Positions 1 through 38,050 of a DNA stretch of 38,050 bases are shown piece after piece (the first letter of the stretch is position 1; every line of letters starts with the position of its first letter). Origin of the DNA: a virus; the IMG/VR virus record IMGVR_UViG_3300017779_000037, positions 1 to 38,050 of that record. One strand, written 5' to 3'. The notes beneath the pieces are model-generated. The model saw only the letters and a program-made list of their open reading frames with translations, ran no database searches and was not told the origin of the DNA. The position numbers and the translations under genes are program-made.

Positions 1-98
1 AAAGAAACCCTGACATTATAGAAGATCCTATAAGAGATTTTTCTGTTGGTACTCGAATTAGAATACCTAGCAAAGCATCAATAGACGATATGAAGTAA
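1..98 (+). CDS. C-terminal end of a gp53-like baseplate wedge protein (partial)
   Basis: An open frame enters from the left edge (first full codon at base 3) and ends at TAA 96-98, giving 31 visible residues. They include NPDIIEDP followed by a glycine and IRIPS, the usual end of a LysM-like repeat. T4 gp53, a baseplate wedge subunit, ends in a LysM-like domain, and in T4 gene 53 lies directly before gene 5. Here the fragment precedes a cluster that contains a gp5-like spike, so gp53 is the best guess. Only the tail is visible, so any LysM-ending virion protein would fit. The next gene starts five bases after the stop. Confidence 0.5.
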   Translation, partial: RNPDIIEDPIRDFSVGTRIRIPSKASIDDMK

Positions 99-103
99 GT
101 ACA

Positions 104-3100
104 ATGACAGTAAGAAGTGCAAGAAATAATAACCCAGGAAATATAGAATCTAACTCAACTGCTTGGGTTGGTAAAACCGGCGATGACGGAAGATTCGTTA
201 CCTATGCAACACCAGAACATGGTGTTCGTGCAATGGGTAAAACATTAGAGACTTATCAAAACAAGCACGGCTTAACAACAGTAAATGATATGATTAATCG
301 TTGGGCTCCTCCCAATGAAAACAATACATCCAATTACACAAACTTTGTTGCTGAAAGAATGGGTGTGGATCCAAATTCTCCAGTAGACTTAAGTGCAAAT
401 CCTGAATTAGCAGAAAAGATGGTTTCTGCAATGATACGTATGGAAGGTGGAGCAGAAGCAGAAGAATATTTTTCTGATAGTATTGGTACTGGATTGGGTA
501 TGGCATATGGTACAGTTGATGAAGAAGTTGTACCAGTAACTGATGATGATGCTTTGTCGCAGATAAAATCAGACCAAGACCCTGTTCCTGTAGGAGAAGA
601 AAAATTAAACTATGAAGATTCTGTAGAAACAAAAAATCAAATTTTAAACAATGCTACAAGTCTAGCACAAGTTATAAAACAAATGGAATCTAAAAATTTG
701 TTTTGGGATAATGAACTAGATGTGTATCAAAGTTATACATATAATTTAGAACTATTTTGTGTTAATAAACAAGCAGAAGCAAAATATAGAAAATTCGAAA
801 ACACGCCTGACTTACTTTTGGATGTTGTAAATGATGCATGGCCTCCGGCGTCTGCACAAAAAGTAACGATTGCAAAAACCGGTGTGAGTACAGAATTGAA
901 TATACATGATTTAGTTGTTGATGGTAGAGGGTATGGTGCAAACAGTGTTAGTAGAATGGCAGGAACTGCCACTACACTTTCATTTTCTATAACACAAGTT
1001 GGCGGAACTTCTTTACCCGATATGCTGAATAATACCGTTATACTATGTGGCTATCCAAATATACAAAATGCAGTTTTCTTTATGAAAATAAACTTTATTG
1101 GTTACGATGAAAACAATAACGTAAAAAAATTACCTGCTACAAAAGTTCTACCTTTTAAGATAAACAATTTTAGAGATTTAGATACAACTACAGATGCAAG
1201 GGGAACTGCTACAGGACTTACAGGTACTATTGTAAATGACGAAATAGTTTCATTGGCAACAATAGCACAAGCTGAAAGTAATTTTAACTTTGATGTAAAA
1301 AATACACTTGGAGAAACACTTGAAGAATTCTTTAATAAGCTAAATGAAAACATATTGAAAAATGCTGTAATCGGTGATTCAGACTTCCGTAATGAATTTA
1401 AGTTTGTTATGGATGATGATTTCAAACAGAAATATGCACAAGCAGAAATGAAGGACCCAAACAATCCTAACATGTCTTCTGCTAGTAATGAAACTGAAAA
1501 AACAGATGCAATAAAAATAGGTCAACAGCAAGGTGTTGTTCAACCAGGTACAGGCATTTATGATTGTGTGACAAGTATAATTTTAAATGCAAAACAAATC
1601 AAAGAAGAATTAACTGATTCCAAAGATACGATGAGTGATATTTTTTATATTAAACCTCATGGTGAACCTAAGCCAAATGGATTTAATATTTTAACTGGCA
1701 CAACTTCTTATATTGTTACATATCATATATCTTGTCACAGAAACATCTTGCCTCAAAATCAAATTAACAATGCACAAATTGTCGGTGCAACTGCAAAAAT
1801 ATTAAAAGAAGTATTTTTAACAGGAAGATGTAACAAAAGATATTATCATACTTACACAGGGTTGAATGACCAAATTATGGACTTTTCAATAAACTTACGA
1901 CAGCAGTTACAAAAAGTTTATTCTAAACCTAGCGATGCTTATATGGCAAATAGTTTTCTTAAATCTATAGGAGATTATAGAAAACTTATAGATGAAAAAG
2001 CCCAACAAAAATTAACAGAATTAGAAGCAGAAGCAGATGTTCTTAATAAAGAATTTAAAAAGAAAGAAGAAGTTTCAGAAAAACTAATATCAGAATTAGA
2101 TAATTTAAATGAAGATATTGTAAATCGATTTAGAGAAAAAGTTAGAGCGTCTGGACTTAATGACACCTATGGTGAAGACAGAAACTATATTGAAGCATTA
2201 ATAGAATTAGGTGATGTCAATAGATTACGTGACGCTTTACAAAATGATGAAGCAAACACAAGAGGCGGTTCTGCGGCATACGAAATATTTAACGATATAT
2301 TTAAAGGTGAAACCAGAAGAAATTTTGGTGCATTGAATAATGCGGTAAGAGATGCCAAGTTAGCAACCAATCAAGCGTTAACAGAACTTGAAGCGAATCA
2401 ACGAGAAGATGATGACCTTACAAGAGAAGCACTTGGGCATATGCTATCTAAAAAAGCAGTAGAAAGTACGTCTGCTATAGCAGATTCTTGGCAGAGTTTA
2501 GGATTGTTATCAGAGGGCGGTGATGGACAAGATATATTACTGATTGAAGAACTTGATAAAGAAATGATAAAAAAATTAAGTCTAGAACAATTTAACGACT
2601 TAATGAAAACGCTGGTAGAAAATCCTGTAAACTTTGATAGAGTTGTTAAACCAATATTACAAAATCCAACTAAATTAGATGTAATAAAAAATTCAAATAG
2701 AGAAGCATTAGAACTTGCAAAAGAAAAATATTATGAAGGAAAATATGCCAACATAAGCATGATGAATGCTACAATGACCATTAAAGGTGATCCTTATTGG
2801 TTAGAATCTTTCCTTCCAATAGAAGTTGAAAAGGGGAACTTCGGTAAAAACAATTCATCTGATTCATTAAAAATGCATACTGCACTAATCAATGGTAATA
2901 ACTTTGTTATCGTTGTAGTAGATAAAGCAGAAGGCGTATTCTTAAATGATGCAGATAGAGTAGGCCAAGACGCATCAAACAGTGATGGTATAAAAAAGTC
3001 AAGATTAGAAACAATGGTTTTCATGGTTAATGAAATCACTCATCAATTTAGTGGAGGACAGTTTAGCCAAACACTTTCATTAGTTAAATTTCCAGCGGCG

Positions 3101-5200
3101 TCTACTTTTCATGAATTTAGACCTACATTTGGTGGTAATCAATTTCCAGACCAATGGGGCGATGAATGGTTAAGAAAATATTCATATATCGAACCCGAAC
3201 TTGGTATAAACGATGGTACAGGGACAGGCGGTGATGGTACTGGTAAAGACGCAGAAGGACAAGCAGAAGAGGCAGGCAATATTGGAGTTCCAGTTGGTGC
3301 CGGTAACGCCTTAGTAGATACAGATGGTGATGGTGAAGGTGATACAGTAGTAGTTCAAAATACGGATGCGGCCTATCTTGGGGCATCGGCTGCCTACAAA
3401 AATGCAACCAGTCTTTTTATTGACAATAACGGTGTTGATGGTATTCCAGAGGAAGCAGACGCAAAACAATTAGCACTTGTTACTAGTCAACTACAAGACC
3501 TGTGTAATCTAGGAAACCAAGCGGCATGTACAGATTTATCAATGGGACGTCAACAAATCGCAACTCATTTTGGTGATGCAGATGAAGCCAGAAATATAAT
3601 AAATGAGTCAATAGATGACGGAACAACAGTTTCTCCTGCCACTATTGCAATGTTAGATAATACCTATGAATCATTAGGACAAGAAGCAATTTCAGACGGT
3701 ATTGTTGGTGTAGACCAAAATGAAATAGATGCTTGGAATGAACAAATAAACAAAGACATGAACAGAAGTTATTTAGGCAATAATGATGCAGTTATTAATC
3801 CGAATCAAGTAATGACAGAACTAGAACCAGGAGGGTTGTTCGGTAAAGCAGGAACAGACGCATTGCTCAATGGTGACGTAGAACTTTATGAAGGTGGCAT
3901 GAGCCACAAACAAACAAGTATAGCAACTGGTCTCGGAACAAAGGAATATAATTTTGATACTGGTACAAAAACATTAACCGCACAAGAATATGATAAAGTA
4001 GAATCACTACACAATGAAAATAAAGATATCATTAAAGGTAGAAGTTTACACGATTTAACAGATGAAGAATATGCAGAAGTAAAGGCAAATGAAAATGCTA
4101 TAAACAAAATTACAGAAAATGCAACATCGGGTGTAAGAGGTGAAGTAAGAAACGAAATTATTGACAAAGAAAAAAGACAAACTATATCAGAATTAAAAGC
4201 AGATGAACTTGAACTAGAAGATGACCTAGATGGATGGTATTTTACAAATAAAGGTAGAACAGAAGATGAACAGAAACTTGAAGAAGTTCGACAACAGATA
4301 CTTATAGAGCAAGTAGATTCAAGTCCATTGGTTATGACAGAAGTTCAAGAAATTAATGGTAATCTAGGTGGTTCTCATTTTGTAACTGATAATGATATGA
4401 AAACAACAATAGATGATCCAGTAATTATACCTAAACCAGATGTTTTACCGGATGTTTATATAGACAACAATGACGGAACTATTACAGTGCCTCCTCCCCC
4501 ACCAAACACATATACTGTAACAAACGAAAACTACGTACGGATGGACCAGACAACTCTATCAGAAGAGTCAAAACAAGAACTTGTAGAAGCATTGGAAAGC
4601 AACAACGGAATAAAAGTGAAACAAGTTATTGATGGATTACCAGTAGAGCAACAAAACGAAATATTACAATTACAACAAACACAAGAACTTGTAGAACTAC
4701 CTGGCTCTAAGCCAGCACAGTTAAAATATAGTGAGGTAGGTAACGCCACATCGGAAATTACCGAAAGTGATGCAAAAGAATTAGATGCGGCAAGATCCAT
4801 ATATGATAACCTTGCCAATCAACAAAAAGATTTACCTGCGATAGTGGTAGACGAAGAATTAGGTGGAGAAACTTTTCAATTCAGATATCCTGATGTATCT
4901 GAATTTCAACCAGTTAAGTACCTTGATAAAAATGGACAAGTACAAGAATATCAAGTACCTACAGAAATACAAAATACAGTAAACAGTACAGGTGGTTGGA
5001 CAATAGGAACAGTCAATGCTATCAAGAATGATATTGCAAATAATTTTGACTCGATATCAACCGGTGATAGTGAATCAGGAATTCATAAAAAGGGAACCGT
5101 GTCATCGTCCGGTGCACACCAATTACGGGTAAACACTAAACCTAACCATTTCGGTATCAATGTAAGGGTCGATGATAATATCGCAGAAGGAGTTAACTAA
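104..5200 (+). CDS. Large virion structural protein with N-terminal P5-like cell-wall domain
   Basis: A 1698-residue protein. Residues about 4-125 match the phage 'structural protein P5' or lysozyme-like type (RNNNPGNI, then WAPPNENNT), a domain found in virion proteins and thought to act on peptidoglycan; which residues are catalytic is not clear. Residues about 230-420 look like a beta-rich structural domain, possibly hub-like; this is a weak guess. A charged coiled coil lies near residues 626-686. A Gly-rich linker (GTGTGGDGTG) and an Asp-rich DTDGDGEGD loop resembling a calcium-binding repeat lie near residues 1045-1085, and a five-proline run near 1462. The C-terminal half is low in recognisable domains. 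The gene follows the gp53-like end and overlaps the next start by one base (TAATG). It is most likely a baseplate or tail-tip component that carries a wall-degrading head domain into the envelope. Confidence 0.75.
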   Translation: MTVRSARNNNPGNIESNSTAWVGKTGDDGRFVTYATPEHGVRAMGKTLETYQNKHGLTTVNDMINRWAPPNENNTSNYTNFVAERMGVDPNSPVDLSANPELAEKMVSAMIRMEGGAEAEEYFSDSIGTGLGMAYGTVDEEVVPVTDDDALSQIKSDQDPVPVGEEKLNYEDSVETKNQILNNATSLAQVIKQMESKNLFWDNELDVYQSYTYNLELFCVNKQAEAKYRKFENTPDLLLDVVNDAWPPASAQKVTIAKTGVSTELNIHDLVVDGRGYGANSVSRMAGTATTLSFSITQVGGTSLPDMLNNTVILCGYPNIQNAVFFMKINFIGYDENNNVKKLPATKVLPFKINNFRDLDTTTDARGTATGLTGTIVNDEIVSLATIAQAESNFNFDVKNTLGETLEEFFNKLNENILKNAVIGDSDFRNEFKFVMDDDFKQKYAQAEMKDPNNPNMSSASNETEKTDAIKIGQQQGVVQPGTGIYDCVTSIILNAKQIKEELTDSKDTMSDIFYIKPHGEPKPNGFNILTGTTSYIVTYHISCHRNILPQNQINNAQIVGATAKILKEVFLTGRCNKRYYHTYTGLNDQIMDFSINLRQQLQKVYSKPSDAYMANSFLKSIGDYRKLIDEKAQQKLTELEAEADVLNKEFKKKEEVSEKLISELDNLNEDIVNRFREKVRASGLNDTYGEDRNYIEALIELGDVNRLRDALQNDEANTRGGSAAYEIFNDIFKGETRRNFGALNNAVRDAKLATNQALTELEANQREDDDLTREALGHMLSKKAVESTSAIADSWQSLGLLSEGGDGQDILLIEELDKEMIKKLSLEQFNDLMKTLVENPVNFDRVVKPILQNPTKLDVIKNSNREALELAKEKYYEGKYANISMMNATMTIKGDPYWLESFLPIEVEKGNFGKNNSSDSLKMHTALINGNNFVIVVVDKAEGVFLNDADRVGQDASNSDGIKKSRLETMVFMVNEITHQFSGGQFSQTLSLVKFPAASTFHEFRPTFGGNQFPDQWGDEWLRKYSYIEPELGINDGTGTGGDGTGKDAEGQAEEAGNIGVPVGAGNALVDTDGDGEGDTVVVQNTDAAYLGASAAYKNATSLFIDNNGVDGIPEEADAKQLALVTSQLQDLCNLGNQAACTDLSMGRQQIATHFGDADEARNIINESIDDGTTVSPATIAMLDNTYESLGQEAISDGIVGVDQNEIDAWNEQINKDMNRSYLGNNDAVINPNQVMTELEPGGLFGKAGTDALLNGDVELYEGGMSHKQTSIATGLGTKEYNFDTGTKTLTAQEYDKVESLHNENKDIIKGRSLHDLTDEEYAEVKANENAINKITENATSGVRGEVRNEIIDKEKRQTISELKADELELEDDLDGWYFTNKGRTEDEQKLEEVRQQILIEQVDSSPLVMTEVQEINGNLGGSHFVTDNDMKTTIDDPVIIPKPDVLPDVYIDNNDGTITVPPPPPNTYTVTNENYVRMDQTTLSEESKQELVEALESNNGIKVKQVIDGLPVEQQNEILQLQQTQELVELPGSKPAQLKYSEVGNATSEITESDAKELDAARSIYDNLANQQKDLPAIVVDEELGGETFQFRYPDVSEFQPVKYLDKNGQVQEYQVPTEIQNTVNSTGGWTIGTVNAIKNDIANNFDSISTGDSESGIHKKGTVSSSGAHQLRVNTKPNHFGINVRVDDNIAEGVN

Positions 5201-6099
5201 TGTCTAGTGAGTTTTCAGTTTTATCAGATTTTTCATGGGCTAAAGTTAATAAAGGTAGCATTATTAATAACGATTTTGATAAAAGATTCGATGACCCCAA
5301 AGAAAAATGGGAGAGTGAATATCCAACTAGAACAGACATTTCTGATATAGACACAGTAAAAGAAATTGTTCCTATATTTGGTGATAGTTTTATGTTTTGT
5401 GCGTCAATGCCAAAACGATATGATATATCTCATTTACTAAGAACAGGTGCGACAGAAACATTGTTTATAAATTTAGCAAGAGGTGGTTTAGGAAATAACA
5501 GAATTATTACTAGATTAGAACAATGGACAAATGATAAAAATTCAGAAAAAACAAAAACTATTATAATTAGTTTTTCTTCAATGTACAGATATGATTATTA
5601 TTTAGATATAGAAAAACCAAATACTATAAAAAGCAGAACCAGTATATATGATACCAATGATGTAAGAGGTTATGATATTATGGCACAGTTGCACCCAGAT
5701 TTCTTACTTGATAGTGAGGATAAAAGTATACGAGACACTATAAGGAAACCATTAACAGACGTTTGGGCAGATATAGTACAAAAACAAACTTCTTATACTC
5801 AAACAATGTTAAAGCATTTAGAAACCAATATAAGAAGATTAGATTGGATAACAAGAAGCAAGAATTGGAATGTAATATATATTCAAAATGATTCATGGGG
5901 TGATAATTTGCACTATAACGATAAAAAAGTGATTAATAAATATCTAGAAGAAATGGATACACCAGAAAGAAGATTCAAAATTATCAAAATGTTTAATGGA
6001 GACGGCAGTATTGTTGATAGACTTGATTGTGGTCATTACGGTTACTCTACATTAAACATTTTAAAAAAGAAAATTATAAAGGAATACAATGAACTCTAA
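5200..6099 (+). CDS. SGNH/GDSL-hydrolase-like protein
   Basis: A 299-residue protein with the block layout of SGNH esterases. The nucleophile block is FGDSF (Ser63), a Gly/Asn-rich block is NLARGGLGNN (residues 91-100), and a C-terminal DxxH is DCGHYG (Asp276, His279). The third block, normally GxND, is degenerate (SFSSMYRY), so activity is likely but not certain. SGNH enzymes remove acyl groups, often O-acetyl, from sugars. Lodged between two baseplate genes, this one could trim acetyl groups from host surface polysaccharide during adsorption, or modify sugars made by the distal glycosyltransferase operon. It starts on TAATG with the upstream gene and overlaps the next gene by 11 bases. No signal peptide is visible. 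Confidence 0.65.
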   Translation: MSSEFSVLSDFSWAKVNKGSIINNDFDKRFDDPKEKWESEYPTRTDISDIDTVKEIVPIFGDSFMFCASMPKRYDISHLLRTGATETLFINLARGGLGNNRIITRLEQWTNDKNSEKTKTIIISFSSMYRYDYYLDIEKPNTIKSRTSIYDTNDVRGYDIMAQLHPDFLLDSEDKSIRDTIRKPLTDVWADIVQKQTSYTQTMLKHLETNIRRLDWITRSKNWNVIYIQNDSWGDNLHYNDKKVINKYLEEMDTPERRFKIIKMFNGDGSIVDRLDCGHYGYSTLNILKKKIIKEYNEL

Positions 6100-7105
6100 C
6101 GACAACTTATTAGGTAAAGGTATCTTAGATGCTAGAAAGCATTTAGAAAATCCTATACTTAAAAATCTACAAGGTGGTATTTACAAAGCCATAACGGTTG
6201 GTGGTAAACCAGATCCTGAAGGCAGAGGACGTATTGCGGCTTATATTCCTAAATTAAATGGCGACCCAGATGAACCAATGTATTTTCAATATGCATCTGG
6301 TTTCGGTGGTGCAAATGCTCAAGGTTCTTATGGTATGTTTGCAGTCCCACCAGATGCTGGTGTAACTATTTTAGTTTTCTTTGCAGACAATGGTGATTTA
6401 AATGAAGGGTATTGGTTCGCAGTTTCACAAGAAGTACCTGCGGTAACATCTGCAAGTGGTAAAGCAAAGTCAGATGGTACAGGACAAGGAGACGGCGTCT
6501 TTAAAGATGTCCCTTCTGCTAAAGTTAGACCAATAACAATGCGTGATGCAGTTAATACACCAGAAGACGAACAAGAAAATGCAAATATAAATTCCAATAC
6601 TGCTAGTCAAGGTATATACTCTGATAACAAAAGAGGACAAACAACTGCAAGTCCACACAGAGATGCAAACTACGAAACAACACAACATTCAAAAGTTTAT
6701 GGGTTATCTACACCAGGCGGAAACTATATATCAATGGACGACGGATCTGTAGGTGACGATGGCACAATTCATCCTAATCAAATTAGAATATCATCAGGCA
6801 GTGGCGCACAGGTCATTGTTGATGGTACAAATGATTTTATATATGCAGTGAATAGTTCGGGTTCTGGTTGGGTAGAGATAGGAGCAGATGGTGAAGTTAT
6901 GGTTTATGCTGAAGGCTCATTATCATTAAGAACAGAAAAAGATTTTAATTTACGTGCAGACAAAAACATAAACATAGAAGCAGGCGAAAAGATTAATGTA
7001 AGAAGTGGTGACAATTATAATGTGAATATTGGAAATCAAATGCATACAAAAACTAAAGGTAGTATGTTCTTTGAGAGTGGTGGTTCTAAGCATGTTAAAG
7101 TATAA
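6089..7105 (+). CDS. 5: gp5-like baseplate central spike, lysozyme-less, ended by an in-frame TAA
   Basis: A 338-residue spike. Residues about 27-115 resemble the gp5 OB-fold (GKPDPEGRGRIAAYIP, then QGSYGMFAVPPDAGVTILV), which docks on the hub. A low-complexity linker (about 120-200) follows, then from about 258 a triple-stranded beta-helix of octapeptide type. T4 gp5 has a lysozyme domain between these parts; here none is visible. The frame stops at TAA 7103-7105, yet the same frame reopens at once and continues with HLNGP, a common continuation of phage spike apices. Glycines recur every eight residues before and after, and the stop sits on one of those positions. Spike and downstream peptidase may therefore be one polypeptide by descent. 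RBS AAAGGA lies before the start, which overlaps the previous gene by 11 bases. Confidence 0.8.
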   Translation: MNSNDNLLGKGILDARKHLENPILKNLQGGIYKAITVGGKPDPEGRGRIAAYIPKLNGDPDEPMYFQYASGFGGANAQGSYGMFAVPPDAGVTILVFFADNGDLNEGYWFAVSQEVPAVTSASGKAKSDGTGQGDGVFKDVPSAKVRPITMRDAVNTPEDEQENANINSNTASQGIYSDNKRGQTTASPHRDANYETTQHSKVYGLSTPGGNYISMDDGSVGDDGTIHPNQIRISSGSGAQVIVDGTNDFIYAVNSSGSGWVEIGADGEVMVYAEGSLSLRTEKDFNLRADKNINIEAGEKINVRSGDNYNVNIGNQMHTKTKGSMFFESGGSKHVKV

Positions 7106-7111
7106 ACAAGC

Positions 7112-7918
7112 ATGTATGTAACAACAGGCAATCATTTGCATTTGAATGGTCCTATGGCTTCTATTGCTTATGATATTCCACTAACTGCACAACCAGATAT
7201 ACAGAATTTAGAAAATACACAAATCGATGAAAGTATTATTCCTAAGATACCAACACATGAACCTTTCTTAAGAGGTACTGAAACTACTATGCCAGACTCT
7301 TCTGGTTCTACGCCAACACAAACATCTGATTCACAAAAAGCAGGTAACGATATTGCTAAAGATCCATCAAGTGCAGAAGCACAAACGACTGCAAATAATC
7401 AAGATACGACATCTAATGAAGATGTTCCAGGTCTACCACCAGGAGAAGGTCTTGCAACAATCAGAGCGAGTAATGGTGTCGGTTGCCAAGTTGCCGCAAT
7501 CTTTCAGAAAAACTTCCAGGGACTTATTGATGATTTAGAAGCAACGGGCTATGAGATTAGAACGTTACATGGATATTGTAAACGAACAACAAGAGGCGGA
7601 AATAAACCTAGCTTCCATGCTATGGGAGCCGCAATAGATATCAATGCTTATTCACCAAATGGTTATGCCTCAACTGCTCCAAGTGGTTGGGATCCAAGTG
7701 GCAGTAGAGGTGGAAACTTTGGTTGTGACTTGCCTCTAAACATTGGTGAAATTGCCGCAAGACACGGATTAGGATGGGGCGGTAATTGGTCAAAACCTTG
7801 GGATCCAATGCACTTCTCGGCCGCAAGTGTTGAACGTGGTGCGTATAAATTAAATCGTCAATATAAAGTAGCAGAAAATCCTGATGTTACTGGAACAACA
7901 AGTGTGAGATTAGCATAA
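7112..7918 (+). CDS. Spike-apex / M15 (VanY-like) peptidoglycan peptidase
   Basis: A 268-residue protein in the same frame as the spike gene, six bases after its stop. Residues 1-55 (TTGNHLHLNGP, later IPTHEPF) look like the apex and post-helix segment of gp5-type spikes. A Ser/Thr/Gln-rich linker covers about 56-108. Residues about 112-245 form an M15 metallopeptidase: SFHAMGAAIDI supplies zinc ligands His169 and Asp176, and WDPMHF supplies the catalytic acid Asp231 and third ligand His234. M15 enzymes cut peptide stems of peptidoglycan (D,D-carboxypeptidase or L-Ala-D-Glu endopeptidase). On the spike tip it would replace the missing gp5 lysozyme. The Shine-Dalgarno is weak (AAAG about 11 bases upstream), so independent initiation is uncertain. 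It overlaps the next gene by one base. Confidence 0.8.
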   Translation: MYVTTGNHLHLNGPMASIAYDIPLTAQPDIQNLENTQIDESIIPKIPTHEPFLRGTETTMPDSSGSTPTQTSDSQKAGNDIAKDPSSAEAQTTANNQDTTSNEDVPGLPPGEGLATIRASNGVGCQVAAIFQKNFQGLIDDLEATGYEIRTLHGYCKRTTRGGNKPSFHAMGAAIDINAYSPNGYASTAPSGWDPSGSRGGNFGCDLPLNIGEIAARHGLGWGGNWSKPWDPMHFSAASVERGAYKLNRQYKVAENPDVTGTTSVRLA

Positions 7919-8559
7919 TGATTTTTGATAAAAGAAAAGGTTCATTATTAAATTATATTCAACTTCCGTTGAATGTAATTACACCTTATGGAACATACTT
8001 GGGTACTGGATATAAAGAAACCGGCGAACCAAGTTATATTTTATCACATGTTAGATTAACTACATTTCCTATCGTTGATTTAGTGTTTAGTTCAATGAGC
8101 AAAGACGCAATTATAGATACGGAAAAACCAGTATTAGAAATGGCAGATGATAATAAAATAGGTTACGGATATCAAGTTACCAATACAGAAATAAAATATG
8201 GATTTGTAACTGTTGCTTCACAAAGAATTGATATATCCAGTGGTAAGATTACAAAGCCAATGGCAAACTTTATATTAGAAAAACAACTAAGAAATATTGG
8301 AAATGTTTTAGAAAAGTTTGTTAAAAAAGAATTATCACAACCACAATTTGATGCATTATGTTTTTACTTCTTCAAGGAAGGTGTAGAAAAAATTGAAAAT
8401 CACCATATCATTAGTTTAATTAATAATGAAAAGTGGTATGATATTACAGATGAAATTCAAACAAATATAAAAAAGAATAACGGCCAGTTTGATGAGAAAC
8501 TAGCCGCTATGAAAATACGTACTGCAAAAATGTGGAGTTACGTACCTGGTTTTAGTTAA
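7918..8559 (+). CDS. GH24 (T4-lysozyme)-like domain protein, possibly degenerate
   Basis: A 213-residue protein. The N-terminal 60 residues are unassigned. Residues about 66-205 follow the outline of GH24 muramidases: IGYGY (81-85) in place of the usual IGYGH, then ITKPMANFILEKQL, then LSQPQFDALCFYFFKEG, and an Arg/Trp end (RTAKMWSYV). The catalytic Glu is ambiguous. Glu69 and Asp78 have the nine-residue spacing of Glu11 and Asp20 in T4 lysozyme, but the spacing to the GYG turn is not conserved and the conserved His is Tyr. It may be an active baseplate lysozyme or a structural relic. It begins on TAATG at the end of the M15 gene and is the last gene of this plus-strand block, converging with and overlapping the minus-strand gene by four bases. 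Confidence 0.55.
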   Translation: MIFDKRKGSLLNYIQLPLNVITPYGTYLGTGYKETGEPSYILSHVRLTTFPIVDLVFSSMSKDAIIDTEKPVLEMADDNKIGYGYQVTNTEIKYGFVTVASQRIDISSGKITKPMANFILEKQLRNIGNVLEKFVKKELSQPQFDALCFYFFKEGVEKIENHHIISLINNEKWYDITDEIQTNIKKNNGQFDEKLAAMKIRTAKMWSYVPGFS

Positions 8560-8744
8560 AATTCGTAGATAGATTTAGTATAACCCTGAGTGGGTTCTAC
8601 ATTTACGATTTCTATCTTAGAATCTGGGTTCATTGATTGCATAAGTTTTTGAACACGATATGCATCATCAACTGTGGTATCTTTTGTTACATCAATACCA
8701 TTGATTTTAACCCTTACAGGCTCTCTTAGTTCTTGTTTAGACAT
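8556..8744 (-). CDS. Small hypothetical phage protein, 62 aa
   Basis: A 62-residue soluble, charged protein with no family I recognise. A short beta-type segment (VRVKINGIDVTKDTTVDD) is followed by a helix and another beta segment (KIEIVNVEP). The start is supported by AAAGAAAGGG about six bases upstream. It is the last gene of the minus-strand block, 15 bases after the 82-aa gene, so it is co-transcribed with it. Its end overlaps the convergent GH24-like gene. No function can be inferred beyond early-region phage protein. Confidence 0.65.
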   Translation of the reverse strand: MSKQELREPVRVKINGIDVTKDTTVDDAYRVQKLMQSMNPDSKIEIVNVEPTQGYTKSIYEF

Positions 8745-8759
8745 ACAACCCTTTCTTTG

Positions 8760-9008
8760 TTACGACAATGCATTCAGTAAAGTTTCATCACTTGTTTCTA
8801 AAGTAACAACACTTCCAAAATAATTGTCAAAAGTTTTTACGAGATTAGTATAATCTCCAGACTTCATTTCCTCGATAACTTGATTACCATCAAGACCGAG
8901 GTCACGACACAGACCTTGCGCCGTACCCAATAGATAGAAGGCATTACCTGCCGAACTATCTAAATCGATTTTGTATTCACGAACATTGTTTTTTTGAACT
9001 ACTGCCAT
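8760..9008 (-). CDS. Hypothetical phage protein, 82 aa
   Basis: An 82-residue protein that is acidic and mostly helical by composition (NAFYLLGTAQGLCRDLGLDG, then VIEEMKSGDYTNLVKTFDNY). No catalytic motif or membrane segment is visible. The start codon shares its A with the stop of the 110-aa gene (TAATG), with AAGGAGG just upstream, so it is translationally coupled. It is the second gene of the unit served by the promoter at 9370-9397. It reads like a small regulator or binding protein of the early region, but function is unknown. Confidence 0.7.
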   Translation of the reverse strand: MAVVQKNNVREYKIDLDSSAGNAFYLLGTAQGLCRDLGLDGNQVIEEMKSGDYTNLVKTFDNYFGSVVTLETSDETLLNALS

Positions 9009-9340
9009 TATGCAACCTCCTTAAAACCAAAACTAGCAACTTCATACTTTTTAGTACCAACAAGCATTTGGTCACCAACAGATGTGGAACGCAAACCCCA
9101 TTCCTTACCACTATCATCAACATGAAGTGGAGCCATTACAGTGACATTAGGATTAAAGTCACCGTTAGATTCTCCGCCTTCAAAAACTTCTTTTTTGATT
9201 GACCAAGAACCCATTACATTGTTTGTCCAACGATAAGCATATTCAAGTGCTTCCATTTCTTCTGTTCCTTCCGGAGCATCAACAAATGCTACAACGTGGG
9301 GAGTATCATCGAATGCTGAATGTATAACTGAAACTTTCAT
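9008..9340 (-). CDS. Hypothetical phage protein, 110 aa
   Basis: A 110-residue protein beginning MKVSVIHSAF, with beta-rich ends and an acidic middle. A conserved-looking aromatic patch (YAYRWTNNVMGSW) occupies residues about 35-47. No known domain is recognised. The start follows AGAGAGAGG and lies about 23 bases beyond the predicted transcription start of the promoter at 9370-9397. Its stop overlaps the next start by one base. This promoter has the GANTC-containing spacer shared with others in the block, which suggests the gene is expressed early by host RNA polymerase. Confidence 0.75.
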   Translation of the reverse strand: MKVSVIHSAFDDTPHVVAFVDAPEGTEEMEALEYAYRWTNNVMGSWSIKKEVFEGGESNGDFNPNVTVMAPLHVDDSGKEWGLRSTSVGDQMLVGTKKYEVASFGFKEVA

Positions 9341-9369
9341 ATTAACCTCTCTCTTTTGATTATGTAATT

Positions 9370-9397
9370 ATAATAACACGATTCGTGTATCTGTCAA
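9370..9397 (-). promoter_or_regulatory. Sigma70-type promoter with GANTC and a palindrome in the spacer (serves 110-, 82- and 62-aa genes)
   Basis: On the minus strand, -35 TTGACA lies at 9392-9397 and -10 TATTAT at 9370-9375, spacer 16. The spacer holds GANTC at 9380-9384, centred in the 13-base dyad ACACGAATCGTGT (9376-9388, 5-bp arms). Distances are 7 bases from -35 to GANTC and 4 from GANTC to -10, identical to the promoters at 10086 and 10500. An alternative -10 TATAAT at 9367-9372 would need a 19-base spacer. The gap 9341-9401 otherwise holds only the leader. Confidence 0.75.
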
Positions 9398-9401
9398 GTT
9401 T

Positions 9402-9581
9402 TTAGTCGAAAAAGTTACCTAAAACCCAAACAAATTTTGTGTCAGATACTTGTTGCCACATTCCGTCTTTCCAGTTTGGCCACAATATTTTGCGATTTGC
9501 ATCTTCCATTACGTCAAGACCGTTTTCTGCTTTAGCTACAAACGTGTCACCTAAATGATTTTCAAATGTGAATGTTTTCAT
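9402..9581 (-). CDS. Small hypothetical protein, 59 aa
   Basis: A 59-residue gene on the minus strand with start ATG 9579-9581 and stop TAA 9402-9404. It is preceded by a strong AAGGAGAGAG ribosome site and lies ten bases after the stop of the 156-aa gene, so it is the second gene of that unit. The protein starts MKTFTFENHLGDTFVAKAEN and is unusually rich in Trp and Phe (WPNWKDGMW, then KFVWVLGNFFD). No family is recognised. The ribosome site, spacing and lack of competing frames argue that it is real. Its end abuts the promoter at 9370-9397. Confidence 0.75.
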   Translation of the reverse strand: MKTFTFENHLGDTFVAKAENGLDVMEDANRKILWPNWKDGMWQQVSDTKFVWVLGNFFD

Positions 9582-9590
9582 TCTCTCTCC

Positions 9591-10061
9591 TTAAACTAAA
9601 CTAGTACGGGTATCGCCTTCAATTTTAAGGACGCATTTGCCTGTACTAAGATTATCGACATTACCAACAAACTTGCCAACAAGATGTTCATACTGAGTTC
9701 CTTTCTGAAATTCACCAACAACATAACCACGTTTCATATACCAATCTCCTTTTTTATTCTTACGAATAAGGTTATCAGTATATAATGTTTCCCAACCCTT
9801 TGGATCAAATTCTTTTTGTGATTTAACAAATTCAGATTCAAAATTATCATCACATGGGAAGAAGTCAAAAAAGTTTTCTTCGTATGCATTACTTGAAGAT
9901 GTAACTAAATCGATAACAGTTTTAGCCTCTTCGGCTGTATCTGCCTCTATAACATAAGTGTTTCCACCTTTGTTTTTCCAGTATTCTGAGACACCATCCC
10001 AATCATCATTATGAGCGGCATAGTTTTCACGAATAGCAGTTTCAATAACGAATTTACTCAT
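9591..10061 (-). CDS. Hypothetical phage protein, 156 aa
   Basis: A 156-residue protein from the start MSKFVIETAI. A longer frame begins 18 bases upstream at 10079, but the GGAG site sits directly before 10061 and the predicted transcription start is near 10079, so the shorter start is preferred. The N-terminal pattern ENYAAHNDDWDG, then YWKNKGGNTYVIE, is one I associate with proteins recurring in phages and bacteria, without known activity. An acidic aromatic segment (NFFDFFPCDDNFESEF) follows. The C-terminal third looks like a small beta-barrel (WYMKRGYVVGEFQ). It is followed ten bases later by the 59-aa gene and served by the promoter at 10086-10113. Confidence 0.75.
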   Translation of the reverse strand: MSKFVIETAIRENYAAHNDDWDGVSEYWKNKGGNTYVIEADTAEEAKTVIDLVTSSSNAYEENFFDFFPCDDNFESEFVKSQKEFDPKGWETLYTDNLIRKNKKGDWYMKRGYVVGEFQKGTQYEHLVGKFVGNVDNLSTGKCVLKIEGDTRTSLV

Positions 10062-10085
10062 ATCTGTCTCCTTCATCATGTTTAT

Positions 10086-10113
10086 ATAATAGCACGATTC
10101 CTAAATATGTCAA
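10086..10113 (-). promoter_or_regulatory. Sigma70-type promoter with GANTC in the spacer (serves 156- and 59-aa genes)
   Basis: On the minus strand, -35 TTGACA lies at 10108-10113 and -10 TATTAT at 10086-10091, spacer 16. GANTC (GAATC) is at 10096-10100, within GGAATCGTG. Geometry is -35, 7 bases, GANTC, 4 bases, -10, the same as the promoters at 9370 and 10500. The expected transcript start near 10079 rules against the longer reading of the downstream gene. Confidence 0.75.
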
Positions 10114-10118
10114 GTTTT

Positions 10119-10466
10119 TTAGTCTAATCGTGATCCTGCATATGCTTTGAAGCCATGTGATTTCATTACTTTAGCATAAGCCTGAGCACCTTCTTCTTTA
10201 CAATCAATATTTTGACCTGCGTAATCACCTGGATTCCACAACTGCCATGCTTTTCCTGTCCAGTCTTTTTTAAATCCAATAGATTCTAAACCTTTACGTT
10301 CTGCTTTACCGAGTTTAGTATTACCCTTGTTTTCAGGATAAACTGTAACCCATGCAAAACCACATGAGTATTGGTCTTCACCTTTTAGAACGTTATTGAA
10401 AAATGTGTCAACGGCTTGTACAGCCTGTGTTTTTGCCTCGTTAGCAACTTCTTGATATGTAGTCAT
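10119..10466 (-). CDS. Hypothetical phage protein, 115 aa
   Basis: A 115-residue protein. Its core (QYSCGFAWVTVYP, then GNTKLGKAERKGLESIGFKKD, then GKAWQLWNPG, and the end AYAGSRLD) resembles a conserved phage/bacterial protein I have seen only as hypothetical. It appears to be a compact mixed alpha/beta domain with no membrane segment. The start follows AGAGAGGATC and lies about 27 bases beyond the predicted start of transcription from 10500-10527. Its stop lies six bases before the -35 box of the next promoter, so each small unit in this block has its own promoter. Confidence 0.75.
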   Translation of the reverse strand: MTTYQEVANEAKTQAVQAVDTFFNNVLKGEDQYSCGFAWVTVYPENKGNTKLGKAERKGLESIGFKKDWTGKAWQLWNPGDYAGQNIDCKEEGAQAYAKVMKSHGFKAYAGSRLD

Positions 10467-10499
10467 AGTTAGATCCTCTCTTTTATTTAATATACATAT

Positions 10500-10527
10500 A
10501 GTATACTACGAATCGAGAATCTGTCAA
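10500..10527 (-). promoter_or_regulatory. Sigma70-type promoter with two GANTC sites in the spacer (serves 115-aa gene)
   Basis: On the minus strand, -35 TTGACA lies at 10522-10527 and -10 TATACT at 10500-10505, spacer 16. One GANTC lies at 10510-10514 with the same 7/4 spacing as in the promoters at 9370 and 10086. A second lies at 10517-10521, touching the -35 box. It fills the gap between the nuclease-like gene and the 115-aa gene. Confidence 0.75.
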
Positions 10528-10531
10528 GTTT

Positions 10532-11107
10532 TTACACCCATTTAAAGTGTATATTTGGTACTTTTCTTGGTGAACCGTCTTTCTTTTTATCAATAATATC
10601 AATGCTTCCCGTTAGAAGTTCATATCTATTGTCTTCAACTAGTTCTTTTTTCCCGTACCACGTACCATAATAGGTTGCATTTTTCTTCATTTTCTTATCT
10701 TCATTGAGCATATGACTACGCCAATCAGATTCAACCATATCTTGCATTGCACAAAATAATTTTGTAGAATCATTGTATTTCCAACTCAATAAGAGATATA
10801 AGCCGGGACGCTTTGAAAAGCTACCCCCTTGCCACTTATCAGCACCGCATGTTTTGATTTCAATTGGATCTCCGTTGATATAAACATCAGCAACATTTAC
10901 ACCTACTTTGACTTCCGTGTTAATATTCTTTTCTTTAAGAATATTAAGAAAACTTACTTGAGCAATCTCACTCATTAGTTCACTTTGTTGTTTCGTACTG
11001 AATTCGATACCGTCTTTTTCAAATTCTGAACGATACTTATTAAACAAAGTTCTTATTCGTTCTTCTACCGCAGGCCAGTTATTACGGATGATATCCTTTG
11101 TAGACAT
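10532..11107 (-). CDS. PD-(D/E)XK nuclease-like protein
   Basis: A 191-residue protein from the start MSTKDIIRNN. A frame open to 11170 adds 21 residues overlapping clpP, but AAGGA lies eight bases before 11107, so that start is chosen. Residues about 65-87 read TEVKVGVNVADVYINGDP then IEIKT. This gives Asp74, then Glu83-x-Lys85, the Asp...ExK core of restriction-endonuclease-like nucleases, with Glu65 on a preceding helix or strand. The N-terminal 60 residues are helical; the C-terminal half holds beta segments (LYLLLSWKYN) and a Lys-rich tail. It may cut host or competitor DNA or act in DNA processing. The fold is inferred from one motif and no catalysis is proven. It lies 31 bases downstream of clpP and probably shares its promoter. 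Confidence 0.5.
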   Translation of the reverse strand: MSTKDIIRNNWPAVEERIRTLFNKYRSEFEKDGIEFSTKQQSELMSEIAQVSFLNILKEKNINTEVKVGVNVADVYINGDPIEIKTCGADKWQGGSFSKRPGLYLLLSWKYNDSTKLFCAMQDMVESDWRSHMLNEDKKMKKNATYYGTWYGKKELVEDNRYELLTGSIDIIDKKKDGSPRKVPNIHFKWV

Positions 11108-11138
11108 CGGGGTATTCCTTCTCATTATTTCTAGATAG

Positions 11139-11735
11139 TTACTCTGGTCTTTTATCGATGATTTTATCAATAAGACCGTATTGTAATGATTCTTCTGGAT
11201 TCATGAAGTTATCTCGCTCCATATCACCATATAAATCATTATAGTTTTTTCCGGCTGTATTGTGTTGCACGTATATCTGAATTAATCGTGCTTTTGTTTT
11301 TAGAATTTCTTGTACTTGAATTTCCATATCTGTAGCTTGTCCACCGGCACCGCCACTTGGTTGGTGTATCATATGTCTGGCATTAGGTAACATGTATCGT
11401 TTACCTTTTGCTCCGGCAGTAGCTAAGAGTGAACCCATAGAACATGCTTGTCCAAGAACCATTGTAGAAACATCTGGTTTGACAAATTGCATGGTATCAT
11501 AGATAGCCATACCAGCAGTTACATGTCCTCCTGGTGAATTGATATAAAAATGTATATCTTTCTCTGGATTTTCAGCTTCTAAGAATAGAAGTTGGGCACA
11601 AATCAAGTCTGATTGATAATCATTGACTTCGCCTGTAAGAAATATTACTCGTTCTTTAAGCAAACGAGAAAAAATATCGAAACTACGTTCTCCGTTTGCA
11701 GTTTGGTCAATGACCATAGGTACTAGATTAGGCAT
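11139..11735 (-). CDS. clpP: ClpP-type serine peptidase
   Basis: A 198-residue ClpP, close to the usual mature length. The triad is complete: Ser99 in GQACSMGS, His124 in MIHQP and Asp175 in MERDNF. The oxyanion loop INSPGG (65-70), the handle segment around [13 protein letters not shown], and the end [15 protein letters not shown] are all typical. ClpP forms a double-heptamer chamber that degrades proteins passed to it by ClpX or ClpA. No unfoldase gene is visible here, so the phage enzyme may use the host ATPase, mix with host ClpP, or act alone on phage proteins. It is the first gene of the minus-strand block, with GGAG 13 bases before the start and a near-perfect promoter at 11766-11794. 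Confidence 0.93.
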
Positions 11736-11765
11736 AATTTTATTTATTCTCCTATAATTTCATTT

Positions 11766-11794
11766 ATTATACATAAAATGAATCATAAAGTCAA
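11766..11794 (-). promoter_or_regulatory. Near-consensus sigma70 promoter with GANTC (serves clpP)
   Basis: On the minus strand, -35 TTGACT lies at 11789-11794 and -10 TATAAT at 11766-11771, spacer 17. GANTC (GATTC) sits at 11780-11784 inside the 9-base palindrome ATGATTCAT. Spacing differs from the other three: 4 bases from -35 and 8 from -10. It lies in the divergent gap 11736-11853, back to back with the late promoter of gene 25. Confidence 0.8.
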
Positions 11795-11820
11795 CAGTAA
11801 AAGTACGAAGTTTATATGTT

Positions 11821-11828
11821 GATAAATA
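11821..11828 (+). promoter_or_regulatory. T4-type late promoter (GATAAATA) for gene 25 operon
   Basis: GATAAATA fits the T4 late -10 element (TATAAATA) and the NATAAATA variant known from marine T4-like phages, which is read by the late sigma gp55. It starts exactly 33 bases before the gene 25 ATG. The same octamer at the same distance precedes the gene at 25724. Confidence 0.75.
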
Positions 11829-11853
11829 CTCTTAATAGTAAAGAGAGTATATA

Positions 11854-12210
11854 ATGGCAAGATTTATAGGTTTTAGTACTAAGAACAAACAAGCAATCAA
11901 TCACACACTAACAGGTAAAGAGTTAGTGGTTGAAGACTTATTGAATAATATAATGACACGTAAAGGCGAAAGAATTATGATGCCTACGTATGGGTCAATC
12001 GTTCATGACCTAGTATTTGAACCGCTAACATCAGACATTAAAAAGCTAATTGAAGAAGATTTAACACAGATTATCAACGATGAACCAAGGGTCAACTTAA
12101 CAAGTATTAACTTAACTGAGTCAGACCATACAGTAACAGCATCAATATCGGTTGATTTATTACCAGAGAAAGAGCCGATTACATTAACAATAGACCTACA
12201 GAGAGAATAA
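11854..12210 (+). CDS. 25: gp25 baseplate wedge subunit
   Basis: A 118-residue protein of the gp25/GPW family, the conserved inner wedge component of contractile tails that nucleates the sheath. Family signs are the N-terminal FSTKNKQ, the segment GERIMMPTYGS (38-48), LVFEP (53-57), and the diagnostic EPR (77-79) in INDEPRV, ending in a strand (PITLTIDLQRE). Length matches the family (T4 gp25 is 132). It is the first gene of a late operon, with AAGAGAG before the start and the late promoter 33 bases upstream. One base separates it from gene 6, its structural partner in the wedge. Confidence 0.93.
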   Translation: MARFIGFSTKNKQAINHTLTGKELVVEDLLNNIMTRKGERIMMPTYGSIVHDLVFEPLTSDIKKLIEEDLTQIINDEPRVNLTSINLTESDHTVTASISVDLLPEKEPITLTIDLQRE

Positions 12211-12211
12211 A

Positions 12212-15200
12212 ATGAGTCAAGATAGAATAGATAACTTATTCGCAAGTGAAAGTTGGACCAGTGTCTATACGGCATTCACCAATGTTAGCTTGAAGGCTTA
12301 TGATTTTGATAGCATACGTGAGAGTTTACTTGCGTATATAAGCAGAACATATCCAGATAAATTTAACGATTTTATAGCAAGTTCAGAATTTATTGCAATT
12401 CTAGACCTTGTTGCATACCTAGGTCATTCTCTAGCATTTAGAAATGACATGAACACACGTGAAAACTTCCTAGATACAGCGGAACGCCGTTTGAGTATCT
12501 TGCGAATGGCACAAACATTGGGCTACATAAAAACAAGGCCTATCAATGCACGTGGTATGATGAAAATCACAAGTGTAACAACTACAGAAGATGTTGCAGA
12601 CAACGAAGGTAATTCTCTCGCTGGTATCGTTGTTAACTGGAACGACTCTAATGATGTTGATTGGTATGAAAAATTTATAACAGTCTTAAACGCCTCTTTC
12701 AATAAAAATACAAAAATTCAAGAGCCAAGTGCTTCACTTACAGTAGGTAATATAGAAAATTACCTTTATGAAGTAAACGAAAACCCATTATCTAAATCTT
12801 TAGCATATGCTTTCTCAACAAATGTTGCAGGAGCAAATAGAAGATTTGAAGCAGTGCGTACTGTAATAGAAGATGATAAAATTATTGAGGGCGAACCTAT
12901 TGCTACTAATAATTTTACAATCTTAAACAGAAACGATAACTTAGGACCTGGCAGTGACAGAACTGGTTTCTTTGTTACTACAAAAGCAGGACAACTAAAA
13001 AGCGAATTATTTAGATATCAGTCTCAACTTTCAAATAGAGTTGAAGTAATTGATGATTCAAACATTTCTAATTCAGATGTATGGGTACAAAAATTTGACA
13101 CATCAAGTGGTGCGTATAAATCAAGTGTTACTAAAGTTGACAATGATACACGTGAAACTGCAATCTATAATTCTCTTAGAACAGGTTCAGGAGACTTAGT
13201 AAGTGTTCATACAAATGTAGATAACTCAGTTGAACTAAGATATCCTGATGGCGTATTTGGAAATGCGGCATTCGGTGACTATCGTGTTTGGTATAGAACA
13301 TGTGATAATGAAAATTACTCTATAAATTCAGGTGATATCAAAAATGTAGAAATCTCTATTCCATATATTGGCACAGATGATAAGAGTTATAGAATTACTC
13401 TATCACTACAAAGCACACGTGACTTTGCTGAAAACTTTGCGGCAGAAACATTTACAAGTGTAAGAAGAATTGCACAAAAGGCCTACTATTCACAAGACAG
13501 AATGGTAAACGCACAAGATTATAATGTTTACCCACTAACGTTAGGTAATAACGTTGTAAGAAAAGTGAAAGCAGTTAATACAACATTTGCAGGTAATTCA
13601 CGTTATTTTGAAATGGACGATGTTACCGGACATCATTCAGACCTAAGTATTACAGGAACAGATGGTTCTGTGTTTATCGAAGATGATGGTGGTATTCAAC
13701 CAGATTATTCACAAGTAACAGCGGCTACACCTGTATATCCTGATTGGTCAAACGCATTGAAACTATCTTTAAGTTTTAATAGAGATAGTGGCAAATCAGT
13801 TGACTTTATTAGAAACGAAATTTCAAAAGCAATAAGACACCCAGCAATAGTTAATCAATATTTTTATCAATATAAAGATGATGCAACTGTTAATATTTCT
13901 GTAGCATTATCTGATGGTGCTTATACAAAAAGCCCATTAAATAATTTACAAATTGAAACAACTAATCCGATTGATGTAGAAGTTGGGGATTTCATCACAC
14001 TTAAAGGTGAATCAGATACTATATATTATGCAAAAGTAATAAAAGTAAATTCATCAGATCCTGCAGAAATTGTACTAGATAAAGTTATTACAGAAACTGG
14101 TGTCATTACAAAAATTTGTAAAAACATTAGAATGAAATTTACAGATGCAGAAATTCAAGCAATAAGAACACAAAAGATAGATGATGCACAGATACAATCA
14201 TTTACTTTATATTATGACCTAGATACTGTTACCAATACTTGGGGATGGAATATCTGGGACGGGCAATCAAACATTACTGGTAAAATTATTGTATTTTACA
14301 AATATGAACCAGGTATACGAACAAACGAAGCAGAATACACCGCATACATCAAAGGCAAAAAAGTTGTTTTTGAAAGTCGTGACCAAGTTAAATTTTATTA
14401 TGGAAACAAAGACATTGTAGTTGATAATGAAACTAATTTGGCAGAACGTGATAAAATTTTAATTAACTATTACAACCCAGGTGATATGACACCTGCTACA
14501 TCAAACACTACAGGCTCAGACATTATTACAGTTGGGTATGCATGTGATTTAGAAAGCTACACAGACAATGGATCTGGTGGAGCAACATTTGATGCAGTGT
14601 TTAAATACACTGGTGCAGACAAAACACTTGAGTTTGTGGAAAATAACCCAAGCCAAATAGGTAGTCCTACATATAAACATTTTCTTGTTTCACCTGATGG
14701 TCTTGAATATGAACTAGACCCAAGTGAAATAGTTGCACCGAATAGTCCAGATGATATTATCGGGGCGACACCAGAATATAAATTAAGTTTTGAAATTTCA
14801 GACCTTTCAAAATATATTTCTACACTAGATGATGTTGCGTTAAATGAAACAGTCGATGACTCTACAGAAATAAATGTTTCACCAGACCAAATAGTTGTTG
14901 TAACAAATACGGGCGCGGCCAGTGTTGCTTCATCTGAACCATCATATTCTACAGTTTCAACAAATAACCTAGAAAATACTTATGGCTTCAAGGGCAAACC
15001 ATCAACGACATATTTTAACTCAGCACCAACTACAGGAAACTTTTTCTGGATAGACGAAGATGAGTTACCAACAGGCGAAACATACACAACTGCAACAACA
15101 GGTATGACAGGTGTACAAACAAACTTTATTACTCAATATGACACTGCATTAAACAACTGGAAATTTACATATCCAATTGAAACATGGGGTGCCATCGAAA

Positions 15201-16618
15201 GTGCAGATAATATCGATAACGATGTTAGATTTAAACAAACAGCATATGCTGAACTTTCATTTAGTTCATCAGAAACATTAACACAAAGTACACTAGTTTT
15301 AAGAGATGCAAATGGCGTTATATTAGATAAAGACCATACAGAACTTACCAGTACAGCAGGTTCAGGTGTAACGAACTATAAAGTAATATTTTGGACATCA
15401 GACCCTGGAGAAGGAACTTTAATTGATGTTCTAAAAGGCGATGGGTCTCAAACTACAAGTATCGGTACATTTGCAGTTAAAGTTGTTGCTACAGTGAATC
15501 TTATTAGTTCAGTAGAAACACAAACAAGCACATATGAAACAAAGAGTGCTTATGTATATAATGATTATATTACTGATACAGGTTATATTAATGAATCAAG
15601 AGTTAAACTTCTGACTATGGATACAACAGGTAATCCATATGGCGTACTAGATATATTTAAAACACCAAATAACGATTCTAAAATTGTCGTAGAAGATTAT
15701 TATACTGGTTCACAAAGATTTGAAAGAGTTTCTAAAATGGCAACAGCGGGTCCAAATATTGGTGGTACAAACCCTATACCAGAAAATACAAGACCTGAAT
15801 TTAAACTTTGGTACAATACAGACACAGATCCAACAAACGGACAAAAATGGTTCTATTATATTGATGGTGTTTGGACACCTCAATTTGTGTTTAGTCAACC
15901 AGACCCAAGTGACCCTACATGTATATACTTTGGTCCTACTAAATTTAAAGTTGTTCAAGGAAGAAGTTTTACAGAAGATAGATTTATGAGTTTTAGATGG
16001 GATCATTATGCAGACTTAGATAAGAGAATAGATCCTAGTACAAGTAATATTGTTGACATTTATGTTCTTACAAGTGACTATGTAAGAAAGGTAAACAAAT
16101 GGATAGCAGGTGGTTTCAAAGCAACTATACCTACTGCACCCAACAACTATGAATTAAAATCATTAATGAGTTCTATCGAACCGAAGGCGGCCATCGCAGA
16201 CCATATCAGTTATATACCAGTCAAGTTTAAATACTTGTTTGGTTCTTTTGCACAACCTGAAAATCAAGCAATGTTTAAAGTTGTCAAAAAGTCAGGAACT
16301 TCATATACTGATAGTGAAGTCAAAACTGCGGTGTCGGCAAAAGTTAATGAATATTTTGATTTAAATAATTGGGACTTTGGTGATACATTCTATTTCTCAG
16401 AATTGGCATCTTACTTACATCAGCAACTTGGTAACTATATTGCTAGTGTTGTTATAACACCTAAATTCTCAACAAGCGGTTTTACAGACTTGCTAAGTAT
16501 TACTAGTGAACCAAATGAGATTTTCTTAAGTGTTACAACGTCATCCGATGTAAAAATAATTTCAGCAATCTCACAAACAGAATTACAAGGCGAGGATGTG
16601 ACAGACTATGGCCAATAA
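12212..16618 (+). CDS. 6: gp6 baseplate wedge subunit, enlarged
   Basis: A 1468-residue protein, more than twice T4 gp6 (660). The N-terminal 130 residues carry the gp6 signature (FIASSEFIAILDLVAYLGHS, FRNDMNTRENFLDTAERR, then ILRMAQTLGY). Residues about 225-500 form the baseplate-J-like part (ATNNFTILNRND, YPDGVFGNAAFG, later RRIAQKAYYSQDRMVNAQDY). The long middle (about 500-1230) is mostly beta-rich and has no T4 counterpart I can see. The C-terminus (NNWDFGDTFYFSELASYLHQ, then SVVITPKF) resembles the wedge-ring dimerisation end of gp6. gp6 forms the continuous inner ring of the baseplate with gp25, gp53 and gp7. Its last 11 bases overlap the next gene. Confidence 0.9.
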   Translation: MSQDRIDNLFASESWTSVYTAFTNVSLKAYDFDSIRESLLAYISRTYPDKFNDFIASSEFIAILDLVAYLGHSLAFRNDMNTRENFLDTAERRLSILRMAQTLGYIKTRPINARGMMKITSVTTTEDVADNEGNSLAGIVVNWNDSNDVDWYEKFITVLNASFNKNTKIQEPSASLTVGNIENYLYEVNENPLSKSLAYAFSTNVAGANRRFEAVRTVIEDDKIIEGEPIATNNFTILNRNDNLGPGSDRTGFFVTTKAGQLKSELFRYQSQLSNRVEVIDDSNISNSDVWVQKFDTSSGAYKSSVTKVDNDTRETAIYNSLRTGSGDLVSVHTNVDNSVELRYPDGVFGNAAFGDYRVWYRTCDNENYSINSGDIKNVEISIPYIGTDDKSYRITLSLQSTRDFAENFAAETFTSVRRIAQKAYYSQDRMVNAQDYNVYPLTLGNNVVRKVKAVNTTFAGNSRYFEMDDVTGHHSDLSITGTDGSVFIEDDGGIQPDYSQVTAATPVYPDWSNALKLSLSFNRDSGKSVDFIRNEISKAIRHPAIVNQYFYQYKDDATVNISVALSDGAYTKSPLNNLQIETTNPIDVEVGDFITLKGESDTIYYAKVIKVNSSDPAEIVLDKVITETGVITKICKNIRMKFTDAEIQAIRTQKIDDAQIQSFTLYYDLDTVTNTWGWNIWDGQSNITGKIIVFYKYEPGIRTNEAEYTAYIKGKKVVFESRDQVKFYYGNKDIVVDNETNLAERDKILINYYNPGDMTPATSNTTGSDIITVGYACDLESYTDNGSGGATFDAVFKYTGADKTLEFVENNPSQIGSPTYKHFLVSPDGLEYELDPSEIVAPNSPDDIIGATPEYKLSFEISDLSKYISTLDDVALNETVDDSTEINVSPDQIVVVTNTGAASVASSEPSYSTVSTNNLENTYGFKGKPSTTYFNSAPTTGNFFWIDEDELPTGETYTTATTGMTGVQTNFITQYDTALNNWKFTYPIETWGAIESADNIDNDVRFKQTAYAELSFSSSETLTQSTLVLRDANGVILDKDHTELTSTAGSGVTNYKVIFWTSDPGEGTLIDVLKGDGSQTTSIGTFAVKVVATVNLISSVETQTSTYETKSAYVYNDYITDTGYINESRVKLLTMDTTGNPYGVLDIFKTPNNDSKIVVEDYYTGSQRFERVSKMATAGPNIGGTNPIPENTRPEFKLWYNTDTDPTNGQKWFYYIDGVWTPQFVFSQPDPSDPTCIYFGPTKFKVVQGRSFTEDRFMSFRWDHYADLDKRIDPSTSNIVDIYVLTSDYVRKVNKWIAGGFKATIPTAPNNYELKSLMSSIEPKAAIADHISYIPVKFKYLFGSFAQPENQAMFKVVKKSGTSYTDSEVKTAVSAKVNEYFDLNNWDFGDTFYFSELASYLHQQLGNYIASVVITPKFSTSGFTDLLSITSEPNEIFLSVTTSSDVKIISAISQTELQGEDVTDYGQ

Positions 16619-19600
16619 GATTTATGATTTTTTACCAGGACATTTAAAGAATAGTGAATTAGAAACTATCTTTGAAACTACATTAGAACGTGTCTTCTCA
16701 CAAGGAGACATGGAAAAAGTAAAAGCGTATGTTGGTAGAAAAGAAAAAGGCATAAATTCAGAACAAGACATTTATTTGTCTTTTCCTCCTCATGCATTCA
16801 CACGTGAAAATTATGGACTTGAGCCTGTATATTCAAGTGATGAACAAAAAGTTTTTTATGAAGATTTGTTAAATGCTCTTTTTAATAAAGGTGCATTAAC
16901 AAATGACCACAGAAGATTATTCGATACAGAAAAGAAAACTATCAATTTACCTATTGACTTAGATAAGTTTGTTAACTGGTCTATGTACTATTGGGTTAAG
17001 CCTGGTTTTGTAAATGATAATTCATTACAACAATCACTTTATAAACATTATGTTACTATTGGAAGACCTGGTTCTAATTGGTTTAGTGTAGTAAACTCTT
17101 GGTATCACTATGACGATATTAGAGATAAAATCACAGATGACAACTATACATTAATAGAACAAGCAAAGAGGCCAATTATAGAATTTGATAATAGACTTGA
17201 ATTAGCTGATAGTATGGCTAACATATCTGAATGGGAGTTTCCAAAATTCAAAGTATATACTCCTGATTCGTATTTGAAAGATGCAAAGATTTTTTCATAT
17301 ACAGTAGGTGATAGTTCATTATATCAGGCGGATCAAGAATTAGGATTTATTCCAGTAGTAAATTCTGGAGATTATACAAGTGAATTTACATTTGAAACTG
17401 ATATACCTGATAATGCACAATTTAAATTTGTTTCAGGCACAACTGAAACATTCGAAGATGTATATATAAAATCAGAATTTGATTATAGAAATTATAGAAA
17501 AGAATTTGGCAGAGATGCTAAAAGAGTTTTAACATTATCGCAAACTCCTAAAAACGCAGAAGCAGTAGATGTATATATTGACGGGATAAAACAAATAAAC
17601 AACTATACTGTTTCTGGTAATGATATTACATTTAATGTGAATGCAGACCCTGTTGGGTTTGTTCATGTTGATATATGTACAAATAGCCCAGTTACTACAG
17701 ACGGAGATACAGGATTTCAAAGATTACATCACTCATTAGAGTACAACGTAGACAATAAATCTTATTTGAATTCTCAGATACCATATTCAACTTGGTATGA
17801 ACATTTTGTCAGAATTATTGAAACAACACCTGGGTTATCAGGTGAACCTAATGGTGTTAACAACTACAGAAAACTAGGTGATAATACTTTAAAAACTAGA
17901 CACAACAATCAGGGTAGTGTTATGGTTGTAAACTCTATTGATGTTAGGGATGCATATTTTTCTTTGTCAAGAGATGACTATGACCCTATTAAATCTTTTG
18001 AATTTTTATCTACATCATACCAAGGTTATAAAAATAAACTTATTACAACTGTAAGAGAAATACTAGGTGATGCAGGCGGCGAAAGTAAATCAAATATAGA
18101 AATACTTGAAGAAGCAATTAACACTATAGGACTATCAAAAAGACAGAGTATTAGTATTTTTGACAACTTGTTAAAAATAAACTATGGCGAAGTTCATTCT
18201 AATTATGCCACTGCCACATTAGATGTTGTTTTAGGAACTAAAGAACAATTTATACCAACAGACTTAGGACAAGTAATCGATGATAAAACATTAACTGTTA
18301 TCAAAAACGATGATGTATTAAGATTGGGTGTTGATTATAATATATCAACATCAGGTGAACAAATTAATTTTTCAGAAGATTTGTTGAGTACAGACACCGT
18401 AGCATTAAGAAAATTTGACAGTGTAAAAGAAGCATACATTCCCCCTAGTTCAACATTTTTAAAAATCAATCCAGCGTTTATACCCGGACGTGTACAAGAT
18501 GGAAACTATCAAAACTCAGTAGAATTTATTCAAGGACATGACGGTTCAATAACTCCTAAATTCAATGATAGAACAGATGATGTTTTATTAATGTTCGAAA
18601 CTCTTATATGGAATAGTTTAGAAGATAACACTTCAAGAACAAGTGTAGACAGGTTTAATTACGGACCATACCGTCGTTCAAGTAGCGAATGGGAACTATA
18701 CGAAAAGAATTATACAATGTATCCTTTCTTTAAGAAGTGGATGATTAGAAATAATATTGACAATCTTCATAATACAGACTTTGACCCAAATGATTGGAAA
18801 ACTTGGAACTACAGAACAATAGATGCAGACTCTCCCGGACATTGGAGAGGCATATACCAATATGCATATAACACAGATAATCCTTTATTTGAACCTTGGA
18901 AGGCAGTAGGTCTATCACAAGAACCAGGTGATTTTAAATTAAAGTATGGAATAGATTCGAACACAATACATTTTTGGACTACACTGTTTGCTGATTATAA
19001 TATTACAAATCTTCCTATCCCAGTTGATAGCAATGGTGTATTAAAAGAACCTAATGAGTTATTTTTTAACAGTAGTATTACAAATTCTGAAATTGTTTTG
19101 ATGGATGAAGATTGGGAATTTGGTGATGGCTCTCCGACAGAAATGGCATGGAGACGTTCAAGTGAATACCCATTTATTGAATTTATTTTAATGATGTTAA
19201 CAAAACCTTTTAAAGTTTTTTATGATTACAAAACTCAAGTAGCAGAAGGTGTTACAATATATAATAAAAAAGAAGGCTTTAATACAACGAACATTTTACA
19301 AAAAAAGAAAAACTATGATTTTAAATTAGGTTCAAAGCTAGGTGGCTTTGTTAACAACTTTAGATTACTAGCAGAAAATACTTCTCTTAATAATAGTAGA
19401 TATACAGATATTCCTAAAGATAATTTCGAACTAATAATACATTCGGGAGAACCAAATAGAAGCGAGTTCTTTAGTGCATTAATAATCGAAAAAGTCTCGT
19501 TAGATTCATCTTATCCGGTTTATTCTCTAGCAGATACTACAGGGTATTATGCAGGAGATATCGTACTGAACAGTTCAGATGGAAAATATTATAGAAGAAA

Positions 19601-22600
19601 AGAAACAGGACAATCACAAGCAGAACAATCAGGAAGTATTACTTTTGATTATAGTTCTTGGACAATGATATCACAACCTAAAACAAGAAAATATGGTTAC
19701 AGAATTCAAGGGTATGATGATATCAATCCTACATTTTTTGCTATGGAATGGGATAAAGTTTCAGGCGAAAAAGCATTCAGTACAAAAGGTGACAGAGAAA
19801 ATTTAAATGAATGGCAACAAGGTGCGTTCTATCGTAAAGATAGTTATATGAAATATGACGGACAGCCTTATCTTTGTTTGCGTGAACATACATCATCTTC
19901 ATTGCTAGATGACAATATTGAAGACTGGAAAAAACTTGCGGAATGGCCAAGAACAAATAAAGTAACAGTACATGGTTACAAAGAGTTTAAAGCAGACCAA
20001 GTTAAAAACTATAACTACGGACAAGTCTTAGAAAGTTTAGATGAAGTTGCTCACTTAATGTTGGGTTACCAAAAATATTTAGAATATATTGGTTGGGGTT
20101 TTACAGATATTGATGAACAAGGGCAAACAGTAGATTTTGAACAACTGTTATATAAATTTTTAGAATGGTCATCAGAAGACCATGGTCCAGGAGAATTCAT
20201 TACATTGTCTCCAATGTTAGTTACAGGTAGCTTTACTGCGCCATATGGTGTGGCATCAGTACGTAGAGAAACATTTAAGAACTTTTATCGTGTAGTTGAT
20301 GCATCTGGTAGATTAGTCCCTGACAATCAAATTAAATTTAGTACAGACGGCAAAACTATAAACTTTAGAGCAAACATTCCAGTATATGGAATGAAGATTG
20401 ATATCCAAGATGTTGAACATGCATTTGTTGTAGACAGAGTTGATAGTTTTGGGGATGTAATTTATGATCCTTTCTTGCATGACAGAAACCTGCGTATGCA
20501 AATCGATTGCAACAAAAGTAAAAATTGGGATGGTACATTAACAGTAGACGGGTATCTTCCGTATGGCGATGAACTAATTCCAAACTTTGAAACACTGACA
20601 AGCGACTCAAAATATTTTAGAGATACACTTGTTGACCAAAATTTAGAAATTATAAACAGATTAAAAGAAAGTCAATTAGGTTATACTAAAAAAGATTACT
20701 TAAGAAACCACGGTGTAGAACGAGAATCACAATTAGAATTTTATAAAGGTTTCCTATCACACAAAGGAACTAACTCCGCAGTTAATAGAATTATTAACAA
20801 CAACGGCAACTTTAAAGATATAGGACATGAACATATCTGGGCATTCAAGTTATCAGACTATGGTAAACTGAATAATGGATTTGTAGAAACTAAAACAATC
20901 AATACGATTGATATGGTGAATGATCCACATAGAATTGAATTCGATGGCATAACAAATACATTTAAAATAAGAGAACACACAAAAGCATTTCCTATCAAAA
21001 CAACCGGATATGTAGATGGCAGAGATGTTGTTTACACAGTAAAAACTGAATATGATTTACAAAATATTGATGCTGACGAATTAAATGAAGGCGATACAGC
21101 ATGGATACAATTTGATCCTGTGAGAGAATGGGATGTTAGAAGATTAAGTGAAGTAGCAGAGATAGGGTATGTAGGTGAAACATCTGATAATCAACTATAC
21201 TTAGGGTTAACAAACCAAGTAGACACTACAGATAGTGTATATTTAAAAATTAAGAATTCAGATATCGATCCAGAAATATCAGACTACTATTATCTTGTTG
21301 ATAACGGAACAAGACAAGTAGACGGTGTGACTGTATATGAATATCTAGTATTTGAATTAAACTATGAACCATTAATTGTAGAAATTGATAACTCATCATC
21401 AAATAGTTTATTTGTTCCAACAGGCACAAATTCAGGTGTTGAAGCTATTGGTTCTGTTAGCTATCCAGTATTTAATTCAGGCGATGAACTTATTATAGAC
21501 GGAGTTTCTCATGTGTATACACCAGGAGCAGGTGGTGGTACAGGTGGTCTTATCTTAGGTGGTACAACTGCTACTGTTGATCCAGTAGTCGGGGAAGGTG
21601 AGCAAGGAAGAATTATCGTTTATGATTCAAATGGATTTATCGCTAATACAAATACACTAATTACATTTGACGGTACATCTGCATTGGGAACCGTTGGTGT
21701 TACTGCAAATAATGGGGACGAGTTTACTATTAATGGAGAAACAGTAACAGTACAATATAGTTCCACGCAAAGCATTGAAGCAATTACAAGTTCAACACAG
21801 ACTGATATTATACCAACAGGCGGTACACTAGTATTCAATAGTACGGGCGAAACACAAGCAACTGCAACAATACAAGATATTCAACATATTGGTAATACTT
21901 CTAACCCAACACTAACAACAACAAAATCTTTATCAGTTAATGGTAACTTAATAACATTTACAGTTGCGGCTCCGGTAACAGGAAGTAACACAGTAGAAAA
22001 CTTCACAGGAGAATCTACTCCGGTAACAAGTGTTGTACTTTCATCAAGTATGACAAACTTTCTACCAGGAGAGATAACAGTAGACAACGGTGACGGTGCG
22101 ACTACATTGACAACAAGTGACTACTCATATAATAGTAGCACAAAAGAAATAACTTTCAATTCAGCAATAATAGACGGTGCTGATGCAAACGGGTTAGCAG
22201 ATATTTCTGTTGAAAAAGTTGCACAGCCAGTTATAACACCAATGACAACTACAGAAATTGTTAACACAATAAATTCAAGTGCGGCACCAATTACAGCATC
22301 GCTGAACGGTTCTAATCAATTAGTAATTGACACATCTGAAAGTTATCTAAATCTTTCAGGTTCTATCTTAGTTGATTTGGGACTAATTGCCTCAGGGTCT
22401 TCACTCATCGAAAGTAAGTTAAATTTACTAGCACAAGATATAAATGCAGTATCATACTTAACCGCATTTATAAATGCTAATAGTCAGTTAGAAATAGAAA
22501 CAACAAATGATGATTTAATTATTTCTGGGACTGCAAGAGCGGCCATGGGATTATTAACTACATATGATGCAACTACAGACCCAACAGCGGCATCAATAGT

Positions 22601-25600
22601 TGCTCAAATTAATGCACGTGGTATTTCTGGGATCACAGCAACTAGAATAGGTTCTAACATTAAAATAGTTTCAAATACAAATAACTTAGATATTGTTGAG
22701 ACAACCTCAGGTGCGATGTTTAGATTGGGTTTTGCAACTAATCCAGTTGATGTAGATTCTGCTACAACAATACGTGATAATATCAATGAAGCGTTGGTAA
22801 ACTTGACAGGAACAAATGCAACACTAAATGCAAACAGACAAATTGTTATAACTTCCGACCAAGCAAGTATTGTGATAGAAAACGTTTCAGGGAACCCTTG
22901 GAATGATATCGGTATAAGTCTAGGCACATATAACACTTCAACATCAACACAACTTGCAAGTGTGAATGATTTTAAAGACCAAATCAATCAAGCAAATAAT
23001 GATGTACTTGTTAGTATTACTAGTGACGGTAGAATGGTATTTACAAACACTGGCGTATCTATGAGTTTTAGTGGCACAGAACAATCACTACTAGATAAAA
23101 TTGGGTTGTTTAGAGAATATACAGCGGTTACAAGTAATAATAACTTTAAGGCAATGCGTTGGAAGTCAGTTAGATATTCACCATTCTATCTCTTTGATAC
23201 ATTCGATAGTTTTTATAATGACCTCGGTCTTAATGCAGAAGCATTAATATGGGCTGATGATTACTCAGGTTTGGGTTGGAGTTTGTTATATCGTGATATC
23301 ACAGGAACATTAACAGTTAGAAATAGACAAGCATCTACTGTTGAAGTAGATTACTTTAAACGTGTAATTATAAAAGATAATGAAAACTTTTTTAACTATC
23401 AACTATTTGATCCTATAAACTTAAAATTGCCAGGCGAAATTATAAAGAACTTAGATTACATTACATGGGAAGATCCTGCAGGATATGACAAAGATACTTC
23501 TAAAGAACTTTGGTTAGACCAATATCTTGGCGAGACTTGGTGGGATACATCACTAGCAAGATACTATAGATATAATGACTACGGTGATGCTAATGGTAAA
23601 ATTGTAGAAAAATTCATAACGAAGTATTGGGGCAAACTAGTTCCTGGATCTGAAATCAATATTAAAAAATGGACAAAAAGTGAAACACTTCCAGAGGGCA
23701 TTGAAACATACACAACTAAAATATATTTTGATACAGAAAAGAATAGAAGTATTACAGAATATTTCTACTGGTCAGAAGAAGGAAGTGAACCAGAGTTTGG
23801 AAAAACTTTAAGTATAGAAGAAACAAAAATGTTACTTGAAAGCGGAAGTATTAAAAACAAATTTATTCCGTTTGATGTAGATAAAATTCTTATAAGCAAT
23901 AACTCTTATGTATTCGACACTAACTTGATTAAGGTTTCAATAGAATATAATACAGAATCAGATACAGATAAAAAACACACTGACTGGAGACTGTTACAAG
24001 AATATACAACAGAAAGACCAGACGATGAACTTATAAAACCTCTTATAGATTCATTAGCAGGAGTTGAATATACTGATGCCATTTCATTGGCAGTTGGACA
24101 ATCCATGTTAGGTGATCCTGATACTGTAAAAATTAATGTAGCGTTTTTAGACAGCCCTACATATGGAGATGCATCCCATGATGATACAGTGGTCACTGTA
24201 AATAATCACATAGTAGATGCACAATATATAACATTCTTTACTGACGGCAATCCAGCAAATGCACAAGTTAGAATTGGTAAACAATTTAATATAATTGTAG
24301 ATGATATTGTTCGTGTGTATAGAATGAAAGATTATGAAAATAATTGGTTTGCAGATTTACAATCAGCTAGAGAAAACTTTGCTTCATCCGTAAATGCACA
24401 CTTTTCTAAACGACATCTTGTAGCAAAGTATCCTGAGTATAAAGAATTTATTCAAGCAGGAAATCTTTCATTAGAATTAGAAGATTGGTACTTAACAGAC
24501 GAATACAAAACGATTGAAAGATTTTCTTATCTTTCAAAAACAAGAGTATTCGATATGTTAAAACTTTATAATGATGAAGGTGTGAAGTCATTTAAATTAC
24601 AACTTCCAACACATGATGAATATTATTTTGAACACGAAGGGACTTTACGTTTAGTTAATAGTTCTAAGAGTGCCTTAAATGTTTCATTCACTGATATTGC
24701 ATTTCCTGATAATTCAACAGTAAATAAAAAATATTATGAGAATGCAATTGGTGTACAGATTCATGAACTATTTCATTTGATGTTAGATTATACCGAAGAT
24801 AAAGAAATAAACAGAATGTTCTTTGATATGATTAATTATATGTACACAGAAAAAACACACCCAGATTGGATATTCAAAACAAGTTATATTGATGTAAATC
24901 TATTCAATAGAAACTTAAGAAAATATGCAATCTATCAACGTGATAGTTATGACGATGTGATAGAATATATTACCGAAGCTAAACCGTATCATACAAAAAT
25001 ACGTGAAGTTGTCAGATACTACGGCAAAGAAGAAATAGCAAACACACGTGTAGGCATTGCAGAAAATATGCATCTTACTCTTGACTTTGGTAATCATTTA
25101 CGTTATGCTGATGATGTTCTTGACGGTGGGGACCACAATAGTGATATCGACCCGAACACACATCCAAATTTAGAAGAAGGTACATACGAACAAGGAAGAT
25201 TACTAAGAACACGATATACATTCTCAGATGGTAAAAGCGATGATAGTTTTGATACAGGTTTAGTAAATGTAGACTTTAGAGATTCAGCGATAGTTTTTGT
25301 AGACCAGTTCACAGACTCAACAAAAGTAACACATGATAAAACATTCTTATATGTATATGATATGTATGGTAGAGGCTGGAAAATAGATATTACAGGTGAA
25401 ACAACAGTTGCATCTATAACAAATAATACGATGGTTGTCAATAGTGAAATTCCATTCTCTGTAGCAAGTGATGAAAATAAGAAACTAATTGCAATAAGAA
25501 ACGAAACCACAGGTGATATTGAATTTATGACCTACAGTAATAAAGATACAGTTAATCTAACTATTTCTGATAGAGCATTATATACTGGGACACACACTGG

Positions 25601-25670
25601 TCTAGGAACGACCACTAAAGTATATGCATTAGGCACTCCTTTAGAAATTGTGCTCCATGAGATGGTTTAA
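16608..25670 (+). CDS. Giant baseplate wedge protein in the gp7 position
   Basis: A 3020-residue protein directly after gp25 and gp6, the place of T4 gene 7 (1032 aa). The start MANKIYDFLPGHL follows a GAGG site and overlaps gp6 by 11 bases. The N-terminal domain (NSELETIFETTLERVFSQ, ALTNDHRRLFDTE, VNWSMYYWV) is of a type I associate with large baseplate proteins of marine T4-like phages. The body is rich in Trp, Tyr and Asp (WELYEKNYTMYPFFKKWM, FNEWQQGAF-like and WKKLAEWPR segments), as in wedge scaffolds. Residues about 1605-2170 are an inserted, Thr/Ser/Asn-rich, repeat-bearing stretch. The C-terminal part ends with EYITEAKPYHTKIREVVRYY, a conserved-looking wedge motif, after an HELFH at 2719-2723 whose meaning is unclear. 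gp7 starts wedge assembly and links to the fibres. The gp7 identity rests on order and size, not on clear T4 similarity. Confidence 0.75.
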   Translation: MANKIYDFLPGHLKNSELETIFETTLERVFSQGDMEKVKAYVGRKEKGINSEQDIYLSFPPHAFTRENYGLEPVYSSDEQKVFYEDLLNALFNKGALTNDHRRLFDTEKKTINLPIDLDKFVNWSMYYWVKPGFVNDNSLQQSLYKHYVTIGRPGSNWFSVVNSWYHYDDIRDKITDDNYTLIEQAKRPIIEFDNRLELADSMANISEWEFPKFKVYTPDSYLKDAKIFSYTVGDSSLYQADQELGFIPVVNSGDYTSEFTFETDIPDNAQFKFVSGTTETFEDVYIKSEFDYRNYRKEFGRDAKRVLTLSQTPKNAEAVDVYIDGIKQINNYTVSGNDITFNVNADPVGFVHVDICTNSPVTTDGDTGFQRLHHSLEYNVDNKSYLNSQIPYSTWYEHFVRIIETTPGLSGEPNGVNNYRKLGDNTLKTRHNNQGSVMVVNSIDVRDAYFSLSRDDYDPIKSFEFLSTSYQGYKNKLITTVREILGDAGGESKSNIEILEEAINTIGLSKRQSISIFDNLLKINYGEVHSNYATATLDVVLGTKEQFIPTDLGQVIDDKTLTVIKNDDVLRLGVDYNISTSGEQINFSEDLLSTDTVALRKFDSVKEAYIPPSSTFLKINPAFIPGRVQDGNYQNSVEFIQGHDGSITPKFNDRTDDVLLMFETLIWNSLEDNTSRTSVDRFNYGPYRRSSSEWELYEKNYTMYPFFKKWMIRNNIDNLHNTDFDPNDWKTWNYRTIDADSPGHWRGIYQYAYNTDNPLFEPWKAVGLSQEPGDFKLKYGIDSNTIHFWTTLFADYNITNLPIPVDSNGVLKEPNELFFNSSITNSEIVLMDEDWEFGDGSPTEMAWRRSSEYPFIEFILMMLTKPFKVFYDYKTQVAEGVTIYNKKEGFNTTNILQKKKNYDFKLGSKLGGFVNNFRLLAENTSLNNSRYTDIPKDNFELIIHSGEPNRSEFFSALIIEKVSLDSSYPVYSLADTTGYYAGDIVLNSSDGKYYRRKETGQSQAEQSGSITFDYSSWTMISQPKTRKYGYRIQGYDDINPTFFAMEWDKVSGEKAFSTKGDRENLNEWQQGAFYRKDSYMKYDGQPYLCLREHTSSSLLDDNIEDWKKLAEWPRTNKVTVHGYKEFKADQVKNYNYGQVLESLDEVAHLMLGYQKYLEYIGWGFTDIDEQGQTVDFEQLLYKFLEWSSEDHGPGEFITLSPMLVTGSFTAPYGVASVRRETFKNFYRVVDASGRLVPDNQIKFSTDGKTINFRANIPVYGMKIDIQDVEHAFVVDRVDSFGDVIYDPFLHDRNLRMQIDCNKSKNWDGTLTVDGYLPYGDELIPNFETLTSDSKYFRDTLVDQNLEIINRLKESQLGYTKKDYLRNHGVERESQLEFYKGFLSHKGTNSAVNRIINNNGNFKDIGHEHIWAFKLSDYGKLNNGFVETKTINTIDMVNDPHRIEFDGITNTFKIREHTKAFPIKTTGYVDGRDVVYTVKTEYDLQNIDADELNEGDTAWIQFDPVREWDVRRLSEVAEIGYVGETSDNQLYLGLTNQVDTTDSVYLKIKNSDIDPEISDYYYLVDNGTRQVDGVTVYEYLVFELNYEPLIVEIDNSSSNSLFVPTGTNSGVEAIGSVSYPVFNSGDELIIDGVSHVYTPGAGGGTGGLILGGTTATVDPVVGEGEQGRIIVYDSNGFIANTNTLITFDGTSALGTVGVTANNGDEFTINGETVTVQYSSTQSIEAITSSTQTDIIPTGGTLVFNSTGETQATATIQDIQHIGNTSNPTLTTTKSLSVNGNLITFTVAAPVTGSNTVENFTGESTPVTSVVLSSSMTNFLPGEITVDNGDGATTLTTSDYSYNSSTKEITFNSAIIDGADANGLADISVEKVAQPVITPMTTTEIVNTINSSAAPITASLNGSNQLVIDTSESYLNLSGSILVDLGLIASGSSLIESKLNLLAQDINAVSYLTAFINANSQLEIETTNDDLIISGTARAAMGLLTTYDATTDPTAASIVAQINARGISGITATRIGSNIKIVSNTNNLDIVETTSGAMFRLGFATNPVDVDSATTIRDNINEALVNLTGTNATLNANRQIVITSDQASIVIENVSGNPWNDIGISLGTYNTSTSTQLASVNDFKDQINQANNDVLVSITSDGRMVFTNTGVSMSFSGTEQSLLDKIGLFREYTAVTSNNNFKAMRWKSVRYSPFYLFDTFDSFYNDLGLNAEALIWADDYSGLGWSLLYRDITGTLTVRNRQASTVEVDYFKRVIIKDNENFFNYQLFDPINLKLPGEIIKNLDYITWEDPAGYDKDTSKELWLDQYLGETWWDTSLARYYRYNDYGDANGKIVEKFITKYWGKLVPGSEINIKKWTKSETLPEGIETYTTKIYFDTEKNRSITEYFYWSEEGSEPEFGKTLSIEETKMLLESGSIKNKFIPFDVDKILISNNSYVFDTNLIKVSIEYNTESDTDKKHTDWRLLQEYTTERPDDELIKPLIDSLAGVEYTDAISLAVGQSMLGDPDTVKINVAFLDSPTYGDASHDDTVVTVNNHIVDAQYITFFTDGNPANAQVRIGKQFNIIVDDIVRVYRMKDYENNWFADLQSARENFASSVNAHFSKRHLVAKYPEYKEFIQAGNLSLELEDWYLTDEYKTIERFSYLSKTRVFDMLKLYNDEGVKSFKLQLPTHDEYYFEHEGTLRLVNSSKSALNVSFTDIAFPDNSTVNKKYYENAIGVQIHELFHLMLDYTEDKEINRMFFDMINYMYTEKTHPDWIFKTSYIDVNLFNRNLRKYAIYQRDSYDDVIEYITEAKPYHTKIREVVRYYGKEEIANTRVGIAENMHLTLDFGNHLRYADDVLDGGDHNSDIDPNTHPNLEEGTYEQGRLLRTRYTFSDGKSDDSFDTGLVNVDFRDSAIVFVDQFTDSTKVTHDKTFLYVYDMYGRGWKIDITGETTVASITNNTMVVNSEIPFSVASDENKKLIAIRNETTGDIEFMTYSNKDTVNLTISDRALYTGTHTGLGTTTKVYALGTPLEIVLHEMV
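22240..23120 (+). repeat. Five divergent ~58-residue repeats inside the giant wedge gene
   Basis: Residues about 1877-2170 of the 3020-aa protein consist of about five tandem units. Each is a helix ending in IN or similar (EIVNTINSS, LLAQDINAV, SIVAQINARG, TIRDNINEA, DFKDQINQA), a strand with ITASL/ITATR-type residues, a strand such as QLVIDTS, KIVSNT or QIVITS, and a hydrophobic closing segment (LGLI, MGLL, LGFA, IGIS, IGLF). The pattern is like the flagellin/FliD 'IN' repeat. DNA copies are too diverged to be recent. Confidence 0.6.
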
Positions 25671-25690
25671 AGGTGATACTGAAAATATTA

Positions 25691-25698
25691 GATAAATA
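25691..25698 (+). promoter_or_regulatory. T4-type late promoter (GATAAATA) for the 228-aa structural gene
   Basis: GATAAATA starts 33 bases before the ATG at 25724, the same octamer and distance as before gene 25. It lies in the short gap after the giant wedge gene, followed by an AAGAGAG ribosome site. Confidence 0.75.
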
Positions 25699-25723
25699 GA
25701 TAAGATTACTAAGAGAGATAAAC

Positions 25724-26410
25724 ATGTTTAAAGATAAAATTAATATACAAGCTATCGGTACACTCAAAATCTCAGATAAAGAGACTGGCACCGTACTTGT
25801 AGACAAGAAAAATGCGATTCATCCAGGAAATATGGCGTATGTCTTGGCTTCTGCACTTGGTGGACAACCAACAAGTGTGAATAGTACAGGAGATTCCCCA
25901 TATATCAATTGGATGGCGTTTGGTAACGGAGGAAGTAGTTCTACTACTACACTGTCTTACCGTTCTCCAAGAGTCTTCACAACATATGATGAATTACCAA
26001 TTACATCCAGTAATTCAACATTATATTCAAAAACGTATCAGCAACAGGTAGTAACTACAATATTTGCTCCTGGCCAGAAGATAGATCCAAACGATCCTAA
26101 TTCTGCATCGATACCTGAAAATACATCTAAAGTGAATTTCAAAGTTACCATGTCGCATGATGACTACGAAACTATGCAACAACAATCAGACCCGACTATT
26201 TCTACGCCGGCTACTGATAGTTCTACTGATACAGATAGTGTCACTGCGTTTACTTTTGATGAGATTGGACTTCTTGCTGGTGTAACAACACCGACGGGAT
26301 TGGATGAAACAAAAACTTTGATGGTAACGCATGTAACTTTTCATCCTGTGTTATTATCAGCGAATAGGACTATTGTAATAGATTACACTATTACTATTCA
26401 ACTTAGCTAA
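25724..26410 (+). CDS. Virion structural protein, probably baseplate or tail periphery
   Basis: A 228-residue protein I cannot name. It opens with MFKDKINIQAIGTLKISD and has NAIHPGNMAYVLASALGG (residues about 30-47). A Ser/Thr-rich patch at about 68-80 and another at 160-175 follow, and it ends in beta segments (FDEIGLLAG, then LMVTHVTFHPVLLSANRTIV, IDYTITIQLS). This build, with a closing IDYTI strand, is common in small phage tail and baseplate proteins. Its own late promoter lies 33 bases upstream. In T4 order the wedge genes 8-11 would lie here, but no similarity to gp8 or gp9 is evident. No catalytic residues are visible. Confidence 0.6.
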   Translation: MFKDKINIQAIGTLKISDKETGTVLVDKKNAIHPGNMAYVLASALGGQPTSVNSTGDSPYINWMAFGNGGSSSTTTLSYRSPRVFTTYDELPITSSNSTLYSKTYQQQVVTTIFAPGQKIDPNDPNSASIPENTSKVNFKVTMSHDDYETMQQQSDPTISTPATDSSTDTDSVTAFTFDEIGLLAGVTTPTGLDETKTLMVTHVTFHPVLLSANRTIVIDYTITIQLS

Positions 26411-26453
26411 AAGGATATCCGGAAATACTTTTTAGTTATTAAAAAATTTAAAA

Positions 26454-26465
26454 TTGACTAGTCAA
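26454..26465 (+). repeat. 12-base perfect palindrome in leader of the 301-aa gene
   Basis: TTGACTAGTCAA is a perfect 12-base palindrome in the 71-base gap 26411-26481, 16 bases before the ATG and just ahead of the TAGGAG ribosome site. It has a -35-like half but no -10 at the right distance. It could be an operator or an RNA hairpin near the ribosome site, or chance in AT-rich sequence. Confidence 0.4.
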
Positions 26466-26481
26466 ATTTAGGAGTAAAAAC

Positions 26482-27387
26482 ATGGCGGTGATATCAAACA
26501 GTGACTTAAGTACACTAAGAAATACACTTAATACCATTTTAAATGGTACAGGTGTTGCTGGTGGCTATAATCAGTCACACTCGGTAACGGCCAACCCTGC
26601 GGCAGGTGATACAATCGATGATGCATATCAAGATTCATTATTTTCTGCGGCGGCAAAGGTCACAAATTATTATAACATTACAAACCCACTAACGGCTGTC
26701 AATGCTGGTGATGTAATTGATGACAATCAATATTACAATCATGCATCAACATTGAATTCAAGTTTAGATACTAGATTTAATAATCCATGGGATTATTCAA
26801 CTGGTTGGGACATGACAACTGCAACTGAAACAACTGAAACAGTTGCCAATTGGAACGGATCACACAACACGGTCACAAGAGTTCAATTTGGTTCAGAAGC
26901 AGATATGAATGCCTGGTTTTCTGCTGGTGGAGAAATCAGAATATCAATGTCTCACAACGACACAAGTGATAACCAACAAGGAACATCTTGGGAACAATTA
27001 ACTTCTGAAATGGGTACATATAGAATTTCAGTTAGACCAACAGACACAACAACAGTGACAGATTCAATACGTAAAAAGTATTCAGACTTGACTACATCGT
27101 ATGTAGAAATCAAAAAAGAAAATGCTGATGATGGTGACTATAGTTCTAACTATGCATCTATTGAAGCATACAAATCAGGTGCTGACATTTACGTAAGAAT
27201 TACATTAAATGATGCTCACGTGGCGAAGTCAGGTTCTGGTTCAGGATACGGCGGCCCATGGTCTTGGACGGGAGCTGATTCAGTTCCTGGTACTTCAACA
27301 GTAAATGTTTCATCACTGAAACTATCAAACTCATCTGGTTCCGTTAACATTACGAATCCTACATTTACAGTAACAGACAGTCTATAA
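26482..27387 (+). CDS. Virion structural protein, paralogue 1 (GYNQSH type)
   Basis: A 301-residue protein, Thr/Ser/Asn-rich and short of Cys, as usual for extracellular virion parts. Landmarks are NSDLSTLRNTLNTIL at the start, GGYNQSHSV (27-35), WFSAGGEIRIS (about 145-155), SWEQLTSEMGTY, TSYVEIKKEN, VRITLNDAHV and PWSWTGADSVPGT. All but the first recur in order in the next gene, so the two are tandem paralogues. I do not know the family's role. The late position and composition suggest a fibre, collar or baseplate-peripheral protein. The ribosome site TAGGAG lies about six bases before ATG, right after a 12-base palindrome. Confidence 0.65.
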   Translation: MAVISNSDLSTLRNTLNTILNGTGVAGGYNQSHSVTANPAAGDTIDDAYQDSLFSAAAKVTNYYNITNPLTAVNAGDVIDDNQYYNHASTLNSSLDTRFNNPWDYSTGWDMTTATETTETVANWNGSHNTVTRVQFGSEADMNAWFSAGGEIRISMSHNDTSDNQQGTSWEQLTSEMGTYRISVRPTDTTTVTDSIRKKYSDLTTSYVEIKKENADDGDYSSNYASIEAYKSGADIYVRITLNDAHVAKSGSGSGYGGPWSWTGADSVPGTSTVNVSSLKLSNSSGSVNITNPTFTVTDSL

Positions 27388-27416
27388 TAAACTGTTATGA
27401 CACAAGGATCTAAAGA

Positions 27417-28397
27417 ATGGCACCACAGAGTTACTATTTAGGAGGGAAAATACGAGCATCCGACTACAATGGATTTGCAGATGATATAAATGAAATTGTA
27501 GGTATTGGAGCTGGTGACTCAGGCTATGGCCAATCCCATTTAGTAATTCCAAACGTTGCCTCTGGCGTTAAAATTAATGCGACACATATGCAGTTACTCC
27601 TAACTGCATTAAAATTTGCAGGAAGACACCAGGGCACTACTATCAATTCACCAGAAGATACTAGTGACCCTGACTTCCCATCAGTTGGCAGACTTATAGA
27701 ACTTATTCCTACTTTAACTAATGATATCACTAATGTTCGTTCAAATAAGTTAAACTATGACATTGCAATGATGACACTTGCACAAAATGTAATATCATCA
27801 TCAAAAACTTATGTAATACCTAATCAAGCAGGCGATGTCTGGGATAGCCAAGTGACATATGAAGTTTCTGCTATTTTTACCGATGAAGACGCAAGAAGAC
27901 ATTTTTTCAATGCAGGTGGTGAAATTAGATTAGACACAAATTTTATCGCCAGTGGCACAGATTTACAAAGTTTAGACTGGGAGTCTTTATTCCAAGCAGT
28001 TGGTATGATTAAACTTAGTCATAACGTAACAGAAGTTACAGGAAATACAGGAACGCCAGGTGGCGGATTTACTGGGTTAACTTCTACATATACTAAAATC
28101 TACGAAAAAGCAGGTGGTTCAGGCGGTTCTGGATACTATGCAAACAACAAATATGAAATCATGGCTAGATTAAACGGTACAAATGCTATTGATTTTAGAC
28201 TTGATTTCTATGATACTCACGTACAAGATAGTGGGTTTTATAGCGGTGTACCGTGGACTGGACAAGATTACGTAGCAGGAACTCTTACTGCACAAGTAGA
28301 CATTCAATATGCTAATGACACAGACCCATCGGGCTTAGGTGTTGTAGTAGATCCAGCGGGCCCAGGTCCAACATTTTCTAATATTTCTCAACTTTAA
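27417..28397 (+). CDS. Virion structural protein, paralogue 2 (GYGQSH type)
   Basis: A 326-residue protein sharing ordered motifs with its neighbour: GYGQSHLV, FFNAGGEIRLD, DWESLFQAVGM, STYTKIYEK, FRLDFYDTHV and PWTGQDYVAGT. It adds a central helical segment (VGRLIELIPTLTNDITNVRS) and a Gly/Pro-rich end (VVVDPAGPGPTF). The opening YLGGKIRASDYNGFADDIN matches the N-terminal adaptor style of phage fibre-like proteins. No enzymatic motif is seen. The start follows AAGGA, 29 bases after the previous stop, so the pair is co-transcribed. It is the last gene before the sigma70-type promoter at 28401. Confidence 0.65.
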   Translation: MAPQSYYLGGKIRASDYNGFADDINEIVGIGAGDSGYGQSHLVIPNVASGVKINATHMQLLLTALKFAGRHQGTTINSPEDTSDPDFPSVGRLIELIPTLTNDITNVRSNKLNYDIAMMTLAQNVISSSKTYVIPNQAGDVWDSQVTYEVSAIFTDEDARRHFFNAGGEIRLDTNFIASGTDLQSLDWESLFQAVGMIKLSHNVTEVTGNTGTPGGGFTGLTSTYTKIYEKAGGSGGSGYYANNKYEIMARLNGTNAIDFRLDFYDTHVQDSGFYSGVPWTGQDYVAGTLTAQVDIQYANDTDPSGLGVVVDPAGPGPTFSNISQL

Positions 28398-28400
28398 CTG

Positions 28401-28429
28401 TTGACATTGGTCGACTTTTCCTGTATTAT
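28401..28429 (+). promoter_or_regulatory. Strong sigma70-type promoter heading the glycan/radical-SAM operon
   Basis: TTGACA at 28401-28406 and TATTAT at 28424-28429 with a 17-base spacer, starting four bases after the upstream stop. The spacer holds the palindrome GTCGAC (28410-28415) but no GANTC, unlike the minus-strand promoters. There is no GATAAATA here. The first ATG is at 28454 after AAGGAG. Confidence 0.75.
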
Positions 28430-28453
28430 TAAAAGAATACAAGGAGTATAACC

Positions 28454-28831
28454 ATGTCAAACGATATTACACCTTCTCAAGAACAACTTGAAAGGCTTGA
28501 AAAAGCATTGGATTTTTCCAATACAATGCAGACTTTTAATCTTAATAAGAATAACCTAAAAGTCAAAACACAAAATCTTCTTAATTACAGTACAAATGGT
28601 GGGACATTTAATGTCAGTCAGTCATTGATTGGCTTTGTCCATATGATTGTTTCGTCAGGCAAAAAAGAAGTTATTATTATGGATAAAAATGATATACCTA
28701 TAAAAATTGAAGATACTGAAAAGTTTTTAGAAGATATTTCTAGTTTATATTTTGAAGCAATAAATGAATATTATAATGATTATCAGAAACTAAGAAGTTC
28801 CAGAAAGATTGAAAAGGTACTAGAGATATAA
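28454..28831 (+). CDS. Hypothetical protein, 125 aa, first gene of modification operon
   Basis: A 125-residue protein with no recognised family. It is helical at both ends (SQEQLERLEKALDFSNTM; YFEAINEYYNDYQKLRSSRK) with a beta segment between (KKEVIIMDKNDIPIKIED). No signal peptide or membrane segment is seen. The start follows AAGGAGTATAACC. It is the first gene behind the promoter at 28401, and its stop shares a base with the start of the first glycosyltransferase (TAATG), so translation is coupled. It may be a small adaptor or assembly factor for the fibre proteins upstream or the enzymes downstream; neither is demonstrable. Confidence 0.65.
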   Translation: MSNDITPSQEQLERLEKALDFSNTMQTFNLNKNNLKVKTQNLLNYSTNGGTFNVSQSLIGFVHMIVSSGKKEVIIMDKNDIPIKIEDTEKFLEDISSLYFEAINEYYNDYQKLRSSRKIEKVLEI

Positions 28832-29712
28832 TGAATAAGGGCGTTATTATCTTTGCGTCTAACAACGGGTTAATCGATTATATTAAGATTGCATGTGCGA
28901 GTGCAGGGTTTGTTAGAAAGAACTTATCAGGGTTTGATGAGGTATGTCTAATAACCGACAAAGATTCTATTAATACAAAAGAAGACCACGAGTTAATTGA
29001 AAAGTATTTCGATAGAGTTATATATCAAGACATACTACGCAAAGAAGAAAACATAAGATTATTTAAAGACGGTGGTTCAGGCAAATCTGATTACGCACCT
29101 TTTGTTAATAAATCAAGAGGAGATATATATTCACTATCTCCGTATAAAGAGAATTTGGTTATCGATTGTGATTACTTTGTAATGAGTAACACACTTGACC
29201 AAGTGTGGGGTAGCGAAAGCGACTTCATGATTAATTGTCAATATAGGGACATTGCAGGTAGACATGGTGGTAATGTTTCCTATATTGATGATTTTTCAAT
29301 ACCAATGTATTGGGCAACAGTTTTTTACTTTAGAAAATCTGAATATGCAGAAAATTTATTTTCATTAATCTCACACATAAAAGAAAACTACAAGTATTAT
29401 TATTTTCTATATAATTGCGGTGGCACTTTATTTAGAAATGATTTTGCTTTTTCAATGGCTATTCATATCATTAATGGTTGCGTAGATGCTTCTGCACCAT
29501 CACTTCCTATTGATTATTTAAACAACAGTTTTGATTTAGATTCAGTGTTTAGAGTCAATGATAGTAAAGACATTATAATGTATTGTGCAAAAGCAGAGAA
29601 GACAAGTGAACATTTATTAGCAAGATTTAACAATACTGATATTCATATCATGAATAAAAAATCAGTCGAAAGACATATTGATGAATTTTTAAATTGTGGG
29701 AGTGTAAAATGA
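28831..29712 (+). CDS. GT-A-fold glycosyltransferase-like protein 1
   Basis: A 293-residue protein. The Rossmann-like start GVIIFASNNGLIDYIKIACA is followed by a strand (EVCLIT) and a DxD metal/nucleotide-sugar motif in ENLVIDCDYFV (Asp112, Asp114), as in GT8-like GT-A enzymes. Downstream, YWATVFYFRKS and FRNDFAFSMAIHI match the acceptor-side strand and the '(N)DxA' helix of such enzymes. It would transfer a sugar from a nucleotide donor; donor and acceptor are unknown. It is a paralogue of the next gene (same start pattern, DxD and D-x-A helix). It is coupled by TAATG upstream and ATGA downstream. Confidence 0.75.
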   Translation: MNKGVIIFASNNGLIDYIKIACASAGFVRKNLSGFDEVCLITDKDSINTKEDHELIEKYFDRVIYQDILRKEENIRLFKDGGSGKSDYAPFVNKSRGDIYSLSPYKENLVIDCDYFVMSNTLDQVWGSESDFMINCQYRDIAGRHGGNVSYIDDFSIPMYWATVFYFRKSEYAENLFSLISHIKENYKYYYFLYNCGGTLFRNDFAFSMAIHIINGCVDASAPSLPIDYLNNSFDLDSVFRVNDSKDIIMYCAKAEKTSEHLLARFNNTDIHIMNKKSVERHIDEFLNCGSVK

Positions 29713-30569
29713 GCAAAGGTTATATAGCTATTGCACAAAACAATGAAGAACATGATTACTTAAAATTAGCCTATGCTATGGCGTTAAGTATAAAAGCTAC
29801 TCAAAAAGAAAACAAGATATGTATTTGCGTTGATGAACAAACAAAAGAAACAATGCAAGACAAGTATAAAGAAGTATTTGATTACGTTGTTGACATTCCG
29901 TGGAACGATGATGCTGGTCAAGACAAGTGGAAAATACATAATAAATGGAAATATGCTCACATGTCTCCGTTTAAAGAAAGTATCATATTAGATACTGATA
30001 TGGTGTTTACTCATTCAGTGGATCATTGGTGGGACTATCTATCAAAAAAAGATTTATGGGTATGTACAAATGTTAAAACATTTAGAAATGAAAATGTTGT
30101 AGATGATTATTATAGAAAAAAGTTTACACAATTAGAATTGCCAAATGCTTATAGTAACTTTACATACTTCAAAGAGTCTTCCACTACATATGAGTTTTTT
30201 CGTATGGTCGAAATTATTATGACACATTGGAATGTTTACTATGATAAGTTTATGAAAGGCACAGGTCAAAACTGGATGAGTGCAGATTTGGCATATGCAT
30301 TAGCTATAAAGTTATTAGACTTAGAAGATACTGTTTGTGATTATAATATTAAAGATGTACCAACATTTGTACACATGAAAAGTTTCGTACAGAATATACC
30401 ACAACATAAAATTTCAAATGACTGGACACAAAGTTTAACTAGCCAATTGTCAGATGATTTGAAAGTAAGAGTAGCAAACTATGAACAATCATTGCCGTTT
30501 CATTATGTAGAAAAGAATTGGATGACAGATGAAAAAATCCAACAATATGAGAGGGCATTAGGAGTATGA
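29709..30569 (+). CDS. GT-A-fold glycosyltransferase-like protein 2
   Basis: A 286-residue protein from MSKGYIAIAQNN. The frame is open 15 bases further up, but GGGAG lies before 29709, and that start gives a standard ATGA overlap. It shares with its neighbour the N-terminal AxxN...DYLKLAYAMALSI, the DxD in ESIILDTDMVF (Asp95, Asp97) and a late helix MSADLAYALAIKLL. Two aromatic stretches (HWWDYLSKKDLWVCT, MTHWNVYYDKF) flank the acceptor side. A paralogous pair in tandem suggests two successive or alternative sugar transfers. The stop overlaps the next start by ATGA. Confidence 0.78.
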   Translation: MSKGYIAIAQNNEEHDYLKLAYAMALSIKATQKENKICICVDEQTKETMQDKYKEVFDYVVDIPWNDDAGQDKWKIHNKWKYAHMSPFKESIILDTDMVFTHSVDHWWDYLSKKDLWVCTNVKTFRNENVVDDYYRKKFTQLELPNAYSNFTYFKESSTTYEFFRMVEIIMTHWNVYYDKFMKGTGQNWMSADLAYALAIKLLDLEDTVCDYNIKDVPTFVHMKSFVQNIPQHKISNDWTQSLTSQLSDDLKVRVANYEQSLPFHYVEKNWMTDEKIQQYERALGV

Positions 30570-31156
30570 GTATATTAAGTGTAGAATTAACAGAAGAAAA
30601 TAAAAGAGAAGTACGAGTAGTTTCATTTGATGAAAAAGGGAAAATAGATTCTATATCATCAAAAGTACCTGAACAAGAAAATCTTTTATATGCATATTTC
30701 ACTATGGACGATATGATACCTTTTATGCAAGGTACAAATAAAATGTCAGACTACTTAGTTTCAAAAACTAAAGATGTATTCACATATGAAATTATCAAAA
30801 CCAAGGTAAGTATTAAAAAACGTTCAAAAGAAAGTCAGTTATTTCAAATACCAGATGTAAAAAATGTAGATATTGATATAACATATGACGGAAAAGAATT
30901 TAAATTTATACCAAGCGAAGAAATAGTAAAAGGGTCAGGTGTTAATAATTCACAACAGGTTACTGTAGGCGGCAAACATGCACATGTATTTTTTATAACA
31001 CATGACAACAAGCCTGAACATTTGATACAAACAATGCAAATACCATTTGCTGATTTATTATCTGGGCCAGTTTCTATTAAATTCGACTATAATAAATACA
31101 GTATAAGTTTATATACCCAGAAGTTTCTGGAAACATATTCATTCAGGAGATTATAA
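30566..31156 (+). CDS. Hypothetical protein, 196 aa, within glycosyltransferase cluster
   Basis: A 196-residue protein with no recognised family. It is beta-rich, with alternating strands (VRVVSFDEKG, NVDIDITYDGKEFKFIP, QQVTVGGKHAHVFFITHD, PVSIKFDYNKYSISLY) and Lys-rich helices in the first half. The look is of a small beta-sandwich, perhaps a structural or binding protein, and a candidate acceptor for the modifying enzymes around it. It is coupled to genes on both sides (ATGA before, TAATG after). Confidence 0.65.
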   Translation: MSILSVELTEENKREVRVVSFDEKGKIDSISSKVPEQENLLYAYFTMDDMIPFMQGTNKMSDYLVSKTKDVFTYEIIKTKVSIKKRSKESQLFQIPDVKNVDIDITYDGKEFKFIPSEEIVKGSGVNNSQQVTVGGKHAHVFFITHDNKPEHLIQTMQIPFADLLSGPVSIKFDYNKYSISLYTQKFLETYSFRRL

Positions 31157-32130
31157 TGAAACTTGAAATAGGCGAACTAGATGTTTTTTATCTAAGTTAT
31201 GACGAACCCAATAAAGAAGAACATTGGGCTGATATTATCAGTAAGTTCCCTTTTGCGAAAAGAGTAGACGGAGTAAAAGGATTTGATAATGCACACAAAG
31301 AATGTGCAAGACAAAGCGACACAGATAGGTTTATTACTATTGATGGAGATAACATCGTAGAAGAAAACTTTTTTGATTTAGAATTAATATTCCCAGAAGG
31401 AACAGATTTAGAAAACTCTGTTATATCTTGGAGTGCAAAAAATATGACTAATGGTTTAGTATACGGCAATGGAGGCATCAAATGCTGGCCAGTGAAACTT
31501 GTATTAGAAATGAAGACACACGAAAATGCAGTAGACGAAACAAAGAAAGTAGACTTTTGTTGGGACTTGAATTATATCCAGATGAATAATATATATTCAC
31601 GTGTATTTAATTCCGGTTCTCCATTTCAAGCCTTTCGTGCAGGTTATCGTGAAGGTTCTAAAATGTCACTTGATGAAGGTAAGAAGGTACCAGTAGATGA
31701 ATTTAAAAATCGTATCTGGCCAAAGAATTATGAACGTTTAATTACATGGTGCAACATTGGTGCTGACATAGAGAACGGTTTATGGGCATGTTATGGTGCA
31801 AGATTAGGATGTTACGATACTAATCTTAATGAAGATTTTATTCTTGAAAATATTTCAAGCTATGATTGGTTTAAAGAATATTTTGATAATACAGTTTTTC
31901 CAAAGTTTCAAGGTGGTGAAGAAAAATGTGAGAGAACTAAATTGGAATGGGATTACGATAAACTATTTGATGAAGCCGTTCGTATTGGTGATATACTAGA
32001 AGATAAAATTGGCATGGAATTATGTGATCCAACTCCTGAGGTTGCTAAGTTTTTTAAACGTGTTTATGTCAACCCACCAAGAGTTAACAATCCATTAGCA
32101 ACAGAGAAACAAACTGGTTGGGACAAATAA
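31156..32130 (+). CDS. Glycosyltransferase-like protein (GT2-type start)
   Basis: A 324-residue protein. The opening DVFYLSYDEPNKEEHWADI, then FPFAKRVDGVKGFDNAHKEC, then DRFITIDGDNIV, has the GT-A layout: beta strand, donor-binding loop, and a DxD in IDGDN (Asp63, Asp65). Proteins with this pattern occur in marine phages, annotated at most as glycosyltransferase-like. The rest is Trp- and Cys-rich (GIKCWPVKLV, KVDFCWDLNYIQ, LWACYGARLGCYD). A Pro-rich tail follows. It starts on TAATG with AGGAG in place and ends five bases before the first radical SAM gene. Catalytic role is inferred. Confidence 0.7.
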   Translation: MKLEIGELDVFYLSYDEPNKEEHWADIISKFPFAKRVDGVKGFDNAHKECARQSDTDRFITIDGDNIVEENFFDLELIFPEGTDLENSVISWSAKNMTNGLVYGNGGIKCWPVKLVLEMKTHENAVDETKKVDFCWDLNYIQMNNIYSRVFNSGSPFQAFRAGYREGSKMSLDEGKKVPVDEFKNRIWPKNYERLITWCNIGADIENGLWACYGARLGCYDTNLNEDFILENISSYDWFKEYFDNTVFPKFQGGEEKCERTKLEWDYDKLFDEAVRIGDILEDKIGMELCDPTPEVAKFFKRVYVNPPRVNNPLATEKQTGWDK

Positions 32131-32135
32131 TTTAA

Positions 32136-33704
32136 ATGTCTAACTATGATGATGACGCAATAGTAACGAGAGATAAGTTAAACGCTCTATCTCCGTCAAT
32201 GTGTATGGCGAAGTGGTTGCAAGTAAGTTTGCATCTACCACAAGGTCGTACACATAGTTGTTATCATCCTCCAACACATCCAATACCATTAGAAGAACTT
32301 AAAAAAGATCCTAATGCGTTACACAACACAACTTTTAAATTAGAAGAACGCAAACAAATGAAATGTGGCGACCGTCCTGAAGGTTGCCAATATTGCTGGA
32401 ACGTTGAAGACGCTCCGAATCCACCTAAGGGTGGTAGATTGAGTGATAGACATTATCGCTCAAGTGAATGGTGGGTAAAAGATGCCTGGGATGAAGTAGT
32501 TAATAATCCTTGGGACCACAACATCACTCCTAGATATGTTGAGGTGAACTTTAATCAAGCATGTAATTTTAAATGCAGTTATTGTTCACCACACTTATCT
32601 ACAGCATGGGAAGACGATGTAAAAAAGCACGGCGGTTTCCGTTTCAGCAATGGTACAGGGCATAATGATATAGATTACTTACGTAAGACTGGTCTTATGC
32701 CACTTGAAGTTGCTCGTAAAGATAATCCTTATATTGAAGCATTCTGGAAATGGTTTCCAATGATATACAGAGACTTGAAAGTTTTTCGTATGACTGGTGG
32801 AGAACCGTTAATGGATAGTAACACGTTTAAAGTATTTGATTATGTAAACGAGAATCCAAATCCATTTCTTGATTTAAGTATTACATCTAACATGTGCCCG
32901 CCACAAGATAAGTTATTTGATAAATTTATTGATAAGATTAAAGCATGTGAAGAAATAAGAGTTTGGGAAGATCCAAAAAGATTTAATCCTGATAGTGGCA
33001 ATCATTGGTATGTTGCTCCAGCATATAAGCATTTTAGTTTATATGTTAGTGTTGATGGTGTTGGCAAACAAGCAGAATATATGCGTGATGGACTAGACTT
33101 TAACAAGATGTATGAAAACTGTCGCAGAGTATTACGTGAAACAGACGGTACAGAAATTTCATTTATCAATACGTTTCAACTATTGAGTATTCCAAATCTG
33201 CGTGGTTTCTTGCAGATGGTTTTAGATTTACGTGAAGAATTTGGATATGAAAATCAAGAAGACAAAATTATACAACCACCGGATCATAATGGGTTCAAAC
33301 ACCCACCTTTTGTTAGAAAGAAACGACAACGTGTGTGGTTTGATATTCCTTATCTGAGATATCCAGATTGGATGACAATACAATTAGCAGACCAAGAGTT
33401 ATTAGATTCCATACAAAAAAATATTGACTTTATGAAAGATAATGTACTGGAGAATGATTTATATGGTCGCAAATATACAGGCTTTAAGAATTATGAAGTA
33501 TTGAAACTTGAGCGTGATTTAGCATGGGCCAAAGAAGGGCTAAATATGAGTGATGAAGATTTAAGTAATCATTTAATTCGTTTTTATGAATATTTTACAC
33601 AATATGATAATAGACGAAATTTAAACTTTTTGGAGACCTTTCCAGAGATGAAAGATTTTTGGAATGAAGCTAAATCAGAGTATGAGGAAAAATATGGATC
33701 CTAA
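32136..33704 (+). CDS. Twitch-domain radical SAM protein, type A (copy 1)
   Basis: A 522-residue radical SAM protein. The N-terminal twitch-like part has Cys23, Cys42 in SCYHPPTHPIPLEEL, and Cys84/Cys87 in CQYCW, likely ligands of an auxiliary Fe-S cluster. The radical SAM core begins at residue 134 with CNFKCSYC (Cys143, 147, 150), which binds the [4Fe-4S] cluster that cleaves S-adenosylmethionine; MTGGEPLM is the SAM-binding GGE motif. The core continues with SITSNMCP and LYVSVDGVGKQAEYMRDG. It belongs to the phage-borne 'twitch domain-containing radical SAM' group, whose substrates are unknown. Closest relative here is the gene at 35081. No clear ribosome site is seen, and it lies five bases after the previous stop. 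Confidence 0.85.
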   Translation: MSNYDDDAIVTRDKLNALSPSMCMAKWLQVSLHLPQGRTHSCYHPPTHPIPLEELKKDPNALHNTTFKLEERKQMKCGDRPEGCQYCWNVEDAPNPPKGGRLSDRHYRSSEWWVKDAWDEVVNNPWDHNITPRYVEVNFNQACNFKCSYCSPHLSTAWEDDVKKHGGFRFSNGTGHNDIDYLRKTGLMPLEVARKDNPYIEAFWKWFPMIYRDLKVFRMTGGEPLMDSNTFKVFDYVNENPNPFLDLSITSNMCPPQDKLFDKFIDKIKACEEIRVWEDPKRFNPDSGNHWYVAPAYKHFSLYVSVDGVGKQAEYMRDGLDFNKMYENCRRVLRETDGTEISFINTFQLLSIPNLRGFLQMVLDLREEFGYENQEDKIIQPPDHNGFKHPPFVRKKRQRVWFDIPYLRYPDWMTIQLADQELLDSIQKNIDFMKDNVLENDLYGRKYTGFKNYEVLKLERDLAWAKEGLNMSDEDLSNHLIRFYEYFTQYDNRRNLNFLETFPEMKDFWNEAKSEYEEKYGS

Positions 33705-35091
33705 TATTAAAAGAAAATCAGGTGATTCGTTTTGTGCCTTAGCATGGATGCATACAAGTTCAGAACCATACGGCACATGCAGAAGTTGTTGTATTGCCCG
33801 TGACCATATTACCAGAGAAGACGGTAAGATTTATTCATTAGCTGAATATACTGTTAGTGATATCATTAATAGTACGTATATGAAAAAGTTACGTACAGCA
33901 ATGCGTAATGGTGGTAAGCCAAAGCAGTGCAAAACATGTTGGGACGATGAAGCAAACGGTAAAGAAAGCAAACGATTAATATATAATAAAATGGTAGAGC
34001 ATGTCAATATGGAGATTGACTATGATGCAGAAGTTTGTATTCCACGTGATTTGCAAATTAATATAGGAAACGTATGTAATCTAAAGTGTAGAACATGTTC
34101 TCCTGTATGTTCATCTAAGTGGGCAGTAGAATATAGAGATAGAGGAAAAGATATTTGGAAGCCTGACTTTGATACAGAGTTTAATGATTTTGAAAATAGT
34201 GTATTCTGGCATGATATAGATAACTGGTCAAAAACAGTAGAGAGACTTGAGATAATGGGCGGAGAGCCGTTCTACAGTAAAAGTTTTAAAAAACTAGTAG
34301 ATGCATTAATTGACAATGGAAGTAGTAAGCATATCAGTATGAACTTAAGTACAAACGGTACAATATTCAATAGTAAAATGATGGACAGAATGCTTAGAAA
34401 CTTTAAACGAGTGGGTATAAATTTAAGTATTGATGGTATAGGAAAACATTTTGATTATATTAGACATGGTGTTCCGTGGGAAACTGTAAAATCTAATTTA
34501 GATAGTTTCTTTCATTTGTATATGAATCAACTTGAATATAAACAAAATAAAAATGATGGGTTTAAACTCTCAATGAGTTATACTATTACAATCGGAAATT
34601 TAAATATTTTTTATCTGAAAGATATACATGAGTTCTTTCATAAAAATTATATACAGTATACTGGCGTACAAGACGAATTCTTTAATAGAATTCCATTCTT
34701 AGAAATATGGAATAATGTAGTTCATTTTCCTAGTTTCTATAGTGCAAATGTTTTACCAGATGAAGTGAAAGGTAAAATATTACGTAGAGTTACAAGACCA
34801 CAAGAATATGGTATGGACGCATGGGATAGAGATACATACGTAAATGATATTACACCAATATTAAATCATGCTAAAAAAGGTTGCAAGAATGATGACTGGT
34901 TAGCTTTTGTTAGAGAGACAATGGAAACAGATAGATATAGAAAAGAAAATTTTGAAGAAACATTTCCTGAATTATTTGAGTTATTGAAACCATATTGGGA
35001 AAAGGCAAAGAGTGAGTTTATTAATGAAGAATCTAAGATATTCAAATTAGATACGATAATTAGAAATAAAGGTACTAATAATGACTCGTAA
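33694..35091 (+). CDS. Twitch-domain radical SAM protein, type B (copy 1)
   Basis: A 465-residue protein from MDPNIKRKSG. The frame opens 30 bases earlier, but GAGGA sits just before 33694, giving an 11-base overlap with the previous gene. The N-terminal cluster region has Cys14 in FCALAWMHT, Cys29/32/33 in GTCRSCC and Cys79/82 in CKTCW. The radical SAM motif is CNLKCRTC (Cys128, 132, 135), and the SAM motif is IMGGEPF. NLSTNGTIFN and GINLSIDGIGKHFDYIRHG complete the barrel. It lacks the HPP segment of type A and shares the FCxAxW(M/S)HT start with the gene at 37338. The reaction is unknown; being coupled to a type A gene suggests they act together. Confidence 0.85.
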   Translation: MDPNIKRKSGDSFCALAWMHTSSEPYGTCRSCCIARDHITREDGKIYSLAEYTVSDIINSTYMKKLRTAMRNGGKPKQCKTCWDDEANGKESKRLIYNKMVEHVNMEIDYDAEVCIPRDLQINIGNVCNLKCRTCSPVCSSKWAVEYRDRGKDIWKPDFDTEFNDFENSVFWHDIDNWSKTVERLEIMGGEPFYSKSFKKLVDALIDNGSSKHISMNLSTNGTIFNSKMMDRMLRNFKRVGINLSIDGIGKHFDYIRHGVPWETVKSNLDSFFHLYMNQLEYKQNKNDGFKLSMSYTITIGNLNIFYLKDIHEFFHKNYIQYTGVQDEFFNRIPFLEIWNNVVHFPSFYSANVLPDEVKGKILRRVTRPQEYGMDAWDRDTYVNDITPILNHAKKGCKNDDWLAFVRETMETDRYRKENFEETFPELFELLKPYWEKAKSEFINEESKIFKLDTIIRNKGTNNDS

Positions 35092-36628
35092 GATAAGAGA
35101 AGGCGAAACGTTACACCAATTCAAAGAACGTATGATTGACTCAGTCAGTGAGTCATATTGTGCGGCTAAATGGTATAATGCTACTATATGGTTAGGACAT
35201 GGGCAGACAGCTTCATGTCACCACCCACCAGGGCATTGGATTCCACTAGAAGAATTAAAAGATAATCCTACAGCAATTCACAATACAAAGCATAAGAAAC
35301 TAATGCGTAAGTATATGCAAGAAGGCAAAAGACCAGCAGAATGTGAATACTGTTGGAAAGTTGAAGATATGGGTAAAGATAATATATCTGACCGTGTATT
35401 CAAAACAGAAATCTTTAAAGATGAAGATATTCATAAAAGTGCAGAAATGCCATGGGATGAAAATGTCATGTTGCGTACACTTGAAATATCATTCGATAGA
35501 GCCTGTAACTTTAAATGTTCATACTGTAATCCTGCTTTCAGTACCGCATGGGTTAAGGATATAAATCAATATGGCGGATATCAAAATATTCAATCAGATG
35601 GACGAGGACACTTTGTCGATACTGCACCATGGGCGGCTCCTGCCGCAAAACATGAAGAAGATAATCCTTACATTCAAGCATTTCATCAGTGGTGGGAAAA
35701 CGGTCTAGCAGACAACTTAGAAGAAATTCGTATTACTGGTGGTGAACCTATTATGCATAAAGGTACTTGGAAATTGTTTGATTGGTTTGAACAAAATCCA
35801 GATAGAGGAAGAAATATGCGTTTTGCTATTAACTCTAATCTATGTCCAACTAAGCCTGCAATATTTGAAAGACTTATTGAAAAGTCATGGATCGTTCCTA
35901 ACTTAGAAATTTATACTTCTATGGAAGCAACAAAACATCAAGCAGAATATATTCGTGATGGTTTAGATTATGACTTCTGGAAAGACAATATCCATCAAGT
36001 ATTAAAAAGAGGAAACATTAAAAAAGTACACATGATGATGACAATCAATTCGTTGTGTTTGACAACTATTACAGAATTTATGGAAGAGATGTTACAACTT
36101 AGAGATGAGTACGGACAACGTGCGCCTACAATGACGTTAAACATTTTACGTTTCCCATCATTTCAGAGTGCGGCAATTTTGCCTGAACATATTAAAACAT
36201 TCTATAAAGATAAATTAGAAAGATGGTTTTCAACTGAACGGGCACAAACAGGATTGACTGAGGCAGAAAAAGCAAGTACACAACGTCTGATTGACTACCT
36301 AGATATTGTGAAGACGCCTCATAAAAATACAGCAGAAACTCCTAAGCTATATAATGACTTTAAAGCATTCTTTGAACAGTATGATATTAGAAGAGGTAAG
36401 AACTTTAGAGAAACATTTAAAGGTCCTATTGCTGATTGGTATGACACATTGGTGGCAGAGTCACCAAGCAAAGAACAGATTTTGAATAAAGAATTAGTAT
36501 TCAAAACAAATGATAGAGGTGGTGATCCTGCAACTACAGAAGATTATGAAGGCGGAGATGATGAACACGAACAAGTTGGTGGTTGGGATACAAAGAACGA
36601 TGCTCTAGGAGGAGTTAAAGTTGAATGA
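35081..36628 (+). CDS. Twitch-domain radical SAM protein, type A (copy 2)
   Basis: A 515-residue paralogue of the gene at 32136. The N-terminal part has Cys27, Cys46 in SCHHPPGHWIPLEEL, and Cys88/91 in CEYCW. The radical SAM motif is CNFKCSYC (Cys142, 146, 149) and the SAM motif ITGGEPIM, followed by FAINSNLCP and LEIYTSMEATKHQAEYIRDG. The C-terminus adds an acidic Gly-rich tail (RGGDPATTEDYEGGDDEHE) absent from copy 1, perhaps a docking tail. It overlaps the previous gene by 11 bases and the sulfotransferase start by ATGA. Same family and unknown substrate as copy 1; divergence between copies implies an old duplication and separate targets. Confidence 0.85.
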   Translation: MTRKIREGETLHQFKERMIDSVSESYCAAKWYNATIWLGHGQTASCHHPPGHWIPLEELKDNPTAIHNTKHKKLMRKYMQEGKRPAECEYCWKVEDMGKDNISDRVFKTEIFKDEDIHKSAEMPWDENVMLRTLEISFDRACNFKCSYCNPAFSTAWVKDINQYGGYQNIQSDGRGHFVDTAPWAAPAAKHEEDNPYIQAFHQWWENGLADNLEEIRITGGEPIMHKGTWKLFDWFEQNPDRGRNMRFAINSNLCPTKPAIFERLIEKSWIVPNLEIYTSMEATKHQAEYIRDGLDYDFWKDNIHQVLKRGNIKKVHMMMTINSLCLTTITEFMEEMLQLRDEYGQRAPTMTLNILRFPSFQSAAILPEHIKTFYKDKLERWFSTERAQTGLTEAEKASTQRLIDYLDIVKTPHKNTAETPKLYNDFKAFFEQYDIRRGKNFRETFKGPIADWYDTLVAESPSKEQILNKELVFKTNDRGGDPATTEDYEGGDDEHEQVGGWDTKNDALGGVKVE

Positions 36629-37338
36629 AAAAACATTTAGTAATTTACTACGGAAGGTCGGGTAGTACACTAGTAGACCACTATGTATCAAGAAGTCTTT
36701 GCTCAAAAGAATTTTGGTTCAGCGAACATGGGTTCCCTTCATCAGAAATACACCACGATGAGTTGCTTATATATTATAAGAAACTTATGAAACTCAATGA
36801 ATCAAATATAGATTGGTGTATGAAATATCACATAAGTTCTGGAATGACTGCAAGACCTTTAAAAGGCAAAATGTATGACTTTAGTTTAGAAGGATCAAAG
36901 ATATTCTTTGAAGACCTTGGTATTACTGATTTACATTTTAGTTTTAGAATGGATATGCTAGATACAATTTATAGTCACATGATTGCAGAAAGAGACAATA
37001 CATGGGTAATGACTGATGGCGAAATGGGTGTACATAAAAAAAGATATTACGAAAAAGACTATGCACACAAAACATGTCATGCATATAACAAAAGTTATTT
37101 CTTATACAATGAATATGTTAAAGAATTTTCTAATAATTTCAATGTATCATTTTATCCATATGAAAATTTAAATAGTATATTTGATATTAGCAATGACCCT
37201 CGAGGCATGAAGAAACAGTTAACAAAAGAACAAAAAATAGATTTGATTTGGAACTATGATGAAATAGAACTTATAGCGAAAGAATTCCCTTTTTACCATG
37301 GTAAAATAAATTCTAAAAACGGAGTATTAGAAACGTAA
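36625..37338 (+). CDS. Sulfotransferase-like protein
   Basis: A 237-residue protein with the 5'-phosphosulfate loop of PAPS-dependent sulfotransferases at its N-terminus, YYGRSGSTLVD (Gly10-Thr15). A second motif, FRMDMLDTIYSHMIAERDNT with Arg108, Asp110 and Ser117, fits the 3'-phosphate loop (Arg, then Ser) of Stf0-like enzymes. Such enzymes transfer sulfate from PAPS to hydroxyls of sugars or tyrosine. It lies between radical SAM genes and downstream of three glycosyltransferases, so a sugar acceptor is plausible. AGGAGG lies upstream, and ATGA and TAATG couplings on either side make it part of the operon. It lacks a membrane anchor and is probably cytoplasmic. Confidence 0.7.
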   Translation: MKKHLVIYYGRSGSTLVDHYVSRSLCSKEFWFSEHGFPSSEIHHDELLIYYKKLMKLNESNIDWCMKYHISSGMTARPLKGKMYDFSLEGSKIFFEDLGITDLHFSFRMDMLDTIYSHMIAERDNTWVMTDGEMGVHKKRYYEKDYAHKTCHAYNKSYFLYNEYVKEFSNNFNVSFYPYENLNSIFDISNDPRGMKKQLTKEQKIDLIWNYDEIELIAKEFPFYHGKINSKNGVLET

Positions 37339-38050
37339 TGAAAAAGGTGATACCTATTTGGAAGAGCGACGGTAGTTGTGCAGAAGAAAGCGAAAATAAA
37401 GTTTTCTGTATGGCTCCATGGTCTCATACCTATATATCACCGCAAGGAGAACGTAGACTTTGTTGTGCATCACGTGAAGAACATTCATTTCAAAAGCAAT
37501 ACATTGATGCGTCAAATGATGAACGTTATGGTGAAGTAAAAGACTCTAAAACAGATGCAGACGATTTTAATCCAGTATCACTAGAAGAACATTGGAACTC
37601 TGATTACATGAAAGACATTAGAAAGAAACTAATGGCAGGAGAACGTATACCACAGTGTGATGTTTGCAATGATGACATTCTAAGTTTATCCTCTTATCGT
37701 AAATGGTTTACTGGTGTGCTATTCAGAGATAAAATACAAGAAGCATTCGATAAGACAGACGATGACGGGCATACAACAATGCCTGCTATATCATTTGACT
37801 ATCGTTACTCTAACTTGTGTAACTTTAAATGTCGTATGTGTGGTGAACAGTTATCAAGTTCATGGGAAGCAGAAAAGAAAAAACATAACATGTGGTCGAT
37901 TGAAAATCAACCCTTTATGCAACCAACTGTAAAACAAAAGATGGTTAAGTTTCAACGTACTGTAGTTGAGCCTGAATTTAAGAAAGCAATTAGTGATGGT
38001 ATCGTAGAAGAAATATATTGGGTAGGTGGTGAGCCACTTATGTACGATAT
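37338..38050 (+). CDS. Twitch-domain radical SAM protein, type B (copy 2, partial)
   Basis: An open frame from ATG 37338 (TAATG with the sulfotransferase stop) to the window edge, 237 visible residues. Cys24 lies in FCMAPWSHT, Cys42/43 in RRLCC, Cys107/110 in CDVC (Asn follows, where the other three copies have Trp). The radical SAM motif CNFKCRMC (Cys161, 165, 168) follows YSNL, and WVGGEPLM is the SAM motif. A long acidic insert (about 50-85) separates the first Cys pairs and is absent from copy 1. The remainder of the barrel lies outside the window. This is the fourth radical SAM gene of the operon, and it restores the type order A-B-A-B. Confidence 0.85.
   Translation, partial: MKKVIPIWKSDGSCAEESENKVFCMAPWSHTYISPQGERRLCCASREEHSFQKQYIDASNDERYGEVKDSKTDADDFNPVSLEEHWNSDYMKDIRKKLMAGERIPQCDVCNDDILSLSSYRKWFTGVLFRDKIQEAFDKTDDDGHTTMPAISFDYRYSNLCNFKCRMCGEQLSSSWEAEKKKHNMWSIENQPFMQPTVKQKMVKFQRTVVEPEFKKAISDGIVEEIYWVGGEPLMYD

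Follow-up and report, generated by a model that had tools for sequence, protein, structure and literature searches.

More than 100 IMG/VR loci carry a phage operon in which glycosyltransferase genes are stacked with genes for N-terminal-twitch radical SAM enzymes. Relatives of these radical enzymes lie beside bacterial surface-polysaccharide export genes, so its most likely role during infection is to make or change a glycan of an unusual kind. Our best explanation, offered tentatively, is that the region encodes a cytoplasmic glycan-decorating pathway of the phage, which would add to the host's lipid-linked surface polysaccharide and alter the receptor. Loci of this kind have been described before, and the new form lies in the stacking of radical SAM genes as a core.

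The operon was analyzed in a window of 38,050 nucleotides, the whole stretch of viral DNA considered here. According to the open reading frame list, ten closely packed genes run on the plus strand from 28454 to the end of the window, behind a sigma70-type promoter TTGACA-17-TATTAT (28401–28429, plus strand). This element matches 11 of 12 consensus positions, is the top plus-strand match of the region, and recurs 5' of the first gene in 26 of 31 nonredundant loci, against 0.14 expected from shuffles. The gene order is s125 (28454–28831), GTa (28831–29712), GTb (29709–30569), u196 (30566–31156), GTc (31156–32130), rsA (32136–33704), rsB (33694–35091, frame open from 33664), rsC (35081–36628), a sulfotransferase-like gene (36625–37338), and rsD (37338–38050, cut by the contig end). 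Neighboring genes overlap by 1 base (s125/GTa, u196/GTc, sulfotransferase-like gene/rsD), by 4 bases (GTa/GTb, GTb/u196, rsC/sulfotransferase-like gene), or by 11 bases (rsB/rsC, and rsA/rsB when rsB starts at the ATG at 33694); GTc and rsA are separated by 5 bases. The initial annotation had described these reading frames, their tight overlapping joins, and the single sigma70-type promoter, and all were borne out. Its count of nine coding regions after the first gene also holds, and the 196-aa gene at 30566 had been left unaccounted for there. In a relative that is 88–89% identical (L006), rsD is complete (13669–15066, 465 aa), and further genes of the operon encode additional radical SAM enzymes, a nucleotide-sugar epimerase, and a methyltransferase/sulfotransferase-like protein.

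Two fibre-like genes precede the operon on the same strand, ending 56 bases before its first gene. The first (26482–27387) encodes 301 aa and the second (27417–28397), its paralogue, encodes 326 aa. The family lies immediately 5' of the operon in 100 loci. A Pfam search of both proteins returned no match, and their position and composition suggest that they would serve as virion fibres. Further upstream lies fam7 (25724–26410, plus strand), which encodes a conserved 228-aa protein (phrog_11259, PHROG E 4e-37) and is co-inherited with the glycosyltransferase module (rho 0.85–0.89).

The first half of the operon is dominated by glycosyltransferases. GTa (DCD motif) and its paralogue GTb (DTD motif; phrog_1903, E 1.9e-6) form one GT8/glycogenin-like family, the profile of which matches PDB glycogenin at E 9e-7 over its N-terminal 118 positions. 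The two aspartates of the DxD motif are kept in 38/44 and 42/44 sequences, respectively, and neither protein matched the Pfam GT8 model. GTc (DGDN motif; DxD kept in 17 of 18 sequences) models as a GT-A-fold glycosyltransferase (AF2 pLDDT 90.7). Nearly all of its top 50 Foldseek matches are GT-A enzymes or nucleotidyltransferases, pp-GalNAc-transferases included, and all are weak (TM about 0.3); the best PDB match is the S-glycosyltransferase SunS (E 9.3e-4). The three DxD proteins of the initial annotation thus resolve into two glycogenin-like enzymes by profile and one GT-A enzyme by predicted fold. The small protein s125, conserved as an alignable family in 112 loci, gave nothing above cut-off in Pfam or NCBIfam. 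The product of u196 is predicted to be all-beta (AF2 pLDDT 91.9). Its Foldseek matches are confined to uncharacterised phage proteins (E 1e-10), so that fold searches gave no function. Phages that carry a different fibre type have a longer version of about 330 aa.

The second half of the operon is characterized by radical SAM enzymes of the NF033640 (N_Twi_rSAM) subfamily. Against a curated cut-off of 170 bits, rsA scored 294.8 bits (E 1.1e-87), the accessory rsB 316.3 bits (E 3.2e-94), rsC 308.4 bits (E 7.9e-92), and the rsD fragment 180.9 bits (E 4e-53), which confirms the four twitch-type proteins recognized earlier. All 66 diverse core relatives also belong to the subfamily, matching at E 1e-20 or better. 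Seven cysteines are invariant across these 66 homologues: C142, C146, and C149 of the CxxxCxxC motif, and C27, C46, C88, and C91 of the N-terminal twitch. The most conserved member is rsC, and its 13-member alignment (mean column identity 60%) was used as the query for scanning the collection, the 66-member alignment being too diverse for that purpose. At least 599 viral matches to rsC were found, and as many as 21 radical SAM matches of this kind occur in a single record. By comparison, rsB is present in a minority of loci and is often absent in relatives.

Between rsC and rsD, the protein encoded at 36625–37338 is sulfotransferase-like by motifs only. It carries a PAPS-loop (GRSGST) and a second motif (RxD...S), the spacing of which we take to resemble that of Stf0-type enzymes. 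R11, G13, and T15 (R-x-G-x-T) and R108, D110, S117, and W127 (R-x-D...S, W) are invariant in 12 of 12 relatives. The window protein had no match in Pfam, NCBIfam, or PDB, and Sulfotransfer_3 matched one of the 12 relatives, at E 0.03 only. The sulfotransferase assigned previously keeps its PAPS-loop motifs, and family profile support is absent or weak. Apparent APS-kinase matches were dropped as support, because they cover the P-loop half alone (positions 2–93 of 152); the proteins that give them form their own small P-loop kinase-like family.

Comparison of loci showed that the genes stay together. In the gene-order comparison, which the initial annotation had proposed, each of the 40 nonredundant loci with a complete core has its eight genes in colinear arrangement. 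It had named three outcomes that would count against it; with the core colinear and the metal-binding motifs kept, two of them, dispersal of the genes and loss of the radical SAM motifs in homologues, did not occur. It had also treated the locus as one unit. Judged by inheritance patterns among sequences, the locus is instead two separately inherited modules. One comprises the fibre, s125, and glycosyltransferase genes, which travel with tail genes; the other consists of the radical SAM genes. Co-inheritance of s125, GTa, GTb, u196, and GTc with the fibre/tail module (rho 0.6–0.9) exceeds their co-inheritance with the radical SAM module, and the radical SAM module persists where the fibre/glycosyltransferase block is replaced.

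The accessory genes of related loci are, by family assignment, sugar-nucleotide and glycan-tailoring enzymes. They include NAD epimerase/GDP-mannose dehydratase, UDP-glucose dehydrogenase, DegT aminotransferase, and NeuB, together with CMP-sugar synthetase types, carbamoyltransferases, methyltransferases, and 2OG oxygenases; SAM synthetase occurs in a few loci. Chromosomal homologues of rsA and rsC in Bacteriovoracaceae adjoin Wzm/Wzt-type polysaccharide ABC exporters (best Wzt/RfbE match E 9e-50, with Wzm/Wzt matches scoring under the curated equivalog cut-offs), in loci that also hold GT4 and PseC/WecE-like aminotransferases. The name of the NF033640 model gives no function; its link to polysaccharide-export loci in Bacteriovoracaceae is made here. 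Measured against an autonomous surface-polysaccharide locus, the phage loci contain glycosyltransferases and nucleotide-sugar enzymes, and a flippase, exporter, or initiating transferase of their own was not found. Polysacc_synt (Wzx flippase) was absent in 50 records, and ABC2_membrane (ABC-2 permease) and Bac_transf (initiating transferase) were each absent in 23 records; the same searches matched 13, 14, and 9 of 14 control model genomes, respectively. Hydrophobic segments occur in none of the 10 window proteins and in 4 of 112 accessory families. As the pathway has no membrane part, the host's lipid-linked polysaccharide is the most likely acceptor.

From these results, we infer as follows what the pathway acts on, which reactions its radical enzymes catalyze, where the sugars are added, and how the phage gains. 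Using the host-type sigma70 promoter behind the fibre genes, the infected cell would make GTa, GTb, and GTc in the cytosol. The N-twitch enzymes would probably act on C–H bonds of sugars or of the glycan as it grows, for instance by epimerisation, oxidation, or deoxygenation. The product would then be finished by tailoring enzymes, here the sulfotransferase-like protein and elsewhere methyl-, carbamoyl-, and aminotransferases, epimerases, and NeuB. Most likely, these sugars would be added at the cytoplasmic face to the host's lipid-linked surface polysaccharide; the host exporter would then move the changed glycan outward, altering the receptor and excluding other phages. The three glycosyltransferases, the four radical SAM enzymes with invariant cysteines, and the sugar-tailoring accessory genes argue for a glycan pathway. 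The bacterial homologues beside polysaccharide exporters, the persistence of the radical SAM module where the fibre/glycosyltransferase block is replaced, and the operon's own conserved sigma70-type promoter also speak for this reading. Between host surface and fibres as the target, we lean toward the host surface.

Virion glycosylation is the main rival, and we regard it as somewhat less likely. GTa–GTc would glycosylate the fibres (or u196) in the cytoplasm before assembly, and the radical SAM and sulfotransferase-like enzymes would remodel the sugars, changing receptor binding or protecting the fibre. The start of the operon just past the fibre genes, the inheritance of s125 through GTc with the fibre/tail module, and the failure to find Wzx, ABC-2 permease, and initiating transferase in the records searched all suit this alternative. 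Its precedent is the modification of mycobacteriophage capsid and tail-tube proteins (Freeman et al. 2023, via PMC12619734 and PMC11256854, in the portions available). However, linkage alone explains the co-inheritance, since the tail gene fam7 correlates with the glycosyltransferases better than the fibre does. In addition, rsA and rsC persist in other phages without a fibre-adjacent glycosyltransferase block, the bacterial homologues indicate polysaccharide loci, and up to about 20 radical enzymes would make a large pathway for a virion tag. On the side of virion glycosylation, the nearest glycosyltransferase relatives include protein- or peptide-glycosylating enzymes (the glycogenin profile and the SunS fold); the weak nearest fold match of GTc, a peptide S-glycosyltransferase, and the inheritance of the glycosyltransferase block with tail genes, which fits virion glycosylation too, both count against a host-surface target.

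Many radical SAM enzymes of the twitch/SPASM type mature peptides, and the window's enzymes give weak peptide-maturase matches, which fall inside the core domain. Maturation of a RiPP-like peptide or of fibre residues, with sugars secondary, is nevertheless improbable. No precursor-sized gene is present in the operon, whose genes overlap end to end, and Pfam and NCBIfam reported no leader-recognition domain. The neighboring genes are instead sugar enzymes. The initial annotation's multi-step glycan pathway linked to fibre genes is supported, whereas its peptide target is not favored, because the accessory genes are sugar-nucleotide enzymes and the bacterial homologues lie at polysaccharide export loci. 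We give equally little credence to a small sugar-derived secondary metabolite, an antibiotic or toxin aiding the infected cell, of the type put forward by Iyer et al. (PMC7824862) for a second, carbamoyltransferase-containing cluster of cyanophages. The carbamoyltransferase, 2OG oxygenase, other tailoring enzymes, and radical chemistry would suit such a product, but coupling to the glycosyltransferase and fibre genes is tight, neither an exporter nor a resistance gene was seen, and the bacterial homologues adjoin Wzm/Wzt. DNA hypermodification, in which the enzymes would build glycosylated hypermodified bases, is very improbable: phage enzymes of both kinds are known to take part in that process, and a second radical SAM cluster adjoins thymidylate synthase and DHFR genes (named by sequence resemblance) in two records, yet the operon has no base hydroxymethylase, its adjacent genes are fibres, and its accessory genes make NDP or CMP sugars and add carbamoyl or methyl groups. 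HMUDK_hel (PF18723) had no match in 23 records, and the control genomes gave none either.

It is also possible, in our more hesitant estimate, that the NF033640 N-twitch enzymes constitute a hitherto unrecognized class of radical enzymes that modify glycans or nucleotide sugars, expanded to about 20 per genome in aquatic jumbo phages and joined with fibre-linked glycosyltransferases in a swappable module that yields sugars which the host lacks. If so, a radical SAM subfamily without known function would gain a substrate class, and marine viruses with a dozen or more such genes, previously described only as iron–sulfur auxiliary genes, would be accounted for. Phages would then use radical chemistry to remodel the host surface or their own fibres. 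The colinear core and separate modules lead to testable predictions on how abundant uncultured phages switch host range and exclude superinfection.

The initial annotation knew of no functional account of such a stack, but, as far as the available portions of two papers go, this kind of locus had already been noted (PMC7029224, PMC5332604). The pelagimyophage host recognition cluster (Zaragoza-Solas et al. 2020, PMC7029224), read as O-chain modification and superinfection exclusion, likewise forms a large variable island after fibres and a big baseplate protein, and contains both radical SAM genes and glycosyltransferases of the GT8 type. In the portions available, those radical SAM genes are occasional inserted cassettes given no function, unlike the conserved colinear core of the window. 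Clusters of P-SSM2-type jumbo cyanophages (Iyer et al. 2021, PMC7824862) hold epimerases, cupin isomerases, several glycosyltransferase families, carbamoyltransferases, methyltransferases, and 2OG oxygenases, assigned to a surface polysaccharide or metabolite. That account mentions no radical SAM enzyme or sulfotransferase and does not describe the GT-GT-u196-GT-radical SAM order. Sugar and glycosyltransferase clusters of jumbo cyanophages and pelagimyophages have both been read as O-antigen modification against superinfection (PMC7824862 and, in part, PMC7029224). A T4-like marine virus with 12 radical SAM genes (Nishimura et al. 2017, PMC5332604) shares the stacking; the available text treats them as iron–sulfur auxiliary genes with no pathway and draws no link to glycosyltransferases or polysaccharide loci. 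In mycobacteriophages, phage glycosyltransferases act on virion proteins; the accessible portions of PMC12619734 and PMC11256854 report no radical SAM set.

The window probably derives from a large aquatic myophage of roughly 340 kb, a relative of RaK2/121Q, and covers part of its genome. The nearest isolates of its baseplate wedge are RaK2-type jumbo phages (about 33%), and it is syntenic with a 342.6-kb record. The pelagimyophage identity suggested by the literature was dropped on these two grounds, the window's phage probably being much larger. In the part of PMC7029224 available, the pelagimyophage cluster sits between VrlC and gp14 of a SAR11 T4-like phage; the gp14 end lies outside the window. 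Among isolated-phage records, close homologues were absent for rsA, GTa, GTc, s125, and the sulfotransferase-like protein, and the only matches for rsB were in KVP40-type vibriophages (about 25%), so the isolate collection searched offered no cultured model. Three nominally bacterial matches (L158, L160, and L163) were set aside as most likely phage contigs binned in MAGs, because the phage fibre/glycosyltransferase block is present on them.

The run of joined coding regions proposed in the initial annotation proved to be 10 real ORFs on a single strand, extending from 28454 to the end of the window. These ORFs are joined by overlaps of 1, 4 or 11 bases and one 5-base gap. G+C content is 31–35% in the operon versus 32–38% in the rest of the window, leaving composition unchanged at the operon. 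All four proteins described there as twitch-type radical SAM enzymes (rsA to rsD) are full members of the N-terminal-twitch subfamily NF033640 by NCBIfam match. Two of the glycosyltransferases (GTs), GTa and GTb, belong together in a single GT8/glycogenin-like family. For the third, GTc, no sequence match was found, and its confidently modelled structure is predicted to be that of a GT-A enzyme. The claim of a PAPS-loop protein (237 aa, 36625–37338) held in part: both sulfotransferase cofactor motifs are invariant in 12 of 12 relatives, but profile support is next to none, and we therefore named the protein sulfotransferase-like. The first and fourth genes, s125 and the all-beta u196, are conserved and carry no family assignment. 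The u196 product may belong to the virion or associate with the fibre.

IMG/VR scans returned 74 matches with rsA and at least 599 with rsC as the query. Gene maps of 149 loci gave the order fam7 (a conserved tail-region family), fibre(s), s125, GTa, GTb, u196, GTc, rsA, rsC, rsD and rsE, with insertions possible after rsA, rsC and rsD. The full core of eight genes, which runs from fibre to rsC, was present in 85 loci, a co-occurrence conditional on rsA and rsC, through which the loci were collected. Comparison of nonredundant loci with all eight genes gave an identical order in 40 of 40, with s125-GTa and GTb-u196 each joined at no more than 60 bases in every one. The GT block is absent in some loci (e.g., L048, L051, L057–L059 and L062), and rsA and rsC are adjacent there. 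GTa, GTc, s125, rsA and the sulfotransferase-like gene were not found among isolated phages in the searched collection. Three contigs (L158, L160 and L163) come from MAGs labelled Rickettsiales, Pelagibacter and Betaproteobacteria. Since their fibre, GT and radical SAM genes are ordered as in the phages, these are most likely wrongly binned phage contigs. The u196 protein is about 196 aa with one fibre type (window 30566–31156) and about 330 aa with another, at the same operon position (from the window, L024, L034, L042, L046 and L050).

As a virus record, the window is linear and breaks off within rsD. Related locus L006, 89% identical in DNA across the whole operon, continues downstream with a complete rsD, a 274-aa protein, two more radical SAM proteins, a 927-aa protein and a GDP-mannose-dehydratase/epimerase-type enzyme. 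The 927-aa protein (L006:18290–21073) had no Pfam match; by eye, it carries a PAPS-loop-like PIWKNAST and a methyltransferase-like C-terminus.

Pairwise identities were correlated across 31 nonredundant loci; as pairs are non-independent, the rho values are descriptive rather than tests. GTc correlates with GTa (0.89) far above its immediate neighbor rsA (0.64). Meanwhile, rsA, rsC and rsD intercorrelate at 0.80–0.83 and more weakly with tail genes (fam7-rsD, 0.20). Across the GTc/rsA boundary, the correlation falls by 0.25 (0.14–0.36 in 5–95% of subsamples). Between the window and L024, identities are 29%, 31%, 25% and 50% for fibre, GTa, GTb and GTc versus 79%, 77% and 84% for rsA, rsC and rsD, respectively. 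The radical SAM block is swapped separately, and the tail genes and GT block travel together.

A TTGACA-17-TATTAT element lies at 28401–28429, inside the 56-base gap 3' of the fibre gene. Of 31 nonredundant loci, 26 have this element ahead of s125, where mononucleotide shuffles predict 0.14, with variable spacer bases; the operon thus has a host-type promoter of its own. The T4-like late promoter (TATAAATA) was not found in the window. Minus-strand promoter-like elements at 9397, 10113 and 10527 (TTGACA...TATTAT or TATACTAT) precede small minus-strand genes, two of the three with GAATCGTG in the spacer. The stretch at about 9333–9405 recurs at many sites in a 342-kb record and other related records, so this phage group seems to carry a repeated family of host-type promoters.

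Accessory families within or behind the core include epimerases, UDP-glucose dehydrogenase, DegT aminotransferases, NeuB, a CMP-sugar synthetase type, carbamoyltransferase, methyltransferases and 2OG oxygenases. A few loci also hold a SAM synthetase inside the cassette (L065:8279–9379, relatives in L073 and L074), as if the phage were boosting the SAM available to these radical enzymes. In Bacteriovoracaceae and relatives, with 1–16 NF033640 members above cut-off per genome, chromosomal rsA/rsC homologues (31–50% identical) adjoin GT4 transferases, WecE/PseC-like aminotransferases, and ABC-2 permeases and ATPases best matching Wzm/RfbD and Wzt/RfbE. This gene neighborhood independently supports a role of the radical SAM subfamily in making surface polysaccharide.

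Hydrophobic segments were found in none of the window proteins and in 4 of 112 accessory families; the only family with two such segments resembles an antisense ORF. With positive profile controls, Wzx flippase was absent from 50 records, and ABC-2 permease and initiating phosphoglycosyltransferase from 23, all possibly incomplete. The pathway looks cytosolic; it would then have to act on a host lipid-linked glycan, with export left to the host as well, or on a target in the cytosol, for example a virion protein.

Taking the two glycan readings together, a glycan product of some kind is quite probable. We tentatively rank decoration of host-surface glycans first. In its favor are the bacterial loci, a radical SAM set that persists where the fibre block is missing, a promoter of host type and earlier examples of sugar clusters in phages. 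Glycosylation of the virion (fibre) comes second, as a less likely reading, on the grounds that GTs are co-inherited with the tail, export genes are absent and protein glycosylators are among the nearest GT folds.

The literature searched, like the initial annotation, offered no functional account of such a stacked radical SAM/GT set. Pelagimyophages carry an equivalent island that combines radical SAM cassettes and enzymes of the GT8 type (Zaragoza-Solas et al. 2020, PMC7029224). The 12 radical SAM genes of a T4-like virus were interpreted as iron-sulfur genes (Nishimura et al. 2017, PMC5332604). Jumbo cyanophage sugar clusters have been described with radical SAM enzymes unmentioned (Iyer et al. 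2021, PMC7824862). As far as our searches reach, the conserved colinear GT/radical SAM core with its two-module inheritance is new, as are the conserved operon promoter and the radical SAM tie to Wzm/Wzt loci.

The window is most likely a piece of an aquatic jumbo myophage, judging from sequence similarity. Its baseplate wedge protein is nearest to RaK2/121Q-type phages (~350 kb, ~33% identity). A 342,607-base record shares synteny with its baseplate region, mostly at 64–79% DNA identity. Related virus records hold 21 (G046 and G021), 20 (G011) and 19 (G015) NF033640 matches at E 0.001, with at least 12–13 each above the curated cut-off among the matches listed; none of 14 model genomes reached this cut-off. 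The copies are spread over several clusters in each phage genome. A second cluster type in the same phages (L178, L182 and L185, from G007, G046 and G021, respectively) contains radical SAM enzymes of other types in addition to N-twitch ones. A PP-loop ATPase-like protein with an SGGADS motif also occurs in L182 and L185, and L185 adds GTc-like and carbamoyltransferase-like proteins.
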